Position numbers and translations under genes: made by a program. From assembly GCF_001458415.1 (NCBI RefSeq), contig NZ_CYSD01000012.1:310001-374000 (forward strand): a stretch of DNA of 64,000 nt, read 5' to 3'. The DNA is from Tritonibacter multivorans (lineage in GTDB: Bacteria; Pseudomonadota; Alphaproteobacteria; Rhodobacterales; Rhodobacteraceae). This document shows, one piece after another, positions 1 to 64,000 of this stretch. How positions within the stretch are numbered: position 1 is the first letter of the stretch; the number at the start of each line of letters is the position of its first letter. The notes under the pieces were generated by a model. It did no database searches, was not told the DNA's origin, and saw only the letters and a program-made list of their open reading frames with translations.

Positions 1-300
1 CTCGCCGCCGCCGAAGCCGACCTCTAGCCAGACATCGCGACCGCCAAACAGCGCCTCCAGATCCAGCGGCTTGCGATCGGGGTTTTCATCCCAACCCACA
101 GCACCGGGGCTGAGCCGATCCAGATCTTCTTCCAGATAGCGTTCCTGGCTGGCCTTCAGCGTTTTGCCCTTGAACCGCCCATAGAAATTGCGCCAGGGCG
201 CGCCAGAGGCGTGCTTTTCTGCGGCATCGGTTTTTGCCACCGGGGCCTCTTGGCCCTCTTCCAGAGGGGTCTCGGGGGTATCAGAGGGGGTATCAGACAT
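1..300 (-). CDS. trmB: tRNA (guanine-N7)-methyltransferase, N-terminal part (truncated by window edge)
   Basis: This is the first 100 codons of a minus-strand gene that runs off the left edge. The ATG is at 298-300. An acidic leader (MSDTPSDTPETP...) is followed by the family-typical YGRFKGKTL stretch, then LFGGRDVWLEVGFGGGE, which is the start of the SAM-binding glycine loop. TrmB makes m7G46 in tRNA. Its position downstream of metK, the SAM source, matches the order usual in this family. The catalytic half is outside the window, so completeness cannot be judged. Confidence 0.85.
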   Translation of the reverse strand, partial: MSDTPSDTPETPLEEGQEAPVAKTDAAEKHASGAPWRNFYGRFKGKTLKASQERYLEEDLDRLSPGAVGWDENPDRKPLDLEALFGGRDVWLEVGFGGGE

Positions 301-417
301 GGAACAGGTTGCTTTCGCAGGCTTGGAAAAAAGTCGCGCCCCCTCTGCCGTATGCAGGCGCGCAGGTCAAGTCACAGACGACATGCACAGGACGCATGCA
401 AAGGGCAGAGGGCCCGC

Positions 418-465
418 GCAACATCCTGTGCAACATCCCGTGCAACATCCCGGGCAACGTGCTGC
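418..465. repeat. Four 12-bp tandem units between trmB and the upstream gene
   Basis: Four head-to-tail 12-mers are seen: GCAACATCCTGT, GCAACATCCCGT, GCAACATCCCGG and a diverged GCAACGTGCTGC. They fill the short gap between the end of the ClpP-like gene and the trmB start. No function is assigned. Confidence 0.7.
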
Positions 466-473
466 GCGGTTTC

Positions 474-1133
474 TCAGTCTGCCGCCTCGCGCAGAACACC
501 GCTGGCCATCAGTTGCAGGCGATTGGGATACCACACATCGCTGGAGTCCGGCCGCATGGTTTTGACCGCAAACGCAGGTGCAACGCCGCGGTCGATCATA
601 AAGGTCAGATGTTCGAACACTTCTTCCTGCGTGTCATCATAGATCCAGGAGCCATAGTCAAACGGGCTGTCCCAGCCAAAATCCGCGCGCCGTTCTTCAT
701 AGTAGCTGGCCACCGCTTCAGGCGACCAAAAGCGCCGGTGGAACCCGATTTTGGCCCCCAGCGCCATCCGGCGGCGCGCGCCTGCCAGAAACACATCCAC
801 ACAGGCACTGGTACATTCGCCCACCACCCGCGTGTTCAGCCCATAATCCATGACAATCCAGGCCAGCTCCTGCCCGGCGTAGACACTGCCGCCGCTGGAA
901 TTCAGCTCCAGTTCGGTGACATCCCGATTGTCCGCCAGCACCGCCCGAAACCGCGCAATGTCCTCATTGACGATCTCATCCGGGAACTCATCATTTTCAA
1001 CTTCGGTGTCAAAAACCAGCCGCGTGCCGTCAACCACAAGCCTGGAACCGGACGCCTCCAAAGCCTGCCCCGCCATGACCGAGGCCAGAACAACCAAGCC
1101 CGCCCAACCGAAATTCCGCGCCCATCTTCGCAC
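474..1133 (-). CDS. Periplasmic ClpP-like (COG3904-type) protein of unknown function
   Basis: A 219-residue protein with a hydrophobic N-terminal segment (GWAGLVVLASVMAG), likely a signal peptide. The core has the ClpP/crotonase-like signature: LNSSGGSVYAGQELA, then GECTSACVDVFLAGARR and a GFHR motif. These recall the serine/oxyanion architecture of COG3904 predicted periplasmic proteins, but the catalytic set cannot be confirmed by eye. The start is GTG at 1131-1133, preceded by a GGGGGA-type ribosome site; no in-frame ATG is better placed. It lies just beyond the metK terminator, so it may depend on read-through or its own promoter. Substrate unknown. Confidence 0.7.
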   Translation of the reverse strand: MRRWARNFGWAGLVVLASVMAGQALEASGSRLVVDGTRLVFDTEVENDEFPDEIVNEDIARFRAVLADNRDVTELELNSSGGSVYAGQELAWIVMDYGLNTRVVGECTSACVDVFLAGARRRMALGAKIGFHRRFWSPEAVASYYEERRADFGWDSPFDYGSWIYDDTQEEVFEHLTFMIDRGVAPAFAVKTMRPDSSDVWYPNRLQLMASGVLREAAD

Positions 1134-1150
1134 AGCATCCCCCGTTTATC

Positions 1151-1190
1151 ACGAAAGAAGGGCGGACCCGCAGGCCCGCCCCTTTCTTTT
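1151..1190 (-). terminator. Rho-independent terminator after metK
   Basis: On the minus strand a GGGCGG/CCGCCC stem (1160-1165 with 1176-1181) is followed by a T-rich stretch (TTCTTT). It starts a few bases after the metK stop at 1194. Confidence 0.65.
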
Positions 1191-1193
1191 CGA

Positions 1194-2375
1194 TCACATC
1201 GCTTTTTTCAGCGCGTCAACCAGATCCGCACGCTCCCAGGAGAAGCCGCCATCCGCATCCGGTTCGCGACCAAAATGGCCATAAGCCGCAGTGCGCTGGT
1301 AGATCGGCTTGTTGAGCCCCAGATGGGTGCGAATGCCGCGCGGGGTCAGATCCATCACCTGCGGGATCGCGGCCTCAATGGCCGCGGCATCCACATCACC
1401 GGTGCCATGCGTGTCGGCATAGATCGACAGCGGCGCGGACACACCAATCGCATAAGACAGCTGAATGGTGCAGCGATCCGCCAAACCAGCAGCCACGACG
1501 TTTTTCGCCAGATAGCGCGCAGCATAAGCCGCCGAGCGGTCCACCTTAGTCGGATCTTTCCCCGAGAACGCGCCGCCGCCATGCGGCGCGGCACCGCCAT
1601 AGGTGTCGACGATGATTTTACGGCCGGTCAGACCTGCATCCCCATCGGGGCCGCCGATCACGAACTTGCCGGTCGGGTTCACGTGCCAGACGGTTTCATC
1701 GGTCAGCCAGCCATCTGGCAGAACTTCGTGGAAGTAGGGCTCCACGATCGCACGAATATCGTTCGAGGTCAGGCTTTCCTCAAGATGCTGGGTCGACAGG
1801 ACCAGCGAAGAGACGCCCACCGGCTTGCCATCGCGGTAAACCACGGACAGCTGCGATTTTGCATCCGGGCCCAGCGCGGGCTCGGTGCCGTTCTTGCGCA
1901 CTTCAGCAAGGCGGCGCAGAATGGCGTGCGAATATTGGATCGGCGCCGGCATCAGCGCGGGGGTCTCATTGGTGGCATAGCCAAACATGATCCCCTGGTC
2001 GCCCGCGCCTTCATCCTTGTCGCCGCTGGCGTCAACGCCTTGGGCAATATGGGCAGATTGCTCGTGCAGCAGATTGGTGATTTCTACGGTTTCGTGGTGA
2101 AACTTATCCTGCTCATAGCCGATATCCTTGATGCAGGCGCGGGTGATCTCGTCGATCTTACCCATATATTCCTGCAACTTGGCCTGATCAGAGAGGCCCA
2201 CTTCGCCTCCGATGACCACGCGGTCGGTGGTGGCAAAGGTTTCGGCAGCGACGCGTGCCTCGGGTTCTTCCGCGAGGAATGCGTCCAAAACAGCATCCGA
2301 AATACGGTCACAGACCTTATCCGGATGGCCCTCGGAAACGGATTCCGAAGTGAAGGTGTAGTTCTTACGGCTCAT
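1194..2375 (-). CDS. metK: S-adenosylmethionine synthetase
   Basis: A 393-residue MetK that makes SAM from methionine and ATP. Visible signatures are [17 protein letters not shown] at the N-terminus, [13 protein letters not shown] in the middle and [16 protein letters not shown] towards the C-terminus, the three standard substrate and metal-binding motifs. The length is typical. The ATG at 2373-2375 is chosen because [12 protein letters not shown] matches the family N-terminus and because the ribosome site in the upstream riboswitch serves this codon. A longer reading through the riboswitch is not supported. Expression is probably shut down by SAM/SAH through that element. Confidence 0.97.
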
Positions 2376-2381
2376 GAGAGG

Positions 2382-2428
2382 TGCTCCATTGGAAAAACAC
2401 TGCCACGCCAGGAAGCCGTTGTGGCAGC
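2382..2428 (-). promoter_or_regulatory. SAM/SAH riboswitch controlling metK
   Basis: Read on the minus strand, the leader has GCTGCCAC pairing with GTGGCAG around the conserved core ACAACGGCTTCCTGGCG, followed by AATGGAGCA just before metK. The core GCTTCC can pair with GGAGC, forming the pseudoknot that hides the Shine-Dalgarno. This matches the small SAM/SAH class known upstream of metK in Rhodobacterales. The element ends six bases before the ATG, so translational control is expected. Confidence 0.93.
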
Positions 2429-2437
2429 AATTCATTC

Positions 2438-2466
2438 GGAATACGGGGCTAGAGGCCCGCGGTCAA
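2438..2466 (-). promoter_or_regulatory. Sigma-70-type promoter for metK
   Basis: On the minus strand, TTGACC (2461-2466) and TATTCC (2438-2443) are separated by exactly 17 bases. The predicted transcript would begin a few bases before the riboswitch stem. Confidence 0.6.
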
Positions 2467-2485
2467 TGGCCGATGGGGAACAGGC

Positions 2486-4036
2486 TTAACCCAAGGTTAC
2501 AGCGTGACGCCCGCGCCGCCGCAAACCGTGCAGGCCGCCGCACAGCACACAGAACACGGACAGGGCAAAAACCGGCCAGTCGCCGGTTTGGGCATATACG
2601 GTCACTGGTCGCGGTGCAGGCAGCTCCGCATCGACAAACCCCGCTTCATTCAAAGGCAGCTTTTCGCGCAGACGCCCAAAGGGGTCGATCATGGCCGAAA
2701 TACCTGTATTGGCGACCCGCACCATCGGCAGCCCCTGTTCGGCAGCACGCATCTGCGCCTGCACCAGATGCTGCTGCGGACCCGCAAACAGGCCAAACCA
2801 CGCATCATTGGTGATCAGCACGATCAGATCCGCCCGGTCGTCAAAGGCGCGGACATCCTGTCCGAACACCCCCTCATAGCAGATCAGCACAAGCGCCCGG
2901 CCTACGGGCAGATCCAGCAGCCGCCGCTCCGCGCCGGGCGCATAGCCAGACTGGGCGCGCGCCGCAAGGCCGAAGACACCGAACCGTGCCGCCAGATCCG
3001 AGAGCGGCATGTACTCCCCAAAGGGCACCAGATGCACCTTGTCATAGATGTCGAGGCTTTGCCCATCCGCCCCCATCAACACAGCAGAGTTATAGTACCG
3101 CTCTGCCTCTTCGCGCTGCACCCCATAAAGGATGGGCGCCTCCCCTGCGGCCTGCGCCATATGGGGGGCAAACCCGTCGGAATAATTCAAAAGACTCGGC
3201 ACGGCGGTTTCCGGCCAGACGGTCAGGTCAACCGCGCCCTCCGCTGCAGTGAAGCCCAGCAGGCGCTCAAAAAACACCCAGCGTTTCTCGGGCAGCCATT
3301 TTTCATCCTGCGGCGCATTGGGTTGCACCAGACGCACCCGCTCCGACGTCAGCGGCACCTGCTCTGGCGCAGGCACCCCACGGCCAAGGACCACACTGAC
3401 TGCGCCGAGAACCAAAGCAGGCGCAATCGCAGCCCCCTTCCGCCAGCCACGCGCCCGCACAATCCCCGCCAGAGGCACAGCCGCAGCCATCAGAGCCAGA
3501 CCCAGCCCATGCGCGCCAAACCATGGCAGCACGGCCCAGAACGGATCCAGCGGCACCGCCTGCCCCAATCCCGCCCAGGGAAACCCGGTCAGCACATAGC
3601 CACGGGCCAGTTCCGCCAGCGACCACGCCCCCACCAGCACCCACAGCCCGCCCTGCCGCGCAACCGCGCGCGCAAAGCCAAAGGCGGCGCCCCAGAACAG
3701 GGCCAAACCACCGGCCATAAACATCAGGGCAAAGGGCGCCATCCAGCCATGGGTGTCAGCATCGACCTGAAAGGGCTCCACAATCCAGCGCAGCCCCCAA
3801 GCAAAATAGCCAAGGCCAAGGCACCAGCCGAGCAGCGCTGCACGCCGCCACGCCTGCGCGCCGCCAACCTGTTCCGGTTCAGATCCCTGAAACAAAACCC
3901 CGGCCACACCCAATCCGACCAGCGTTGCCCCCCACAGCCCAGACGGCGCCAGCCCCTGCGCCATGCACAAGCCGGTCAACACCGCCAGCAGCGGCAGGAC
4001 AGGCGACGGGCTCCGAAGCCGGGACAGCAGGTTCAT
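2486..4036 (-). CDS. lnt: Apolipoprotein N-acyltransferase
   Basis: A 516-residue inner-membrane enzyme that adds the third acyl chain to lipoproteins. The N-terminal half is a run of hydrophobic helices. The C-terminal half is a nitrilase domain with the expected Glu (VWPETAVPSLL), Lys (DKVHLVPFGEYMPL) and Cys (ICYEGVFG) catalytic regions. The start ATG overlaps the corC stop (ATGA at 4033-4036), so the two are translationally coupled. Length and order agree with the phoH-ybeY-corC-lnt strip. Confidence 0.95.
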   Translation of the reverse strand: MNLLSRLRSPSPVLPLLAVLTGLCMAQGLAPSGLWGATLVGLGVAGVLFQGSEPEQVGGAQAWRRAALLGWCLGLGYFAWGLRWIVEPFQVDADTHGWMAPFALMFMAGGLALFWGAAFGFARAVARQGGLWVLVGAWSLAELARGYVLTGFPWAGLGQAVPLDPFWAVLPWFGAHGLGLALMAAAVPLAGIVRARGWRKGAAIAPALVLGAVSVVLGRGVPAPEQVPLTSERVRLVQPNAPQDEKWLPEKRWVFFERLLGFTAAEGAVDLTVWPETAVPSLLNYSDGFAPHMAQAAGEAPILYGVQREEAERYYNSAVLMGADGQSLDIYDKVHLVPFGEYMPLSDLAARFGVFGLAARAQSGYAPGAERRLLDLPVGRALVLICYEGVFGQDVRAFDDRADLIVLITNDAWFGLFAGPQQHLVQAQMRAAEQGLPMVRVANTGISAMIDPFGRLREKLPLNEAGFVDAELPAPRPVTVYAQTGDWPVFALSVFCVLCGGLHGLRRRGRHAVTLG

Positions 4037-4965
4037 TCTGCGGCGATATCCGGCAGGCGGACACGCAGACGTTTGATCCGGCGCGGGTCTGCATCGATGA
4101 CTTCAAACTCCGCCCCATCAGGATGCTGGATCACCTCGCCACGGGCCGGAACCCGCCCCGACAGCATAAAGACCAGGCCCCCAAGGGTGTCGATCTCTTC
4201 TTCGTCCACGTCCTCATGGCCCGTCAGCGAGCGGCCGATCTCAGACTCGAACTCCTGCAGCGGCGTGCGCGCCTGCGCAATATAACAGCCGGGCTTTTCC
4301 TGCACCCAGGTCTGGTCTTCGCCGGCGTCATGTTCGTCTTCGATTTCACCGACGACCTGTTCGATCAGATCCTCAATGGTCACAATGCCGTCGACACCGC
4401 CATATTCATCGATCACCAGCGCCATATGCCGCCGCTCGGCCTGCATTTTGGTCAACAGAACCCCGATGGGCATGGAGGGCGGCACAAACAGCAGCGGACG
4501 CAGCATCGTGGTGAGGTCAAAAGCCCCATCCGCCCCATTGAACCCATGGGTCAGGGCAAAATCCTTGAGATGCGCAAAGCCCAGCGGCGTGTCCAGCGTG
4601 CCTTCGTAGACGGGCACACGTGTAAAGCCGCTGTCGCGGAACACTTGGACCAGTTCATCCTTGGGGATATTGGCGGGCACCGCCACGATCTCGGCCGAAG
4701 GGATGGCCACATCTTCGACCCGCATACGCCGCAGGTTCAGAAGGCCCGGTTTCACGTCCGAGGAGTTATCCGCCCCACGGGGCTCTGCCACATCTGGTTC
4801 CTCCAGAGGGGTGATATTTCCAAAGACCCGTTGCAAGAAACTTGGACGTACACCGTTCTTTTCGGTTTTGGTCCGAGAGGCCGTCAAAACCGCCTCTGAT
4901 CCTACTGTTGTCTCGTTCAGCAGCGCGCCCTGCGCTGCGTTAGAACTGCCGTCTGCGTCGCCCAT
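4033..4965 (-). CDS. CorC/HlyC-type CBS-domain protein
   Basis: A 310-residue soluble protein with two CBS domains (MRVEDVAIPSAEIVAVP... and ...MALVIDEYGGVDGIVTIEDLIEQVVGEI) and a C-terminal CorC_HlyC domain. Family members are linked to magnesium/cobalt handling or membrane integrity. It sits between ybeY and lnt, as in many proteobacteria. An upstream in-frame extension overlaps ybeY; the ATG at 4963-4965, 25 bases after the ybeY stop, is preferred. Confidence 0.9.
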   Translation of the reverse strand: MGDADGSSNAAQGALLNETTVGSEAVLTASRTKTEKNGVRPSFLQRVFGNITPLEEPDVAEPRGADNSSDVKPGLLNLRRMRVEDVAIPSAEIVAVPANIPKDELVQVFRDSGFTRVPVYEGTLDTPLGFAHLKDFALTHGFNGADGAFDLTTMLRPLLFVPPSMPIGVLLTKMQAERRHMALVIDEYGGVDGIVTIEDLIEQVVGEIEDEHDAGEDQTWVQEKPGCYIAQARTPLQEFESEIGRSLTGHEDVDEEEIDTLGGLVFMLSGRVPARGEVIQHPDGAEFEVIDADPRRIKRLRVRLPDIAAE

Positions 4966-4990
4966 CTTTCCTATCCGTTGCGGGTCTGGA

Positions 4991-5509
4991 TCAACTGCCA
5001 GCGCCCGTGTCTTCATTATATGGGTCGGCGATACCCATTTTGCCAAGTATTTCGACCTCAAGATCTTCCATGAGCGTGGCATCGCCGTCACGGATGTGAT
5101 CATAGCCCAAAAGATGCAAAGTTCCGTGAACAATCAAATGGCGGACATGATCGCTGAACGATTTTCCCGCCTCCTGCGCCTCGCGCTGACAGGTCTCATA
5201 GGCAATCGCAATGTCGCCAAGCGCGGCATCGCCCATGAAATCCACCTCTGGACGGGCCGGATCGCCGCCTTCTTCCTCGGCTGCAAGCTCTTGGGCGGGC
5301 CAGCTTAAGACATTGGTTGCTTTATCTTTTTCACGAAATTCCGCATTCAGCTCTGCAATGCGGTCGTCATTGCAGGCCAGCAGGCTGACCTCCCAATCCA
5401 GATCCTCGACCCGCAGGCGGGTCAGTGCAGCAGCAATCGCGGCCTCCGCATGGCTTTCCAGATCCGCATCTTCCCAGCGCGGGTCTTCGACAACAATATC
5501 GAGAATCAT
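4991..5509 (-). CDS. ybeY: Endoribonuclease / rRNA maturation factor YbeY
   Basis: A 172-residue protein with the metal-binding signature HGTLHLLGYDH near the C-terminus, diagnostic of the UPF0054/YbeY family that matures 16S rRNA. A GTG immediately precedes the ATG at 5507-5509; the ATG is chosen because MILDIVVED is a typical N-terminus. It lies in the phoH-ybeY-corC-lnt block. Confidence 0.95.
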   Translation of the reverse strand: MILDIVVEDPRWEDADLESHAEAAIAAALTRLRVEDLDWEVSLLACNDDRIAELNAEFREKDKATNVLSWPAQELAAEEEGGDPARPEVDFMGDAALGDIAIAYETCQREAQEAGKSFSDHVRHLIVHGTLHLLGYDHIRDGDATLMEDLEVEILGKMGIADPYNEDTGAGS

Positions 5510-5545
5510 CACTCAGCCCTCATCCACCCCGACGATACGTCGTGG

Positions 5546-5833
5546 TTATTCAACTTTGCTCAGCTCATTGACAACCCAAGTAAGCCCCAGATCCGCGGTT
5601 GCGGCGCGGCAGGCCTGCAAGTGCGGAGACTGCAGATGCGCCTCCAGATGCGCGCGGCTTTCCCATTCTTCAAAGAACAGAAAGAGACAGGGATCGTTGT
5701 TGTCGGCATAGAAGTCGTAAAACAGGCAGCCCGCCTCGGCGCGGGTGGGCGCCAGCAGCTTGGTCATTTCTGCGCGGGTTTGGTCTTCGGTGCCGGACAC
5801 AGCGCGCACCTGAGCAAGAATGGTCAGAGCCAT
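5546..5833 (-). CDS. Small antibiotic-biosynthesis-monooxygenase (ABM) family protein
   Basis: A 95-residue single-domain protein. The ferredoxin-like ABM features are visible: MALTILAQVRAV, GCLFYDFYAD and FFEEWESRAHLEAHLQSPH. Such proteins are often annotated as putative quinol monooxygenases or heme-degrading-like enzymes; the substrate cannot be told. The ATG at 5831-5833 is preferred over an in-frame extension into the phoH end. It lies between ybeY and phoH on the same strand, an addition to the usual order. Confidence 0.8.
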   Translation of the reverse strand: MALTILAQVRAVSGTEDQTRAEMTKLLAPTRAEAGCLFYDFYADNNDPCLFLFFEEWESRAHLEAHLQSPHLQACRAATADLGLTWVVNELSKVE

Positions 5834-5946
5834 AGGCAGGGTTCCTTTTGTTATCCGTCCCATATCACGTTGGGCAGGAATGGAAAGCCTCTGCCGGACC
5901 AGCCTGCAAATCGCCACCGCCCCATTGTGGGGCAGCGGCACAGTGC

Positions 5947-6921
5947 TTAGGCCAAGGGTTCATCCGCCTCATAGGCTTTGATGATCGCCGCCACCAGCGG
6001 ATGGCGCACCACGTCATCAGCCGTGAAATAGTTGAAGGAAATCCCTTTGATCCCCTCCAGCAGACGTTCCGCATCGCGCAGACCCGAAGTCACGCCGCGC
6101 GGCAGGTCGACCTGGCTGCGGTCACCGGTGATCACCATGCGCGATCCCTCCCCCAGCCGGGTCAGGAACATTTTCATCTGCATGGTGGTCGCATTCTGCG
6201 CCTCGTCCAGCACCACAAAGGCATTGGACAGCGTGCGTCCGCGCATAAAGGCCAGCGGCGCGATCTCGATGGTTTTTTCTTCCTTCAGCTTGGCCAACTG
6301 CTTGCCCGGAAGGAAATCATTCAGCGCGTCATACAGCGGCTGCATGTAGGGGTCGACTTTTTCTTCCTGCGTGCCGGGCAAGAAACCAAGCCGTTCGCCC
6401 GCTTCAACCGCAGGACGACAGAGGATGATCTTGTCGACGTGACCTTGGATGAACATCGACACGCCCACCGCCACCGCCAGATAGGTCTTGCCGGTGCCCG
6501 CCGGGCCAATGCCAAAGGCCATCTCATTTTCAAAGAGGTTTTTGACATAGGCCTTCTGCGCATCCGTGCGCGGCTCGACCAGTTTTTTGCGAGTCTTGAT
6601 TTCTACCGGCCCGCCCGAGAACATCTCGAGCTGGTCATCGGGGGTTTCGTCTTCTTCGTCCGAGCGATCAAGACGCAGTTCGCGATCAATGTCCGCCGCT
6701 TCAACGGTTTTGCCCGCCTCTAGACGATCATAGAGCGTTTCCAGCAGGTTGGCCGTGCGTTCGGCCAATGCCTCGTCTTCGGCGACCACAATCAACTGGT
6801 TGCCACGTTGAGGGATTTGTACACTGAGGCGGTTTTCAATCTCGGTGAGGTTCCGCCCATGTTCCCCGCAAAGGTCCATCAAAAGGCGGTTGTCGGGAAA
6901 TTCCAGCACCAATTCATTCAT
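5947..6921 (-). CDS. phoH: PhoH-like ATPase
   Basis: A 324-residue protein. An N-terminal KH-like part (LEFPDNRLLMDLCGEHG) is followed by a P-loop domain with Walker A GPAGTGKTYLA and Walker B VVLDEAQNA. This is the YbeZ/PhoH type, thought to partner YbeY in RNA metabolism. The ATG at 6919-6921 (MNELVLEF) is the family start; an ATG at 7008 would add 29 residues without obvious homology. No strong Shine-Dalgarno precedes the chosen start, so it is moderately uncertain. Confidence 0.93.
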   Translation of the reverse strand: MNELVLEFPDNRLLMDLCGEHGRNLTEIENRLSVQIPQRGNQLIVVAEDEALAERTANLLETLYDRLEAGKTVEAADIDRELRLDRSDEEDETPDDQLEMFSGGPVEIKTRKKLVEPRTDAQKAYVKNLFENEMAFGIGPAGTGKTYLAVAVGVSMFIQGHVDKIILCRPAVEAGERLGFLPGTQEEKVDPYMQPLYDALNDFLPGKQLAKLKEEKTIEIAPLAFMRGRTLSNAFVVLDEAQNATTMQMKMFLTRLGEGSRMVITGDRSQVDLPRGVTSGLRDAERLLEGIKGISFNYFTADDVVRHPLVAAIIKAYEADEPLA

Positions 6922-7118
6922 TGGCGGGCCCCAAGGAAAGCTTGGGGAATCAAGGCACTTGCGACCAAGTGGATCTCCTGTCGTGTCGTTTGTCCCTTCA
7001 GTCTGCATGGGCAGGCAGGCAGGTGCAAGCCGCAGCGCGGCATTTTCATGCAAACGCCACAAAAAACGGGCACTCCCAAGGGAAGCGCCCGTATTTTTTC
7101 ATAGCAATCGGTTTGCGA

Positions 7119-7424
7119 TTAGATCGGATCCGCGAAGGTCGAGCCCTTCTTGAAGGCACCGACAGCCGTTTCGCGCGGCAGGTCGCTGTTGCAGACCGGT
7201 TTGCCATCGGGCGTGCGGCGCAGGTCCGCATAGCCTTCGACGCCATCGTCAATGATCCAGTGTTCGCAGCCAACCGGATCCACCCAGATGCCTGCGGTCA
7301 GGTTCGACAGGTCATTGTTGCCGCCATCAAAGATGTTCTGGTCGATGGTTTTATTGGACACATCGCCACAGGCAGACACAGCCAGCATCAGCCCAAGCCC
7401 GGCGGTCAATTTGATCATGTTCAT
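7119..7424 (-). CDS. Small lipoprotein sharing the WVDPxGCEHW domain with the OmpA gene upstream
   Basis: A 101-residue protein with a lipoprotein signal (GLMLAVSAC, lipobox Cys at residue 19). The mature part carries IWVDPVGCEHWIIDDGVEGY and TPDGKPVC. These are nearly the same as in the OmpA-family protein encoded just upstream, whose stop codon lies 16 bases before this start. A good ribosome site (AAGGAGAG) precedes the ATG at 7422-7424. Function is unknown; an outer-membrane or periplasmic partner of the OmpA-like protein is inferred. Confidence 0.8.
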   Translation of the reverse strand: MNMIKLTAGLGLMLAVSACGDVSNKTIDQNIFDGGNNDLSNLTAGIWVDPVGCEHWIIDDGVEGYADLRRTPDGKPVCNSDLPRETAVGAFKKGSTFADPI

Positions 7425-7439
7425 CCGCTCTCTCCTTGA

Positions 7440-7997
7440 TCAGCGCAGGCAGTAGATTTCAACGCGGCGGTTCTCGGCCATGTTCTTGGCAGAGTTGTTC
7501 GGCTTGCGCGGATCACGTTCGCCGTAGGCGCGCACATCGGCAACCCGTACACCGCTCACCGTCCGGGCGATCTTGGCCACCGCATTGGCACGGCGCTGCG
7601 ACAGGGCGATATTGTATTCATCAGACGCGCGGCTGTCGGTGTGGCCGGCGATCACATAGGCACGGGTATTGGCGCGGGTCTTTTCAAAGAATTCGACAAT
7701 CCGTTTGCGGTGTGTCGAATTGATATAATGCTTGTCGGTCGCAAAGAACTGGTCGGTCGGCATCATGCCACACAGCTGGCCCAAACGGCAGACAGGTTTG
7801 CCATCAGGCGTCACATGCGGCGTCATATAGCCTTCCGCACCATCGTCCATCACCCAGTGTTCACAGCCATCCGGGTCAACCCAGATGGTCGGCGAATAGC
7901 GTTCACCTTTGATGGTCCGTGTTTCTTGCGCCGCAGCGGGCGCAACCAGTGCAACTGTGGTCGCAACCGCAATGGCCGACAGCGCAAGTTTCTTCAT
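7440..7997 (-). CDS. OmpA-family peptidoglycan-binding protein
   Basis: A 185-residue protein with a clear signal peptide (MKKLALSAIAVATT...APAAAQ). Next comes a short domain IWVDPDGCEHWVMDDGAEGY...TPDGKPVC, then a C-terminal OmpA domain with AGHTDSRASDEYNIALSQRRA and NRRVEIYC, the peptidoglycan-anchoring motifs. There is no beta-barrel, so it is probably a periplasmic or outer-membrane-associated anchor. The ATG at 7995-7997 fits the signal peptide. It is co-oriented with, and partly duplicated in, the downstream lipoprotein. Confidence 0.88.
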   Translation of the reverse strand: MKKLALSAIAVATTVALVAPAAAQETRTIKGERYSPTIWVDPDGCEHWVMDDGAEGYMTPHVTPDGKPVCRLGQLCGMMPTDQFFATDKHYINSTHRKRIVEFFEKTRANTRAYVIAGHTDSRASDEYNIALSQRRANAVAKIARTVSGVRVADVRAYGERDPRKPNNSAKNMAENRRVEIYCLR

Positions 7998-8201
7998 TTC
8001 GTTCAACACAACAGGCATCCTCTAAAGCCGATTCCCCCAAAAGGGCCGCGCCCCGATTTCCGACGACCCATAGTTACGTCCAAATTAGACAATTATTGGT
8101 TCAAATAAGAGCGGTTTCCCTTCTTTTTCGCCCTTTTTAGAACCGCCTGTGTCAACACTGCCCAATTAAAACAGCCATTATGACCAATAGGGAAACATTG
8201 A

Positions 8202-8230
8202 ACAAAAACGCCCCGGACTCGGTCCGGGGC
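8202..8230 (-). terminator. Rho-independent terminator after miaB
   Basis: A perfect nine-pair stem GCCCCGGAC/GTCCGGGGC with a TCG loop (8210-8230) is followed on the minus strand by GTTTTTGTT. The rest of the 7998-8291 gap holds an AT-rich stretch (about 8070-8150), probably the promoter of the OmpA gene, and no ORF. Confidence 0.85.
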
Positions 8231-8291
8231 ATTTTAGCGAAATTGAGGATTAACGACTCACCCGGGCAGGCCGCGAGTCGTGACCAATCGG

Positions 8292-9632
8292 TCAGTCGCG
8301 GATCAGTTCGCCTGCCAACGAATTGGCCCCGGACGACACAATGCGCACCCGCGCCAGATCACCAACCGCACGGTCACAATCGGCCACGTGCACCGCGTGC
8401 AGGTAGTCGGATTTGCCCACCATCTGGCCCTCGCGGCGGCCAGGCTTTTCAAACAGCACCCCAACCTCGCGGCCGATCATACTGTCCTGCACTTCGCGCT
8501 GCTGCTTGTTCAGCAGGGCCTGCAGGCGTTGCAAACGGTCATCGGCCTCGGCCTGATCCACCAGCGGACGCTCTGCCGCAGGCGTACCCGGCCGGGTCGA
8601 ATATTTGAAGGAATAGGCAGTGCCGTATTTCACTTCTTCGATCAGATCCAGCGTCGCCTGAAAATCCTCTTCGGTCTCTTCCGGGAAACCGACAATAAAG
8701 TCGCCCGAGATCAGAATATCCGGACGTGCCGCGCGAATGCGCTCGATCAGACGGATATAGCTCTCGGCGGTGTGGCTGCGGTTCATACGTTTGAGGATCT
8801 TGTCCGATCCCGCCTGAACCGGCAGATGCAGATACGGCATCAGCTTGTCGCAGGTGCCATGGGCCTCGATCAGATCATCGAGCATGTCATTGGGGTGCGA
8901 CGTGGTATAGCGGATCCGCTCCAGCCCATCGATCTTGTCCAGCTCCCAGATCAGCTGCGCCAGCGTCAGATCACCGCTTGCCCCCGCACCGTGATAGGCG
9001 TTGACGTTCTGCCCCAACAGCGTGATCTCGCGCACGCCGCGTTCGACCAGATCCTGCGCTTCGGTCAGGATGCGTTCCGCCGGGCGCGACACTTCGGCAC
9101 CACGGGTATAGGGCACCACGCAGAAGGCACAGAATTTGTCACAGCCTTCCTGCACGGTCAGAAACGCGGTCGGGCCACGCTTTGCCTTGGGGCGGCTTTT
9201 GAGCTTCTCGAACTTGTCTTCTTCGGGAAAATCCGTGTCGAGCACCTTTTCCCCCTTGCCCGCCTTGGCTTCCATTTCCGGCAGGCGGTGATAGCTCTGC
9301 GGGCCAACAACCAGATCGACCATCGGCTGACGGCGCATGATCTCTTCGCCCTCGGCCTGGGCCACACAGCCCGCAACACCGATTTTCAGGTCGGGCTTTT
9401 CCGCCTTCAGACCCTTGAACCGGCCCAGTTCCGAATACACCTTCTCGGCCGCCTTTTCGCGGATGTGGCAGGTGTTCAGCAAGATCATATCCGCATCATC
9501 AGGGCTTTGTGTTTCCACATAGCCCTGCCCGCCCAGCGCCTCGGACATGCGTTCGCTGTCATAGACGTTCATCTGGCAGCCATAGGTCTTAATAAAGAGC
9601 TTTTTGGGCTCGGAGGCTTTCGGCGCGGTCAT
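8292..9632 (-). CDS. miaB: tRNA-2-methylthio-N6-dimethylallyladenosine synthase
   Basis: A 446-residue radical-SAM methylthiotransferase modifying A37 of tRNA. An N-terminal UPF0004 domain carries three cluster cysteines ([30 protein letters not shown]). The radical-SAM motif is [15 protein letters not shown], and a C-terminal TRAM domain ends the protein. The ATG at 9630-9632 matches the family start; an upstream in-frame extension is ignored. The terminator follows the stop. Confidence 0.96.
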
Positions 9633-9772
9633 TGCGGAGATACCTTTTCGGGACGGAAAGAAACAGCGGAGGCGTTTATCGCGGAAACGGCCCACTTGCA
9701 ATGGAGCTGCGGATAACCGATTTTGCCTGAAAAGGCCAGAAGGCTCTCAAAGCGCGAAACGACGGGGCAGAC

Positions 9773-10642
9773 ATGCGGTACAACTCTCTCGAGGATTTCC
9801 TCGCCAAGGGCAAAGCCCTCTTGGCCAAAGGCCCGGTCGCCCTGATCTTTGCCGAAGATGATGTCGAGGTCGCCTCGACCCTGCGCCACCATCTCGACCT
9901 CGGCTTTGTGCATGTGGTCGCCTTTATGCCGGACAGTTTTGACCTGCCCGCAGAACTGGCAGATCTGCTCCACCGGGTGCCCTATGAATGTGGCCTGCCC
10001 AGCAATGTCTTCACCGCCATCAACAAGGTGATTGTAGCCGCCGCCCCCACCTGCTGGCTCTATTACTGCTACAACGCGGAATACCTGTTCTTCCCCTTCA
10101 GCGAGACCCGCAGCGTGCGGGAACTTCTGACCTTCCACGCCGAAGAACGCCGCGCTGCCATGCTGACCTATGTGGTGGATCTCTATGCGCCGGACCTAGA
10201 AGCCGCCCCCAATGCCGTCTCCCTGCAGGATGCCATGCTGGACCGGTCTGGGTATTACGCGCAGGCCCGTGTGCACCCCGTCACCCACAAGCCGCTGGAA
10301 CGCCAGCTGGATTTCTTTGGCGGCCTGCGCTGGCGTCTCGAAGAACATGTCCCCTGGACCAGCCGCCGCATTGACCGCATTTCCCTGTTCCGCGCCAAAG
10401 CAGACCTGACCCTCGCCCCAACCCATCAGTTCAGCGACCCCGAGTACAACACCTATGCCTGCCCCTGGCACCACAACCTGACGGCCGCCGTGTGCTCTTT
10501 CCGCGCCGCCAAGGCGCTGCGCCGCAATCCGGGATCGCGCGACGCCATCACCACACTCGCCTGCCGCAATTCGGTGCCTTTTGAGTGGACCTCGCGCCAG
10601 CTTCTGGACCTCGGCCTGATGGAACCGGGACAGTGGTTTTAA
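9773..10642 (+). CDS. Conserved hypothetical, glycosyltransferase-2-like
   Basis: A 289-residue protein of a type common in Rhodobacteraceae and often annotated as glycosyltransferase family 2. Seen here: ALIFAEDDVEVASTLRHHL at the N-terminus, recalling a nucleotide-sugar fold start, YNAEYLFFPFSE in the middle, and conserved Trp/His-rich stretches (NTYACPWHHNLTAAV). I cannot identify a DXD metal motif with certainty. There is no signal peptide or membrane segment. It is divergent from miaB and ends six bases before a small membrane protein gene. Confidence 0.6.
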   Translation: MRYNSLEDFLAKGKALLAKGPVALIFAEDDVEVASTLRHHLDLGFVHVVAFMPDSFDLPAELADLLHRVPYECGLPSNVFTAINKVIVAAAPTCWLYYCYNAEYLFFPFSETRSVRELLTFHAEERRAAMLTYVVDLYAPDLEAAPNAVSLQDAMLDRSGYYAQARVHPVTHKPLERQLDFFGGLRWRLEEHVPWTSRRIDRISLFRAKADLTLAPTHQFSDPEYNTYACPWHHNLTAAVCSFRAAKALRRNPGSRDAITTLACRNSVPFEWTSRQLLDLGLMEPGQWF

Positions 10643-10647
10643 CCTAG

Positions 10648-10926
10648 ATGGCAGAATTTTTGTTCGGCGCTGGTTTCTTTGTGATTTTGGGTTTCTTTGT
10701 GATTTTGCCCACTTTGTGCTGGGCGCCTGCGCTTGTTCCGCATGGTCTCGCGCGTCGCAACGGCCGCAGGATGCCTCTGTTTTCGGCGCTATACTATCAG
10801 GTGGCAGCCTTCATTGCGGCCGTGGGCCTCACGCTTGGCGCCCTGTCGGTCGCCTGGTCTCAAAAGCACAGAACTCAGCACCACATCCTCCGCTGGGCGG
10901 TTTTTCCAACATTGCTGTGCGGCTGA
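10648..10926 (+). CDS. Small membrane protein, apparently cut short by an in-frame TGA
   Basis: A 92-codon ORF starting six bases after the preceding gene. It encodes hydrophobic helices at the N-terminus (FFVILGFFVILP) and near residues 45-67 (LFSALYYQVAAFIAAVGLTLGALS). After the TGA at 10924-10926 the same frame continues for 19 codons with a hydrophobic, protein-like stretch (AVALGLTSLIVEQEIADRA) to a TAA at 10984-10986. The ancestral gene was probably about 112 codons. An exact 18-bp tandem duplication lies in the first helix. Function unknown; it may be a decaying gene. Confidence 0.45.
   Translation: MAEFLFGAGFFVILGFFVILPTLCWAPALVPHGLARRNGRRMPLFSALYYQVAAFIAAVGLTLGALSVAWSQKHRTQHHILRWAVFPTLLCG
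10672..10707 (+). repeat. Exact 18-bp tandem duplication inside the small membrane protein gene
   Basis: GGTTTCTTTGTGATTTTG occurs twice head to tail, doubling a GFFVIL hexapeptide in a predicted membrane helix. This looks like a recent slippage event. Confidence 0.9.
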
Positions 10927-11193
10927 GCCGTCGCGCTTGGCCTCACCAGCCTGATTGTAGAACAGGAAATTGCAGATCGCGCCTAAATGGCAGGCCTATC
11001 CTGCCTGAAGACTGCGGGCTTTCTTGCAAATCTTCGAGGAGCGCACAGCGGAGGGTTCGCAGACATGCATGCAACTGCCATCCGCGGCAGCGAGTTTCTG
11101 GCATGGAGCTACAGAGAACGGGCCTTCTACGTCCGCTTCACAGCCCAAAAGGATCTCACCTGCACAGGACATAAATGACGCACAGCGTGTTTC

Positions 11194-11253
11194 TTTTGGC
11201 CCCAAATACTCCGGGGTGAATGCGCGGCACGCGCAGAGGGGCAGCGCCCCTTC
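11194..11253. repeat. Two-hairpin intergenic repeat, copy A (3' of irr)
   Basis: The element has TTTTGGCC, then AATACTCCGGGG, TGAA, hairpin 1 (TGCGCG-GCA-CGCGCA) and hairpin 2 (AGGGGC-AGC-GCCCCT), then TTC. Copy B lies at 48090-48153 with the same layout. Relative to the minus-strand gene irr it sits just after the stop codon. The preceding stretch 10987-11193 has no gene I can support. Confidence 0.75.
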
Positions 11254-11271
11254 AAATCGCAACTGAAAAAA

Positions 11272-11691
11272 TCAGCCCTTTTTGCGCAGACGGATCACCA
11301 CATCCACAGATGCGATCTCCATGCCTTCCGGCGGCTCTGGCAGGGATTGAATCACCAATTCGTCCGACGGCGCATCGGTCACGCGGCTGTCGCCTTCCCA
11401 GTAGAAATGCGGGTGGTCGTGCACATTGGTGTCGAAATAGCTTTTCGACCCATCGACGGTGATTTCCTGCAACACTCCCGCATCACAAAAAGCGCGCAGC
11501 GTATTGTAGACCGTCGCCAGCGACACAGAGGCCCCATCGGTCTTGGCCGCCTCAAACAGGCTCTCAGCGGTCACATGCCGATGCTGTCCGTCCCCCACAA
11601 GAAGCGCCGCCAATGTCACGCGCTGACGGGTCGGACGCAGTCCGGCATCGTTCAGCCAGCGGTTGGCGTTTTCCTCATAGGTGGGGTGCAT
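11272..11691 (-). CDS. irr: Irr-type iron response regulator (Fur family)
   Basis: A 139-residue Fur-superfamily regulator. A winged-helix domain (GLRPTRQRVTLAALL, SLATVYNTLRAFCDAGVL) is followed by a dimer/metal part with HDHPHFYWEGD, the His cluster typical of Irr. In alphaproteobacteria Irr senses iron through heme and binds ICE palindromes. The position, divergent from fabA, is the usual one in Rhodobacterales. ATG at 11689-11691. Its nearest candidate target in this window is nfuA, which has an ICE box. Confidence 0.9.
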   Translation of the reverse strand: MHPTYEENANRWLNDAGLRPTRQRVTLAALLVGDGQHRHVTAESLFEAAKTDGASVSLATVYNTLRAFCDAGVLQEITVDGSKSYFDTNVHDHPHFYWEGDSRVTDAPSDELVIQSLPEPPEGMEIASVDVVIRLRKKG

Positions 11692-11799
11692 AGGCGCGCG
11701 TCCTGCCTTGTTTCAGGTGAGTCTTTCTCGGATTTATATGGGAGTTTGCGAATGAGTTTCAATCAAAATCACAGGCCGCACGTTATACAGTAACAGTGC

Positions 11800-11824
11800 G
11801 CTACATCAATATAGTTGACGTAGC
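11800..11824. promoter_or_regulatory. Imperfect palindrome in the irr-fabA intergenic region
   Basis: GCTACATCAA and TTGACGTAGC are ten-base arms with one mismatch around a TATAG centre. The element lies 77 bases upstream of fabA and contains a TTGACG that could serve as a -35 box. It is not an ICE box. The regulator is unknown. Confidence 0.45.
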
Positions 11825-11901
11825 TGCCCTTGCAGGACCCGCTGCCCCGGTGCTAATGGGATCTCCACATATCAACACTGACTGTCAGGAGAAGGCCCAG
11901 C

Positions 11902-12411
11902 ATGGCCCAATACCCCACGAGCTTTGACAAGGACGACCTGCTGAAATGCGCCCGTGGCGAATTGTTCGGCCCCGGCAATGCGCAGCTGCCCGCGCCGCCG
12001 ATGCTGATGATGGACCGCATCACCGAAATCTCCGGCGACGGCGGCGAACATGGCAAAGGCCATGTGATCGCAGAATTCGACATCACCCCGGACCTTTGGT
12101 TCTTTGACTGCCATTTCCCGAACAACCCGATCATGCCCGGCTGTCTTGGTCTGGATGGCCTGTGGCAGCTGACCGGCTTCAACCTCGGCTGGCGCGGCTG
12201 GCTGGGCCGCGGCTACGCGCTGGGTGTGGGCGAGGTCAAACTGACCGGCATGGTCCGCCCCGACCGCAAAATGCTGACCTACCGCGTGAACTTCACCAAA
12301 GCGGTGCAAACCCGCCGCCTGACCATGGGCGTGGCCGATGGCATTGTCGAAGCCGACGGTGAGGTGATCTATCAGGTCAAAGACATGAAAGTGGCGCTGA
12401 GCGAGAGCTAA
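11902..12411 (+). CDS. fabA: 3-hydroxydecanoyl-ACP dehydratase/isomerase
   Basis: A 169-residue FabA that dehydrates 3-hydroxyacyl-ACP and isomerises the C10 intermediate, giving unsaturated fatty acids. Catalytic His71 ([14 protein letters not shown]) and Asp85 (GCLGLDGLW) are visible. The ribosome site CAGGAGAAGG precedes the ATG. A strong terminator follows, so fabA is probably monocistronic here although fabB-fabI lie 2 kb downstream. Its 3' end is duplicated in broken form at 13159-13340. Confidence 0.97.
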
Positions 12412-12443
12412 CGCGCCCCCGCTTTCCTTTGCGACACCATCTG

Positions 12444-12468
12444 AAAGAGGCCCCCGGGCCTCTTTTTT
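12444..12468 (+). terminator. Strong Rho-independent terminator after fabA
   Basis: A ten-pair stem AAAGAGGCCC/GGGCCTCTTT with a two-base loop runs straight into a T7 tract. It lies about 30 bases after the fabA stop and separates fabA from the inserted gene. Confidence 0.92.
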
Positions 12469-12563
12469 TGTGGCCGCACGTTTTTCTCGCCCTCTGCTTC
12501 GCAAAATCCCCCTATGCTGACGCAGCGCACAGTAGCGCACAGCAGCGAAGGAGGCCGTATGAC

Positions 12564-13118
12564 ATGCCGGTTGGAACAAAACTCAATGGGACGCTGCGTC
12601 GGTTCATCGAAAGCCAAAAGGTCTTCTTTGTGGCCACGGCAGCGGCAGACGGGCGCGTCAACCTCTCTCCCAAAGGGGCCGACACGCTGCGAGTGATCGA
12701 CGACTCGCACCTGCGCTGGCTCAATCTCTCGGGCAGCGGCAATGAAACCGCTGGCCATATCGCGCAGCTCAATCGCATTACAATGATGTTCTGCGCCTTT
12801 GAAGGCGACGCCCTCATTCTCCGGGTCTACGGCACAGCCAAGGTCATTCACCCCCGCGACCCATCCTGGCACGACAGCACGGCCAACTTCCCTGCGCTCG
12901 CAGGCAGTCGTCAGGTGTTCGAGATCACCATCGACACGGTTCAAACCTCTTGCGGCACCGGCGTGCCCTACATGCCCTTTCAGGCGGACCGCTCAGAAAC
13001 AGAGCTGCTGCCCTATTACGAAGAGATGGGCCCCGACGGGGTCGAGGCCTATTGGCGCAAGAAGAACATGGTCACCATTGATGGTTTTGACACAGGGTTG
13101 TTTGACGACGGCGACTAG
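12564..13118 (+). CDS. Pyridoxamine 5'-phosphate oxidase-family protein
   Basis: A 184-residue PNPOx-like flavin-binding protein. Seen are the split-barrel start (LNGTLRRFIESQKVFFVATAA), RVNLSPKG, LRVIDDSHLRWLNLSGSGNETAGHI and SCGTGVPYMPF. The ATG at 12564 has a strong GAAGGAGG ribosome site; a longer in-frame ORF runs back into the terminator and is not used. The gene lies between fabA and the broken fabA copy, which suggests it came in with the rearrangement that split the fab genes. Substrate unknown; similar proteins are general flavin reductases or oxidases. Confidence 0.85.
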   Translation: MPVGTKLNGTLRRFIESQKVFFVATAAADGRVNLSPKGADTLRVIDDSHLRWLNLSGSGNETAGHIAQLNRITMMFCAFEGDALILRVYGTAKVIHPRDPSWHDSTANFPALAGSRQVFEITIDTVQTSCGTGVPYMPFQADRSETELLPYYEEMGPDGVEAYWRKKNMVTIDGFDTGLFDDGD

Positions 13119-13158
13119 ACCACCGATCAGCGAAAGATGATGTCATTGCCCCGGTTGG

Positions 13159-13340
13159 CTAAGCCGATGAGCGGCCGGTGGGCGAGGTCAAACCGACCTG
13201 CGCCGCCCCGACCGCTGCCGCAGACCTTCCGCGTGAACTGCACCAAAGCGGTGCACACCCGCCGCCTGACCATGGGCGTGGCCGATGGCGAAATAATCCA
13301 ACAGGTCAAAGACAGGAAGGTGGCGCTGTCTGAGAGCTAA
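13159..13340 (+). pseudogene. Broken duplicate of the fabA 3' end
   Basis: From about 13233 the DNA and frame match the last part of fab[21 protein letters not shown] against [20 protein letters not shown] (58 of 60 bases by hand count). An 18-bp deletion between two GCCGAYGGY repeats follows, then VKDRKVALSES and a stop at the same place. Upstream similarity (GTGGGCGAGGTCAAA) is in another frame, so there is a frameshift. The catalytic His and Asp regions are absent. It is a non-functional remnant about 930 bp after the intact gene. Confidence 0.88.
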
Positions 13341-13363
13341 GACCGAGAGCTGATCTATAGTGT

Positions 13364-13771
13364 TCAAAGGGCTCTGCGGTATTCCCTTTCTGGATCGTGC
13401 GGTCTCACAAAAACCTTTTGTTGCGCGACAAACACCCGATCCAGATCTGTCACTATGGTCAGCGTGCATTCCAACTGCATTGAGGAAACGCGCCGTGCGG
13501 CAAGTTCGGCCTTTGCGATCCAGTCAAGCGGCAAACCGCGGCGTCGGCACTGCGCAGCGAGATTGGCTTGCCAATCCCTGTTCAATTGCTGAAAAGAAAT
13601 CGGAACACGACCGCCGGGTTTAAGGTCAAAAAGTAGACGATCCTCTGCGGGTTCCTCCAGCGCTCGCTGCAGTTTCCCCAACGCCCAATAGCCATCTAGG
13701 TTATTGTTGCGACTGACAAAACTGCCAAGCAGATCGTTACAAAGGCCTTGAAGGTCCTTACGTCGCCCCAT
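13364..13771 (-). CDS. Hypothetical protein (orphan between fabA and fabB)
   Basis: A 135-residue protein with no recognised family, signal peptide or membrane helix. It is basic and rich in Leu/Arg (GLCNDLLGSFVSRNNNLDGYW, VPISFQQLNRDWQANL). The ATG at 13769-13771 has AAGGAAAAAGGG upstream and is preferred to a distal TTG at 13835-13837. The DNA from here to about 14400 looks less GC-rich than its neighbours, consistent with an acquired segment. It is co-oriented with the next orphan gene. Confidence 0.5.
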   Translation of the reverse strand: MGRRKDLQGLCNDLLGSFVSRNNNLDGYWALGKLQRALEEPAEDRLLFDLKPGGRVPISFQQLNRDWQANLAAQCRRRGLPLDWIAKAELAARRVSSMQLECTLTIVTDLDRVFVAQQKVFVRPHDPEREYRRAL

Positions 13772-13870
13772 GTCTTTCCCTTTTTCCTTCGAGCCTGCTG
13801 AAAGTTTCAAATAGCTGAGCGCTTTAACCGTTTTCAATGGTGGCAGGCAGGTGTAAATCCAACTGATTTG

Positions 13871-14317
13871 CTAGTCCAAAGGTGTGCTCAAAACCTTTGG
13901 GCGACGTCTACCAAGTTCATCGACGGTCTCTGAACGCTCACCTTGGCTTCCGAAGTATTCGCGAGACGATCGTCGCCCAGTTCGATCTTCAACAGTTACG
14001 ACAAAACGGTTTCCGTCGGGGTCAGCGATGAAACGCACCAAAAGAGCTTTGTAGTCGGCGACATCGACATTGTGCTTCTCACAAAACTCCGGAAGAGCTT
14101 TTGCAAACGACGGCAAGGCCTGCGCAACTTCTCCCTCTGGATAAGCCCCCTGCACTTCTCCTGAAAGAAAGTCCGCAACCAAATAACCGTTTTTGTTGGA
14201 TTCAGCCTCAGCAAAGACGTGCGTATGAATGACTCTATTCGGCACGACAAAACTTAAACCGCCAGCCATTGAGACGGCGTAGTTGTGCGCGACACCGTGA
14301 AGCTTGTTGTGTTTCAT
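13871..14317 (-). CDS. Hypothetical protein (orphan between fabA and fabB)
   Basis: A 148-residue protein of unknown family. Features seen are SMAGGLSFVVPNRVIHTHVFAE near the N-terminus and a charged C-terminus (RTGRRSSREYFGSQGERSE). There is no signal peptide. The ATG at 14315-14317 is chosen; no strong ribosome site is visible, so the start is uncertain. It reads opposite to fabB and probably belongs to the same acquired segment as the preceding orphan. Confidence 0.5.
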   Translation of the reverse strand: MKHNKLHGVAHNYAVSMAGGLSFVVPNRVIHTHVFAEAESNKNGYLVADFLSGEVQGAYPEGEVAQALPSFAKALPEFCEKHNVDVADYKALLVRFIADPDGNRFVVTVEDRTGRRSSREYFGSQGERSETVDELGRRRPKVLSTPLD

Positions 14318-14457
14318 GCTATGCACACTAGTTGGAGAACGCACCGTAGCACAGTATGCAATTCCTAACTGGTCTCCGAACAGCGCCCCCCCTTCCCACC
14401 TTGCACCTCAGCCCCTCAATGCCTAGTAAGACATAAGCAGTTTAAGGGAGTGCACGT

Positions 14458-15687
14458 ATGCGTCGTGTCGTCGTCACCGGTCTGGGGATTGTCTCCTCCA
14501 TCGGGAACAACGCAGAAGAGGTCACCGCCTCTCTGCGCGCCGGAAAATCCGGTATTGTCGCCAGCGAATCCATGGCCGAGCACGGCTTTCGCAGCCAGAT
14601 CGCGGGTACGCTGAAAATTGATGTTTCTGAACATGTCGACAAACGCACCCTGCGCTTCATGGGCGCCGGTGCGGCTTATGCCCATATTGCCATGGGTCAG
14701 GCGATTGCCGATGCGGGCCTCAGCGAAGAGCATGTGGTGAACGAACGCACAGGTCTGGTGGCTGGTTCTGGTGGTCCGTCGACCTCTGCCATGCTGACCG
14801 CGCATCAGACCGTGCTGAAAACCGGCGCGACCAAGCGGATTGGCCCGTTTGCGGTGCCGAAATGTATGTCCTCCACCATCTCGGCGAACCTTGCGACCGC
14901 CTATAAGATCAAGGGCATCAACTACTCCATCACCTCGGCGTGTTCCACATCGCTCCATTGCATCGGCAACGCGGCCGAGCAGATCATGATGGGCAAGCAG
15001 GACATTATGTTTGCCGGCGGCGGTGAAGAGCTGGACTGGACCCTGTCCTGCCTGTTCGACGCCATGGGCGCGATGTCGTCCAAGTACAATGACACCCCCG
15101 ACAAAGCCTCGCGCGCTTTTGATCAGGACCGCGATGGGTTTGTGATCTCTGGCGGTGGCGGCATTGTGGTTCTGGAAGATCTGGACCACGCACTGGCCCG
15201 CGGGGCCAAGATTTACGCCGAAGTCACCGGCTTTGCTGCGACCTCGGATGGTCATGACATGGTGGCCCCGTCTGGTGAAGGCGGTGAGCGCGCCATGCGT
15301 CTGGCGCTGTCCACCCTGCCCGAAGACCGCAAAGTGTCCTACATCAACGCCCACGGCACCTCGACACCCGTCGGCGATGTTGGCGAAGTGGAAGCCGCGC
15401 GCCGTGTGTTCGGCGAAGGCTATGTGCCGCCGATTTCCTCGACCAAATCCATGACCGGCCACGCGCAAGGCGCGGCGGGCGCGCTGGAGGCGATCTTCTG
15501 TCTGCTGATGCTGGACGGCGATTTCATTACCCCATCGATCAATGTCGACACCCTCGCCGAAGGCATCCTGCCCGGCGAAGTGGCAACGGATTACGTTGAA
15601 AACGCAGGCCTCGACAGTGTGATGACCAACAGCTTCGGCTTTGGCGGCACCAATGGCTCGATGGTTTTGAGCAAATATAAAGGATAA
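14458..15687 (+). CDS. fabB: 3-oxoacyl-ACP synthase I
   Basis: A 409-residue condensing enzyme elongating unsaturated acyl-ACPs. The active-site triad is visible: Cys162 (TSACSTSLHC), His299 (NAHGTSTPVGD) and His335 (SMTGHAQGAAG). The length is typical of FabB. It lies four bases upstream of fabI. The usual direct link to fabA is broken by the 2 kb insertion, so a new promoter must lie within 14318-14457. Confidence 0.96.
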   Translation: MRRVVVTGLGIVSSIGNNAEEVTASLRAGKSGIVASESMAEHGFRSQIAGTLKIDVSEHVDKRTLRFMGAGAAYAHIAMGQAIADAGLSEEHVVNERTGLVAGSGGPSTSAMLTAHQTVLKTGATKRIGPFAVPKCMSSTISANLATAYKIKGINYSITSACSTSLHCIGNAAEQIMMGKQDIMFAGGGEELDWTLSCLFDAMGAMSSKYNDTPDKASRAFDQDRDGFVISGGGGIVVLEDLDHALARGAKIYAEVTGFAATSDGHDMVAPSGEGGERAMRLALSTLPEDRKVSYINAHGTSTPVGDVGEVEAARRVFGEGYVPPISSTKSMTGHAQGAAGALEAIFCLLMLDGDFITPSINVDTLAEGILPGEVATDYVENAGLDSVMTNSFGFGGTNGSMVLSKYKG

Positions 15688-15691
15688 AACC

Positions 15692-16483
15692 ATGACCGGA
15701 TTATTGGCCGGAAAACGTGGCCTGATCATGGGCGTTGCCAACGACCGTTCCATCGCCTGGGGCATTGCCAAAGCGATGAGCGAAGCAGGCGCGGAGCTGG
15801 CCTTCACCTATCAGGGCGAGGCCTTCGGCAAGCGTCTCGCGCCGCTGGCAGAATCTCTGGGCAGCGACTTTATGGTCGATGTGGATGTCACCGATGATGC
15901 CTCGCTGGACACCGCCTTTGCCCAACTGGGCGAACGCTGGGACAGCATTGATTTCGTCGTGCACGCGATTGCCTATTCCGACAAGAACGAGCTGACGGGC
16001 CGGATCCTCGACACCACCCGCGCGAACTTCAAGAACTCCATGGATATCTCTGCCTATTCCTTCATCGAGGTCGCACGCCGTGCGTATCCGCTGATGAAAG
16101 ACAAAGGCGGCAGCCTCTTGACGCTGACCTATGGTGGCTCCAACCGCGTGACGCCGAATTACAACGTCATGGGTGTGGCCAAGGCCGCGCTGGAAAGCGC
16201 GACGCGCTATCTGGCCAATGATCTGGGCCCCGAAGGCATCCGCGTCAACGCGGTCTCTCCGGGTCCGATGAAAACCCTGGCCGGTGCTGCGATTGGCGGT
16301 GCGCGCAAGACCTACAAGCACACCGAACAGAACGCCCCGATGCGGTCCAATGCGACCCTCGAAGCGGTTGGCGGCACTGCGGTGTATCTGGCGTCGGACG
16401 CTGGCGCTTGCACCACCGGTGAGGTCATCCACGTCGACGGCGGCTTCCACGTGCTGGGCATGCCGCAGCAGGAAAACCTCTGA
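15692..16483 (+). CDS. fabI: Enoyl-ACP reductase (NADH)
   Basis: A 263-residue SDR-fold reductase catalysing the last step of each elongation round. Seen are GLIMGVANDRSIAWGIAKA (dinucleotide site), the FabI-type active-site Tyr/Lys in NYNVMGVAKAALE, and VSPGPMKTLA near the substrate loop. It is coupled to fabB by a four-base gap. A strong terminator follows. Confidence 0.96.
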   Translation: MTGLLAGKRGLIMGVANDRSIAWGIAKAMSEAGAELAFTYQGEAFGKRLAPLAESLGSDFMVDVDVTDDASLDTAFAQLGERWDSIDFVVHAIAYSDKNELTGRILDTTRANFKNSMDISAYSFIEVARRAYPLMKDKGGSLLTLTYGGSNRVTPNYNVMGVAKAALESATRYLANDLGPEGIRVNAVSPGPMKTLAGAAIGGARKTYKHTEQNAPMRSNATLEAVGGTAVYLASDAGACTTGEVIHVDGGFHVLGMPQQENL

Positions 16484-16506
16484 TTTCAGAGATATAACTC
16501 AAAAAG

Positions 16507-16534
16507 AAAACGCGCCCCAAAGGGCGCGTTTTTT
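16507..16534. terminator. Bidirectional terminator between fabI and the FKBP gene
   Basis: AAAACGCGCCC-CAAA-GGGCGCGTTTTTT forms a stem with A and T tracts on opposite sides. It can end both the plus-strand fabI transcript and the minus-strand FKBP transcript. Confidence 0.92.
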
Positions 16535-16554
16535 AGTGCGGCGGGCGCAAAGCC

Positions 16555-16986
16555 TTAGGCTTCAATCGCAACCAGCTCCACGTCAAAAATCAGGTCCTGA
16601 CCTGCCAGCTCGTGGTTGGCATCCAGCGTGACGGTCGCCTCGTCAAATTCAACGATGGTGACGGGCAGCATGTGGCCTTCGGGGGTCTGCATCTGCAGCT
16701 GCAGGCCAACCTCAACGGGAATATCCTCGGGGATGCCTTCGCGCGGGATCGCCTGACGCATTGCCGGGTTGATCGGGCCGTAAGCCTCGGCGCAGGGGAT
16801 ATCCAGCACCTTTTTGTCGCCCACTGCCATGCCCGCAATACCTGCATCCATGCCTTCGATCACATGGCCAGCGCCCAGAGTGAATTCCAGCGGGTCACGT
16901 CCCTCAGAGCTGTCAAACACGGTGCCATCACGCAGTGTACCGGTGTAGTGGATGCGAACCTTGTCGCCTTCTTTCGCAGCGCTCAT
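16555..16986 (-). CDS. SlyD-like FKBP peptidyl-prolyl cis-trans isomerase
   Basis: A 143-residue FKBP domain with an inserted chaperone flap. Seen are VRIHYTGTLRDGTVFDSSEG, FTLGAGHVIEGMDAGIAGM, a central AYGPINPAMRQAIPREGIPE and the C-terminal NHELAGQDLIFDVELVAIEA. The His-rich metal tail of E. coli SlyD is missing. A good ribosome site (AAGGGAGCAGG) precedes the ATG at 16984-16986. Cytosolic folding helper. Confidence 0.93.
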   Translation of the reverse strand: MSAAKEGDKVRIHYTGTLRDGTVFDSSEGRDPLEFTLGAGHVIEGMDAGIAGMAVGDKKVLDIPCAEAYGPINPAMRQAIPREGIPEDIPVEVGLQLQMQTPEGHMLPVTIVEFDEATVTLDANHELAGQDLIFDVELVAIEA

Positions 16987-17126
16987 TGCCTGCTCCCTTC
17001 GGGATTGTAAAAATTGAAGGGTCGAACCCTAAGTCGAATTCCCCGAGAGTAAACCCGTATCAACACATTTTTTGCGTACCCCACCCCGCAAACCTGTGCC
17101 AAGCTTGCCACAACAAAGGAGGCCCC

Positions 17127-17816
17127 ATGCCCGTTTCCACATGCGTTTTCGATGCTTACGGCACCCTGTTTGATGTCACCGCAGCCGCGCGGGATGCGGC
17201 AGCAGATCCCGCCTTTCCGGAACTGGAAACCACCTGGACCCAGCTGGCGGCCCAATGGCGCCTCAAACAGCTCGAATACACCTGGCTGCGCGCGCTCAGC
17301 AATCGGCACACGGATTTCTGGCAGGTGACGCAAGACGGGCTCGATTGGGCGCTGGAGGCCGCGGGTCTGGCGGATCGCCCAGCGCTGCGCCAGCGGCTTC
17401 TGGATCTGTACTGGCAGCTTGCCGCCTACCCCGAGGTCAGGGCCGTGCTGGACACGCTGAAAGAAGCCGGACTCAACACCGCGATCCTGTCGAACGGATC
17501 CCCCGACATGCTGAACGGCGCGGTGCACTCGGCGGGCATCGGCCCCCTTCTGGACGATGTATTATCCGTGGAAACGGTCGGCATCTTCAAACCCGCACCG
17601 CAGGTGTATGATCTTGTCGTTACCCGTTTTGGGGTTGCACCCGACGAGGTGCTGTTCGTGTCCTCCAATGGCTGGGACGCGGGCTGCGCGGCGGATTTCG
17701 GGTTCACCACCGCTTGGGTCAACCGCGCAGGCCAACCCGTGGACAAGCTGCCCGGGCAACCCGACTTTATCCTCGACGACCTGACCCGCATTCCCGAAAT
17801 CGCCCTGTCGCGATAA
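17127..17816 (+). CDS. Haloacid dehalogenase, type II
   Basis: A 229-residue HAD-superfamily enzyme. The nucleophile Asp9 lies in CVFDAYGTLFD; motif II is AILSNGSPDML; the Lys is in GIFKPAPQVYD; motif IV is VSSNGWDAGCA. This set fits (S)-2-haloacid dehalogenase type II. The ATG at 17127 has AAAGGAGG upstream; a longer in-frame ORF is rejected. It is followed by a hydrolase on the same strand. Confidence 0.9.
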   Translation: MPVSTCVFDAYGTLFDVTAAARDAAADPAFPELETTWTQLAAQWRLKQLEYTWLRALSNRHTDFWQVTQDGLDWALEAAGLADRPALRQRLLDLYWQLAAYPEVRAVLDTLKEAGLNTAILSNGSPDMLNGAVHSAGIGPLLDDVLSVETVGIFKPAPQVYDLVVTRFGVAPDEVLFVSSNGWDAGCAADFGFTTAWVNRAGQPVDKLPGQPDFILDDLTRIPEIALSR

Positions 17817-17860
17817 CCCCGTTTGGCCCTCCCCTGCCGGACAAAAAGGACACCTTGTTC

Positions 17861-18709
17861 ATGAGCACATTCCAAACCGCCGACGGGCTGGCGCTGTATT
17901 TTGACGAAAGCGGCTCGCCAGATGGCACGCCCGTGATCTGCCTGCCCGGCCTGACCCGCGACGGGCAGGATTTCCGTTATCTGCGCCCGCATCTGAAAGA
18001 CTACCGGGTGATCTGCCTCGATTTTCGCGGGCGCGGTCGGTCGCAATATGCCGACGACATAATGACCTACTCCGTGCTGCAAGAGGCGCAGGATGTGCTG
18101 GCTCTGATGGACCACCTCGGGCTGGAGCGCGCTGCGATCATTGGCACGTCGCGCGGGGGGCTTGTGGCCATGACGCTGGCAGCCGTCGCGCTGGATCGGC
18201 TGTCTGCCGTGATCCTCAATGATGTGGGGCCCGAGATTGCACCCGAGGGGATGGCGCGGATCTTTGACTACCTTGGTCGCCGCCCCGCTGCCAAAACCCA
18301 CGCCAAAGCCGCCGCCTCGATCGAACTCGCGCTGGGGCAGGATTTTCCCGGGCTGCCACGGCAACGCTGGTTGGAAGATGCGCAGACGTTCTATGATGAA
18401 ACCGACGATGGCCTTGCCTTGCGGTATGACCCCAAACTGCGCGACGCGCTGCTGGCGCAGATCGCCGCCCTTGCCGACATGCCCGAACCGCCCAGCCTGT
18501 GGCCGGGGTTTGAGGCGTTGGGCAGCCTGCCCTGTGGCACCATCCGCGGCGCGTTTTCTGACGTTCTGAGTGGTGAAACCTTCGCCGAGATGAAAGCCCG
18601 CCTGCCGCAAATGCACATGGTGGAACTGCCCGATCGCGGCCATGTGCCCTACCTCGACGAAGCGGCCGCGCTGGCCCTGATTCACACTGTTCTGGAAGAC
18701 ATCGAATGA
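17861..18709 (+). CDS. Alpha/beta hydrolase
   Basis: A 282-residue alpha/beta-hydrolase fold protein. Seen are the oxyanion region ICLPGLTRDGQDF, the nucleophile elbow IGTSRGGLVAMTL and the terminal His region LPDRGHVPYLDE. The ATG at 17861 (MSTFQTADGLALYFDE) is the sensible start. The stop overlaps the next ATG (ATGA, 18706-18709), so it is coupled to the dehydratase gene. Substrate unknown; neighbours suggest breakdown of small organic acids. Confidence 0.85.
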   Translation: MSTFQTADGLALYFDESGSPDGTPVICLPGLTRDGQDFRYLRPHLKDYRVICLDFRGRGRSQYADDIMTYSVLQEAQDVLALMDHLGLERAAIIGTSRGGLVAMTLAAVALDRLSAVILNDVGPEIAPEGMARIFDYLGRRPAAKTHAKAAASIELALGQDFPGLPRQRWLEDAQTFYDETDDGLALRYDPKLRDALLAQIAALADMPEPPSLWPGFEALGSLPCGTIRGAFSDVLSGETFAEMKARLPQMHMVELPDRGHVPYLDEAAALALIHTVLEDIE

Positions 18710-19683
18710 CCAATATCGCAATGATCGAGGCCGCCGCCGCGCGCCTGAAGGGCCACGTGCGGCGCACCCCGCTTTTGTCCTCGCCCTTTCTGGACGAGAT
18801 CGCAGGCCGCCGCCTGTTCCTGAAGGCGGAAAACCTGCAACATACGGGATCGTTCAAGTTTCGCGGTGGCTGGGCTGCTGTCTCTGCCCTGTTGCCTGAG
18901 GCCCGCGCCAAAGGCGTCATCGCCTTTTCCAGCGGCAACCACGCACAAGGGGTGGCCTTTGCTGCGCAGGCGCATGGGGTCCCGGCCGTCATTGTCATGC
19001 CTGCGGACGCGCCGCGCCTGAAGATCGACAACACCCGTGCGATGGGCGCTGAGGTTGTCCTTTACGACCGCGCAGGTGGCGAAAGCCGCGAAGCCGCCGC
19101 CGCGCCCTATGTGCAGGGCCGGGGGCTGACCCTGATCAAACCTTACGACGAACCCGAAGTCATCGCCGGACAGGGCACCACCGGTCTTGAGATCGCGGAA
19201 CAGGCCGCTGAGGTTGGCGTCAGCACAGCCGACGTTCTGGTCTGCTGTGGCGGTGGTGGGCTGGCCACGGGCATTGCACTGGCGCTTGAAGATCGCGCCC
19301 CCGGTCTGCGCGTCCGCCCGGCGGAACCTAAGGGCTTTGACGATATGGCGCGGTCTTTGGCAAGCGGTCAGGCGGAAAGCAACCCAAGCCAGACCGGCTC
19401 TATCTGCGACGCGATCCTGACGCCAGCCCCCGGCACCCTCAGCCTGCCGGTGCTGTCCCGTCTGGCAGGACCCGGTCTGGTCATCAGCGATGACGAGGCG
19501 CTAGAGGCCATGGCGCTGGCGTTTAAGCACCTGAAGGTGGTGCTGGAACCCGGCGGCGCCGTGTCCTTTGCCGCCGCCCTGTTCCGCAAGGATCAGATCG
19601 CGGGCGACGCGGTGATCGCCGTGGCCACGGGCGGCAATGTCGACGCCGATGTCTATGCCGAGGCTCTGCGCCGCTTTGGCTGA
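18706..19683 (+). CDS. Threonine/serine dehydratase-like PLP enzyme
   Basis: A 325-residue fold-type II PLP enzyme. PLP lysine Lys51 lies in NLQHTGSFKFRGG; SSGNHAQGVA and the glycine loop CCGGGGLATG hold substrate and phosphate. There is no C-terminal ACT regulatory domain, so it is a catabolic-type threonine dehydratase, serine racemase or hydroxyaspartate dehydratase rather than biosynthetic IlvA. Which one cannot be told from sequence. It is translationally coupled to the upstream hydrolase. Confidence 0.85.
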   Translation: MTNIAMIEAAAARLKGHVRRTPLLSSPFLDEIAGRRLFLKAENLQHTGSFKFRGGWAAVSALLPEARAKGVIAFSSGNHAQGVAFAAQAHGVPAVIVMPADAPRLKIDNTRAMGAEVVLYDRAGGESREAAAAPYVQGRGLTLIKPYDEPEVIAGQGTTGLEIAEQAAEVGVSTADVLVCCGGGGLATGIALALEDRAPGLRVRPAEPKGFDDMARSLASGQAESNPSQTGSICDAILTPAPGTLSLPVLSRLAGPGLVISDDEALEAMALAFKHLKVVLEPGGAVSFAAALFRKDQIAGDAVIAVATGGNVDADVYAEALRRFG

Positions 19684-19743
19684 AGCTGTTTGCGCTTGGC
19701 GTGAGGCCGCCATACATTGCAGCGCGATTTATCGGAGCACGAC

Positions 19744-20535
19744 ATGGCACTTGCGGATCTGGGCGACGTCCAGCTGAACTATGAAATTGATGGCGACCCC
19801 TCGGGCGCGCCGGTGGTTTTTGCCCATGCGCTGGGGACGAACCTGGCGATCTGGGACAAGGTCGTCGCCGCCCTGCCCGAAGGTCTGCGCCTGATCCGCT
19901 ATGACCTGCGCGGCCATGGACAGTCCTCGGTGCCCGAAGGGGCCTATTCCATGGGGATGATGGTGCGCGACGCCGAACGGCTGATGGGGTTTCTCGAGGT
20001 CAAAGACGCCTGTTTTGTCGGCATCTCTCTGGGTGGCATGATCGCGCAGGGGCTGGCGGTCAAACGGCTGGATCTGGTGCGGGCGCTGGTGCTGTCCAAT
20101 ACCGCCGCCAAGATCGCCACGCCCGAAATCTGGCGCCGACGGATGGAGACGATCGAGGCCAAGGGCATTTCCGCCATTTCAGCCGAGACAATCGAACGCT
20201 GGTTCCCCCGCGCGTTCCGCACCTCACCCGAGGCCCTGCGCTGGAAAGAGGTGTTAGAGGGCACCTCGCAAACCGGCTATCTTGGGGCCTGTGCAGCGAT
20301 TGCGGGCACCGATTTCTACACCCCCACCGCCAGCCTGCGTCTGCCGACCATGGGGATTGGCGGTTGGGATGATGGATCGACCCCGCCGGATCTGGTGCGC
20401 GAAACCGTGGACCTGATCCCCGGCAGCCAGTTCGCCCTGATGCGCAAGACCGGCCACCTGCCCTGCATTGACCAGCCGCAGGCCTATGCGGATCTGCTGT
20501 CGGTCTTCCTGCGCGAAACCGGACATCTTGTCTGA
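19744..20535 (+). CDS. Alpha/beta hydrolase, 3-oxoadipate enol-lactonase-like
   Basis: A 263-residue protein resembling PcaD. Seen are GAPVVFAHALGTNL, YDLRGHGQSSVPEG, the nucleophile elbow VGISLGGMIAQG, and the acid/His region ending RKTGHLPCIDQP. No other protocatechuate genes are nearby, so the specific activity is unproven. The ATG at 19744 follows a GGAGC ribosome site. The 3' end overlaps the next hydrolase by eight bases. Confidence 0.82.
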   Translation: MALADLGDVQLNYEIDGDPSGAPVVFAHALGTNLAIWDKVVAALPEGLRLIRYDLRGHGQSSVPEGAYSMGMMVRDAERLMGFLEVKDACFVGISLGGMIAQGLAVKRLDLVRALVLSNTAAKIATPEIWRRRMETIEAKGISAISAETIERWFPRAFRTSPEALRWKEVLEGTSQTGYLGACAAIAGTDFYTPTASLRLPTMGIGGWDDGSTPPDLVRETVDLIPGSQFALMRKTGHLPCIDQPQAYADLLSVFLRETGHLV

Positions 20536-21247
20536 TCTACTGCTGATCCACGGCTCCTGTCACGGGGCCTGGTGCTGGCGCGACCTGCTGCCAGAGCTGG
20601 CGCAGCGGGGACATAGCGCCCGTACTCTCGACCTGCCGGGGCATTATGATGGCCGCGCGCCCGAAACGGTGACACTCGAAGACACCTGCCGTGCGGTGGC
20701 TGAAGCTGCTACATCCGAAACGATCATCGTCGGCCATTCCTGGGGCGGCTTCCCGATCACCGGGGCGCTGGATTTTATGGAAAACGGGCCGCGCGCGCTG
20801 GTCTACCTTTGCGCCAATGTGCCCCGCGACGGCCTGTCGGTGGTCGCGGTCCGCAATGCAGGTCCGCGCCAGACCATCGGCGCGGCGGCGCAGAGATCCG
20901 CGGATGGGCACAGTTTCTCCATTGCACCAGACGCCGCACCGGATCTGTTCTATCAGGACTGCCCGCAAGAGGTGGTGGACTTTGCCCTGCCGCGCCTTTG
21001 CCCCCAGCCGGTCCGGCCACAGCAGACACCGCTGCCTCAGCCCGCGCGCTGGGACGACACGCCCAAAGCCTATATTCGCTGCCTGCAGGACCGGACGATT
21101 CCACCCGAATATCAGACAACCATGGCCGCCGCCGTGCCGCCCGAGCTGCGCTTTGACATGGACTGCGGGCATTCGCCGTTCTTTGCCGCCCCGGCGGAGC
21201 TGGCGGCGATCCTTGACCGGATCATTGCCGCCCTAGCGAAGCAATAG
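20528..21247 (+). CDS. Alpha/beta hydrolase (EstC/salicylate-esterase-like), probable TTG start
   Basis: A 239-residue protein starting LLLIHGSCHGAWCWRDLLPEL, with elbow VGHSWGGFPITGA and a terminal DCGHSPFFAAP. This is the plant-esterase/hydroxynitrile-lyase-like branch of the fold. No ATG or GTG lies between the upstream frame and the conserved HGS motif. A TTG at 20528, inside the end of the preceding gene, is the most plausible start. The overlap suggests translational coupling. Confidence 0.8.
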   Translation: MSDLLLIHGSCHGAWCWRDLLPELAQRGHSARTLDLPGHYDGRAPETVTLEDTCRAVAEAATSETIIVGHSWGGFPITGALDFMENGPRALVYLCANVPRDGLSVVAVRNAGPRQTIGAAAQRSADGHSFSIAPDAAPDLFYQDCPQEVVDFALPRLCPQPVRPQQTPLPQPARWDDTPKAYIRCLQDRTIPPEYQTTMAAAVPPELRFDMDCGHSPFFAAPAELAAILDRIIAALAKQ

Positions 21248-21287
21248 AAATGCCCCGCCCACCCGTGGCGCGCAGGGCAAACCCAGT

Positions 21288-22127
21288 TTAGCTGCCTTCC
21301 GGGAACCAGACGGCCTCGCCCGCGTCGCCTTCCCAGGTGTCGAAATCACCCAGCGCGCGGTCGATCTTGCTGCGGTTGTTGGCATAGGAATCCGCGCCCA
21401 GCGCCAGACGCAGCGGCGGCGTGTCGCTGTCCACCGCCTTTGCAATCATCGCCACGCCCTTCTCCGGGTTGCCGCGCTGGTTGCCATTGAAAGCCTCCGG
21501 ATAGGCGCGCACCTGACCCACGGTATCGGCGTAAGCATCGATCGAGGTTTCAGCCACCGCCAAAGACCGGTCGAGGAAATCGGTCCGGAACGCGCCGGGT
21601 TCCACGATGATCACATTCATGCCCAAGGGCTCCACCTCGGCTGCCAGCGCCTCGGACAGGCCCTCGACCGCGAACTTCGCAGAGGAATACAGACCAAAGC
21701 CCGCCCGCCCCATGAACCCAAGGGTCGAGGACAGGTTGACGATGCGCCCGCCCGTGCCTTTGCGCATCAAAGGCAAGGCGGCGCGGGTCATCTCGATCAG
21801 GCCAAACAGGTTCACCTCGAACAGCGGGCGGTATTCTTCGGGCGTGGCCTCTTCGACCGCGCCAATCAGCCCATAGCCCGCGTTGTTCACCAGCACGTCC
21901 AGCCCACCAAAACGCGCCTCGGTGGCAGCCACAACAGCGGCAATATCCGCCGCTTCGGTCACGTCCAGTTTTGCCACCAGCGCGGTGTCGGGATAGGCGG
22001 CGGCCAGCTCGCTCAGCTGTTCGGGGCGACGTGCAGTCAGCACCACATTGTCGCCACGCGCCAGAACATGTTCCGCCAGCGTGCGGCCAAGACCCGTGGA
22101 ACAGCCGGTAATAAGCCAGGTTTTCAT
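21288..22127 (-). CDS. Short-chain dehydrogenase/reductase
   Basis: A 279-residue classical SDR. Seen are the cofactor motif TGCSTGLGRTLA, NNAG (VLVNNAGYG), the catalytic Ser (NLSSTLGF), Tyr-x3-Lys (YSSAKFAVEG) and EPGAFRTDF. The ATG at 22125-22127 has GAAAGGAAA upstream. It is divergent from the enolase-superfamily gene. Substrate unknown. The 22128-22415 gap holds no gene. Confidence 0.9.
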   Translation of the reverse strand: MKTWLITGCSTGLGRTLAEHVLARGDNVVLTARRPEQLSELAAAYPDTALVAKLDVTEAADIAAVVAATEARFGGLDVLVNNAGYGLIGAVEEATPEEYRPLFEVNLFGLIEMTRAALPLMRKGTGGRIVNLSSTLGFMGRAGFGLYSSAKFAVEGLSEALAAEVEPLGMNVIIVEPGAFRTDFLDRSLAVAETSIDAYADTVGQVRAYPEAFNGNQRGNPEKGVAMIAKAVDSDTPPLRLALGADSYANNRSKIDRALGDFDTWEGDAGEAVWFPEGS

Positions 22128-22415
22128 GAAATTTCCTTTCGAAAGTCGGGACGCCAATGCCGGCACAAACAGCAATCACCGCAGCGCGGCATGTGGCGTT
22201 GGAGGAGACCCTTGAAGGTAAGTAGCCCGCCGCGCGTTTCAACCATTCCCCCGCCATTGACCGGTTTCCTTCGGATTTTCTGGGTTTAGGGGTTAATCTT
22301 CGCGGGGAACGACACGGAACGTCGCTTTTGACCTTGCGAACGTCGCCTCGGCTCGCCACCTAGGGTGCGACCCGAAAAAGGCCCCAGCCGGGGCGCAACA
22401 AAACGGACCAAAATC

Positions 22416-23648
22416 ATGAAACTGCAGGACCTCGACGTCATTGTCACCGCCCCGCCCGCACCGGGCTTTGGCGGCCGCTACTGGATCCTGGTGAAGCTCA
22501 CCACCGACACCGGCATCACTGGCTGGGGCGAATGCTATGCCTCCACCGTGGGCCCGGACGCGATGAAAGCGGTGATCGAGGATGTGTTTGAACGGCACAT
22601 GCAGGGCGAAAACCCCGAAAACATCGAACTGATGTTCCGCCGCGCCTATTCCTCGGGCTTCACGCAGCGCCCCGACCCCACCGTGATTGGCGCGTTCTCC
22701 GGCATGGAGATCGCCTGCTGGGATATCCTTGGCAAGGACCGCGACCGCCCCGTTTATGCGCTCTTGGGCGGCAAGATGAACGAACGCGTGCGCGCCTATA
22801 CCTACCTGTACCCGCAGGACGGCCACACGCTGCCCGATTTCTGGCACAGCCCGGAACAGGCAGGCGAGGCCGCAGCGGCCATGCTCGCCAAGGGCTACAC
22901 CGCGATGAAGTTCGACCCGGCAGGCCCCTACACCATCCGCGGTGGCCATATGCCTGCGATGTCCGACATCACCATGTCGGTGAACTTCTGCGCCGCGATC
23001 CGCGAGGCGGTGGGCGACAAGGCGGATCTGCTGTTTGGCACCCACGGTCAGTTCAACACCGCGGGCGCGATCCGCATGGGACAGGCGCTGGAGCCCTATT
23101 CCCCGCTGTGGTACGAAGAGCCCTGCCCGCCCGATATGATCGAAGACATGGCCCGCATTGCCCGCAATGTGCGCATCCCCGTGGCCTGTGGCGAACGGCT
23201 CTGCACCAAGGCCGAGTTTGGCGCGGTGCTGCGTGCTGGCGCGGCCGAAATCCTGCAGCCCGCCTTGGGGCGTGCCGGTGGCATCTGGGAGATGAAGAAG
23301 GTCGCGGCCATGGCCGAGGTCTATAATGCGCAGATGGCGCCGCATCTTTATGCGGGTCCTGTGGAATGGGCCGCCAACGTGCATTTCGCCACCTCGATCC
23401 CGAACATCCTGATGGCCGAAACCATTGAGACCCCCTTCCACGACGCGCTGATCAAAAGCGCGATCAAAGTTGAGGGCGGCTATATCACCGCGCCCGACGC
23501 GCCGGGTCTGGGGATCGAGGTCGACGAAGACCTCGCCCGCGCTCATCCCTACAAAGGCCGCGACCTGCATCTTGGCATGCAGGAAGCCCCCTGTGATTAC
23601 GCCAACGGGAACCGCTTTGAAGGCGGCGCACCGCCCGCCGAGGAGTGA
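22416..23648 (+). CDS. Mandelate racemase/enolase-superfamily acid-sugar dehydratase-like protein
   Basis: A 410-residue enolase-superfamily enzyme. An N-terminal capping domain is followed by a barrel. The second and third metal ligands (WYEEPCPP, ACGERLCT) and a barrel His (QMAPHLYAGPV) are visible, as in gluconate/galactonate dehydratases. Where the first Asp ligand is expected the protein reads LLFGTHGQF, with Thr in the usual Asp position. It could be a variant subgroup. Substrate unknown. The ATG at 22416 fits; a terminator follows. Confidence 0.8.
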   Translation: MKLQDLDVIVTAPPAPGFGGRYWILVKLTTDTGITGWGECYASTVGPDAMKAVIEDVFERHMQGENPENIELMFRRAYSSGFTQRPDPTVIGAFSGMEIACWDILGKDRDRPVYALLGGKMNERVRAYTYLYPQDGHTLPDFWHSPEQAGEAAAAMLAKGYTAMKFDPAGPYTIRGGHMPAMSDITMSVNFCAAIREAVGDKADLLFGTHGQFNTAGAIRMGQALEPYSPLWYEEPCPPDMIEDMARIARNVRIPVACGERLCTKAEFGAVLRAGAAEILQPALGRAGGIWEMKKVAAMAEVYNAQMAPHLYAGPVEWAANVHFATSIPNILMAETIETPFHDALIKSAIKVEGGYITAPDAPGLGIEVDEDLARAHPYKGRDLHLGMQEAPCDYANGNRFEGGAPPAEE

Positions 23649-23670
23649 TCCTTCAGGCAACAAACAACAC

Positions 23671-23697
23671 AGGCCGCAGCACCCGCTGCGGCCTTCT
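23671..23697 (+). terminator. Terminator between the enolase-superfamily and ABC genes
   Basis: An eight-pair stem GGCCGCAG/CTGCGGCC is followed by TTCTTCTTT on the plus strand, 23 bases after the stop. Confidence 0.8.
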
Positions 23698-23717
23698 TCT
23701 TTACCCTAACCACTCGG

Positions 23718-26700
23718 TCAGCTTGACACGTAGCCCGACACCACCTGCAGCAGCTTGAAGGCTGTGTGGGCATCGTTTTCAACCACGGCGAGGAACTCTT
23801 CCTCACCAATCCGCAGACAGGTCAGCGGGGTTTCGGCCACCAGCGACAACGCGCGGGGTTCCTTGCGGATCAACCCCAGTTCCCCCACCAGCGCACCGGG
23901 CCCAACCGTGACCACCTGATGCCCCCGCGAGGGTTTTTCGCCCTCTGCGACAGATGCGGTCGTGGGCTGATACAGCCCCGCTTCGCCTTCCAGGATCAGA
24001 TACACACCATCGGTTGCCGGGTCGCCCTTGTGGAACACGGTGGTGTCGGTCTCTGCCTCGTACCAGCGCGCGCCAAAGGCCAGCAGACGCAGCTGACGGC
24101 GGTTGAGGCTGGAAAACAGCGCCGTGCTTTCCAACGCTCGCAGCTTGCGCGACAGATCGGCCGAGGCGGCGCTGTCTTCGCTGGTTGTGCTCTCTTCGGC
24201 GCGTTCACTGCGCAAACGCCCGTGGCGCAGCTCAAAGAAGCTGTCGAAACTGTCAGGATCGACAAATTCCGCCTGCAGGAAAATCACCGTGGCATCTGGC
24301 AGAAGCGCCCGCAGGTTTTCCCGCATCGCCGCGCGGGTGTCGGCGTCAAAACTCGACAGAGCTTCGTCGAGGATCAAAATATCCGGCGTTTTGATCGTGG
24401 CGCGGCAGAAGGCCAAGGGTTCGGCAAAGCTCGCCCCCAATCCTTGCCCGCCAACGGACACCGGCAGGTCAAAGATCAGTTCGACCACCCAATCGCCCAG
24501 CCCCGCCTCGAGGATCACATCGCCCACCAGCTTGCGCAGGTCCTCGCCGCGCGCGCCCGCCATATCGGACACGCGGCCAAAGATGGCGTTTTCCAGCACG
24601 GTAAAGCCGGGGGCAAAACGCGCATCATCCAGCGGCACAAACAGATCGCCCAGGGTCGCCAGCAGCTCGCGCCCATGCGAAGCCCGCAAGGACAGAATGC
24701 GCGTTTCCATTTCCTCGGTGAAGGCGGGGCCAATGGCCTCGGCCGAGATCGAGAACGGCACAATCATCATCTGCGCCAGTTCGCGCGGGGTCAGGCTGGC
24801 CGCCCCATGCGACGACAGTTTTTGCACAAGGCTCAGTGTTGCCTCGTAATCCGCGGCCCGCAGACCCAGCTTCTGAAACAGCGGATGCGTGGTGCCATCC
24901 ATGCCAAAGATCTGGCGCAGCATCTCGACCACTTCCTGGGCCAGTCCCAGAAGGTCACGGTCCAACCCAATGCGGCGCAATGTCTCGAGGAACTCTTCCT
25001 GTTCGGCCAGATGTTCAAACGTGATCGGCTCGCGACGGGTGGCATACAGCAGGTTTTCCGCCACCGGCAGGGACGGGTTATACCGATCCGGCGCGTTGAA
25101 ATGCACAAACCCGTCAAACCCCGCAAGCTCCAGCGCCTGGTGCACCTTGGGGCGCAGCCCCACCAGCGCCTCGGCCAGACGGGGATGGTCCAGCGCATCA
25201 AAGCTCAGCTCTGTGCCGCGGCGGAACAGGGTCGTCTGCGACCCGATCCCATCAACCAGCTTCAGCCACCACGCGCGCAACTCGTCCTTGTGGTCAAACC
25301 CAGCCAGTTCCGGCGCCACCCAGTCCACCCCAAAGGGATCGGGGCTGTTGCCTGCGCGAATGGCCTTTTGCTGCGCCAGCGGATCACCGCATTCTTCGCG
25401 CGGCTCCAGCCGCAAGGGCATCAGCACGTTTTCCCCAAAGGATCCCTGAAACAGCACCGGGCGCGAGGTCGCAAGCCCCATCCGTGCCGCCAGAACCGTC
25501 TGATGCAGGCTTCGGATATCATGTCCGGCAAGGCTCAGCTGCCCGCTCGAGGGCAGCACCTCGCGGGTCAGCACCTCGGCCAGCGCCCGCCTGTCTTCTT
25601 CTGATGGGGCCAGAATGCCAATCATCTGACCGCCGGGGAAGGTCGCCGTCAGATCCTCCAGCACAAGATTGCCATCCGCATCCCGCACATTGACACCGGC
25701 CAGCGCGATATCGCCTTTCAGACGGGTGTCGCGATCCGGCTCCCCGCTCATCAACGCCTCATCGACCATGCCCGGCGGGGCAAACCGTTCCAGGATCACC
25801 TCCCAGCGCAGCGACATATCCTGCGTCTGGTTGTAATAGGCCAGCAGCTCTTTCCACGGCGAGGCCAGATCCTTATACGCCGCCAGCGCTGCCACCAGCG
25901 CCCCCAGCGACACCTTGCCCTGCAGCACCAGATAGCCGCCCACCGCATAGAAAAAGAACGGCGTCAGCTGGGTAATGAAGTTGTTGAGAAACTTCATGAA
26001 GAACTTTTTCTGGTAGATCTCGAACCGAATGTCATAGAGATGCCCCAGACGATCCGTGACCCGCGCCATACGATAGCGCCAGCCGCCATTGACCCGCAGG
26101 GTCGACGCCCCAGCCGCGCTTTCGCCAATCTCGGAGGCCAGCGCGCGCACCTGTTTGATCCGCTTTTTGTTCAACTGGTTGATCTGCCGCTGCAACAGCG
26201 GGATCAACCAGCCCTGCAAGGGGATCAGCGCCACCGCCGCCAGACCAAACCAGACGTTCTGGGCAAAGAGGAAATACAGAATGGTCAGCATCTGACCCGC
26301 CTGCAGCACAGGCTGCGATACGGCATCGCCCATCAGCCCGCCCATGGGTTCGCTTTCGGCGGTGACCATCGACACCAGCTCGCCCTGGCTCACACGTTCG
26401 AAATAGGGCTGCGGGAAACGCAGCACCCGCGCGATCAACTGATAGCGGAACCGGCGCAGCATCCGTTCGGCCAGCACACCTTTCATCGTGTTGATGCGCA
26501 TCTTGGTCAGGCCATGCGCCAGCACGGCCAGCAGGAATCCCCCGCACAGCGCCCACAGATAGGTCAGCTGCGGCACCTGATAGCCAAAGACATCAATCAC
26601 ATCGCTTTGCGCCCCAATGGCGTCATTGATGATGCGCTTGGGCAGTTCCAGCGTCAGATACAAAAGAGGAAAAAGACAGGCGGTGACCGCCAGCAGCACC

Positions 26701-26753
26701 AGCTGGTCACGGCGAGAGTATTTCCAAATGAATTGGAACAGCGAGCGTTCTAT
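23718..26753 (-). CDS. ABC-type membrane protein with degenerate nucleotide-binding motifs and C-terminal cNMP-binding domain
   Basis: About 1011 residues. The N-terminal exporter-type membrane domain has several helices. The nucleotide-binding domain is abnormal: the Walker A position reads GILAPSEEDRRAL with no GKS/T, about 350 residues are inserted, and the signature region is SVGGQGLGASFAEPLAFCRA. Walker B ILILDEALSSFD is intact. A CAP_ED domain follows (TTVFHKGDPATDGVYLILEGEAGLYQ, GALVGELGLI). Coding-like sequence extends upstream of a GTG at 26697-26699 to ATA at 26751-26753 (IERSLFQFIWKYSRRDQ), which has GGAG seven bases before it. I take ATA as the probable start, or a mutated ATG. 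A CRP-type palindrome lies 133 bases upstream. Confidence 0.8.
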   Translation of the reverse strand: MERSLFQFIWKYSRRDQLVLLAVTACLFPLLYLTLELPKRIINDAIGAQSDVIDVFGYQVPQLTYLWALCGGFLLAVLAHGLTKMRINTMKGVLAERMLRRFRYQLIARVLRFPQPYFERVSQGELVSMVTAESEPMGGLMGDAVSQPVLQAGQMLTILYFLFAQNVWFGLAAVALIPLQGWLIPLLQRQINQLNKKRIKQVRALASEIGESAAGASTLRVNGGWRYRMARVTDRLGHLYDIRFEIYQKKFFMKFLNNFITQLTPFFFYAVGGYLVLQGKVSLGALVAALAAYKDLASPWKELLAYYNQTQDMSLRWEVILERFAPPGMVDEALMSGEPDRDTRLKGDIALAGVNVRDADGNLVLEDLTATFPGGQMIGILAPSEEDRRALAEVLTREVLPSSGQLSLAGHDIRSLHQTVLAARMGLATSRPVLFQGSFGENVLMPLRLEPREECGDPLAQQKAIRAGNSPDPFGVDWVAPELAGFDHKDELRAWWLKLVDGIGSQTTLFRRGTELSFDALDHPRLAEALVGLRPKVHQALELAGFDGFVHFNAPDRYNPSLPVAENLLYATRREPITFEHLAEQEEFLETLRRIGLDRDLLGLAQEVVEMLRQIFGMDGTTHPLFQKLGLRAADYEATLSLVQKLSSHGAASLTPRELAQMMIVPFSISAEAIGPAFTEEMETRILSLRASHGRELLATLGDLFVPLDDARFAPGFTVLENAIFGRVSDMAGARGEDLRKLVGDVILEAGLGDWVVELIFDLPVSVGGQGLGASFAEPLAFCRATIKTPDILILDEALSSFDADTRAAMRENLRALLPDATVIFLQAEFVDPDSFDSFFELRHGRLRSERAEESTTSEDSAASADLSRKLRALESTALFSSLNRRQLRLLAFGARWYEAETDTTVFHKGDPATDGVYLILEGEAGLYQPTTASVAEGEKPSRGHQVVTVGPGALVGELGLIRKEPRALSLVAETPLTCLRIGEEEFLAVVENDAHTAFKLLQVVSGYVSS

Positions 26754-26885
26754 GGGTTTGCTCCAGATCGGCCAGAGTTTTTTAGTCTTCCCTGCCTAGC
26801 GCGGCCTGCGCGGCCAAGCAATGGCTGGTAGCGGCAGCATTATCTTTAGGTGTCTCCACTATCACCCACCGTCACATAATGACTC

Positions 26886-26901
26886 TGTGACCTAGCTCAC
26901 A
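26886..26901. promoter_or_regulatory. Perfect CRP-type palindrome TGTGA-N6-TCACA
   Basis: TGTGACCTAGCTCACA matches the CRP consensus halves exactly. An overlapping pair GTCACA-N9-TGTGAC (26871-26891) adds a second dyad. It lies between the divergent ABC/cNMP gene and the DUF3307 gene. The rest of the 26754-27008 gap holds no ORF. Confidence 0.55.
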
Positions 26902-27008
26902 GACGACGCAGAGATACGGTTGCGATAGTCAAAAAACCGCCTAAGCTCTGCCGGGCACCCGAACTGCGGTGCAGGGATCGGCAAGCGATCCGAAAGGAGA
27001 CCGAACAA

Positions 27009-27413
27009 GTGCCAGAACATGTGGCTGCCGTGCTGCTTCTGATCTTCCTCCTGGAAGCGAAACACATGTTTGCGGATTTCTATCTGCAAACCGCCAAGAT
27101 GCTTGCCGGACGGTGCAGCTATCTCCATTGGGGGCGGGCCCAGCACGCCGCCGTACATGCGGTGGGCTCGGTGCTTGTCTATTTTTTCATCGGCCTGCTG
27201 TTTGGCTGTCCGCTCTGGGTGATGTTCCTGATCCCGGCGCTCGAATGGGTGGTGCATTACCACATCGACTACTGGAAGGGCTGGCACACCCATTGCAAAC
27301 AGCTCGACCCGTCACAGGGCGCCTTCTGGCGCGCGGTGGGCTTTGACCAGTTTCTGCACCACGTGACCTACATTGGCATGGCCGGGCTTTGGGCCACGGG
27401 ATTTGCCCAATAA
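27009..27413 (+). CDS. DUF3307-family membrane protein
   Basis: A 134-residue protein with several hydrophobic helices. Conserved features are LEAKHMFADFYLQT, HAAVHAVGS and ALEWVVHYHIDYWKG, typical of DUF3307 integral membrane proteins of unknown function. The start is GTG at 27009-27011 after a strong AAAGGAG site. It converges on the methyltransferase-like gene 30 bases away. Confidence 0.8.
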   Translation: MPEHVAAVLLLIFLLEAKHMFADFYLQTAKMLAGRCSYLHWGRAQHAAVHAVGSVLVYFFIGLLFGCPLWVMFLIPALEWVVHYHIDYWKGWHTHCKQLDPSQGAFWRAVGFDQFLHHVTYIGMAGLWATGFAQ

Positions 27414-27443
27414 GCAGCCCGCCCAATCGGTCAGGAACGCCCC

Positions 27444-27932
27444 TCAGCGGCGATAGACAAAACAGCGCCCTTTGACCGCGCCTGCGGGCAATGGCATCTC
27501 GTCCAGCGCGTCAAAATACATCCGGTCTGACGACACCATGATCCCGCCCGGCGCCAGCAGCGGCTCCACCAATGGCGAGATCAGCCGCGCAAAAGCATCG
27601 TTCTTTTCCAGATTATGCCCGCCAAGATCCGCGTGGATCAGGCTTGCCGTGGCCCCAAACCGGTCCAGCGCCTGCGGCAGGGTCTCTTGCACGTCGCCCA
27701 GCACCGTCAGATGATCTGCCGGGATGCTGTCAGGATGCGCTTCTACCGACCGGTCAAAGACATAGACATCCCGTCCGGTGATCCGTTCGCGCATATGGTG
27801 AAACGTGCGCCCGTTGCCCAGACCCAGTTCGAACACCGGGCCGTCCATCGCGTCGGTCTCTGCAATGGCAAAGTCGATGCAGGCCCGCTGCGACACCATG
27901 CGGTCGATGAAAAGGTCCAGTCGTGTCACCAT
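27444..27932 (-). CDS. Class I SAM-methyltransferase-like protein (paralogue 1)
   Basis: A 162-residue single-domain protein with the nucleotide-binding loop FELGLGNGRTFHHMRE, an acidic YVFDRSV strand end, and LLAPGGIMVSSD. It is clearly related to the protein at 44391-44867 (same GLGNGRT(F/Y) loop, length and ending ...F(V/F)YR). The loop deviates from GxGxG, and catalytic activity is unproven. Substrate unknown. Confidence 0.7.
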   Translation of the reverse strand: MVTRLDLFIDRMVSQRACIDFAIAETDAMDGPVFELGLGNGRTFHHMRERITGRDVYVFDRSVEAHPDSIPADHLTVLGDVQETLPQALDRFGATASLIHADLGGHNLEKNDAFARLISPLVEPLLAPGGIMVSSDRMYFDALDEMPLPAGAVKGRCFVYRR

Positions 27933-28128
27933 GGAAAACTTCCTTCAGCTCTGGTTCAAATGTCGTGATGCTGTCGCATGCGCCTAATATGTGCCCCAAG
28001 ACTACAGGTGGTTAGGGGAAATGTGCGATCAAATTTCCAACAGCGGGCCTTAGGGCGCGAAATCACATTTGACTAAACGGGCAGCCTCGCGCGAAGGTAG
28101 CTCAAAAAAAGGGAGACACCGTATCACC

Positions 28129-28164
28129 ATGACTTTGCGCCATTCCTTCGCCCGGCACGGCTGA
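28129..28164 (+). CDS. Possible 11-residue leader peptide upstream of the ABC operon
   Basis: ATG at 28129 opens an 11-codon frame (MTLRHSFARHG) whose TGA at 28162-28164 abuts the ATG of the ABC ATPase gene (TGAATG). GGGAG lies about 13 bases upstream of this ATG, whereas the ATPase ATG has no visible Shine-Dalgarno. Translation of the leader could deliver ribosomes to the downstream gene. It is short, so chance cannot be excluded. Confidence 0.3.
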   Translation: MTLRHSFARHG

Positions 28165-29961
28165 ATGCAGCCACTTTTGTCGGTCGAAAACCTCTCGATC
28201 GGTTTTGGGAAATCCGAACCGGTTGTCAGAGATGTGAACTTCTCGGTTTCCGCCGGGGAGACATTGGCGCTGGTCGGGGAAAGCGGATCGGGCAAGACAA
28301 TCTCTTGCCGCGCCCTGTTGCAGATCCTGCCGCGTGCGGCCCAGATCCGCTCGGGGCGGATGCTGTTCAACCCCAATGGCGATCCCGTTGACCTTGCCAC
28401 GCTGAGCAGCCGCAAGCTGCGCCATATTCGCGGCAACCGCATTGCGATGATCTTTCAGGAACCCATGCGGTCGCTGTCGCCGCTGCATAAGATCGGCAAT
28501 CAGGTGGCCGAGGCGCTGAAACTGCATGGCCGGATTTCGGACAGCGACGCCAAGCGCCGCGTGCTGGAGCAATTCGAACGCGTCGGCTTCCCCAATCCCG
28601 ACCGCACCTGGCGGTCCTATCCCTTTGAACTCTCTGGCGGAATGCGTCAGCGCGCGATGATCGCCATGGCCATGGTGGCCAAGCCCGACCTGCTGATCGC
28701 CGACGAACCGACAACCGCGCTGGATGTGACCACACAGGCGCAGGTGCTGGGGCTGATGAAAGAGCTGCAGCAGGAAACCGGCATGGCGATGATCCTCGTC
28801 ACCCATGATCTGGGCGTTGTGGCCAATATGGCCGAACAGGTCGTGGTCATGCACAAAGGCCGGGTGATGGAGGCAGGCCCCGCCGCCCCGATCCTGCGCG
28901 CCCCCGCACACCCCTATACGCAGAAACTGTTCCACGCCGCGCCCAAGATCCCCGATCCGGTGGCCCAGGACCGCCCCGTGGAACGGGATCTGATCCTTGA
29001 AATGCGCGATGTGGCCAAGACCTTTACCATGCGCGCAGGCAAGGCCTGGGCCGCACCACAGAAGGTGCAGGCCTGTGCCGGGCTCGACTTTTCCCTCCCG
29101 CGCGGCAAGACACTGGCGATCGTTGGCGAAAGTGGCTCGGGCAAAACCACCGCCGCCCGCATCGCCCTGGGGGCCGAGGCCCCGGACGCAGGTGGGCAGG
29201 TTCTGTTCCGCCCCACGCCCGATGCCACCCCGGTGGCCGTCCACCGCATGGACCGCAAACAACGCCGCGCCTTCCAGCGCGAGGCGCAGATGGTATTCCA
29301 GGACCCCTACTCCTCGCTCAGCCCGCGTATGCGCATCCTTGATACGCTCAGCGAACCTTTGGAAATTCACGACATTGGCGGCGCTTCTGAACGCCGGGAC
29401 CGCGCGGGTGAGATGCTGAAGATGGTTGGCCTGCCAACGGACATGCTGTTGCGGTTTCCACATGCGTTTTCGGGCGGCCAGCGCCAGCGCCTGTCGATTG
29501 CCCGCGCACTGATGCTGAACCCCAGCCTGCTGATCTGTGACGAACCCACCTCGGCGCTGGATGTGTCGGTGCAGGACCAGATCCTGAGCCTTCTGGAAGA
29601 CATCCGCGACGCGCAGAACCTGTCGTATTTGTTCATCAGCCACGACCTCGCCGTGGTGGCGCGCATCGCCGATGAGGTTGCAGTGATGCGCCGCGGGCTG
29701 GTTGTGGAACAAGCGCCTCCAGAAGAGCTTTTCCATAATCCCAATCATCCCTATACGAAGGCGCTGATTGCCGCCCAGCCGACGCCGGACGTCAATCGCC
29801 CGATTAATCTCAAGCTTGTGGCCCAGGGGGCCGGCAGCCCAGAGCACTGGCCGGAACAATTCCGGTTCAAAGGCTCGGATGCGCCGCCCCTCGTGGCCAT
29901 GAGCCCCGACAAAGGATCTGAGGCCACGGCCTCAGGACATAAGGTGCGCTGCCATGTTTGA
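28165..29961 (+). CDS. Peptide/opine-type ABC transporter, dual ATPase
   Basis: A 598-residue fusion of two ABC ATPase domains (DppD-DppF or YejF type). The first has Walker A GESGSGKT, signature [11 protein letters not shown] and Walker [13 protein letters not shown]. The second has [22 protein letters not shown] and [12 protein letters not shown]. Both are complete. It powers the two permeases downstream. The 3' end overlaps the binding-protein start by eight bases. A possible 11-codon leader precedes it. Confidence 0.95.
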
Positions 29962-31870
29962 TGCCCCCCGTTCCCTACTTGCCCTCGCTGCGACCTGCAT
30001 GCTCGCCCCACTGACCGCCCTTGCAGGCCCAACCCTGCAGGAAAGCGAATTCTGGAAAGCCGAAGTTGACCTGGGCCACCTGCCTGCCATTGGCGACCGC
30101 CTGCCAGAGGTGCCGCTGGTTGTGGATCTGGAAACCAAGGGTCGCACGCTGGGGGTTCAGGGCGGCACGCTCAACACCATGGTCACCCGCTCCAAGGACA
30201 TCCGTCAGATGGTGGTCTATGGCTATGCCCGCCTCGTTGGGTTCAATGAAAACTACGAACTGGTGCCGGATATTCTGGAAAGCTTCGAGGAAGAGGCCAA
30301 CCGCAAGTTCACCCTGCGCCTGCGCCCCGGCCACAAATGGTCCAATGGCGATGCCTTCACCTCGGCTGACTTTGAATACTGGTGGAAACACATCGCCAAC
30401 AATGACCAGCTGACCCCGACCGGCCCCGATGATTTCCTGCGCATCCATGGGGAGTTGCCACAGGTCAGCTTCCCGGACGCCACAACCGTTGTCTTCGAAT
30501 GGTCCCAGCCCAATCCGAACTTCCTGCAAACGCTGGCGCAGGCCGTGCCGCCGTTTATCTACCGCCCGTCGAACTATCTGAAACAGTTCCATCAGGATTT
30601 TGCTTCGGCCGCTGATCTGCAGGGCGAAATCGACTATGCCCGCGTCAAAAGCTGGGCCGCGCTGCACAACAAACGGGACAATATGTCGAAGTTCGACAAT
30701 CCCGACCTGCCAACGCTGCAGCCCTGGATCAATGCCACCGCCGGCAAGAAGATCCGCCACCAGTTTGTCCGCAACCCCTACTACCATCGCATCGACAGCA
30801 ATGGCGTGCAGCTTCCCTATATCGACACCGTCGAGATGGAGATTGTCGCCGGTGGTCTGGTCGCCGCAAAATCCAACGCAGGCGAGGCCGAGTTGCAGGC
30901 GCGCGGTCTTGATTTCCGCGACATTCCGATCCTGCGCAAAGGCGAGGCCGCGGGCGATTACCGCACCCAGCTGTGGTCCAATGGCACAGCCTCGCAGATC
31001 GCGATCTATCCAAACCTGAACACCGCCGACCCGGTCTGGCGCGACCTGTTCCGCGACGTCCGCGTGCGCCGCGCGCTGTCGGTTGCGATCAACCGCGCGG
31101 CCATCAACAAATCGCTCTATTTCAAACTGGCCAAGCCCGGCGCCATGACGGTGCTGGAACAAAGCCCCTTCTTCGACCAGTCCCTGCGCGACGCCTGGGC
31201 GCAATATGACCCAGCGATGGCCAATAAACTGCTGGACGAAGCAGGGCTGGCCGAAAAAGACGGCTATGGCATTCGCAAACTGCCCGACGGCCGCCCGATG
31301 GAGCTGGTGATTGAAACCGCAGGCGAACGCCAAGAGGTTGAAAACGCGTTGCAAATCATCACCGACGACTGGCGCGACGTGGGGGTAAAACTGATCATGC
31401 GCCCCTTGGATCGGGACATTATGCGCAACCGCGTGTTCTCGGGGTCGTCGATGGCGTCGGTGTGGTTCGGCTGGGACAATGGCCTGCCGCAGTCCTATAC
31501 CTCGCCGATCTACCTCGCGCCGACCGATCAGGTGTTTTATTCGTGGCCCAAGTGGGGCCAGCATTACCAGACCGGCGGTCTGGCAGGCGAAGCGCCTGAT
31601 CTGGTGCCCGCCATGCGTCTGATGGAGCTGCTGGAAGAGTGGAACAATGCCACAGACGCCAATGGCCGCGCCGCCGCCTGGCGCGAGATGCTGAAGATCC
31701 ATGCCGAAAATGTCTTTGCCATTGGCATTGTGGCCGGCGCGCCGCAGCCGGTGGTGGTTTCGCACAAGCTGCGCAATGTGCCGGAAAAAGGCATCTGGGC
31801 CTGGGATCCCGGCGCCCATTTCGGCGTCCATCGCCCGGATGAATTTTACTTCGAAGGTGGCGACGGCTAA
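29954..31870 (+). CDS. Family 5 extracellular solute-binding protein
   Basis: A 638-residue periplasmic protein with a signal peptide (LLALAATCMLAPLTALA). The SBP_bac_5 features are GGTLNTMV, LRLRPGHKWSNGDAFTSADFEYWW and a DPxxANKLLDEAGL-type segment. It is longer than most peptide-binding proteins. The ligand cannot be read from sequence; oligopeptides, opines or sugar-amino acid conjugates are possible. It is coupled to the ATPase upstream and the permease downstream. Confidence 0.93.
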   Translation: MFDAPRSLLALAATCMLAPLTALAGPTLQESEFWKAEVDLGHLPAIGDRLPEVPLVVDLETKGRTLGVQGGTLNTMVTRSKDIRQMVVYGYARLVGFNENYELVPDILESFEEEANRKFTLRLRPGHKWSNGDAFTSADFEYWWKHIANNDQLTPTGPDDFLRIHGELPQVSFPDATTVVFEWSQPNPNFLQTLAQAVPPFIYRPSNYLKQFHQDFASAADLQGEIDYARVKSWAALHNKRDNMSKFDNPDLPTLQPWINATAGKKIRHQFVRNPYYHRIDSNGVQLPYIDTVEMEIVAGGLVAAKSNAGEAELQARGLDFRDIPILRKGEAAGDYRTQLWSNGTASQIAIYPNLNTADPVWRDLFRDVRVRRALSVAINRAAINKSLYFKLAKPGAMTVLEQSPFFDQSLRDAWAQYDPAMANKLLDEAGLAEKDGYGIRKLPDGRPMELVIETAGERQEVENALQIITDDWRDVGVKLIMRPLDRDIMRNRVFSGSSMASVWFGWDNGLPQSYTSPIYLAPTDQVFYSWPKWGQHYQTGGLAGEAPDLVPAMRLMELLEEWNNATDANGRAAAWREMLKIHAENVFAIGIVAGAPQPVVVSHKLRNVPEKGIWAWDPGAHFGVHRPDEFYFEGGDG

Positions 31871-32898
31871 TGGAAATTCTGCGCTACGCGATCTACCGCT
31901 TTGGCACCATGCTGCTGACGCTCCTTGTGGTGTCAGTGCTGATCTTCTGGATCATCAACCTGCCACCGGGGGACTATCTGTCCAACCAGATCGCCGAATT
32001 CCGCGCTTCGGGTCAGGAAAGCCTTGTCGCCAAGGCTGAATTTCTGCGGCAGGAATATGCGCTCGATAAACCGCTGTGGCAGCAATATCTGATCTGGATG
32101 GGCTTCCTGCCCGGCCCGCACGGGTTTTCCGGCATGCTGCAGGGCAATTTCGGCTGGTCGTTTGAGTTTGACCGCCCCGTAAGTGAAATCGTCGGCGACA
32201 GCCTGTGGCTGACGGTTCTGGTGAACCTCGCGGCGGTGCTGTTTGTCTATATGGTGGCCCTGCCCCTTGGTGTGATCGCCGCGGCCAAGTCGCGCACCAT
32301 GATCGACTATACGGCTGCCTTCATTGGCTATCTGGGCCTTGCCACGCCGAACTTCCTGCTGGCGCTGATCCTGTTTTACTATGGCAATAAACACCTTGGC
32401 CTGCCCATTGGCGGCCTCATGGCGCCGGAATATGAAGGCATGCCGATGAGCTGGGACAAGGTGAAATCCATCCTGCTGCATCTGATCGTGCCGACCTTTG
32501 TCATCGGCACCTCTGGGGCCTCGGCAATGATGCAGCGGCTGCGCGCCAATATGCTGGATGAGCTGGGCAAGCCTTACGTCGAAACCGCCGTGGCCAAGGG
32601 CATGCGCCCCAGCCGGATGCTGGCGAAATACCCGCTGCGGGTGGCCTTCAACCCCTTTGTCGCTGACATCGGCAACCTGCTGCCATCGATGGTGTCGGGG
32701 TCGGTTCTGGTCTCGGTCGTTCTGGGGTTGCAGACCATTGGCCCGGTGCTGTTGCAGGCACTGAAAAGCCAGGACATGTTCCTGTCGGGCTTTGTTTTGA
32801 TGTTCGTCGCCCTGCTCACGCTGATCGGCACCATGATTTCCGATGTGCTTCTGGTCCTTCTGGACCCGCGCATCCGCTATGAGGGGCGCGACGGATGA
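31870..32898 (+). CDS. ABC transporter permease (DppB-like)
   Basis: A 342-residue inner-membrane permease beginning YAIYRFGTMLLTLLVVSVLIFWIINLPPGD. It has the family-typical coupling-helix region MDELGKPYVETAVAKGMRPSRML, which contacts the ATPase. Start and previous stop share a base (TAATG). It forms the membrane channel with the next gene product. Confidence 0.94.
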   Translation: MEILRYAIYRFGTMLLTLLVVSVLIFWIINLPPGDYLSNQIAEFRASGQESLVAKAEFLRQEYALDKPLWQQYLIWMGFLPGPHGFSGMLQGNFGWSFEFDRPVSEIVGDSLWLTVLVNLAAVLFVYMVALPLGVIAAAKSRTMIDYTAAFIGYLGLATPNFLLALILFYYGNKHLGLPIGGLMAPEYEGMPMSWDKVKSILLHLIVPTFVIGTSGASAMMQRLRANMLDELGKPYVETAVAKGMRPSRMLAKYPLRVAFNPFVADIGNLLPSMVSGSVLVSVVLGLQTIGPVLLQALKSQDMFLSGFVLMFVALLTLIGTMISDVLLVLLDPRIRYEGRDG

Positions 32899-34043
32899 CC
32901 CAAGACAACCGCTACGTCGATGACGCCCCCTTTGACGCCGACGCTTCGCTGCGCGAGGTGGAGCGCAAGGATCTCGACGCGCCCAATTGGCTGCTGGTGT
33001 GGCGCAAGTTCCGCACCCACAAGCTGGGGCTGATTTCCGGCATCTTCCTGCTGTTCTGCTATCTGATGCTGCCCTTTGTGGGCTTTGTCGCGCCTTACGG
33101 GCCAAACGAACGCGACGCCGAACATCTGTTCACCCCACCGCAAAGCATCCATCTGTTCCACGAGGGTGAATTCCTCGGCCCGTTCATTTATCCGCTGACA
33201 TCCGAGGCGGATATGGAGACGTTTCAGTGGATCGTGAAACCGGATCTTGAGACCCCCAAGCAGATCGAGTTTTTCTGCGAAGGCAGCAAATACCACATCG
33301 CGGGGCTGATCCCGTCGCGCACACATCTGTTCTGTGCCCCCGATGGGGCGACCCTGTTCCTCTGGGGGTCTGACCGCCTTGGGCGCGATATCTTCTCGCG
33401 TATTCTGTACGGCGCGCAGCTGTCGCTGACGGTGGGCCTGATCGGCATCACCGTGTCCTTTGTGCTGGGTATTTTCTTTGGCTCTGTTGCAGGCTATTTC
33501 GGCGGGCGCATCGACTGGGTCATCAACCGGGTGATCGAGGTGCTGCGGTCGCTGCCGGAACTGCCGCTGTGGCTGGCGCTGTCGGCAGCGGTGCCGTCGA
33601 ACTGGTCGCCGGTGGCGGTGTTTTTCATCATCTCCATTATCCTCGGCATTCTGGATTGGCCGGGGCTGGCGCGATCCGTGCGCGCCAAGTTTCTGTCCCT
33701 GCGCGAGGAAGAATACGTCCGCGCCGCGGAAATGATGGGGGCGTCCTCGGGGCGAGTGATCCGCAAGCACCTGTTGCCGAACTTCATGAGCCACCTCATT
33801 GCCTCGGCCACGCTGTCGATCCCGGCGATGATTTTGGGCGAAACCGCGCTGTCGTTCCTTGGGCTGGGGCTGCGCGCGCCTGCGGTCAGTTGGGGGGTGA
33901 TGCTGAACGACGCGCAGAACCTTGCCAGCATTGAGATCTACCCGTGGACTGCAATTCCGATGCTGCCTATCATCGTGATTGTTTTAGCCTTTAATTTCTT
34001 AGGCGACGGGCTGCGCGACAGTCTGGACCCCTACCAGCAATAG
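32895..34043 (+). CDS. ABC transporter permease (DppC-like)
   Basis: A 382-residue second permease with an N-terminal OppC-type helix, a long periplasmic loop (residues about 70-155), then the core helices. The coupling segment is LREEEYVRAAEMMGASSGRVIRK. The ATGA overlap with the upstream gene indicates coupling. The loop is larger than in typical DppC, as in YejE-like permeases. Confidence 0.93.
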   Translation: MTQDNRYVDDAPFDADASLREVERKDLDAPNWLLVWRKFRTHKLGLISGIFLLFCYLMLPFVGFVAPYGPNERDAEHLFTPPQSIHLFHEGEFLGPFIYPLTSEADMETFQWIVKPDLETPKQIEFFCEGSKYHIAGLIPSRTHLFCAPDGATLFLWGSDRLGRDIFSRILYGAQLSLTVGLIGITVSFVLGIFFGSVAGYFGGRIDWVINRVIEVLRSLPELPLWLALSAAVPSNWSPVAVFFIISIILGILDWPGLARSVRAKFLSLREEEYVRAAEMMGASSGRVIRKHLLPNFMSHLIASATLSIPAMILGETALSFLGLGLRAPAVSWGVMLNDAQNLASIEIYPWTAIPMLPIIVIVLAFNFLGDGLRDSLDPYQQ

Positions 34044-34052
34044 GATTTTCCC

Positions 34053-35399
34053 ATGGCCCTGCTCCGTGCCCTTCCCACGCCCGATCAATTTCAGATCACA
34101 GGGGAGGGGCGCTATGACAGCGCCTTTGCGGTCACGGATCTGGCAAATGCCTCAGTCGGCGCGGTCGGGGTGGCGCTGGCGGATCTGGTTGCGGCGCTGA
34201 ACCTTGCCCCCAGCCGCCCCGAGGTCACCGTCGACCAGCGGCTGGCGTCCCTGTGGTTCAAATACAGTTTTCGCGCGGTGGGGTGGGAGGTTCCCGATCT
34301 TTGGGATCCGATCGCCGGGAACTACCAGACCCGCGACGGCTGGATCCGGTTGCACACCAACCTGCCCCACCACCGCGATGCGGCGCTGTCGGTTTTGGGC
34401 TGTGCGGGCAATCGCGAGGCCGTGACTGAGGCCGTTCTGACATGGGACCGCGACGCGCTGGAGACCGCAGTGGTCGCCAACGGTGGGGTCGCCGCCGCCA
34501 TGCGCAGCCGTGCCGAGTGGCTGGCGCATCCGCAGGGGCAAGCCCTGGCGCAGGAGCCGCTGATTGATTGGACATCCCCGCGGAGCGTGACCCTTCGCGC
34601 GCGCCCGGAGGCGACGCTGGCGCGTCCCCTGGCCGGGTTGCGGGTGCTCGATCTGACGCGCGTGCTGGCCGGTCCGGTCAGCACCCGCACGCTGGCCGGG
34701 TTCGGCGCCGATGTTCTGCGCATTGACCCGCCCGGTTGGGACGAGCCGGGCGTGCTGCAGGATATCACGCTGGGCAAGCGGATGGGCGTTCTGGATCTGA
34801 AGTCAGAGACCGGCCTTGACCGTTTGAAAGAGCTGTTGGCGGAGGCTGATGTGCTGATCCATGGCTATCGCCCCGATGCGCTGGAGGCTTTGGGGTTGGG
34901 GGCAGAGGTCCGCGACGCACTCGCGCCGAACCGGTTGGACGTGACGCTCGATGCCTATGGCTGGACCGGGCCCTGGGCCAAGCGACGCGGCTTTGACAGT
35001 CTGGTGCAGATGAGCGCTGGGATCTCTGATGCCGGACGCATCTGGGCCGGTGCTGAGGGGCCGCATCCTTTGCCGGTGCAGGCGCTGGATCACGCGACAG
35101 GGTACCTCATGGCCGCCGCCTGTCTGAGCGCACTGGCAGCCGCCGCGCGCGGCGAACCCGTGGCAACAGCGCGGCTGTCGCTGGCGCGCACGGCAGAGAC
35201 ACTGGCCGCGCTGTCTGATACGGCAGAAGGCCCGGTCCTGACCGGCGCGGAGGATCGGGATTTCACCCTGCCCGAGCGCAGCGGCTGGGGGCTGGCAGAG
35301 CGGCTGACGCCTCCGCTTGCGCTTTTGGGATGTCAGATGTCCTGGCAACACGCCGCAGGACCGGTGGGGCGCAACCCCGCTGCCTGGGGGGGCAAATAG
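34053..35399 (+). CDS. Family III CoA-transferase (CaiB/BaiF-like)
   Basis: A 448-residue protein with the CaiB/BaiF core in the second half: LAGLRVLDLTRVLAGPVSTRTLAGFGADVLRID, LDLKSETGLDRLKELL and DVLIHGYRPDALEALGL. The N-terminal 185 residues look like a diverged first half. The usual catalytic Asp region is not clearly identified. It is the last gene of the ABC importer operon, nine bases after the permease, so it may activate or process the imported carboxylate as a CoA ester. Confidence 0.82.
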   Translation: MALLRALPTPDQFQITGEGRYDSAFAVTDLANASVGAVGVALADLVAALNLAPSRPEVTVDQRLASLWFKYSFRAVGWEVPDLWDPIAGNYQTRDGWIRLHTNLPHHRDAALSVLGCAGNREAVTEAVLTWDRDALETAVVANGGVAAAMRSRAEWLAHPQGQALAQEPLIDWTSPRSVTLRARPEATLARPLAGLRVLDLTRVLAGPVSTRTLAGFGADVLRIDPPGWDEPGVLQDITLGKRMGVLDLKSETGLDRLKELLAEADVLIHGYRPDALEALGLGAEVRDALAPNRLDVTLDAYGWTGPWAKRRGFDSLVQMSAGISDAGRIWAGAEGPHPLPVQALDHATGYLMAAACLSALAAAARGEPVATARLSLARTAETLAALSDTAEGPVLTGAEDRDFTLPERSGWGLAERLTPPLALLGCQMSWQHAAGPVGRNPAAWGGK

Positions 35400-35500
35400 A
35401 CTTGCAGAACGGCTTCCGGATGGACCTTTTGCGTTCGACCGAAAGGGCGCCCTCTGGCTTCACCCCTGCTGTCCCGGCCGCCCGCTGGCTGAGCGGTTTC

Positions 35501-35559
35501 GCTTTGGGCTTTGCCCAAAGCGACCAGCGCCGCGCGCGCCCGATGGGCGCGCGCGGCGC
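35501..35559. terminator. Two strong hairpins between convergent genes
   Basis: Stem 1 is GCTTTGGGC-TTT-GCCCAAAGC (35501-35521). Stem 2 is a 15-pair arm GCGCCGCGCGCGCCC with a GAT loop (35527-35559). Neither has a long T tract. They lie between the CoA-transferase (plus) and MscS (minus) stop codons and probably block read-through on both strands. Confidence 0.6.
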
Positions 35560-35570
35560 TGCCTCCCGGT

Positions 35571-37910
35571 TTAGTCACCGCCCTCATTGGCTTCCATGAA
35601 TTCGTCTTCAATGGCAGGCTGCGCGGCGCCCATGGCGGCGTCCCGCTGCGCAGGTGTCATGCCCTTTTCCGTGCTGTCGACCACGCGCACCGTGACCTCG
35701 CGGTGGGCGAATTTGATGCCTTCGCGTTCAAACAGATCGCGGATTTCCTGGAACACCTTCTTGCGCACCAGCCACTGATCCCCCGGCTTGGTCATGAACT
35801 TGACCCGGATGATCATCGCGCTGTCCTGCATTTCGATCACACCCTGAGACTTCAGCGGCTGGATAAAGTTGTGGCCGATCACCTCGTCTGTCAGCAGCTC
35901 CTGTCCCAGTTTCTTGATCAGCTTGCGCACCTTCTCGACGTCGGTGTCATAGGTCACGCGCAACGGCAGCTTCATGATCACCCAGTCGCGCGAATAGTTC
36001 GTCAGAACCTGAATTTCGCCAAAGGGGATCGTGTGCAGCGCGCCCAGATGGTGGCGCAGCTGGAACGACCGGACCGAGATCTTCTCGACCGTGCCTTTCA
36101 CGTTGCCAATGTCGATATATTCGCCGCGCCGGAAGGCATCATCCAGCAGGAAGAACGCCCCCGAGAAAATATCACGCACAAGGGTCTGAGAGCCAAAGCC
36201 CACCGCCAGACCAACCACACCGGCACCGGCAAACAGCGGGCTGACATTGATCCCGATCTCCATCAGCACAATCAGAATGATGGTCACGATCACCACCGCC
36301 AGAATGGCCCCCCGGAACAAGGGCAGCAGCGTCGCCAGACGGCTGGCGCTGGCGCCCCCCCCTTCGTCGCCCAGTTCGCCCTCTTCCTCGTCCTGTTCTT
36401 CTTCGGCGATTTTGCTGTCGATCCAGATCCGCGCCATGTGGAAGACGATATAGCCGATAAACAGCACGGCGATCACATCCAGCGCCCGGTCCATGACCGA
36501 ATTCGGCGCCACCTCAAAATCCGGGTTCCAGACAAAGATCAGCGCAATCGCACCGGCGAGAAAGCCCAGAATGCTCGCCGCCCGTTGCGCCAGCGCCTTG
36601 AAGGTGGCGATCGGATGGGCGGGCCGGTCAGAGGCCATCACATCCCCCTCTGCCACGTCGCCGTCCTCAAGGGTGTCCAGCACCTCGACCTGCGGCACCG
36701 CGCGGCGGGCAAAATAGACCTCGATCAGGTAATTGATCACGCCGTACACCACAAAGACGCACATCATCACCATATAAAGCCCGGCGGTCGGCGGCAGGGA
36801 TACCGGGCGATCCAGCACCAGATCAAACGCCAGTTCCAGCCAGCCAAAGACCAGATACGCCACCATCAGCGGCGCCCAGGCGAGCGAGAAAATCCGCAGA
36901 AACAGCGGGCAGTCAGATTTATCCATGCCGCCGCGGATCGCATTGGAAATGAACCGTCCGTTGATCAGCACCCCCAGCACATTCAGCAGGGTCGAGGCCA
37001 GCATCAGGCAGCCATAGACCATGGCCGACACCAGATTGTTCAGGCCAAAATCCATCACCCAGGTGGAAAACAGCACCGCGCAGATATCAAAAACCGCCAG
37101 CCCCGACGCCCAGTAGAACATCCGCTTGGCGGCGCGGTCGGAAAAGACCGGGATCCGGTATTGCGACAGGAACGGCGACAGCACCATACGCCACAGATCA
37201 GAGGCCGTGCGCCCCAGGAAATAGGCCGTATAGATCGCCAGCGCCGTCAACTCGATCGAAGTATCGCCAGAGGGGCCAAAAATCACCATGGTGACAAGGA
37301 AGGCAAACAGCATGCCAAACAGCGTGCCGCCCATACCCGCAAAGAAGCGCACCACCAAGAACGGCATCTTTTCGGCGTAGCCTTCGGGCTTTTCCTTGAT
37401 CCGCGCGACCACAAACCGGCGCACCAGACGCTTGCCGTAGATTTCGGTGGTCACCCACCGGCCAATCGCCAGGAACAGAACGCTCCAGCCCAGCACTTTG
37501 GCATAGGCCATAATGGTCCCATCGGGGCTGGTGGCGCGCAGGATATAGGCCACTTCGCGCAGCGCATTGGGCAGTGCCTCAAGCCGCTGGTTCAAGGCTT
37601 CGCGAAAGGCTTTGACCTCGGATTGCGCCATCATCATGGCCGAAGACTCACCCTCCTTTTCCACCGGCGCTTCGTCCTGCGGCTCTGCGGCTTCAAGCGG
37701 GCGGCCGGTGCTGTCGACCACGATCACCCCGACGCCACTGTCAGCCGCCTTGCGGATGGCTTCGGCCAATGCGTCCGCGTCGCTCTCTTGGGCGAGGCTC
37801 GACAGTGGCAGCAACACTGCAAATGCCACAGCCAAAACACAGGCCATAAAACGGGCCAAGACGCGGGCTGACAAACCGGCCAAAAGATTTGCAATCTGTT
37901 TATGTTTCAT
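35571..37910 (-). CDS. Large MscS-family mechanosensitive channel
   Basis: A 779-residue protein with a signal peptide (ACVLAVAFAVLLPLSSLA), an N-terminal periplasmic part, many membrane helices, and a C-terminal MscS domain (AGAGVVGLAVGFGSQTLVRDIFSGAFFLLDDAFRRGEYI and the beta domain that follows). It is much longer than E. coli MscS, like the YbdG/YjeP-type members. The ATG at 37908-37910 suits the signal peptide; another at 37923-37925 would add five residues. It is expected to open under osmotic downshock. Confidence 0.9.
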   Translation of the reverse strand: MKHKQIANLLAGLSARVLARFMACVLAVAFAVLLPLSSLAQESDADALAEAIRKAADSGVGVIVVDSTGRPLEAAEPQDEAPVEKEGESSAMMMAQSEVKAFREALNQRLEALPNALREVAYILRATSPDGTIMAYAKVLGWSVLFLAIGRWVTTEIYGKRLVRRFVVARIKEKPEGYAEKMPFLVVRFFAGMGGTLFGMLFAFLVTMVIFGPSGDTSIELTALAIYTAYFLGRTASDLWRMVLSPFLSQYRIPVFSDRAAKRMFYWASGLAVFDICAVLFSTWVMDFGLNNLVSAMVYGCLMLASTLLNVLGVLINGRFISNAIRGGMDKSDCPLFLRIFSLAWAPLMVAYLVFGWLELAFDLVLDRPVSLPPTAGLYMVMMCVFVVYGVINYLIEVYFARRAVPQVEVLDTLEDGDVAEGDVMASDRPAHPIATFKALAQRAASILGFLAGAIALIFVWNPDFEVAPNSVMDRALDVIAVLFIGYIVFHMARIWIDSKIAEEEQDEEEGELGDEGGGASASRLATLLPLFRGAILAVVIVTIILIVLMEIGINVSPLFAGAGVVGLAVGFGSQTLVRDIFSGAFFLLDDAFRRGEYIDIGNVKGTVEKISVRSFQLRHHLGALHTIPFGEIQVLTNYSRDWVIMKLPLRVTYDTDVEKVRKLIKKLGQELLTDEVIGHNFIQPLKSQGVIEMQDSAMIIRVKFMTKPGDQWLVRKKVFQEIRDLFEREGIKFAHREVTVRVVDSTEKGMTPAQRDAAMGAAQPAIEDEFMEANEGGD

Positions 37911-38284
37911 GTCCGAAACTTCCATCTTTCCGTGTGCCAGAACGGCAGCGTGCCAAATCTAGCGCAATTCTTGAAATTCGGTCGCATTTCAAATTCAGGT
38001 GATATCGGTTTGATTGCATGTTTTTGGGCTGCGGGCTATATCGTGCTGAAGAACCGCCCGTTTTTTGTGACCCAAGTGGTGCTTGCGATCCTGTGTGATG
38101 TGCAAAAGCCAAAGCGAACAATCGGGGCGGGAAAGATCCAAAAGCAGCCAGCCGACCCCAAACCGGGCGCTGCCAGTACCGAGGCACACCATGGGCGCAT
38201 TCCAACGGGCTTCCGTTCCTATGCCACTGTCCACCCCCGCCTGTTTCGCGGCGCAGGGGACGGCCTCAGCTTTGCTGGACTAAA
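37911..38284. other. Intergenic region between mscS and the glycan operon
   Basis: About 370 bases, relatively AT-rich at 37960-38060. They should hold divergent promoters for mscS and the glycan operon. I see no convincing ORF, and no -10/-35 pair I would commit to. Confidence 0.5.
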
Positions 38285-39526
38285 ATGCCCGACATGCCAA
38301 AGTCCGATATGCCGCAAGCCAACGCCGCCAGCAGCCCCATCAAACGGGGCGCACGGATCCTGTTTTACAGCCATGACACCTTTGGCCTTGGCCACCTGCG
38401 TCGCTCGCGGGCGCTGGCCGGGGCGATCACGGCAGCGGATCCTTCGGCCTCGGCGATGATCCTCACCGGCTCTCCGGTGGCGGGGCGCTTTGCCTTTCCG
38501 ACCCGCGTCGACCACATGCGCCTGCCCGGTGTGATCAAACGCGCCGATGGCTCTTATGCCTCGCGCACCATGGGGATGAGCATTGAGGAAACCACCGAAA
38601 TGCGCGCCGGGCTGATCCGCTCCACCGCCGAACAGTTCGACCCCGATGTGCTGGTTGTCGACAAGGAACCCACCGGGTTCCGCGGCGAGCTGCTGCCGAC
38701 GCTTGATATGCTGCAGGAACGCGGCAAGGCACAGCTGGTGCTGGGCCTGCGCGATGTGCTGGATGAACCCGAGGTGCTGCGCGCCGAATGGGACCGCAAA
38801 TGGGCGCTGGATGCGGCCGAACGCTATTATCACGAGATCTGGGTCTATGGCCTGCGCAGCATCTATGACCCGACGCAGGGCTTGGATCTGTCGGAAGATG
38901 CGCAGGCGCGCATGCATTGGACCGGCTACCTGCGCCGCGATCTGGGCGAGGTCGGCGCGCCGCCGGAACAGCCCTATGTGCTGATCACCCCCGGGGGCGG
39001 CGGCGATGGCGCAATGATGGTGGATCTTGTCCTGTCCGCTTACGAACGTGACCCCACCCTCGCGCCGCGCGCGGTGCTGGTCTACGGCCCCTTCCTGTCC
39101 GGCGACACCCGCGCCGCCTTTGAGGAACGCGTCGCCCGCCTTGAAGGCCGCGTCACCGCCGTTGGCTTTGAGTCCGAAATCGAAACCCTGTTTGCAGGCG
39201 CGCAGGGCGTCGTCTGCATGGGCGGGTACAATACCTTCTGCGAGGTTCTGTCCTTTGACAAACCCGCCGTGATCGTGCCCCGCACCACGCCGCGTCTGGA
39301 GCAGTGGATCCGTGCCAGCCGCGCCGAAGAGCTCGGCCTTGTGACCATGCTGGACGAGACCCGCGACGGCTGGACACCCGAAGCCATGGTGCGCGCCATT
39401 CGTGCATTGGAAAAACAGCCCGCGCCCTCGACCGCAATTCGGAACGGCCTGCTGGATGGGCTCGAATATGTGACCGAACGGATCTCTGCCCTGCTGGCAA
39501 ATCAATCCCGGAAAGCTGCGGAATGA
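38285..39526 (+). CDS. MurG-like (COG4671-type) glycosyltransferase, first gene of glycan operon
   Basis: A 413-residue GT-B fold protein. Seen are ILFYSHDTFGLGHLRRSRALAGAI near residue 25 (the GHL acceptor loop), LITPGGGGDG mid-protein and VVCMGGYNTFCEVLSFDKPAVIVP (donor site). It resembles the protein at 42481-43617. ATG at 38285. The stop overlaps the next start (ATGA), and seven genes follow the same pattern to 44867. Donor and acceptor unknown. Confidence 0.85.
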   Translation: MPDMPKSDMPQANAASSPIKRGARILFYSHDTFGLGHLRRSRALAGAITAADPSASAMILTGSPVAGRFAFPTRVDHMRLPGVIKRADGSYASRTMGMSIEETTEMRAGLIRSTAEQFDPDVLVVDKEPTGFRGELLPTLDMLQERGKAQLVLGLRDVLDEPEVLRAEWDRKWALDAAERYYHEIWVYGLRSIYDPTQGLDLSEDAQARMHWTGYLRRDLGEVGAPPEQPYVLITPGGGGDGAMMVDLVLSAYERDPTLAPRAVLVYGPFLSGDTRAAFEERVARLEGRVTAVGFESEIETLFAGAQGVVCMGGYNTFCEVLSFDKPAVIVPRTTPRLEQWIRASRAEELGLVTMLDETRDGWTPEAMVRAIRALEKQPAPSTAIRNGLLDGLEYVTERISALLANQSRKAAE

Positions 39527-40776
39527 CACGTCCCACTCTTGCCGTCCTGGTCAAGGGCTGGCCCCGCCTGTCCGAAACCTTCATTGCGCAGGAACTGGTC
39601 GCGCTCGAAGCTGCGGGCCAAGAATTTGAAATCTGGTCCCTGCGCCATCCCACCGACAAGAAACGTCACCCCCTGCACGACCGTCTGCAGGCGCGGGTGA
39701 ACTACCTGCCGGAATACCTGTATCAGGAACAGGACCGTGTGGCCGCCGCCCGTGACGCTGCCCGCGCCCTTCCCGGATATGGCGCGGCCTATAAAATCTG
39801 GCGCGAGGACCTGAAACGCGACCCGACCCACAACCGCATCCGCCGCTTTGGGCAAGCCTGCGTACTGGCGGCGGAAGCCCCGGCCGAGGTTCTGGGGCTT
39901 TATTCCCATTTTCTGCACACGCCGTCCTCCGTTGCGCGCTATGCCGCGATCATGCGCGGTCTACCGTGGAGCTTTTCAGCCCACGCCAAGGACATCTACA
40001 CCTCCCCCGAGTGGGAGCTGCGCGAAAAGCTGGCGACCCGCAGCCATGGCGCGGTCTTTGGGGCCACCTGCACCGCGTTCAATGCCGAACATCTGCGCAG
40101 CCTGTCGGATGGGACGCCGGTGGATCTGGTCTACCACGGGCTGGATCTCAGCCGGTTCCCGGAACCGCCGACCCGCAGCTTGCGTGCCCCGGATGCCCCG
40201 TTTCAGATGATGTCCGTCGGCCGACTGGTCGAGAAAAAGGGCTTTGACCGGCTGATCGCCGCCTTCGCCCAGCTGCCTGCCGATCTGGACTGGCACTGGA
40301 CCCATATTGGCGGCGGCGGGTTGAAAGACCTGCTTGAAGGTATAGCCGAAGATCACGGCGTCGCAGACCGCATCACCTGGCGCGGGGCTTGCGACCAGCC
40401 TGAGGTGATTGACGCCATGCGCGCCGCCGATCTGTTTGTGCTGCCCTCGCGCATTGCCGAAGACGGCGACCGCGACGGTCTGCCCAATGTGCTGATGGAG
40501 GCCGCCTCCCAAGGGTTGCCGATCCTGTCGACGCCTGTCTCTGCGATCCCCGAATTCATCACCAGCGGCACCCACGGTCTCCTGTCGGAAGACGCGCCCG
40601 AGGCGCTGGCCGCGGCCCTGACCCAAATGGCCCGCGACCCCGCAGGCTGCCGCACCATGGCCGATGCCGCCTTGGCCCGTCTGCGGGCGGAATTCCGCAT
40701 GGACCCCGGCATTGCCCGGCTGGATCAACTGCTGCGCCAGATGCTCGACAGCGCCAGCCATCCCGTCCCCGCATGA
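39523..40776 (+). CDS. GT4-family glycosyltransferase
   Basis: A 417-residue protein starting LAVLVKGWPRLSETFIAQEL, typical of GT4 enzymes in exopolysaccharide loci. The C-terminal donor domain has MMSVGRLVEKKGFDRLI, a glycine-rich HIGGGGLKDLL and GDRDGLPNVLMEAASQGLPILST, with the E-x7-E region. It is cytosolic or membrane-peripheral, with no membrane helix. ATGA-coupled on both sides. Confidence 0.92.
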   Translation: MTRPTLAVLVKGWPRLSETFIAQELVALEAAGQEFEIWSLRHPTDKKRHPLHDRLQARVNYLPEYLYQEQDRVAAARDAARALPGYGAAYKIWREDLKRDPTHNRIRRFGQACVLAAEAPAEVLGLYSHFLHTPSSVARYAAIMRGLPWSFSAHAKDIYTSPEWELREKLATRSHGAVFGATCTAFNAEHLRSLSDGTPVDLVYHGLDLSRFPEPPTRSLRAPDAPFQMMSVGRLVEKKGFDRLIAAFAQLPADLDWHWTHIGGGGLKDLLEGIAEDHGVADRITWRGACDQPEVIDAMRAADLFVLPSRIAEDGDRDGLPNVLMEAASQGLPILSTPVSAIPEFITSGTHGLLSEDAPEALAAALTQMARDPAGCRTMADAALARLRAEFRMDPGIARLDQLLRQMLDSASHPVPA

Positions 40777-41885
40777 GGCGCGGCGCAGGCCATAAGATCG
40801 GCTTTTACGCGCCCATGAAATCACCGAACCATCCGGTGCCCTCGGGTGATCGCGAGATGGCGCGGAACCTGATTGCCCTGCTTGAGGGCGAAGGGGCCGA
40901 GGTCACGCTGACCTCAGAACTTCGCAGCCACGAGAAACAGGGCGCACTTTCGCGCCAGTCGCAGCTGCGCGCCGAGGCCGAAGCTGACGTTGCGCGCCTT
41001 TTGGCAGAGCTGCCCGAGATTTCCCTTTGGGTGACCTATCACAATTACTACAAAGCACCGGATCTGATCGGCCCGCGTGTCGCCGCCGCCCGTGGCATCC
41101 CTTATGTGCAAGTGGAAAGCACCCGCGCCAAGAAACGGCTTTCTGGTCCCTGGGCGGGCTTTGCCGAGGCCGCGCATCAGGCCGCCGATGCGGCGGATGT
41201 GATTTTCTACCTGACCGAACAGGACCATTTTGCCCTGAACCGCGACCGGGCGCCGAACCAGAAACTGGTGCATCTGCCCCCCTTTCTGCCACAAGACACC
41301 CTGCCGCCCGCCAGCACGCTGGACGGCCCCATGCTGGCGGTCGGCATGATGCGCGGCGGTGATAAACTGGCCTCGTATCGTCTTATTGCCGCGGCACTGG
41401 CGTGCCTCGACAGCCGGGGGCGGGCGGGCGACTGGCGGCTCTGTGTGGCGGGCGACGGCCCCGCCCGCGCCGAGGTGGAGGCGCTGTTTGCCCCCTTTGG
41501 CGCGCATGTGGACCTGCTGGGGCAATTGGACCGCGACGCGCTTGCGGCGGCCTATGGGCAGGCATCGCTGTTCCTCTGGCCCGGCGTGAACGAGGCCTTT
41601 GGCATGGTCTATCTGGAAGCGCAGGCCCATGGGCTGCCCGTGGTGGCACAGGACCGCCCCGGCCTGCGTGATGTGCTGGCGCCCAGCGCTCTGCCGCGCC
41701 CGGACAAAAGCCAAGGCGCCTTTGCCATGACCCAAGTGATGGAGCATCTGCTGACCACGCCCGAGGCGCGTCACAGCGACGGTGCAGCCGCCCGCGATCA
41801 CATCGCCGCCCGCCACCTTGCGCCTGCCGCCCGGGACCGGCTGTGGTCCGCGCTCGCGCCGCTCCTGCCCCCAGAGGCCCCGTAA
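40773..41885 (+). CDS. GT4-family glycosyltransferase
   Basis: A 370-residue protein. N-terminus IGFYAPMKSPNHPVPSGDREMARNL; C-terminal donor site with AGDGPARAEVEALF and ASLFLWPGVNEAFGMVYLEAQAHGLPVVA (E-x7-E signature). The unusual N-terminal SPNHPVPSGDR loop is shared by related family members. It is ATGA-coupled upstream and shares one base with the next gene (TAATG). Confidence 0.9.
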   Translation: MRRGAGHKIGFYAPMKSPNHPVPSGDREMARNLIALLEGEGAEVTLTSELRSHEKQGALSRQSQLRAEAEADVARLLAELPEISLWVTYHNYYKAPDLIGPRVAAARGIPYVQVESTRAKKRLSGPWAGFAEAAHQAADAADVIFYLTEQDHFALNRDRAPNQKLVHLPPFLPQDTLPPASTLDGPMLAVGMMRGGDKLASYRLIAAALACLDSRGRAGDWRLCVAGDGPARAEVEALFAPFGAHVDLLGQLDRDALAAAYGQASLFLWPGVNEAFGMVYLEAQAHGLPVVAQDRPGLRDVLAPSALPRPDKSQGAFAMTQVMEHLLTTPEARHSDGAAARDHIAARHLAPAARDRLWSALAPLLPPEAP

Positions 41886-42484
41886 TGCCGCACACCCCGA
41901 TCAAACTGGCCCTGCTGCGCCACGGGCATACCGCCTGGAACCGCGAACACCGCATTCAGGGGCGCAGCGATATCCCGCTGGACGATCAGGCCCGCGCCGA
42001 TCTGCGCAGCCTGTCACTGCCCGCCCCCTGGGATCAGGCCGACCTCTGGTCCAGCCCGCTGACCCGCGCCTCTGAGACCGCTGAACTAATCGCCGGGCGC
42101 AGGCCCAAAACAAGCCCCGCCCTGACCGAGATGAACTGGGGTGACTGGGAAGGCCAGCACGGCGCCCCCCTGCGCGCCGACCCCAGCAGCGGCTTTCGCG
42201 ATATTGAGAACTGGGGCTGGAACTACCGCCCGCCCAACGGCGAACCCCCGGCCGAGGTCTGGGCCCGGTTGTCTCCCTGGCTTGACGCCCTCACCGAAGA
42301 TACCGTCGCCGTCTGCCACATCGGCGTCATGCGCATGATCCTTGCCCGCGCCTATGGCTGGAACTTCGACGGCCCCGCCCCCTTTGCCATCAAACGCAAC
42401 CGCCTGTTTGTCGTGGACCTCTCTGCCGATGGGCTCACCCCCTGGCCCGACCCCATCCGCCTGCCAAAGGAAGACACCCCATGA
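41885..42484 (+). CDS. Histidine phosphatase (phosphoglycerate mutase-like)
   Basis: A 199-residue histidine phosphatase with catalytic motif LLRHGHTAWNREH, SSPLTRASETAE, a Glu in EMNWGDWEGQH and the second His in AVCHIGVMRMI. In a glycan operon it might dephosphorylate a sugar or lipid intermediate. A general phosphatase role cannot be excluded. The start shares a base with the previous stop; the end overlaps the next ATG. Confidence 0.9.
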   Translation: MPHTPIKLALLRHGHTAWNREHRIQGRSDIPLDDQARADLRSLSLPAPWDQADLWSSPLTRASETAELIAGRRPKTSPALTEMNWGDWEGQHGAPLRADPSSGFRDIENWGWNYRPPNGEPPAEVWARLSPWLDALTEDTVAVCHIGVMRMILARAYGWNFDGPAPFAIKRNRLFVVDLSADGLTPWPDPIRLPKEDTP

Positions 42485-43617
42485 AGGTCTTGATTGTTGT
42501 CACCCATCTTCTGGGCACCGGGCATCTGTCGCGGGGCCTGACCCTGGGCCGTGCCTTCGCGCAGGCCGGTCATCAGGTCACGCTGGCCTCGGGTGGGTTT
42601 CCTGCGCCGCAGCTGAACACCGATGGGGTAGAGCTGGTGCAGCTACCACCCTTGCGATCCGACGGCGTGGACTTCTCGCGGCTTTTGACTGCGGAAGGCA
42701 CCGTCGCGGATCAGGACTATCTGACCCACCGTCAAAGCGCGCTGCTAGGCCTGCTGGATCAGATCCAGCCGGACGTGCTGCTGACCGAACTGTTCCCCTT
42801 TGGCCGCCGCTCCCTGCGGGCAGAGTTCCGCGCCCTGCTTGAGGCCGCCCATGCCCTGCCCAAGCGCCCGCTGATCCTGTCGTCGATCCGCGACATCCTT
42901 GCCCCGCCCTCCAAGCCCAAGAAAGCCGAACAGGCCGAGGCACTGATAAGCCAGTTCTACGACGGCGTTCTGGTCCATTCGGATCCTGCGACCACCACGC
43001 TGGACGCCAGCTGGCCGGTGACGCCTGCGCTGGCTGAAAAGCTGATCTACACCGGCTATGTCGCGCCCCCAGCCGCGATCCCCCATCCCGACAACCTCGG
43101 CGCGGGCGAAATCCTCGTCAGCGCGGGGGGGGGTGATGTGGGCGATGCACTCTTTGCCTGCGCCATTGAAGCCGCCAAGCAGATGCCCGACCACCGCGTC
43201 CGTCTGCTGGTGGGAGGCCGCGACGCGCAGGCGCGGATTGCGCGGCTGGCGGATCCGAGCTCGCCCGCCGTTCTGGAACCCGCCCGCCCCGATTTCCGCC
43301 AGATGCTGCCCCATGCTGCGGCCTCTGTCAGCATGTGCGGCTACAACACCGCGCTGGATCTGCTGCAGGCGGGCACGCCGTCGGTCTTTGTCCCCTTTGA
43401 TGCGGGCAATGAGGTGGAACAGGGTCTGCGCGCCCGCAGTCTCGCCGAACTGCCGGGATTTGTCGTGTCCCCCGCCGCTGCGCTCACGCCGGACCGCCTG
43501 TGCGAGGCCATCACCTCAGCTATGCGTCAGCCGCAACGCGACGTCCACAACTTCAGGTTTGACGGCGCGACCCAAAGCGTGGAGATTGCAGAAAAACGAA
43601 TGAAGGACCGCCAATGA
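42481..43617 (+). CDS. MurG-like glycosyltransferase (second in operon)
   Basis: A 378-residue GT-B fold protein. Seen are VLIVVTHLLGTGHLSRGLTLGRAF, ILVSAGGGDVGDALF and VSMCGYNTALDLLQAGTPSVFVPFDAGNEVEQ. It is a paralogue of the first operon gene in the GHL and GYNT motifs, though clearly diverged. Coupled by ATGA on both sides. It probably acts in the same pathway with a different donor or acceptor. Confidence 0.87.
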   Translation: MKVLIVVTHLLGTGHLSRGLTLGRAFAQAGHQVTLASGGFPAPQLNTDGVELVQLPPLRSDGVDFSRLLTAEGTVADQDYLTHRQSALLGLLDQIQPDVLLTELFPFGRRSLRAEFRALLEAAHALPKRPLILSSIRDILAPPSKPKKAEQAEALISQFYDGVLVHSDPATTTLDASWPVTPALAEKLIYTGYVAPPAAIPHPDNLGAGEILVSAGGGDVGDALFACAIEAAKQMPDHRVRLLVGGRDAQARIARLADPSSPAVLEPARPDFRQMLPHAAASVSMCGYNTALDLLQAGTPSVFVPFDAGNEVEQGLRARSLAELPGFVVSPAAALTPDRLCEAITSAMRQPQRDVHNFRFDGATQSVEIAEKRMKDRQ

Positions 43618-44378
43618 CTGCCGATTGGTCTCCCCTCGACCGCGAATTGCAAATGTGGCAGCAGCAGGGACTGCACCTGCCGCTGTGGTGGCGCGATGAT
43701 GACGCCACCGAACCAAGCGAAGCCCTTGGCCGCCTGGACGCCATGGCCCGTCAGTTTGATCTGCCGGTGCATCTGGCGGTGATCCCAAAATCGGCCGCCC
43801 CGTCGCTGGTGGACGCCGTGGGCGCCTCGGCGCATCTGCTGCCGGTTGTGCATGGCTGGGCCCATAAGAACCACGCTCCCAAAGACCAGAAGAAAGCCGA
43901 ATTTGGCGCCTCGCGCCCTGTCGAAGACGCCCTCTCCGAGGCAGAAGCCGGTCTCACACAGCTGCGCGAGATGTTTGGCGACGCCCTTCTGCCGCTGTTT
44001 GTACCGCCCTGGAACCGGGTCTCGGCAGATCTGCTGCCGTGGATGGCCGGCGCAGGCTTTGGCGCGATTTCAACCTATGGGCCACGGAAAACACGGCTCG
44101 CCGCGCCGGGGCTGGAACAGGTCAACACCCATGTCGACCCGATCGACTGGCACGGCAGCCGCAGCCTGCTGTCGCTGGACGGGCTGGTGGCCCGGATCAC
44201 GGACCAGCTGGCCGACCGCCGCGAAGGCCGCAGCGACCGGCTGGAGCCCTTTGGCCTCCTGACCCACCATCTGGCCCATGACACGGCGATCTGGGGGTTC
44301 TGCGAAACCCTCATCGACAAGCTCCTGAGCGGCCCCGCCCGCCCCTGGCACTACGACGCCCGTATTCCGCACACCTAA
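43614..44378 (+). CDS. Polysaccharide deacetylase-like protein
   Basis: A 254-residue NodB-type barrel protein. Seen are LPLWWRDDDATEPSEAL (the Asp-Asp of the metal site), VVHGWAHKNHAP (the His-x-x-x-His metal ligands), LFVPPWNRVSADLL and a terminal LLTHHLAHD. No signal peptide, so it works in the cytosol or this is not a classical secreted deacetylase. It likely removes an acetyl group from the glycan made by the flanking transferases. Confidence 0.85.
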   Translation: MTADWSPLDRELQMWQQQGLHLPLWWRDDDATEPSEALGRLDAMARQFDLPVHLAVIPKSAAPSLVDAVGASAHLLPVVHGWAHKNHAPKDQKKAEFGASRPVEDALSEAEAGLTQLREMFGDALLPLFVPPWNRVSADLLPWMAGAGFGAISTYGPRKTRLAAPGLEQVNTHVDPIDWHGSRSLLSLDGLVARITDQLADRREGRSDRLEPFGLLTHHLAHDTAIWGFCETLIDKLLSGPARPWHYDARIPHT

Positions 44379-44390
44379 GGACATCCCCAC

Positions 44391-44867
44391 ATGAGCCGTC
44401 TCGATTCCATGCTTCGCCGCCTCACCGCCCAACGCGACGGGCTCAATTGGGCCGCCGAGCAGACCGCCGATCTGGCGGGCGACGCGCTCGATATGGGGCT
44501 TGGCAATGGGCGCACCTATGACCACCTGCGCGAACTCCTGCCGCAGCGCCGCATCTGGGTGATCGACCGCCAGCTGCAATGCCACCCCTCCTGCGTGCCG
44601 CCAGAACAGGACTTCCTGCAGGGCGAAGCCGAAGACATGCTGAACCGGCTGTCAGACATGAATCGCCCGGTCGTGATGGCGCACTATGACTTTGGCTTTG
44701 GGGTCAAAGAAAAAGACGTGGCCGAAGCCGCCCGCCTGTCGCCGATGATCGCACAGGTCATGGCCCCCGGCGGTGTGATCGTCTCGGGTCAGCCGCTGGT
44801 CGGGTTTCAGGATCTGGACGGGCCCGCCGGCATTCCCGAAGGGCGCTATTTCTTCTACCGCGCCTAA
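44391..44867 (+). CDS. Class I SAM-methyltransferase-like protein (paralogue 2)
   Basis: A 158-residue protein with loop LDMGLGNGRTYDHLREL, WVIDRQL and VMAPGGVIVSG. It is a paralogue of 27444-27932. It ends the glycan operon, 12 bases after the deacetylase, and is followed by a terminator. A glycan methylation role is plausible from context only. Confidence 0.72.
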   Translation: MSRLDSMLRRLTAQRDGLNWAAEQTADLAGDALDMGLGNGRTYDHLRELLPQRRIWVIDRQLQCHPSCVPPEQDFLQGEAEDMLNRLSDMNRPVVMAHYDFGFGVKEKDVAEAARLSPMIAQVMAPGGVIVSGQPLVGFQDLDGPAGIPEGRYFFYRA

Positions 44868-44920
44868 GCGCACGGCGGATGGCTCAGGCCCGGCCTGCCC
44901 CACAGAACCAAAATCAAGCA

Positions 44921-44950
44921 AACGGCCCGACCAGGGCCGTTTTCCTTTTT
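44921..44950 (+). terminator. Terminator of the glycan operon
   Basis: AACGGCCC-GACCA-GGGCCGTT followed by TTCCTTTTT, about 55 bases after the last stop codon. Confidence 0.88.
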
Positions 44951-44959
44951 CAAACCGCT

Positions 44960-46102
44960 TCAGGACACGCGCGCGCCGCGGGCCCAGACCGCGCGCAGGG
45001 CGGGGGCGCCTTCGGTCATGCGGAACTGGATCAGATCCGCGCGTTTGCCCGGCGCAATCTCGCCCCGATCGGTCAGCCCGGCCGCCAGCGCCGGGGTGCG
45101 GGTTACGGTGGCCATGCCCCGCGCCATGTCATCCCACATGCCCCCCAGCTTCACCGCGGCCAGCAGCAGCGCGGCGGGCACATAATCTGACGACACAATG
45201 TCCAGCAGATCCAGATCCGCCAGCTCGGCTGCGGCCACATTGCCAGAATGCGATCCCCCCCGGATCAGGTTCGGCGCGCCCATCATCACCTTGATGTCAT
45301 GCGCCCGGCAGGCTTCTGCCGCCTCTACCGTGGTCGGGAATTCTGCCAGACGAATGCCATGTTCGGCAGAGACCGCGACCTGCTCTGTGGTGGTGTCATC
45401 ATGGCTGGCCAGCACCGCCCCAAAGCGCGCCGCCTCGGACACCGTCACCGCCTCGTGATGATCGCCATATTGGTCCCGCAGCGCTTTCAGATGGGCGACA
45501 TGGTCGACAAATTCCTGATCCGACATGCCGCGTTTGGATTTCACGTACTGCTCCAGCTTGGAAATATCGCGGAACTGCCGCTGCCCCGGCGTGTGATCCA
45601 TCAAACTCACCAGACCCACACGGTCTTCGGGGCCAAACTCCGCCAGCTCCTCAGCAAGGGTTTCGGAACACACTTCTGCCCGCAAATGCAGGAAGTGGCT
45701 GATCTTCAGCGCATCCCGTTCGCGCAGGGCCAGCAGCTCGCGGCTCAGCTCGCGCGCATATTTGGTATACCGCCCCTTTCCGCGCGGGATCGACCCCACC
45801 CGCATGGCATCAAACACCGTCGTGATCCCACAGGAGGCCAGCTCTGCATCATGGGCCAGAATGGCCGCCGCATGGGGCCAGTCGACACCGGGGCGCGGCT
45901 CGATGTGGCGTTCCAGATTGTCCGTGTGCAGTTCCACCAGACCGGGGGCCAGATAGTCGCCGCCGCAGTCAATGGCCCCGGCAGGCACCGCTGCGCCCGG
46001 TGTTATCTCTGCAATCACGCCATCCTTCAGGGTCAGGCTGCCAGACAGGGTTTCCTGTGGCAAAACAAGCGTGGCATTGGCAAGGATCATCTCTTGTGTC
46101 AT
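44960..46102 (-). CDS. phnM: Alpha-D-ribose 1-methylphosphonate 5-triphosphate diphosphatase
   Basis: A 380-residue amidohydrolase-superfamily enzyme of the C-P lyase pathway that removes pyrophosphate from the PhnI product. Seen are YLAPGLVELHTDNLERHI (metal site), VSLMDHTPGQRQF and the C-terminal GKRADLIQFRM. The ATG at 46100-46102 diverges from the DUF1045 gene. Separated from phnN by that reversed gene. Confidence 0.95.
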   Translation of the reverse strand: MTQEMILANATLVLPQETLSGSLTLKDGVIAEITPGAAVPAGAIDCGGDYLAPGLVELHTDNLERHIEPRPGVDWPHAAAILAHDAELASCGITTVFDAMRVGSIPRGKGRYTKYARELSRELLALRERDALKISHFLHLRAEVCSETLAEELAEFGPEDRVGLVSLMDHTPGQRQFRDISKLEQYVKSKRGMSDQEFVDHVAHLKALRDQYGDHHEAVTVSEAARFGAVLASHDDTTTEQVAVSAEHGIRLAEFPTTVEAAEACRAHDIKVMMGAPNLIRGGSHSGNVAAAELADLDLLDIVSSDYVPAALLLAAVKLGGMWDDMARGMATVTRTPALAAGLTDRGEIAPGKRADLIQFRMTEGAPALRAVWARGARVS

Positions 46103-46170
46103 CTCAGGGTCACAACTCTCGGGTTATTGCTCGCGGAACGAAACAGAATGCCCCCCTTTAGGAGGCCAAT

Positions 46171-46854
46171 ATGACATTTGCGCGATATGCGCTCTACTTT
46201 GCGCCGCCAGCCGACGCCGCCTGGGCCCAATGGGCCGCGGCATGGTTGGGCTGGGACATGGAAACCGGACAGCCTCTGGCGCATCCGGCCTGTGATCTGG
46301 ATGTCGCGGCGATCACCGAAACACCGCGTAAATACGGGCTGCACGCCACGCTGAAGCCGCCCATGCGCCTGGCCGAGGGCCAGACCGAGGCCGCCCTGCG
46401 CGACGCCTGCGCGACACTGGCCACCAGCCAGAAACCCTTGCGCCTTGAAGGGCTGGAGATCGCGAAACTGGGCCGTTTTCTGGCCCTGCGCCCCACCGGG
46501 GACGAAACCGCGCTGAACCAGCTGGCCGCCGCCTGTGTCGAAACCCTCGATGCGTTCCGCGCGCCCCCGACCGAAGCCGAGCTGACCCGCCGCCGCGGCA
46601 ATGGCCTGTCGCCCGCGCAAGAGGCCAACCTGACCCAGTGGGGCTACCCGCATGTGATGGAGCTGTTCCGCTTTCACATCACGCTCTCGGGCAAGCTGGA
46701 CAAACCCACAGTGACCGCGACCGAAGCCTACCTGACGCAGACCCTGCTGCCGCTGCTGCCCCAGCCCTTTGAGATCACGGATCTGGCGCTGGTCGGCGAA
46801 CGCGCGGATGGCCGTTTTGAATTGATCCAACGCTACCCCCTCGCCTCTGGCTGA
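46171..46854 (+). CDS. DUF1045 phosphonate-operon protein, 2H-phosphoesterase-like
   Basis: A 227-residue protein with two H-x-T motifs (YGLHATLKPPM near residue 55 and RFHITLSG near residue 170), the arrangement of 2H phosphoesterases. Proteins of this type are regularly found in phn operons. It reads plus between phnM and phnN (both minus) and overlaps the phnN end by 22 bases. A TTAGGAGG ribosome site precedes the ATG. Function unproven; hydrolysis of the cyclic ribose phosphate made by C-P lyase is my inference. Confidence 0.85.
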   Translation: MTFARYALYFAPPADAAWAQWAAAWLGWDMETGQPLAHPACDLDVAAITETPRKYGLHATLKPPMRLAEGQTEAALRDACATLATSQKPLRLEGLEIAKLGRFLALRPTGDETALNQLAAACVETLDAFRAPPTEAELTRRRGNGLSPAQEANLTQWGYPHVMELFRFHITLSGKLDKPTVTATEAYLTQTLLPLLPQPFEITDLALVGERADGRFELIQRYPLASG

Positions 46855-47405
46855 GCCGCGTCGCCAACGGGGGCTTCAATAATCGCACGGATCGCCGTGA
46901 TCGCATCCTGCAGCGCGCCGGAATTATCCACCTTGAACACCTGCCGCAGGCCTTCGGGCAGCGGCAGGTCCGCGCGGGTCAGCCGCGCGCGAATGTCCTG
47001 CGCGCTTTCGCGACCACGGCCCGCCAGACGCTGCGCCAGCACTTCCTGTGACGCACGAAGCGAGATCACCCGAAAGTCATCAAACACCTCTTGTGCGGCC
47101 GGCAGCACCGCCCGCGACAGGTTCACCAGCACCGCACTCGCACCGTCCCGCAACTGCTCAATATCGCGGGGCACGCCATAGTGCAGGCCATGCGCCTGCC
47201 AGTGCAGCGCAAATACATCCCGCGCCACCAGCGCCTGAAACTCCGGCTCCGTAACCGCCTGATAATCTTCCCCACCCGCCTCGGGCGCACGGGTAATCAC
47301 CCGGCGCAGCAGGCGGATCTTGGGATCAGACACCGCCAAACCCTGCATGACACTGTCCTTGCCAACGCCCGAGGGGCCGACAATGGCAACCACCGGCCCC
47401 TTCAT
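46833..47405 (-). CDS. phnN: Ribose 1,5-bisphosphokinase
   Basis: A 190-residue guanylate-kinase-fold enzyme converting ribose 1,5-bisphosphate to PRPP. P-loop VAIVGPSGVGKDSVMQ; RVITRAPEAGGEDYQAV is the lid/substrate region. Start overlaps the phnL stop (47402-47405). Its 3' end overlaps the converging DUF1045 gene. Confidence 0.93.
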   Translation of the reverse strand: MKGPVVAIVGPSGVGKDSVMQGLAVSDPKIRLLRRVITRAPEAGGEDYQAVTEPEFQALVARDVFALHWQAHGLHYGVPRDIEQLRDGASAVLVNLSRAVLPAAQEVFDDFRVISLRASQEVLAQRLAGRGRESAQDIRARLTRADLPLPEGLRQVFKVDNSGALQDAITAIRAIIEAPVGDAAQPEARG

Positions 47406-48085
47406 GCCGCAGCCTGTGGTGTAAACTGCGCCACATCCACCACCCGGTCACAGACCACATCGCGCGCCGCCTCATCGTGGAAAATCCCCACGATCGCCGC
47501 CCCGTGCGCCTTGGCCGCACGGATCAGCTCCAGCACCACCGCGCGATTGGCTGCATCCAGACTCGCCGTCGGCTCATCCAGCAACAACGCCGGGTAATCA
47601 TGGGCAAAGCCACGGGCAATATTGACCCGCTGCTGCTCGCCACCAGAAAAGGTCGTCGGGCTCAACGACCACAGACGTTCGGGAATGTTCAGCTTGGCCA
47701 GCAGCTCCGCCGCGCGGCCATGGGCCTGCGCCGTCGCCACGCCCAGCGCCAGAAGCGGCTCCGCCACCACATCCAGCGTCGCCACCCGCGGCACAACCCG
47801 CAGAAACTGGCTGACATAGCCCAGCCTCTCGCGACGCAGCGCCAGGATCTCGCGCGGCTCCGCCGACACCACATCCACGCCACCAACCCGGATCTCGCCG
47901 CCGGCCGCCAGATAGTTGCCATAGATCATCCGCATCAGCGTGGACTTCCCCGCGCCCGAACTGCCCACCAGCCCCACGCACTCTCCGGGCTGCACGGACA
48001 GGCTGGCACCCGCCATCACCGGGATCACCGCACTGCCCTGATTGTGCAGGGTAAACTCTTTCGACACGTCTCGAATTTCAATCAT
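47402..48085 (-). CDS. phnL: C-P lyase ABC-type subunit PhnL
   Basis: A 227-residue ABC ATPase with Walker A GLVGSSGAGKST, signature TFSGGEQQRVNIARG and Walker B ALLLDEPTASLD. PhnL is required for C-P lyase function in vivo. The ATG at 48083-48085 is used; an in-frame extension enters the intergenic repeat. The intergenic repeat copy B separates it from phnK. Confidence 0.94.
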   Translation of the reverse strand: MIEIRDVSKEFTLHNQGSAVIPVMAGASLSVQPGECVGLVGSSGAGKSTLMRMIYGNYLAAGGEIRVGGVDVVSAEPREILALRRERLGYVSQFLRVVPRVATLDVVAEPLLALGVATAQAHGRAAELLAKLNIPERLWSLSPTTFSGGEQQRVNIARGFAHDYPALLLDEPTASLDAANRAVVLELIRAAKAHGAAIVGIFHDEAARDVVCDRVVDVAQFTPQAAA

Positions 48086-48089
48086 CTTC

Positions 48090-48153
48090 TTTTGGCCTCT
48101 CAATACTCCGGGGGTGAATTGGCCCGCAGGCCAAGAGGGGGCTGGCCCCCTTC
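48090..48153. repeat. Two-hairpin intergenic repeat, copy B (between phnK and phnL)
   Basis: It has TTTTGGCC, AATACTCCGGGGGTGAA, hairpin 1 (TTGGCC-CGCA-GGCCAA) and hairpin 2 (AGGGGG-CTGG-CCCCCT), then TTC. It is laid out as copy A at 11194-11253, but the hairpin-1 arms differ on both sides so pairing is kept. It begins one base after the phnK stop, inside an operon. Confidence 0.75.
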
Positions 48154-48154
48154 C

Positions 48155-48925
48155 TCACACCTGCAACACGGAACTCACCAGCAATTGCGTATAGCCATGC
48201 TGCGGATCATCCAGCACCTGATCGGTCAGGCCGGTTTCCACCACATGGCCGTCCTTCATCACCATCAGCCGGTCCGCCAGCAGCCGCACCACGGCCAGAT
48301 CATGGGTCACGATAATCGCCGACAGCCCCATGTCCCGCACCAACCCGCGCAACAGATCGAGCAGCCGCGCCTGAACGCTGACGTCCAACCCGCCGGTGGG
48401 CTCATCCATGAACACCAGCCGCGGGCCGGTCACCAGGTTGCGGGCAATCTGCAAACGCTGCTGCATGCCACCGGAAAACGCGGTCGGGCGGTCATCCAGA
48501 CGGGCGGCATCGATTTCAACCCGCCCCAGCCAGTCTTCGGCCTGCGTGCGAATATCGCCATAATGCCGCGCGCCCACGGCCATCAGCCGCTCGCCAATAT
48601 TGCCACCGGCACTCACCGACATGCGCAGCCCGTCGCGCGCATGCTGATGCACAAAGGCCCAGTCGGTGCGCCCCAGCATCCGCCGCTCGGGTTCGGACAT
48701 GGTGACCGTATCCACCGGCCCACGATCGCGGGTGTGAAACACAACCTCCCCCGCATCGGGCGCCATATGCCCCGCCATGCAGTTCAGCAGCGTCGACTTG
48801 CCCGAGCCACTTTCGCCGACAATCCCCATCACCTCACCGGGATAAAGATCAAAGCCCACGCCCCGGCAGCCAATCCGCTGCCCATACATTTTGGTGACGT
48901 CTTTCACCTGCAACAACGGTGTCAT
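48155..48925 (-). CDS. phnK: C-P lyase ABC-type subunit PhnK
   Basis: A 256-residue ABC ATPase that binds the PhnGHIJ core. Walker [13 protein letters not shown], signature AFSGGMQQRLQIARN, Walker B RLVFMDEPTGGLD. The ATG at 48923-48925 overlaps the phnJ stop (ATGA). Confidence 0.95.
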   Translation of the reverse strand: MTPLLQVKDVTKMYGQRIGCRGVGFDLYPGEVMGIVGESGSGKSTLLNCMAGHMAPDAGEVVFHTRDRGPVDTVTMSEPERRMLGRTDWAFVHQHARDGLRMSVSAGGNIGERLMAVGARHYGDIRTQAEDWLGRVEIDAARLDDRPTAFSGGMQQRLQIARNLVTGPRLVFMDEPTGGLDVSVQARLLDLLRGLVRDMGLSAIIVTHDLAVVRLLADRLMVMKDGHVVETGLTDQVLDDPQHGYTQLLVSSVLQV

Positions 48926-49782
48926 GCTGCGTCCTCCGCCGCCAAGGCTCCACGATGCCCCGCCGCCCGGCGGGACGCGCAATAATCGGTGTCCGAGCAG
49001 ACAAACATCCGCCCGCCCTGATCATCCGTAATCACCTCATCCAGATAGCTGTGTTCTGCCCCGCAAAGGTCACAGGCCTTGTCGGGTTTGCTGGCCTCGA
49101 ACGGGTAGTCCTCGAAATCCAGGCTCACCACTTTGGTATAGGGCGGCAGCGCATAGATCCGCTGTTCGCGCCCGGCCCCAAACAGCTGAATGGCGGCCAT
49201 TTCCATCTTGGGGTTGTCAAATTTGGGGATCGGCGAAGGATCCATGACATAGCGCCCCTCGACCTTCACCGGATAGGCGTAAGAGGTGGCAATCTGCCCG
49301 TGGCGCGCAATGTCTTCATAAAGTTTCACGTGCATCAATCCGTATTCCTCCAGACTGTGCATCTTGCGGGTTTCAGTCTCGCGCGGCTCCAGAAACCGCA
49401 GCGGTTCAGGGATCGGCACCTGATAGACCAGCACTTGCCCCTCGGTCAGTGGCGTCTCGGGGATGCGGTGGCGGGTCTGGATCACCGTGGCCTCGGTTGT
49501 GGCTTCCGTGACCGCAACCTCGGCAGTGCGTTCAAAGAATTTGCGGATCGACACCGCGTTCGTTGTGTCATCGGCGCCCTGGTCGATCACCTTGAACACA
49601 TCATCGGGCATCAGAACCGCGGCCGACACCTGCACCCCGCCCGTGCCCCAACCATAGGGCATTGGCATCTCGCGGCTGGCAAAGGGCACCTGATAGCCGG
49701 GAATAGCCAGCCCCTTCAGGATCGCCCGCCGGATCATCCGCTTGGTCTGCTCGTCTAGGTATGCAAAGTTGTAGTCAGACAT
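48922..49782 (-). CDS. phnJ: C-P lyase radical-SAM catalytic subunit
   Basis: A 286-residue subunit cleaving the carbon-phosphorus bond. The cluster cysteines Cys237, Cys240 and Cys262 (ACDLCGAEHSY, MFVCSDTDYC) and Cys268, equivalent to the thiyl-radical Cys272 of E. coli, are present, as is the Gly in PGYQVPF. The ATG at 49780-49782 is used. A reversed small gene separates it from phnI, although these two subunits form one complex. Confidence 0.97.
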   Translation of the reverse strand: MSDYNFAYLDEQTKRMIRRAILKGLAIPGYQVPFASREMPMPYGWGTGGVQVSAAVLMPDDVFKVIDQGADDTTNAVSIRKFFERTAEVAVTEATTEATVIQTRHRIPETPLTEGQVLVYQVPIPEPLRFLEPRETETRKMHSLEEYGLMHVKLYEDIARHGQIATSYAYPVKVEGRYVMDPSPIPKFDNPKMEMAAIQLFGAGREQRIYALPPYTKVVSLDFEDYPFEASKPDKACDLCGAEHSYLDEVITDDQGGRMFVCSDTDYCASRRAAGHRGALAAEDAA

Positions 49783-49813
49783 TTTGAGCCCCATCCTTTG
49801 TTGAGGACCAGTT

Positions 49814-50068
49814 ATGGAAGCCGCAATTTTCATTGGCATTTTTGCTATTTTCGTCGTGGCGATGGCTTGGCACCAACGTCGCAAAGCCCGACGTCGCAGC
49901 TCCCTTCATCAAGACAGTTCCGGCCACTGGGTCTGGATCGACTTTGATGGTCGCGAACGGAGTTCTAGAACTCACCCCGATGCGCCCGGCGGCGCTTGGT
50001 ATGGAGATAACACCAGTTATGACGGCGGTGGATTTGATGGCGGTGGCGACGGAGGTGGCGGCGACTGA
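49814..50068 (+). CDS. Small Gly/Asp-tailed membrane protein inserted antisense in the phn operon
   Basis: An 84-residue ORF with an N-terminal membrane helix (AAIFIGIFAIFVVAMAW), a basic stop-transfer HQRRKARRRSS, a HWVWIDFDGRERSS segment and a C-terminal run of Gly and Asp (YDGGGFDGGGDGGGGD). A GAGG ribosome site precedes the ATG. It lies between phnI and phnJ on the opposite strand and ends two bases from the phnI stop. No recognised family; real coding is likely but not certain. Confidence 0.55.
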   Translation: MEAAIFIGIFAIFVVAMAWHQRRKARRRSSLHQDSSGHWVWIDFDGRERSSRTHPDAPGGAWYGDNTSYDGGGFDGGGDGGGGD

Positions 50069-50070
50069 CA

Positions 50071-51162
50071 TCATTCCGCAGCCTCCTGTGTCGCAATGTT
50101 TGCCTCTGCCTCGCTGCGCAGTTTGCGGACCAGCTCCAGCTCGGCCTGAAAGTCGACGTAATGCGGCAGCTTGATATGCTCGAGGAACCCGGTCGCCTGA
50201 ATATTGTCGCAGTGGCTCAGGACAAATTCCTCGTCCTGCGCAGGCGCGCCAAGATTGTCTTCGCCCAGCTCTTCCCAACGCAGCGCCCGGTCGACCAGCG
50301 CCATGGCAATCGCCTTGCGCTCTGCCGCGCCCATCACCAGACCATAGCCACGGGTGAACTGCGGCGGCTCGGTTTTAGACCCGGCAAACTGGTTCACGCT
50401 TTCACATTCGGTCAGCTCCACCTCGCCGATCTCAATGGCAAACCCCAGCTCTGGGATCTCCATTTCCACCGGCACGGTGCCAATGCGCAGCTCGCCGACA
50501 AAAGCATGGTTGCGCGCATAGCCGCGCTGGGTCGAATACGCGAGGCCCAGAATGAACCCCTCATCCCCGCGCGTCAGCACCTGCAAGCGTGTTGACCGGT
50601 CGGTCGGGTACGCCATCGGTTCGCGGGTGATGTCACGTGGAACATCATCGGTTGCGCGCTCCTGCTGGATCAGCCCTTCGGCATCCAGAAAGCTGGTCAC
50701 ATGCGGCACGGGTTCGGGGCGCGCCTCACTCGTCGCGGCCTCGGGCAGTTCGCCTTCTGCGGCGAGTTTGAAATCCAGCAAACGGTGGGTGTAATCAAAG
50801 GTCGGTCCTAGAACCTGCCCGCCGGGCAGGTCTTTGAACGTGGCCGAGATCCGGCGGTCGCAGATCATCTCTTCGGTGTCCACCGGCAGGCTCGCGCCAA
50901 TGCGCGGCAGGGTGGTGCGATAGGCGCGCATCAGAAAGATCGCTTCGATCAGATCGCCGCGCGCCTGCTTGATTGCCAGCGCCGCAAGATCGGGATCATA
51001 AAGCGAGCCTTCCGCCATCACCCGCGTCACCGCCAGCTTCAGCTGTTCGCGGATCTGCGCAAGGCTCAGCTCTCCTACATCCGGGTCGCCCCGGCGTTCC
51101 TCGGCCAGCCAGTCATGGGCGTTCTCAATCGCCCGTTCGCCGCCTTTGACTGCAACATACAT
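50071..51162 (-). CDS. phnI: C-P lyase core subunit PhnI
   Basis: A 363-residue nucleosidase subunit attaching the phosphonate to the ribose of ATP. Starts MYVAVKGGERAIENAHDWLAEERRG, with family blocks RVMAEGSLYDPDLAALAIKQA and FLEHIKLPHYVDFQAELELV. The ATG at 51160-51162 lies four bases after the phnH stop. The C-terminal stop adjoins the reversed small ORF. Confidence 0.97.
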   Translation of the reverse strand: MYVAVKGGERAIENAHDWLAEERRGDPDVGELSLAQIREQLKLAVTRVMAEGSLYDPDLAALAIKQARGDLIEAIFLMRAYRTTLPRIGASLPVDTEEMICDRRISATFKDLPGGQVLGPTFDYTHRLLDFKLAAEGELPEAATSEARPEPVPHVTSFLDAEGLIQQERATDDVPRDITREPMAYPTDRSTRLQVLTRGDEGFILGLAYSTQRGYARNHAFVGELRIGTVPVEMEIPELGFAIEIGEVELTECESVNQFAGSKTEPPQFTRGYGLVMGAAERKAIAMALVDRALRWEELGEDNLGAPAQDEEFVLSHCDNIQATGFLEHIKLPHYVDFQAELELVRKLRSEAEANIATQEAAE

Positions 51163-51166
51163 CGGC

Positions 51167-51727
51167 TTAACCCTCCTGAATTTGACTGCTGCGCGGCAGC
51201 GCCCACAGCGTGTCACCGCGGGTAAAGAACGCATCCCACCCCAGCGGGAAACAGGCGGCGTTTGCTGTGAAAACAGAGGGTTCGGGCAGGTCGACCACCT
51301 GTGCGGTTTCAATCCCCGGCCCGGTCAGGTTCACTGTTTCACCCTGCCAGTCCCCTTCGACAATCAGCGTGACCGAACGGTCAGGATACTCGGCTGTGCC
51401 AATGGCAAACTGACCAATGGGCAAATCGCCCCACGCGCCAAGTGCAAAATCTGCCTGTTCGGGCGCGACAATTGGGGCACCACAATGAAACGCCACCCAG
51501 GCGCGCAGCTCGACGCTGTCCAATTCCGGCGCCAGCCACAGACCCGTGTCCGTGTCGCATAGCACCAGCAACAGGACCGAGGCAGCAACCGACAGGCCCG
51601 GCGCCTGACCACCGGTCACCTGATGTGTTGTGCCGGGACGCGCCATGGCCTCCATCGCCGCGCGGAAGGCCGCAGCAGACTGGACCGGCGGCTGGGCAAA
51701 TCCGCCCTCGTAAACGCTGCTCTGCAT
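51167..51727 (-). CDS. phnH: C-P lyase core subunit PhnH
   Basis: A 186-residue subunit of the PhnGHIJ core. Seen are the N-terminal GGFAQPPVQSAAAFRAAMEAMARPG and C-terminal NAACFPLGWDAFF, both family-typical. The ATG at 51725-51727 overlaps the phnG stop. No catalytic role is known for PhnH; it is structural. Confidence 0.95.
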   Translation of the reverse strand: MQSSVYEGGFAQPPVQSAAAFRAAMEAMARPGTTHQVTGGQAPGLSVAASVLLLVLCDTDTGLWLAPELDSVELRAWVAFHCGAPIVAPEQADFALGAWGDLPIGQFAIGTAEYPDRSVTLIVEGDWQGETVNLTGPGIETAQVVDLPEPSVFTANAACFPLGWDAFFTRGDTLWALPRSSQIQEG

Positions 51728-52185
51728 CAATCCTCTCCTCGCTGGAGGGTGAAAAATTCGACCTTGGTGGCGGCCGCTTTGGCCGCACGTTTGCTTTGAC
51801 GCGCCGCCTGAGCCCTGCGCAGCGGCGCCAGCACAGCGGCCTCAATCGCAGGCACCTGTCCGGTCTGCATTAGCGCATCCACAAGGGCGGCCTGTTCCGC
51901 ATGACGCTTGTCGCGCCCCTGCACATAGCCGTGCCCCACCGTGCCATCCGCCAGCTTCAGCGCGCAGCGGGTGACGGTGATTTCGCCCAGATTGAACGGC
52001 GCGCCGGTGCCGCCCTGACGGCCGCGCATCATGACACCGCCAACTTCGGGACGGCGCAGCCAGTCAAACGCAGGCGCAAGGCCCGCCTCGGCCCAAAGCC
52101 GCGCCAGATCTGCCGCCGTTGAACGCGCCAGCAGGCTCATCCAGTCGCGCCGCGCCTCTTGCGCAATCTCTTTCATCTCGGTCAT
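51727..52185 (-). CDS. phnG: C-P lyase core subunit PhnG
   Basis: A 152-residue subunit, the first gene of the minus-strand phnGHIJKLN run. Seen are RRDWMSLLARSTAADL, RGRQGGTGAPFNLGEITVTRCA and GHGYVQGRDKRHAEQAALVDAL. The ATG at 52183-52185 has AAGAGGTGG upstream. It is transcribed from the phnG-phnF intergenic region. Confidence 0.95.
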   Translation of the reverse strand: MTEMKEIAQEARRDWMSLLARSTAADLARLWAEAGLAPAFDWLRRPEVGGVMMRGRQGGTGAPFNLGEITVTRCALKLADGTVGHGYVQGRDKRHAEQAALVDALMQTGQVPAIEAAVLAPLRRAQAARQSKRAAKAAATKVEFFTLQRGED

Positions 52186-52206
52186 CCGCCACCTCTTGGC
52201 AAACCT

Positions 52207-52231
52207 GTCTATGTTAACTATACAACTAGAC
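52207..52231. promoter_or_regulatory. Candidate PhnF operator
   Basis: A 25-bp element with outer arms GTCTA/TAGAC and inner GTTAAC-CTATA-like symmetry lies between divergent phnG and phnF, 22 bases before the phnG ATG. GntR/HutC regulators such as PhnF bind short palindromes in this position. Which exact bases are contacted is unknown. Confidence 0.5.
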
Positions 52232-52311
52232 AAATCATAGGAGATTCGCGGATCACTGGGAAGTCCCCGGCACGTGAAGCTTTGGTGACGAAATCATGAC
52301 AGGGGGTGGGC

Positions 52312-53043
52312 ATGGCGCGCACTGCAATCTGGAAATCCATTGCCGACAGCCTAGAGACCGACATTGCAAGCGGTCGCTACGCAATTGGTGCCAAGCTCCC
52401 GTCCGAGGCGCAGCTGGCGGGCACATTTGGCGTCAACCGCCACACTGTGCGCCGCGCGCTGGCAGAGCTGACAGACCAGGGGCTGGTGCATCCCCGCCGC
52501 GGTGCCGGCGTCTTTGTCGCCACCCAGGCCAAGGCCACGCCAAAGGCCGACTACCCGCTGGGCAAGCGTGTGAGCTTTCGCCAGAACCTGCGCGCCGCAG
52601 GCCGCGCCCCCAGTGGGGAACAGCTGGCCGTCACCACCCGCCGCGCCGATAAAAAAGAAGCCACCGCGCTGAAAATCGACGTCGGCGCGCTGCTGCACGT
52701 AAACGACTCGCTGTCCTTTGCCGATGCAGAGCCGGTGTCCTTGGCGCGCAGCTGCTTTCCCGCCGACCGCTTCCCCACCCTGCCCGAGGTGATCCGCGAA
52801 ACCGGCTCTGTCACCGAAACCTTCCGGCAGTTTGGCATCACCGACTACACCCGCGCCTGGACCCGGATCACGGCAACGGCCGCCACGGCGACGCAGGCGC
52901 TGCATCTGCGGGTGAACGAAGGCGACCCGCTGTTGCGCACGGTCAGCCTGAATGTCGATGCCGACGGCCGACCAGTGGAATATGGCAGCAGCTATTTCGC
53001 CGGCAACCGCATTGCGCTGACCTTGGAGGACGAGGACAGCTGA
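52312..53043 (+). CDS. phnF: Phosphonate operon regulator PhnF (GntR/HutC family)
   Basis: A 243-residue regulator. The N-terminal winged helix has GRYAIGAKLPSEAQLAGTFGVNRHTVRRALAELTDQGLV; the C-terminal UTRA effector domain includes GDPLLRTVSLNVDADGRPVEYG. The ATG at 52312 is preferred over a GTG two codons earlier. Divergent from phnG. A hexapeptide transferase gene converges on its end. Confidence 0.93.
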   Translation: MARTAIWKSIADSLETDIASGRYAIGAKLPSEAQLAGTFGVNRHTVRRALAELTDQGLVHPRRGAGVFVATQAKATPKADYPLGKRVSFRQNLRAAGRAPSGEQLAVTTRRADKKEATALKIDVGALLHVNDSLSFADAEPVSLARSCFPADRFPTLPEVIRETGSVTETFRQFGITDYTRAWTRITATAATATQALHLRVNEGDPLLRTVSLNVDADGRPVEYGSSYFAGNRIALTLEDEDS

Positions 53044-53051
53044 CCGATTGG

Positions 53052-53666
53052 TCAGGCATATTTCTCAAGAAAGGCTTCGGCAGAAAGGCTGCGGAAATCC
53101 GGCAGGGCGAGGCGCAGGCGCGCATGGTCCCAGTCCCACCACGCCAGTTCCATCATCGCCTCACTGACGGCCACTGGAAACCGGCGCCGGATCAAGGATG
53201 CGGTATTGCCCCCGACAATCGTGTAGGGGGCCACATCCTTGGTCACAATCGCGCCCGCAGCCACCACCGCACCATGGCCAATGGTGACCTCGGGTTTGAT
53301 CATCGCGCCATGGCCGATCCAGGTGTCGTGCCCGATGACCGCATGGCGCGCGGCCCGGCGCACAAACCAATCGGCGTCATCCTCTGCGTCCTCCCAATAG
53401 CTGGCCGAGCGATAGAGGAAATGATGCAGCGACGCCGTGGTCAGCGGATGATCCGTGGCCCCAATCCGCACCGCACTGGCAATATTAGAGAACTTGCCGA
53501 TCTGCGCATTGGCAATGTCACAGCCCCGGTCGCAATAGCTGTAGTCCCCAAAGGCTGAATGCGCCACGCGGCTGCCCGCGCCGATCTCGACAAAAGCGCC
53601 AAAGCGGCTGTCGGTGATCTGGCAGCCGTCGTGGATATGCGGGGTCTCTGCGCTCAGTTTCGCCAT
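53052..53666 (-). CDS. Phosphonate metabolism hexapeptide-repeat acyltransferase
   Basis: A 204-residue left-handed beta-helix protein of the type found in phn loci. Repeats are visible (GAFVEIGAGSRVAHSAFGDYS, then VIGHDTWIGHGAMIKPEVTIGHGAVVAAGAIVTKDV). The catalytic His is likely in GATDHPL or GHDTWIG. It may acetylate aminoalkylphosphonates, but this is inference. Two ATGs are adjacent; the second (53664-53666) has the better spacing to GGAG. A terminator separates it from phnE2. Confidence 0.87.
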   Translation of the reverse strand: MAKLSAETPHIHDGCQITDSRFGAFVEIGAGSRVAHSAFGDYSYCDRGCDIANAQIGKFSNIASAVRIGATDHPLTTASLHHFLYRSASYWEDAEDDADWFVRRAARHAVIGHDTWIGHGAMIKPEVTIGHGAVVAAGAIVTKDVAPYTIVGGNTASLIRRRFPVAVSEAMMELAWWDWDHARLRLALPDFRSLSAEAFLEKYA

Positions 53667-53681
53667 CATCAGTCTCCGTCA

Positions 53682-53715
53682 AAAAGAAAAAGCCCCCGCG
53701 CGGATGCCGGGGGCC
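53682..53715 (-). terminator. Terminator after phnE2
   Basis: On the minus strand GCCCCCG/CGGGGGC forms a seven-pair stem followed by CTTTTTCTTTTT. It ends the phnCDEE transcript before the hexapeptide gene. Confidence 0.88.
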
Positions 53716-53736
53716 TTTGTGTCCTGTGACCCGGTC

Positions 53737-55068
53737 TTAGTGACCGTCGCCGTCGCCCTGAATCAGACGCTTGCGCAGCCAGCCCGAGAACCAATCCATG
53801 AACATCACCATGAGGATGATCAGAACGATATAGTAAGACACCTCTTCCCAGTCCTTCTGGGTGATGATCGCCTGCGTCAGCAACAGGCCAATACCGCCCC
53901 CGGTGATCGCACCGATAATCGTCGCCGAACGGGTGTTGGATTCGAGGAAATACAGCACCTGCGACAACAGCACCGGCGTGATCTGCGGGATCACCCCAAA
54001 GCGGTAGCGCTGGATCGGTTTTGCCCCCGTGGAGGCCACGCCTTCGATCTGCTTGCCATCGACGTTTTCCAAAGCTTCCGAGAAGATCTTGCCGAAGGTA
54101 CCGGTGTCGGTGATCAGGATCGCCAGCGCGCCGGTCAGGGGTCCGGGGCCAAAGGCACGGGCCAGAACCACGGTCCAGATAAGGCTGTCCACGCCGCGCA
54201 CAAAGTCAAAGAAACGGCGCGTCACCATGCGGATCAGCCGAATGGGCATAAAGTTCCGGGTGCCAAGGAAGGCCAGCGGCAGGGCAATCATCGCAGCGCC
54301 AAAGGTGCCAAGGAACGCCATAAGCAGTGTTTCCCCAATCGCCCAGGCCACATCCTGATGACGCCACATCTTGTTGGTCCAGAAGTCCTGCCAGATCGCA
54401 CCGCTTTCCCCCGCAATCGCGCGGCTCAGCAGCTCTGCAGGGCCCTGCCCGTAATAGGGGCTGTCGAGCGTGAAAAAGAACAGCTCCCAGCCGGTGAAAT
54501 ACCGGAACACCTCGGCCCGGTTGCGGGTGACGGTCAGACGGCCGTTTGGCGTTTTCACCGCCATGCGGTTCTTGGACACATTGATCCAATCCGGCACCAC
54601 CTCGGACGGCAGCTCGGCCTGAATGCCCTTGCGACGGTCCGGGGTGGCGCGGATCAGACCATAGCCGGGGATGTCAAACTCCACGGTTTCCGGGCCAAAG
54701 CGCACCTCGTAGCCATCTTCCAGATCCACCACGGTGGTTTCGCCAAATTCCACCCAGGCAGGGCCTTCGCCCGCGGGGTATTCGCCCTTGCGTTCGCCTT
54801 CGATCGCGACAGACACATCGCCCGACCGATTGTCGCGCGTCACATGGGTCTTGTAGCTGTAGATATCCGACACCAGCGTGCGCGCATTGTCCATCGACGC
54901 CTTGGCCCACAGGCCGGGCACATCAAAGGCAAAGAACACATAGGTCAGATACAGCAGCACCAGCGCAGGCAGGCCAAAGTTGAACAGGCGCTTCTTCAGG
55001 AACAGCCCGTCCATCTGCCCTTTCAGGGCCATGTTCGTGTCCCCAATCGTCATTTCAGGAGTTGTCAT
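53737..55068 (-). CDS. phnE: Phosphonate ABC transporter permease, long form (PhnE2)
   Basis: A 443-residue permease with an N-terminal helix and a periplasmic segment of about 180 residues before the core helices. The coupling helix region is NVDGKQIEGVASTGAKPIQRYRFGVIPQ. It overlaps phnE1 (ATGA, 55065-55068). The long N-terminal extension is unlike E. coli PhnE but usual for the second PhnE in this group. Confidence 0.93.
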   Translation of the reverse strand: MTTPEMTIGDTNMALKGQMDGLFLKKRLFNFGLPALVLLYLTYVFFAFDVPGLWAKASMDNARTLVSDIYSYKTHVTRDNRSGDVSVAIEGERKGEYPAGEGPAWVEFGETTVVDLEDGYEVRFGPETVEFDIPGYGLIRATPDRRKGIQAELPSEVVPDWINVSKNRMAVKTPNGRLTVTRNRAEVFRYFTGWELFFFTLDSPYYGQGPAELLSRAIAGESGAIWQDFWTNKMWRHQDVAWAIGETLLMAFLGTFGAAMIALPLAFLGTRNFMPIRLIRMVTRRFFDFVRGVDSLIWTVVLARAFGPGPLTGALAILITDTGTFGKIFSEALENVDGKQIEGVASTGAKPIQRYRFGVIPQITPVLLSQVLYFLESNTRSATIIGAITGGGIGLLLTQAIITQKDWEEVSYYIVLIILMVMFMDWFSGWLRKRLIQGDGDGH

Positions 55069-55934
55069 AGCTTCGCTCCGTGGGTCAGCCGGTCACGCAA
55101 CAGGCCGGAAATCTGGTCAACAACAACAATGGTGCCAAACAGCAGAATAAAGATCGCGGCCGCTTCGTCGTAACGCCCCTGCCCCCAGGACATGGAGTTC
55201 TTCAGCTCGTAGCCAATGCCGCCCGCACCCACAAAGCCAAGGATCGCAGAGGCGCGGATGTTGATCTCAAAGCGCAGCAGCGCATAGGACACATAGTTCG
55301 GCCCCACCTGCGGGATCACGCCCAGCCACATGCGCTGCGCCCAAGCCGCGCCGGTCGAATTCAGCCCTTCGACAGGCTTCAGCGAGGCGTTCTCGTTCAC
55401 CTCGGAAAACAGCTTGCCCAGCGCGCCCGCCGTGTGGATCGCAATCGCGATCATCGCAGGCACCGGACCGCCGCCCAGAAGGAAGATCAGCACCAGCGCA
55501 ATCACAATCTCCGGGATCGCGCGGAACAGGTCCTGAATGCGGCGAAACACCGGGATCAGCGCGGGCCAGGGCGCCATGCCGCGCGTCGCCAACAGCGACA
55601 GCAGCGTGCCAAAGATCGCGCCGATCAGGGTTGCGGCACCGGCAATATTGATCGTCTCGATCAGCGCCGGGTAGAAATGCACCAGATGGCCGGGCAGCTG
55701 CACGGCTTTCTCTGCCGCCTCCGACAGCACCTCGCCCGGATAGTCAAAAATCCGGTGGACCCCATCCGCAAAAGACCCCGCATTGCGGTCGTCAGCGGTG
55801 CGGAACCCCGCCACCATAAGGGCAACAAACAAGACCAGCATGATCCCGCCATACAGGCGTTTGCGCTGGGTGTGCTCGGTGTAAGCCGTGCGAATGTCCT
55901 CAACCGAGGACGGCGCGGCGCTCAGATCTGCCAT
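55065..55934 (-). CDS. phnE: Phosphonate ABC transporter permease (PhnE1)
   Basis: A 289-residue permease with about six helices; coupling segment NENASLKPVEGLNSTGAAWAQRMWLGVIPQ. Pairs with PhnE2 as a heterodimer. It follows phnD after a strong hairpin, consistent with less message for the permeases than for the binding protein. Confidence 0.94.
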   Translation of the reverse strand: MADLSAAPSSVEDIRTAYTEHTQRKRLYGGIMLVLFVALMVAGFRTADDRNAGSFADGVHRIFDYPGEVLSEAAEKAVQLPGHLVHFYPALIETINIAGAATLIGAIFGTLLSLLATRGMAPWPALIPVFRRIQDLFRAIPEIVIALVLIFLLGGGPVPAMIAIAIHTAGALGKLFSEVNENASLKPVEGLNSTGAAWAQRMWLGVIPQVGPNYVSYALLRFEINIRASAILGFVGAGGIGYELKNSMSWGQGRYDEAAAIFILLFGTIVVVDQISGLLRDRLTHGAKL

Positions 55935-55984
55935 GTTCGTTGTCCTGAGAAAATCTTGTGAAATCGTCAGCCCACATCGGGGCC

Positions 55985-56019
55985 AAAAATGCGGGGTCCG
56001 GGACGAACCCGAACCCCGC
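55985..56019 (-). terminator. Intercistronic hairpin between phnD and phnE1
   Basis: On the minus strand GCGGGGTTCGGG and CCCGGACCCCGC form a 12-pair stem (one G-T pair) around TTCGT, followed by ATTTTTGG. Partial termination or 3' protection of the phnD message is likely. Confidence 0.7.
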
Positions 56020-56041
56020 GATCATGAGGCGTCCAGTTGGA

Positions 56042-56944
56042 TTACTTGGACTTCAGCTTGCGGGCTTCGATGATCACCTCATAAGCTTCGTGAGTGATCG
56101 GCTGGAAGCCTTTGGAGTCGCCAGCTGCAACACCGTAGTAGCAGTCGTAGTCCATCGCCGGCAGCGAAGCCATCAGACCGGTCATTTTGATTTTTACGTC
56201 TTCCGGCAGGGCTTTGCGCAGAACAACGGGGCCTTCCGGGATCGGCGCGGACTGCCAGATTTTGACCATGTCGTTCATGTCGATCAGACCTGCGTCAACC
56301 GCACGACGCAGCGCGCCAGAGTTGAAGCCGTCTTCCCATTCGCCCAGACCGTCGGCCCAGGTGACGCCACCGTCAACGTCGCCGTTGTTCACTGCAACGA
56401 TGGTCTGCTCGTGACCGCCGGTGAACTTCACTTCACCAAAGTAGTCGCCGGATTCCATGGAGGCACCGGTTGCAGTCGGGATCTCGATCGACGGGATCAG
56501 GTAGCCAGAGGTGGAGTTCGGGTCACCGAAGCCGAAGGTCTTGCCCTTCATGTCTTCCAGGGATGCGATGCCGCTGTCTTTGCGGGCAAAACCAACAGAG
56601 TAGTAGCCGTAGCCGCCGTCAACGTTGACCTTAACCAGAACCGGCTCAACCGCTTCCGGGTCGGACAGGTAGGTTTTTGCGTAACCGGACGCGCCCAGCC
56701 ATGCCATGTCGATGGTGCCGCCCAGCAGACCCTGGATCACGCCGTTGTAGTCAGCCGGTGCGAACAGCTTGGTTTCAACGCCCAGCAGCTCTTCGGTTTT
56801 GGCGCGCAGGCACTCGTTGTTGTTCAGACGGTCTTGGGCGTTTTCACCGCCCAGGATGCCGATGCGAAACTCAGAAATGCCTTCCGCCATAACGGGGGTG
56901 GTCAGCGCGGTGGTTGCCAGAACGGCAGCGATCAGTTTTTTCAT
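56042..56944 (-). CDS. phnD: Phosphonate-binding periplasmic protein
   Basis: A 300-residue binding protein with signal peptide (MKKLIAAVLATTALTTPVMA). Seen are FRIGILGGENAQDRL, the ligand-site stretch MAWLGASGYAKTY, and FGFGDPNSTSGYLIPS, the typical PhnD anion-binding Ser/Thr loop. Located between phnC and phnE1. Binds phosphonates such as 2-aminoethylphosphonate; specificity is not readable here. Confidence 0.95.
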   Translation of the reverse strand: MKKLIAAVLATTALTTPVMAEGISEFRIGILGGENAQDRLNNNECLRAKTEELLGVETKLFAPADYNGVIQGLLGGTIDMAWLGASGYAKTYLSDPEAVEPVLVKVNVDGGYGYYSVGFARKDSGIASLEDMKGKTFGFGDPNSTSGYLIPSIEIPTATGASMESGDYFGEVKFTGGHEQTIVAVNNGDVDGGVTWADGLGEWEDGFNSGALRRAVDAGLIDMNDMVKIWQSAPIPEGPVVLRKALPEDVKIKMTGLMASLPAMDYDCYYGVAAGDSKGFQPITHEAYEVIIEARKLKSK

Positions 56945-57014
56945 CTTAGGTCACTCCGGTTGTTGGTATCCCCGGAGCGTTTCTGCGGCCCCGAGGTTGA
57001 TGAAATCGGGGGTC

Positions 57015-57836
57015 TTAATGGGCCAGCGCGGCGGTGTAGCCATGCGCGTCGGTTTTCTCCAGCGTCTCGATCTCGGTCGAGGTCGCCGCCTCAGAGAAGT
57101 CAGCACCTGCGCCGTAAATCTCGCGGGCCACACCGGTGGTCAGCTGCTCGGGCAGGCCGTCAAAGACGATGCGACCATCGCGCATGCCAATGACGCGGTC
57201 GCAGTAGCGACGTGCGGTGTCCAGCGTGTGCAGGTTCGCGATCACGGTGCGCCCGTCTTCTTCGTGGATGCGGCGCAGGGCCTCCATCACGGTCTGGGCG
57301 TTCATCGGATCCAGCGAGGCAATCGGTTCATCGGCGAGGATGATTTTGGGGTCCTGCATCAGGGCGCGGGCAATGGCCACACGCTGCTGCTGACCACCCG
57401 ACAGGGCCTCGGCGCGTTTGGCGGCATGTTCGGCAATGCCCAGACGATCCAGAATATCGATCGCCTTGTGAATGTCCGCCATCGGATAAAGATTAAACAG
57501 CGTCGCCAGCGTGGAGCGGCGGTTGAGCGTGCCGTGCAGAACGTTTGACACAACATCCATACGCGGCACCAGGTTGAACTGCTGGAAGATCATCGCGCAG
57601 TCAGACTGCCAGGCGCGTTTTTCGCGGCCCTTCAGGGTGGTGATTTCACGGCCCTCAAAGGTGACAGAGCCCGAGGACGCATCGCCAAGGCGGTTTAGCA
57701 TGCGCAAGAGGGTCGATTTGCCGGCACCGGATCGGCCGATAATGCCCAGCATACAGGGCTTGTCGATCTCCAGCGAGGCAGCATCAACTGCAGTTTTATC
57801 GCCGAAAGTCTTGGTCAGTTTGTCAATGCGCAGCAC
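57015..57836 (-). CDS. phnC: Phosphonate ABC transporter ATPase
   Basis: A 273-residue ABC ATPase. Walker [13 protein letters not shown], signature [15 protein letters not shown], Walker [13 protein letters not shown]. The start is GTG at 57834-57836 with GGGGGCC a few bases before it; there is no in-frame ATG near the conserved N-terminus. First gene of the phnCDEE transcript, 55 bases after a candidate Pho box. Confidence 0.94.
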
Positions 57837-57891
57837 GAGCGGCCCCCGAATAAGTACCGCGCCTACCTACGGATGCTCAGTGATCGCTGTG

Positions 57892-57920
57892 TGTCGAAAT
57901 GGTAAAACTTTTGTAAACAG
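57892..57920 (-). promoter_or_regulatory. Candidate Pho box upstream of phnC
   Basis: On the minus strand three seven-base elements, CTGTTTA, AGTTTTA and TTCGACA, are spaced exactly 11 bases apart, the PhoB direct-repeat period. The similarity to CTGTCAT is only partial, so this is a candidate. Confidence 0.35.
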
Positions 57921-58006
57921 CCCTTGCGGAAAGCTCTATGCGCAAGGGGATAGAGCCGCTATAGGGGCGGCGAGACTTGATCCCTTCCCCTCAGGAGACT
58001 GCCGCA

Positions 58007-58696
58007 ATGGGTTTTGACCGTTCCATCAAGATCGCCCCCTCCATCCTCTCTGCTGATTTCGCCAACTTTGGTCAGGAAATCCAGGCCATCGAATCGCAGG
58101 GCGCCGATTGGGTGCATGTGGATGTGATGGATGGCCACTTTGTGCCGAACCTCACCTTTGGCCCGCAGGCCGTCAAAGCCTTCCGCCCGCATGTGAAGAC
58201 GGTGATGGATGTGCACCTGATGATTGCGCCGGTGGATCCTTATATTGATGCCTATGCCGATGCAGGGGCTGATGTGCTGACCGCTCATGTGGAAGCAGGC
58301 CCGCATATTCACCGCACCCTGCAGGCCATTCGCGGCGCAGGCATGATGTCCGGCGTGGCCCTGAACCCCGGCACCCCGGCCGAAGCCGTCGCGCATCTGC
58401 TGGACCTGACCGATGTGGTCTGCGTCATGACCGTGAACCCCGGCTTTGGCGGGCAGAAGTTCATCGACATGACCGGGAAGATTCGCGCCCTGCGCGAGAT
58501 GATCGGCGACCGTCCGATCCATATTGAGATCGACGGCGGTGTGGACCCGAAAACCGCGCCTCTGGTGGCCGAAGCCGGTGCGGATGTGCTGGTTGCAGGC
58601 TCAGCTGTCTTCCGTGGTGGCTCGGTAGAACACCCGGAGGTCTACGGTGAAAACATCCGCAATATACGCGCAGCGGCGGAAGGCACCTGGACCTAA
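58007..58696 (+). CDS. rpe: Ribulose-phosphate 3-epimerase
   Basis: A 229-residue TIM barrel of the pentose phosphate and Calvin pathways. Seen are IAPSILSADFANFGQE, VHVDVMDGHFVPNLTFGP, TVNPGFGGQKFI and the final phosphate-binding IEIDGGVDPKTAPLV. The ATG at 58007 has TCAGGAGA upstream. Divergent from phnC. Confidence 0.97.
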   Translation: MGFDRSIKIAPSILSADFANFGQEIQAIESQGADWVHVDVMDGHFVPNLTFGPQAVKAFRPHVKTVMDVHLMIAPVDPYIDAYADAGADVLTAHVEAGPHIHRTLQAIRGAGMMSGVALNPGTPAEAVAHLLDLTDVVCVMTVNPGFGGQKFIDMTGKIRALREMIGDRPIHIEIDGGVDPKTAPLVAEAGADVLVAGSAVFRGGSVEHPEVYGENIRNIRAAAEGTWT

Positions 58697-58785
58697 AGCA
58701 CAGACCCTGACGCGGGCCGGACCGCAGCGGGGGCACTCCCGCCCGGCCTGCGATCATCTCAGATGATCTTGTCCCGTTGGGCCGG

Positions 58786-58806
58786 GCGCCGGGCTTCGCC
58801 CGGCGC
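58786..58806. terminator. Hairpin between rpe and the carboxyltransferase
   Basis: GCGCCGGGC-TTC-GCCCGGCGC is a perfect nine-pair stem between convergent genes. Nearby GATCATCT-C-AGATGATC (58752-58768) is a second palindrome. No T tract. No ORF in 58697-58890. Confidence 0.5.
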
Positions 58807-58890
58807 GGTTGCGTGTGGGGCACGCCAATCGATCCTATGATCTGGGCGCGCGCCTGCATCGGCGGCGCGGACGCAAGGGTCGCACCGACC

Positions 58891-60522
58891 TCAAACGTTG
58901 ACGCGCCGCTTCCCGGCCGCGGCGCAGGTGTCGAGGCAGATCCGAAGCACGTTTCGACTGTCGCGCGGATCAATCACCCCCATGTCACCGCCCTGCCCCG
59001 AGCGCACGAGGGCTGCTGCCTGATGGGTCAGATGCGCCTCCAGATCAGCCCGCTGCGCGCCAAGGCGCTTTTCATCCAGCGCAAGATTGCGCCGTTGGGC
59101 GCTGCGCAGCGCCACCTGCTCCAGCGTCCGCCCTGCCTCCTGTGGGGGCAGAACCGCAGCCTCGGATCCGGGCCAGGAAAACATGAAATCCATGCCCCCC
59201 ACCCCTCCGGCCAATGCGCCGGACAAACCGCCCAGCACAAAGCCCGCCGCCCCATGCGCCGCCCCCAGCCGCAGCGCAATGCGCGGGGTGCGCAGCGCCA
59301 CAACACGGGCCATCAGCTGGGCCGCCAGTCGTACAATCCCACCGCGTTCCGCCTGCCGTCCCAACGCAAACCCATTGCTGTTGAGCAGGAACAGAACCGG
59401 CAACCCGGCCTGTTCCGCATGGTCCAGAAAGGCGCAGCATTTGCGCAGCGCATCGGGATCCATCGCATCGCCTGCGGCCAGAATGGCCACCGCATGGCCG
59501 CCAATGCGCGCCAGCATACACTGACAGCCCACACCATAGCCCGGCTTGTACGGATCCACCGCGCCTGCGTCCGCGATCTGCACGGCCAGTTCTTCGGGCG
59601 CGACGCTGGCCACTGCCAAGGGCGGCTCGGCTGTGGTGGGGGCGCTTTCCTGTGACCAGCGGGACGCCAGATAGGCCCGCGCCTGCTGGATGGCCTCGCC
59701 ATCATCATCGGCCAGCTGATCGACCAGACCGGTCACCTCCGAATGCAGTTCCGCTCCGCCCAGCGCCGCATCGCGGGCGACCTCACCGGTCACCGCCCGC
59801 ACCTGAGCCGCACCCGCCAGCATCACCAGCGCCTCTTTGCGCACTGCAATCACATGATCGGACAGCCCCGCAAACAGCGACACCGCCCCAATGGCAGACC
59901 CATGCAGGACCGACACCACCGGCGGGCCTTTGCGGGCCAGTTCGGCCAGCGCCGTGCCCAAAGCATCCCATTGGGTGCCATCGACCTTGTGCAAATCCGG
60001 GCCGACGCTGTCCATCAGATGCACAAAAGGCAAGCCCTGCCGATGGGCCACCCGGATCAGCCCGGCCAGCTTTTCGGCGGTCTTCGCGGTCATGACACCT
60101 GCGTTGATCCCCGCATCATCCACCGCCACCACACAGCGCACCCCGGCCACAAAACCGATCCCGCCCAACAGGGACGCCCCCGGCAGCGCCCGCAGCGGGT
60201 CCGGCCCGTCCACCAGATAAGACGCCATATTGTAGAGAGGCAGATAGGGATGCTCTGCATCCAGCAGCGCCGACAGCCGGGCCCGCGCCGTCAGTCGGCC
60301 ACAGCGGTCAATCAGCGCGCGACGGGCTTCGGACCGCGTGGCCGCGCGCGCTTCGAGTTGTTTCATAAGTTCCAGTGCCGCCGCCCGCTTCTGGGCTGGC
60401 TCGGCAAGGGGCGCGTCCTGGGATCGCTGTGAAGGAAGCGCGGTTGCCTGATCAGGCGACGCGACCTGAGGCGCGTCTTGAGGCGCGACCTGGGGGCGGA
60501 TCTCTTTGTGCACGGCATACAT
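58891..60522 (-). CDS. Acyl-CoA carboxyltransferase (propionyl/methylcrotonyl-CoA carboxylase beta-like)
   Basis: A 543-residue carboxyltransferase with the two crotonase-like halves: residues about 60-280 (GGIGFVAGVRCVVAVDDAGINAG, VSVLHGSAIGAVSLFAG) and 320-500 (AILAAGDAMDPDALRKCCAFLDHAEQ, AAHGAAGFVLGG). The N-terminus (about residues 7-40) is Pro/Gln/Ala-rich and encoded by 12-bp repeats (60457-60500). No biotin carboxylase is nearby, so the substrate is unknown. The ATG at 60520-60522 has GAAGGAGA upstream. Confidence 0.8.
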   Translation of the reverse strand: MYAVHKEIRPQVAPQDAPQVASPDQATALPSQRSQDAPLAEPAQKRAAALELMKQLEARAATRSEARRALIDRCGRLTARARLSALLDAEHPYLPLYNMASYLVDGPDPLRALPGASLLGGIGFVAGVRCVVAVDDAGINAGVMTAKTAEKLAGLIRVAHRQGLPFVHLMDSVGPDLHKVDGTQWDALGTALAELARKGPPVVSVLHGSAIGAVSLFAGLSDHVIAVRKEALVMLAGAAQVRAVTGEVARDAALGGAELHSEVTGLVDQLADDDGEAIQQARAYLASRWSQESAPTTAEPPLAVASVAPEELAVQIADAGAVDPYKPGYGVGCQCMLARIGGHAVAILAAGDAMDPDALRKCCAFLDHAEQAGLPVLFLLNSNGFALGRQAERGGIVRLAAQLMARVVALRTPRIALRLGAAHGAAGFVLGGLSGALAGGVGGMDFMFSWPGSEAAVLPPQEAGRTLEQVALRSAQRRNLALDEKRLGAQRADLEAHLTHQAAALVRSGQGGDMGVIDPRDSRNVLRICLDTCAAAGKRRVNV

Positions 60523-60604
60523 GCCTGTCTCCTTCCTCGGAAAAACATTCTCGGCCCCCACCGAGCTGTGCACAGCTGCTTATCCCTGGCCGTTCCGCAG
60601 CAGC

Positions 60605-60652
60605 AAATTCGGCACCAGGTTCGGTCCCAAATTCAGCGCCAAATGCGGTTCG
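60605..60652 (+). repeat. Array of four 12-bp degenerate repeats (plus orientation)
   Basis: Units AAATTCGGCACC, AGGTTCGGTCCC, AAATTCAGCGCC and AAATGCGGTTCG. They share AAAT(T/G)CGG. The mirror array lies at 60839-60898. Confidence 0.75.
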
Positions 60653-60838
60653 GCCCACCGACCCATGTGCAAAAACAGGCTGTTTGACCTGATGTGCATG
60701 GGCCTGTCCTGATCGTCGCAATGGCGCCGCGTCCCCCGGGGATTGCCCCATGAACGCAGCACTGTTTGAAATCAGGACGGTTTGTTGTGAAAGAAAGCCC
60801 CCTTTGCACCGGCCAGCAGAGGGCCAAGGGGCTGTGTT

Positions 60839-60898
60839 TTGCGCAGATTTCGGCCCGAATTTCTGGCCGCATTTATGACCGGATTTCAGCCCAGCGTT
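60839..60898 (-). repeat. Array of 12-bp degenerate repeats (minus orientation)
   Basis: On the minus strand the units are AAATCCGGTCAT, AAATGCGGCCAG, AAATTCGGGCCG and AAATCTGCGCAA, with a worn unit before them. The consensus matches the plus-strand array 190 bases away, forming an inverted pair. Confidence 0.75.
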
Positions 60899-61553
60899 CT
60901 GTCCCAGCTTGTGCAAAAGGATGCTCCCTTGTGCCACAAACAGATCAGCCGCACCGGATCTGGCAACAGGCAAAGGACATTTGGCAGAGCTTCTCCACCC
61001 TATCCCGGCAGCACCTGTGACCCGATGTTGCTGCATCTCCGCAATCCACCTCTTTCACGTTTCGAAAACAATCCCCACCTTCGGGTAAAGGACTGCCTCT
61101 GTCGCGCGCGCCTATGGACACAAGACTTAGGTCACAATGCGAGCGCACACACCTTATCTATGCATATCACACAAGTCCTGTCTCGCAATTTCGTGCAAAG
61201 GTAATGTTTATTTTCTGAATTTTTATCGAAGTTTTTGCGACAGCCTGCCCATTTGGCACCTCGCTCGACCCGCCCGGGCGGCGCAGAAAGCCGATTTCAA
61301 AACCAAATGCGCGGCTGAAAGCGGGGCTTTGACCCGCCCGGTGGCCTTCCCGTTATTTCACGTGAATCGCATCTGCGGCCGGGGCCCGCTGCGGCACACC
61401 GATTGGCCTTCCCGAATCTGCCCCTTTGGTCGCCCCCGCTGATCTGCCGCACTAATCTGCCGCACTGACCGGCCGCGTTGATCTATTGCCAGCACCCGGC
61501 CCTTACGCCACACTAAGCGCTACAGAAGACGTCTGAACAAAACCGAGGCCTTA

Positions 61554-62009
61554 ATGCGCAAATTCCTAGTAGTCCTTGATGACAGCCGCGAATGTTTGAA
61601 CGCCATGCGTTTTGCTGCCATGCGCGCGGCCAAGACCGGCGGCGGCGTTGAAATCCTGTCGATCATCCCCCCGGAAGAGTTCAATCACTGGATTGGCGTC
61701 GGCGAGGTGATGCGCGAAGAGGCCCGCGAACGCATTCACGCCCATTTCGAGGTCTTTGCCAAATGGATGCGCGACCGTCAGGGCGTGGACCCTGAGCTGG
61801 TCATCCGCGAAGGCGAAGCAGTGCCGCAGATCCTCGCGCAGATCGAAGCCGACACCGAAGTGGGTGTTCTGGTTCTGGGCGCGGCGGCGGATCGCAAGGG
61901 ACCGGGGCCGATTGTCACCCAGCTGACCCGTTCGGCCGGCACCCTGCCCATTCCGATCACCGTTGTTCCGGGGGATATGAGCAAAGAAAAGCTCGAAGCG
62001 ATCACCTAA
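61554..62009 (+). CDS. Universal stress protein family
   Basis: A 151-residue UspA-fold protein. Seen are KFLVVLDDSRECLNAMRFAA, a variable middle, and the C-terminal nucleotide-binding-like VLVLGAAADRKGPGPIVTQL with GTLPIPITVVPG. The usual G-2x-G-9x-G(S/T) ATP motif is only partly matched. ATG at 61554. Its stop overlaps the converging CGNR gene by four bases. Role in stress response inferred from family. Confidence 0.85.
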   Translation: MRKFLVVLDDSRECLNAMRFAAMRAAKTGGGVEILSIIPPEEFNHWIGVGEVMREEARERIHAHFEVFAKWMRDRQGVDPELVIREGEAVPQILAQIEADTEVGVLVLGAAADRKGPGPIVTQLTRSAGTLPIPITVVPGDMSKEKLEAIT

Positions 62010-62614
62010 GGCGCGGGATCGTCGCTGCCGTCTTTCTGCCGTGCCCGATGCGCGGCCGCTTTGGCGCGATTGCCGCAGATCGCCATGGAACACCAGCGCC
62101 GACGATTGTTGCGGCTGGTGTCCAGAAACCGGAAATCACACCCCGGCCCATCGCAGGTCTTCAGGCGGTCGGCGTCCGCTTCGCTGATCAGGCGTGCCAT
62201 GTGATAGGACAGGATCGCCAAAAGATCCTCGGCGGTTTCAGTGCGCAGGTCTTCTTTCAGAACCGGCACGCCCTCTTCCATCTCCAATCGACAGCGCAGC
62301 TCTCCGGCGGCGATGTTCTGATTCAATAGCAGCACCAGATCGTCCCCCACCCCTTTGCTGCGGTAGGTTTCGCGGATGGTGCGGGCGAGCGCCGCAGCGA
62401 TTTTCAGATCCACCGCAGGCAGGCCGGACAGCTGGGCTGTCTGCTCTTCGGTCAAAAACCCCGCCGCGCGCATCCAGCACAGCAGTTCTTCGCCGGTCTC
62501 CAACCAGTCCATATGCGTCCCGTAAGGCGCGCCGCAGGAGTTCAGAATCTCCAGACCCGGATGATCGGCAATCAGCTGCGGCGGCGGCAGGGTGCTTTGG
62601 GGGGCTTTGGTCAC
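62006..62614 (-). CDS. CGNR zinc-finger (ABATE-domain) transcriptional regulator
   Basis: A 202-residue protein. An N-terminal ABATE/DUF1470 domain (ADHPGLEILNSCGAP, DWLETGEELLCWMRAAGF) is followed by a C-terminal CGNR finger: CDGPGCDFRFLDTSRNNRRRWCSMAICGNRAKAAAHRAR with four Cys for zinc. A GTG at 62612-62614 with AAGGAG eight bases upstream is preferred over a TTG at 62633-62635. Divergent from the azoreductase gene; the two 31-bp palindromes between them are likely its operators. Confidence 0.87.
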   Translation of the reverse strand: MTKAPQSTLPPPQLIADHPGLEILNSCGAPYGTHMDWLETGEELLCWMRAAGFLTEEQTAQLSGLPAVDLKIAAALARTIRETYRSKGVGDDLVLLLNQNIAAGELRCRLEMEEGVPVLKEDLRTETAEDLLAILSYHMARLISEADADRLKTCDGPGCDFRFLDTSRNNRRRWCSMAICGNRAKAAAHRARQKDGSDDPAP

Positions 62615-62681
62615 TTGCGCTCTCCTTACGGTCAACCGTCCCGCGCGATCACAGCGGTTTCACATTCGCGTTGGATCAGGC

Positions 62682-62712
62682 GTAACCGTCTAAATCTGTT
62701 TTGACAAGTTAC
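62682..62712. promoter_or_regulatory. Operator site 1 in the CGNR-azoreductase gap
   Basis: A 31-bp element begins GTAACCGTCTAA and ends TTGACAAGTTAC, whose reverse complement is GTAACTTGTCAA. It covers the -35 box TTGACA (62701-62706). Site 2 is the same length, 41 bases downstream. Confidence 0.6.
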
Positions 62713-62729
62713 TCGGGCCTACGTAACCG
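62701..62729 (+). promoter_or_regulatory. Probable promoter of the azoreductase gene
   Basis: A perfect TTGACA is followed after 17 bases by TAACCG, a weak -10. Both elements lie within the two palindromes, so a bound repressor would block polymerase. Confidence 0.45.
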
Positions 62730-62753
62730 TCTAAGTGCAATTTAACTGGTTAC
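62723..62753. promoter_or_regulatory. Operator site 2 in the CGNR-azoreductase gap
   Basis: A 31-bp element begins GTAACCGTCTAA, identical to site 1, and ends TTAACTGGTTAC (reverse complement GTAACCAGTTAA). It ends 20 bases before the azoreductase ATG. Confidence 0.6.
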
Positions 62754-62773
62754 CCAAATGTCAGGAGACCCCC

Positions 62774-63388
62774 ATGTCGAAACTGCTCCATATCCTTGCC
62801 TCGCCCCGCGGGGCCGAGTCGAAATCCAATGCGCTGGCTGCCGCCTTTGTCGCCCGCCAGCAAGCCGAAGATCCGACGCTCGACGTTGACCGGCTCGACC
62901 TCTGGGCCGAAGACCTGCCCGCCTTTGACGGCGACCCGGCCGCCGCCAAGATGACGTTCTTTGGGGTCGGTGAAATGGATCCGGTCAAGGCGCGCGCCTG
63001 GGATCAGGTGGCGTCGATCACCCAGCGGTTCCTTGAGGCCGATCACATTGTCCTGGGTGTGCCCATGTGGAACGGCGGCGTGCCCTATAGGCTGAAGCAT
63101 TATATCGACATTATCACCCAGCCGGGCATGCTGTTCGGCTTTGATCCAGAACGCGGGTATTTCGGCCTGCTGGAGGGCAAACGCGCCACCGTGATCACCA
63201 CCAGCGGCGTCTGGGCGCCGGGGGCGGATGCGAAATACGGCGCTGATTTCCACTCGAACTATCTGGAGTGGTGGCTGAACACGATCGGCATCACCGATGT
63301 TCAGATGGTGCGCTTCCAGCCCTCGCTGCTGAGCGCGGACCCGCAGGCGGGCTATGATGCGGCGCTGGCGCAGCTGAACGCGCTTTGA
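62774..63388 (+). CDS. azoR: FMN-dependent NADH-azoreductase (AzoR/AcpD type)
   Basis: A 204-residue flavodoxin-fold quinone/azo reductase. Seen are LLHILASPRGAESKSNALAAAF (FMN phosphate loop), LGVPMWNGGVPYRLKHYIDI (the classical MWNF-like FMN/substrate motif, here MWNG) and ITTSGVWAPGAD. The ATG at 62774 has TCAGGAGA upstream. Under likely control of the divergent CGNR regulator, perhaps responding to quinones or dyes. A terminator follows. Confidence 0.9.
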   Translation: MSKLLHILASPRGAESKSNALAAAFVARQQAEDPTLDVDRLDLWAEDLPAFDGDPAAAKMTFFGVGEMDPVKARAWDQVASITQRFLEADHIVLGVPMWNGGVPYRLKHYIDIITQPGMLFGFDPERGYFGLLEGKRATVITTSGVWAPGADAKYGADFHSNYLEWWLNTIGITDVQMVRFQPSLLSADPQAGYDAALAQLNAL

Positions 63389-63410
63389 TCACCCTATATA
63401 TACAGTACAG

Positions 63411-63440
63411 AAACAGGGGGCTCCGGCCCCCTGTTTCGTT
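63411..63440 (+). terminator. Terminator after the azoreductase gene
   Basis: AAACAGGGGGC-TCCG-GCCCCCTGTTT, an 11-pair stem, followed by CGTT, 22 bases after the stop. The A/T arms can serve as its T tract. Confidence 0.85.
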
Positions 63441-63482
63441 AGGCCTGTTATAATATCGCAGCGATTTGGGCTTGGAATTAAG

Positions 63483-63497
63483 TTAGAATGGTTCTAA
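63483..63497. promoter_or_regulatory. ICE (iron control element) for Irr upstream of nfuA
   Basis: TTAGAA-TGG-TTCTAA is a perfect palindrome with three-base spacer, matching the alphaproteobacterial Irr-binding ICE motif. It lies just upstream of a -35 box and 57 bases from the nfuA ATG. The regulator gene irr is in this window. Confidence 0.8.
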
Positions 63498-63500
63498 AAC

Positions 63501-63529
63501 TTGACTTCAAGCGCGTCCGAACGCATATC
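63501..63529 (+). promoter_or_regulatory. Probable nfuA promoter
   Basis: TTGACT and CATATC are separated by 17 bases. The ICE box ends four bases before the -35 element, compatible with either activation or repression by Irr. Confidence 0.5.
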
Positions 63530-63554
63530 GGAAGCACAAACGCGGAGATCCCTT

Positions 63555-64000
63555 ATGTTCATCCAGACCGAATCCACGCCGAACCCGGCGACGCTGAAAT
63601 TCCTGCCCGGCCAAACCGTTCTGGAAGCGGGCACCGCTGATTTCCCCTCCTCCGAGGCGGCAGGTACCTCGCCGCTGGCCACCCGCATCTTTGCGGTGGA
63701 CGGCGTCACCGGCGTGTTCTTTGGCAATGACTTTGTCACCGTCACCAAAGCCGAAGGCATTGAGTGGGACCACATCAAACCCGCCATCCTTGGCGCGGTG
63801 ATGGAACATTTCCAATCCGGCCAGCCGGTGATGGCCGCAGGCGAAACGCAGGCCTCGGGCCACGCCGAACACACCGGCGAAGATGGCGAGATCGTCAACC
63901 AGATCAAGGAACTGCTGGACAGCCGCGTGCGCCCGGCCGTGGCCCAGGACGGCGGCGACATCACCTTCCACGGCTTTGACCGCGGTGTGGTGTATCTGCA
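63555..64000 (+). CDS. nfuA: NfuA-type iron-sulfur cluster scaffold (truncated by window edge)
   Basis: The first 148 codons of a gene running off the right edge. The N-terminal Nfu domain (MFIQTESTPNPATLKFLPG, GVFFGNDFVTVTK) and the start of the NifU C-terminal domain (IKELLDSRVRPAVAQDGGDI) are present; the CxxC cluster ligands lie outside. Carries and inserts Fe-S clusters. An ICE box upstream links it to iron control through Irr. Confidence 0.93.
   Translation, partial: MFIQTESTPNPATLKFLPGQTVLEAGTADFPSSEAAGTSPLATRIFAVDGVTGVFFGNDFVTVTKAEGIEWDHIKPAILGAVMEHFQSGQPVMAAGETQASGHAEHTGEDGEIVNQIKELLDSRVRPAVAQDGGDITFHGFDRGVVYL

Follow-up and report, generated by a model that had tools for sequence, protein, structure and literature searches.

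The minus-strand gene at 26753..23721 of a 64,000-nucleotide stretch of the Tritonibacter multivorans genome (hereafter the window) joins an exporter-type membrane domain to a nucleotide-binding domain (NBD) that lacks Walker A, an insertion of about 250 aa and a CAP_ED domain, and by sequence comparison its product represents, in roseobacters, a pseudo-ABC family that is conserved among Alphaproteobacteria. Our preferred reading, to which we assign a probability of roughly 0.4, is that the protein acts as a glycan flippase or translocator that is controlled by cyclic nucleotides and does not hydrolyse ATP, a mechanism that we infer. Because the ATP-binding loop is lost group-wide, a cyclic-nucleotide sensor is present and the family co-occurs with glycan genes, the protein may act as a gate at which a signal controls the passage of a sugar polymer, instead of a pump powered by ATP.

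Domain organization of the window protein

The open frame (23718..26795, minus strand) runs without interruption. The whole protein of 1011 aa, defined from the frame, Pfam and comparison with 79 orthologues, occupies 23721..26753 (minus strand, as are all its parts below), with the stop codon extending to 23718. Residues 1-330 (25764..26753) form a type IV, ABCB-like exporter transmembrane domain, identified by a Pfam match (ABC_membrane, PF00664, residues 54-290, 7e-19) and by Foldseek matches to P-gp and TmrAB. The first half of the NBD (residues 345-450, 25404..25721; Pfam scan and NBD model) is separated by the insertion (residues ~451-700, 24654..25403; alignment and structure models) from a second half with a degenerate signature (residues 701-850, 24204..24653; alignment and NBD model), and the ABC_tran match is weak (0.002, 19 bits versus a cut-off of 25). 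The Pfam-defined CAP_ED region follows (residues 862-1011, 23721..24170). These results agree with the first-pass annotation, which had described an exporter-type membrane domain, an NBD without Walker A, a large insertion and a CAP_ED domain. The Pfam scan, at E values up to 1, gave no match to a peptidase family (C39), and NCBIfam equivalogs (MsbA and others) were rejected, as the listed matches (25 of 91) all fell far under the curated cut-offs.

Walker A is lost throughout the orthologue group

Orthologue alignment placed the former Walker A at residues 377-395 (25569..25625), where the window protein reads MIGILAPSEEDRRALAEVL. The orthologue group comprised 80 sequences, the window protein and 79 orthologues, leaving out the interrupted L056 as well as L081, which is identical to the window protein. 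None of them carries any GxxxxGK[ST], while Asp387 and Arg388 are invariant (80/80). Arg also predominates at position 389 (73 sequences), and 79 sequences have Ala at position 382. Absence of the motif in all 80 sequences together with the invariant Asp-Arg pair indicates that the site is under selection. The P-loop lysine is thus missing, as claimed previously, and the alignment of homologues that had been proposed as a check found a normal Walker A in 0/80 sequences of the orthologue group and 5/113 of the wider family. A local frameshift or assembly error was rejected, since the same loss recurs across the 80 sequences.

The signature, also described earlier as changed, reads LGASFAEP in the window protein and LSxAQRQK in many relatives; an apparent GGQ was discarded as the signature because it aligns to the stretch preceding it. 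Walker B (residues 791-805, DILILDEALSSFDAD, 24339..24383; orthologue alignment) had been called intact, which holds for the window protein with its Asp and Glu (D796-E797) but not across the 80 sequences, of which 49 have D and 30 have E at position 796, while position 797, the Glu of the window protein, is mostly S, N or Q. Canonical ATP hydrolysis by the protein's own NBD is predicted to be very unlikely, and the earlier suggestion that it may not pump by hydrolyzing ATP is supported at this level by the conserved Walker A loss without a frameshift. A paralogue in the same genome likewise lacks Walker A and is degenerate.

The insertion holds two Q-loop-like segments

Repeat comparison revealed that the Q-loop segment (copy 1, residues 421-448, 25410..25493) is followed by two additional Q-loop-like segments, copy 2 at residues 543-575 (25029..25127) and copy 3 at residues 698-731 (24561..24662), which substantiates the large insertion as a real feature. 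In a whole-protein model, the insertion had confidence values of 63-94 per ten-residue block. The TM-scores from structure searches with this model, normalized by query length, were about 0.2-0.3, and because these were so low, the NBD was refolded alone. The resulting AlphaFold model matched the NBDs of TAP1 and HlyB with a TM-score of about 0.6 by target length and an rmsd of 13-15 Å across the insertion, so that the NBD fold is predicted to be retained despite motif loss. In this NBD-only model, the insertion is poorly predicted (27-80) before about residue 515 and well predicted beyond it. Structure prediction, also advised in the first-pass annotation, recovered the NBD core fold and the later part of the insertion. 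In the membrane domain, E133 and E135 were dropped as candidate proton-coupling residues, because we take these positions to be acidic in ordinary exporters as well.

The cyclic-nucleotide site looks intact

The cNMP_binding family (PF00027) matched residues 901-994 (2e-14, 53.8 bits versus a cut-off of 27.5). Within the phosphate-binding cassette (residues 956-970, 23844..23888), E958 and R967, which we take to be the Glu and Arg of the cNMP-site motif, are present in 80/80 orthologue-group sequences. Judged by these residues the site looks intact, and the earlier placement of a CAP_ED domain after the NBD stands. In the wider family CAP_ED is usually a separate neighbouring gene: it is fused at 12/112 loci, adjacent at 68/112 and was not found adjacent at 32/112, and the Glu and Arg are present in 57/68 of the adjacent proteins. 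On the family tree, fusion is confined to one clade. A nucleotide cyclase gene lies near the family locus in R. etli and Phyllobacterium, and a linked cyclase relative was detected at only 7/112 loci. DUF3095, labelled cyclase-like by motif, was rejected as a member of the system since it is absent from most family genomes; it is nevertheless enriched with the family (26/385 genomes, 20 of them with the ABC family), and the T. multivorans copy lies ~18 kb from the paralogue and not near the window gene.

AUA/AUC initiation is probably conserved

The coding signature begins at a probable ATA (AUA) start codon (26751..26753), so the gene end at 26753 given in the first-pass annotation was correct. 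Start codons were counted in 80 of the 82 frames, including that of the window, as no anchor was present in L066 or in the second piece of L056. The codon is ATA in 63, ATC in 16 and ATG in 1, which makes AUA/AUC initiation a probable conserved feature of the orthologues. This start was missed by annotation in the one record checked. Aligned upstream bases showed a Shine-Dalgarno-like GGAG (26761..26764, minus strand), in which the G at -11 is invariant (80/80) and the one at -10 occurs in 96%; a full GGAG lies within the last 22 bases in 31/80. A perfect CRP-like palindrome, TGTGA-N6-TCACA (26886..26901), lies in the divergent promoter region; a CRP-like box with at most one mismatch was found upstream of just 14/81 genes.

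A family linked to glycan synthesis genes

The wider family is present in 129/385 alphaproteobacterial genomes sampled, about a third. The census covered part of the family matches: 120 loci were examined, of which 112 encode a protein >780 aa, giving 113 members with the window. LSGGQ occurs in 0/113, and a complete Walker A plus Walker B (K-S/T + D-E) in 2/113. The Walker A Lys, followed mostly by D or E, is kept in 62/113, so nucleotide binding may persist in the wider family. On the family tree, position 388 switched between Lys and other residues no fewer than 16 times. Five divergent members (L172-L176) were kept in the 113 and left out of the tree, repeat and membrane-domain tests, which thus used 108.

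Eight loci lacked a protein >780 aa (L165-L171 and L259); L170 ends at a contig edge and was not counted among the membrane-domain-only proteins. The membrane-domain-only member at L171 adjoins glycan genes, and when its genome was searched with a family NBD, all matches were short (23-35% identity). Across the 108 members and six membrane-domain-only proteins, numerous membrane-domain residues are conserved, which, together with an NBD-less member beside glycan genes, favours the view that the membrane domain has an activity of its own.

In the window, the glycan gene set spans 38285-44378, all on the plus strand. Domain matches identified a glycosyltransferase with a GT28-like C-terminus, used as co-occurrence marker (38285..39526), a GT4 glycosyltransferase, EpsE/WcaL-like but below the cut-offs of those models (39304..40776; its true start is probably downstream), a GT4-type glycosyltransferase (40773..41885), a histidine phosphatase (41843..42484) and another glycosyltransferase with a GT28-like C-terminus (42481..43617). 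A 254-aa protein (43614..44378), without match in Pfam or NCBIfam, is labelled by position only, as it lies where the cluster has its deacetylase-like gene, and beyond it lies a second Methyltransf_17 gene (44391..44867, plus strand; domain match). Between the pseudo-ABC gene and this set, locus comparison showed a divergent DUF3307 gene (27009..27413, plus strand; homologue at 79/80 orthologous loci) and a Methyltransf_17 gene (27444..27932, minus strand; homologues near 46/112 family loci), followed by an Opp-type ABC importer (ATPase, SBP_bac_5 and two permeases; 28165..34043, plus strand) with homologous genes in the R. etli cluster.

Across the 385 genomes, 123 contain both family and marker, 6 the family only, 4 the marker only and 252 neither (Fisher p about 2e-87, ignoring kinship among genomes). 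At least two cluster glycosyltransferases adjoin 75/112 family loci, although the queries can match one another and the four types are imperfectly separated. None of the 12 fused census loci has glycan genes next door; the distance to them is 12-17 kb in the window, in G331 and in TM1040, and in G154 and G022 they are distant or sit on a different contig. Overall, gene context points to a role in glycan export or flipping.

Proposed function and alternatives

The sequences show the motif loss, the conserved cNMP cassette, the gene linkage and a member reduced to the membrane domain. In the explanation we prefer, a type IV exporter membrane domain retains its fold, whereas its NBD no longer has the residues that bind and hydrolyse ATP and has acquired two Q-loop-like segments. 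A cyclic-nucleotide-binding domain is encoded alongside the protein, or as part of it in a single clade, and the protein would share one pathway with up to four glycosyltransferases and processing enzymes. The membrane domain would move or gate the glycan or glycolipid made by the linked enzymes without ATP hydrolysis in this protein, either downhill or ion-coupled as reported for the isolated MsbA and LmrA membrane domains, and cNMP binding would act via the dead NBD as a rigid lever relaying the signal. For a non-hydrolytic translocator we count the Walker A loss, the lack of LSGGQ, the rarity of a complete K-S/T plus D-E set, the repeated Lys changes at position 388, the degenerate paralogue, the NBD-fold matches, the cNMP cassette, the fused or adjacent CAP_ED, glycosyltransferase linkage, the cyclase gene in R. 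etli and Phyllobacterium, L171 and the MsbA and LmrA membrane-domain precedents. Against it count the members keeping the Walker A Lys or K-S/T plus D-E, a canonical partner subunit that may be encoded elsewhere, the fused loci without adjoining glycan genes, the loci without adjacent CAP_ED and the rarity of linked cyclases. Further points against are that HetC binds ppGpp and not cAMP, so that the ligand may be other than a cyclic nucleotide, and that MsbA lacking its Walker A Lys failed to efflux ethidium in cells, unlike its isolated membrane domain.

A regulator or scaffold, in which a cNMP-sensing membrane receptor controls the glycosyltransferases or the Opp-type importer without transport, would fit the missing catalytic motifs, the kept cNMP cassette and the tight association with enzymes, and SUR1/SUR2 offer a precedent for regulator-type ABC proteins; the conserved membrane domain and the NBD-less member beside glycan genes make it unlikely. 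Also rather unlikely is that the protein still belongs to an ATP-driven exporter, contributing the degenerate site of a complex whose canonical ABC half is encoded at another locus, in the manner of TM287/288 or TAP. Exporters of this kind often have a degenerate site, and some of these sites, for example NBS1 of Pdr5, depart from the consensus in every one of the four motifs; the T. multivorans genome holds four further exporter-like matches at E up to 1e-5. However, in the stretches fetched, a second exporter-like frame >400 aa occurred at 1/112 family loci (L119) and another frame >450 aa with both GxxxxGK[ST] and LSGGQ at 0/112, and the own-genome paralogue is degenerate as well. From NBD anatomy, moreover, we presume the insertion to lie where it could disturb NBD pairing.

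We regard as improbable a noncanonical ATPase in which an acidic Walker A residue (GK[DE]) takes the role of the Walker B Asp, with further loss in roseobacters. Ignoring kinship, D or E stands at the S/T place in 82/113 members, with the Walker B Asp in 8 of these 82 versus 11 of 31 others, but LSGGQ is missing from all 113 and the orthologue group carries Arg at 388, mostly Arg at 389 and nearly always Ala at 382. A CFTR-like ligand-gated ion channel, suggested in the first-pass annotation, seems very improbable: the cNMP domain is present and the ABC fold can form a channel, and while nothing speaks specifically against one, the gene context is glycan synthesis. A decaying pseudogene, conceivable from the motif loss, is contradicted by strong constraint on codon positions 1 and 2 relative to 3 (codons 2-60) and, over the NBD part of 43 sequences, by a mean column identity of 71%. 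The interrupted frame of one orthologue (L056) and a distant locus that gave no long frame (L259) would be in keeping with such decay.

The non-hydrolytic translocator can be extended to a doubtful but arguable proposal, in which natural descendants of ABC exporters have come off ATP altogether, working as translocators of an alphaproteobacterial envelope glycan, with a cyclic nucleotide gating them via a dead NBD that Q-loop repeats have enlarged, some members being NBD-less and roseobacter synthesis being held down by the AUA/AUC start.

Comparison with known systems

Whether the membrane domain of an ABC exporter can work without ATP is debated. A family mostly without ATP motifs, in one genome without an NBD, and still tied to one pathway, is a test case provided by nature. 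In addition, it connects a cyclic-nucleotide-type sensor with a gene set for envelope glycans found in rhizobia and marine roseobacters, and provides a clear case of conserved AUA/AUC initiation. No description of the family or of the glycan cluster was found in the literature searched, which scarcely covered subscription journals.

With type IV ABC exporters (ABCB/MsbA/TmrAB/PCAT1) the window protein shares membrane-domain fold, domain order and NBD core fold, and differs in the absence of Walker A and LSGGQ, the insertion with two extra Q-loop-like segments and the C-terminal CAP_ED. HetC of Nostoc PCC 7120 (CNBD, C39 peptidase and ABC exporter), the closest studied CNBD-ABC exporter found, similarly carries a CAP_ED-type domain, which is required in vivo; in contrast to the window protein, this domain is N-terminal, and HetC has a peptidase domain, an essential ATPase residue and ppGpp as ligand. 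Exporters with degenerate sites (TM287/288, TAP, TmrAB, Pdr5, ABCC) likewise have degenerate NBD motifs under selection, but their complexes also contain a canonical second site, of which none is evident for the window protein. So far, evidence for ATP-free membrane domains comes from truncated MsbA and LmrA constructs: MsbA-MD and LmrA-MD were reported to be active and ion-coupled without an NBD, and MsbA-MD showed the ethidium efflux that the Walker A Lys mutant lacked. Whereas these are artificial laboratory truncations, the loss of NBD motifs in the pseudo-ABC family is natural.

Results

The pseudo-ABC gene occupies a stop-free open frame on the minus strand (26795 to 23718) and, read from 26753, encodes a protein of 1011 residues. 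Pfam places an exporter-type membrane domain at residues 54-290 and a cyclic-nucleotide-binding domain (CAP_ED) at residues 901-994, the ABC ATPase model reaches 19 bits against a cut-off of 25 over residues 366-460, and the Walker A place reads MIGILAPSEEDRRALAEVL. The first-pass annotation, which had described an ABC protein lacking Walker A and fused to a cyclic-nucleotide-binding domain, was therefore correct. In a scan of the species-level genome collection, the best 80 of 323 relatives (62-77% identity over the best segment) were kept, and 79 of these were aligned with the window protein, leaving out the interrupted L056. None of the 80 aligned sequences contained GxxxxGK[ST]. Instead, Asp387 and Arg388 invariably took the place of the P-loop Gly-Lys, with Glu385 (76/80) and Glu386 (77/80) nearly invariant, showing that homologues share the Walker A loss and that it is no local accident. 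Mere decay was rejected, because such fixation of residues is not expected in a decaying site. A paralogue in the same genome (51%) likewise lacks Walker A. An intact Walker B, as first proposed, did not hold for the orthologue group: at position 796, 49 of the 80 sequences have Asp and 30 have Glu, and most have Ser, Asn or Gln where the catalytic Glu would stand. An apparent GGQ was rejected as the signature, as the family alignment puts it on the stretch preceding the signature.

The first conserved codon in the 80 orthologous frames, window included, was ATA in 63, ATC in 16 and ATG in one, while these genes use ATA for 3.5% of their Ile codons. No in-frame ATG, GTG or TTG was present upstream in 51/80 frames. 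All 80 had a G at -11 from the conserved codon and 96% a G at -10; a full GGAG was found within 22 bases in 31/80 and at -14 to -7 in 28/80, compared to 22 of 1660 random places within these genes. Variation across codons 2-17 was 0.47 at third positions and 0.12 and 0.07 at the first two, a pattern absent from the sequence preceding the conserved codon. Based on this codon conservation, the G pair at fixed spacing and the coding pattern beginning there, we concluded that translation of the roseobacter orthologues probably starts at AUA or AUC (window 26751-26753, minus strand), a noncanonical start codon conserved among them. The Ruegeria sp. TM1040 gene table sets the start 51 bases (17 codons) downstream. 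A known parallel is E. coli infC, whose AUU start is controlled by IF3.

Relatives with E below 1e-60 occurred in 129/385 alphaproteobacterial genomes. Among 398 genomes sampled across the phylum, 32 matched a split-form member, with CAP_ED as a separate gene (E below 1e-50); 31 belong to the same class, and the sole match outside it, on a 3-kb contig, is to a frame with the membrane domain only. Many distant members are ~900 aa long, ending at the start of the window's CAP_ED domain, and are followed by a ~160-aa CAP_ED gene. In a motif comparison of 112 members and the window protein, the Walker A Lys was retained in 62/113, and in 45 of those 62 the next residue was Asp or Glu. The canonical GxxxxGK[ST] was found in 5/113, LSGGQ in 0/113, and the complete set of Lys, Ser/Thr, Asp and Glu in 2/113. 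The Walker A Ser/Thr place was acidic in 82/113 while the Walker B Asp place was mostly Asn or Ser (79/113), a possible swap of the metal-binding acid. A midpoint-rooted tree with the Walker A columns removed required at least 16 Lys/not-Lys changes at that place. All 13 fused proteins formed one clade (support 0.97), so the CAP_ED fusion probably happened once. Five divergent proteins (L172-L176) retain the inserted NBD, all without the Walker A Lys; in three listed (L173, L174, L176) the match is limited to the NBD half.

Profiles of three short NBD segments, each built from the 108 members other than these five and run on the same 108 (per-domain E below 0.1), matched one another's places. 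The 698-731 profile matched the place of 543-575 in 108/108 and the true Q-loop in 17/108, the 543-575 profile matched the third place (698-731) in 105/108 and the Q-loop in 17/108, and the Q-loop profile matched the second place in 80/108 and the third in 9/108. Profile-profile comparison gave probabilities of 94, 94 and 99%, the first two values resting on no more than 18-22 columns. Segments two and three thus clearly resemble each other, and both show a weaker but present likeness to the Q-loop; the insertion therefore seems to carry two more copies of the Q-loop and the beginning of the helical subdomain, separated by helices. Confidence for the insertion was 63-94 per block in the whole-protein model; its first part was poorly predicted in an NBD-only model, which matched the TAP1 and HlyB NBDs (TM-score ~0.6 by target length, rmsd 13-15 Å).

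At 75/112 loci the fetched stretch contained two or more glycosyltransferases of one set, accompanied at 64 of these 75 by a histidine phosphatase and at 42 by a deacetylase-like protein. The marker transferase, with a GT28-like C-terminus (window 38285-39526, plus strand; matched at 38348-39487 in the own-genome search), was on the opposite strand in 70 of the 75 and upstream, divergently, in 55. It was found in 127 of the same 385 genomes: 123 had both it and the ABC protein, six the ABC protein only, four the transferase only and 252 neither. In the window, an Opp-type importer and other genes separate the pseudo-ABC gene from the glycan set (38285-44378), after which comes a Methyltransf_17 gene; the importer and Methyltransf_17 are also present in the R. 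etli cluster, and Methyltransf_17 lies near 46/112 loci. TM1040 has a similar arrangement on a megaplasmid, with some different genes between. Transferases adjoined the fused gene at none of 12 fused loci in the census, being ~17 kb away in one genome (G331), far off in another (G154) and on another contig in a third (G022). The phyletic pattern thus places the pseudo-ABC protein in a glycan system of several genes, of which the gene originally singled out is the membrane component alone. A DUF3307 gene (27009-27413), divergent from the pseudo-ABC gene, has homologues in its protein cluster from 79 of 80 fetched loci plus the window. A phnM-like gene directly follows the glycan cluster (44960-46102, minus strand), and a DUF3095 gene (G000:C37:496700-497812) lies ~18 kb from the own-genome paralogue.

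Six fetched proteins of 360-425 aa (L165-L169 and L171) consist of the membrane domain alone. Some neighbours of L165, L166, L167 and L169 look copper- or metal-related by eye, and L171 (2197-3276) has glycosyltransferases of the glycan set as neighbours. The L171 frame stops mid-contig, with a ZapA-like gene (by eye) next. A family NBD gave 24 short matches in the L171 genome (91% complete, 200 contigs), the best 1e-15 at 35% identity, which we took for ordinary ABC proteins. Membrane-domain residues including Pro38, Lys39, Glu96, Glu133, Arg198, Arg203, Pro265 and Pro299 are kept in 91-100% of the 108 full-length members and in 6/6 membrane-domain-only proteins. Of all the evidence, such NBD-free members with conserved residues hint most strongly at a membrane domain that may work without an ATPase.

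The phosphate-binding cassette residues Glu958 and Arg967 were present in 80/80 orthologue-group sequences, and a simple pattern found Glu and Arg in 57/68 adjacent CAP_ED proteins of the split form. Of the remaining 11, four differ and seven were missed by the pattern, with GETAI...PR in three of five listed; in the own-genome paralogue, Asp replaces the cassette Glu. A nucleotide-cyclase gene is close to the family locus in R. etli CFN42 and Phyllobacterium, but such linkage is exceptional, since a relative of it lies near only 7/112 loci. Eight class III cyclase matches were found in the own genome. A perfect TGTGA-N6-TCACA palindrome lies at 26886-26901, between the pseudo-ABC gene and DUF3307, and such a box (at most one mismatch) occurs within 250 bases upstream in 14/81 genes.

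Discussion

Our reading, that the pseudo-ABC protein would move or gate a glycan or glycolipid with no ATP hydrolysis of its own, its state being set by a cyclic nucleotide via the dead NBD, builds on the predicted ABC exporter fold, the loss of ATP motifs, the conserved cyclic-nucleotide site and the tie to the glycan set. Two main rivals stand beside it. The protein could have a purely regulatory role, or it could pair with a canonical partner half encoded elsewhere, but the 112 family loci had just one further exporter-like frame nearby. The family or cluster is undescribed in the open-access literature searched, although subscription papers could still exist, and public annotation, in the rows listed, is mostly 'ABC transporter ATP-binding protein' or 'ABC transporter transmembrane domain-containing protein'.

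The ligand of the sensor may be cAMP or cGMP, but HetC, an exporter with a CAP_ED-type domain, is reported to bind ppGpp and not cAMP. Isolated MsbA and LmrA membrane domains are reported to transport with ion gradients, so transport by the pseudo-ABC protein without ATP hydrolysis would be physically reasonable. In the paper on the isolated MsbA domain, however, MsbA that keeps its NBD and lacks the Walker A Lys is described as giving no ethidium efflux from cells.
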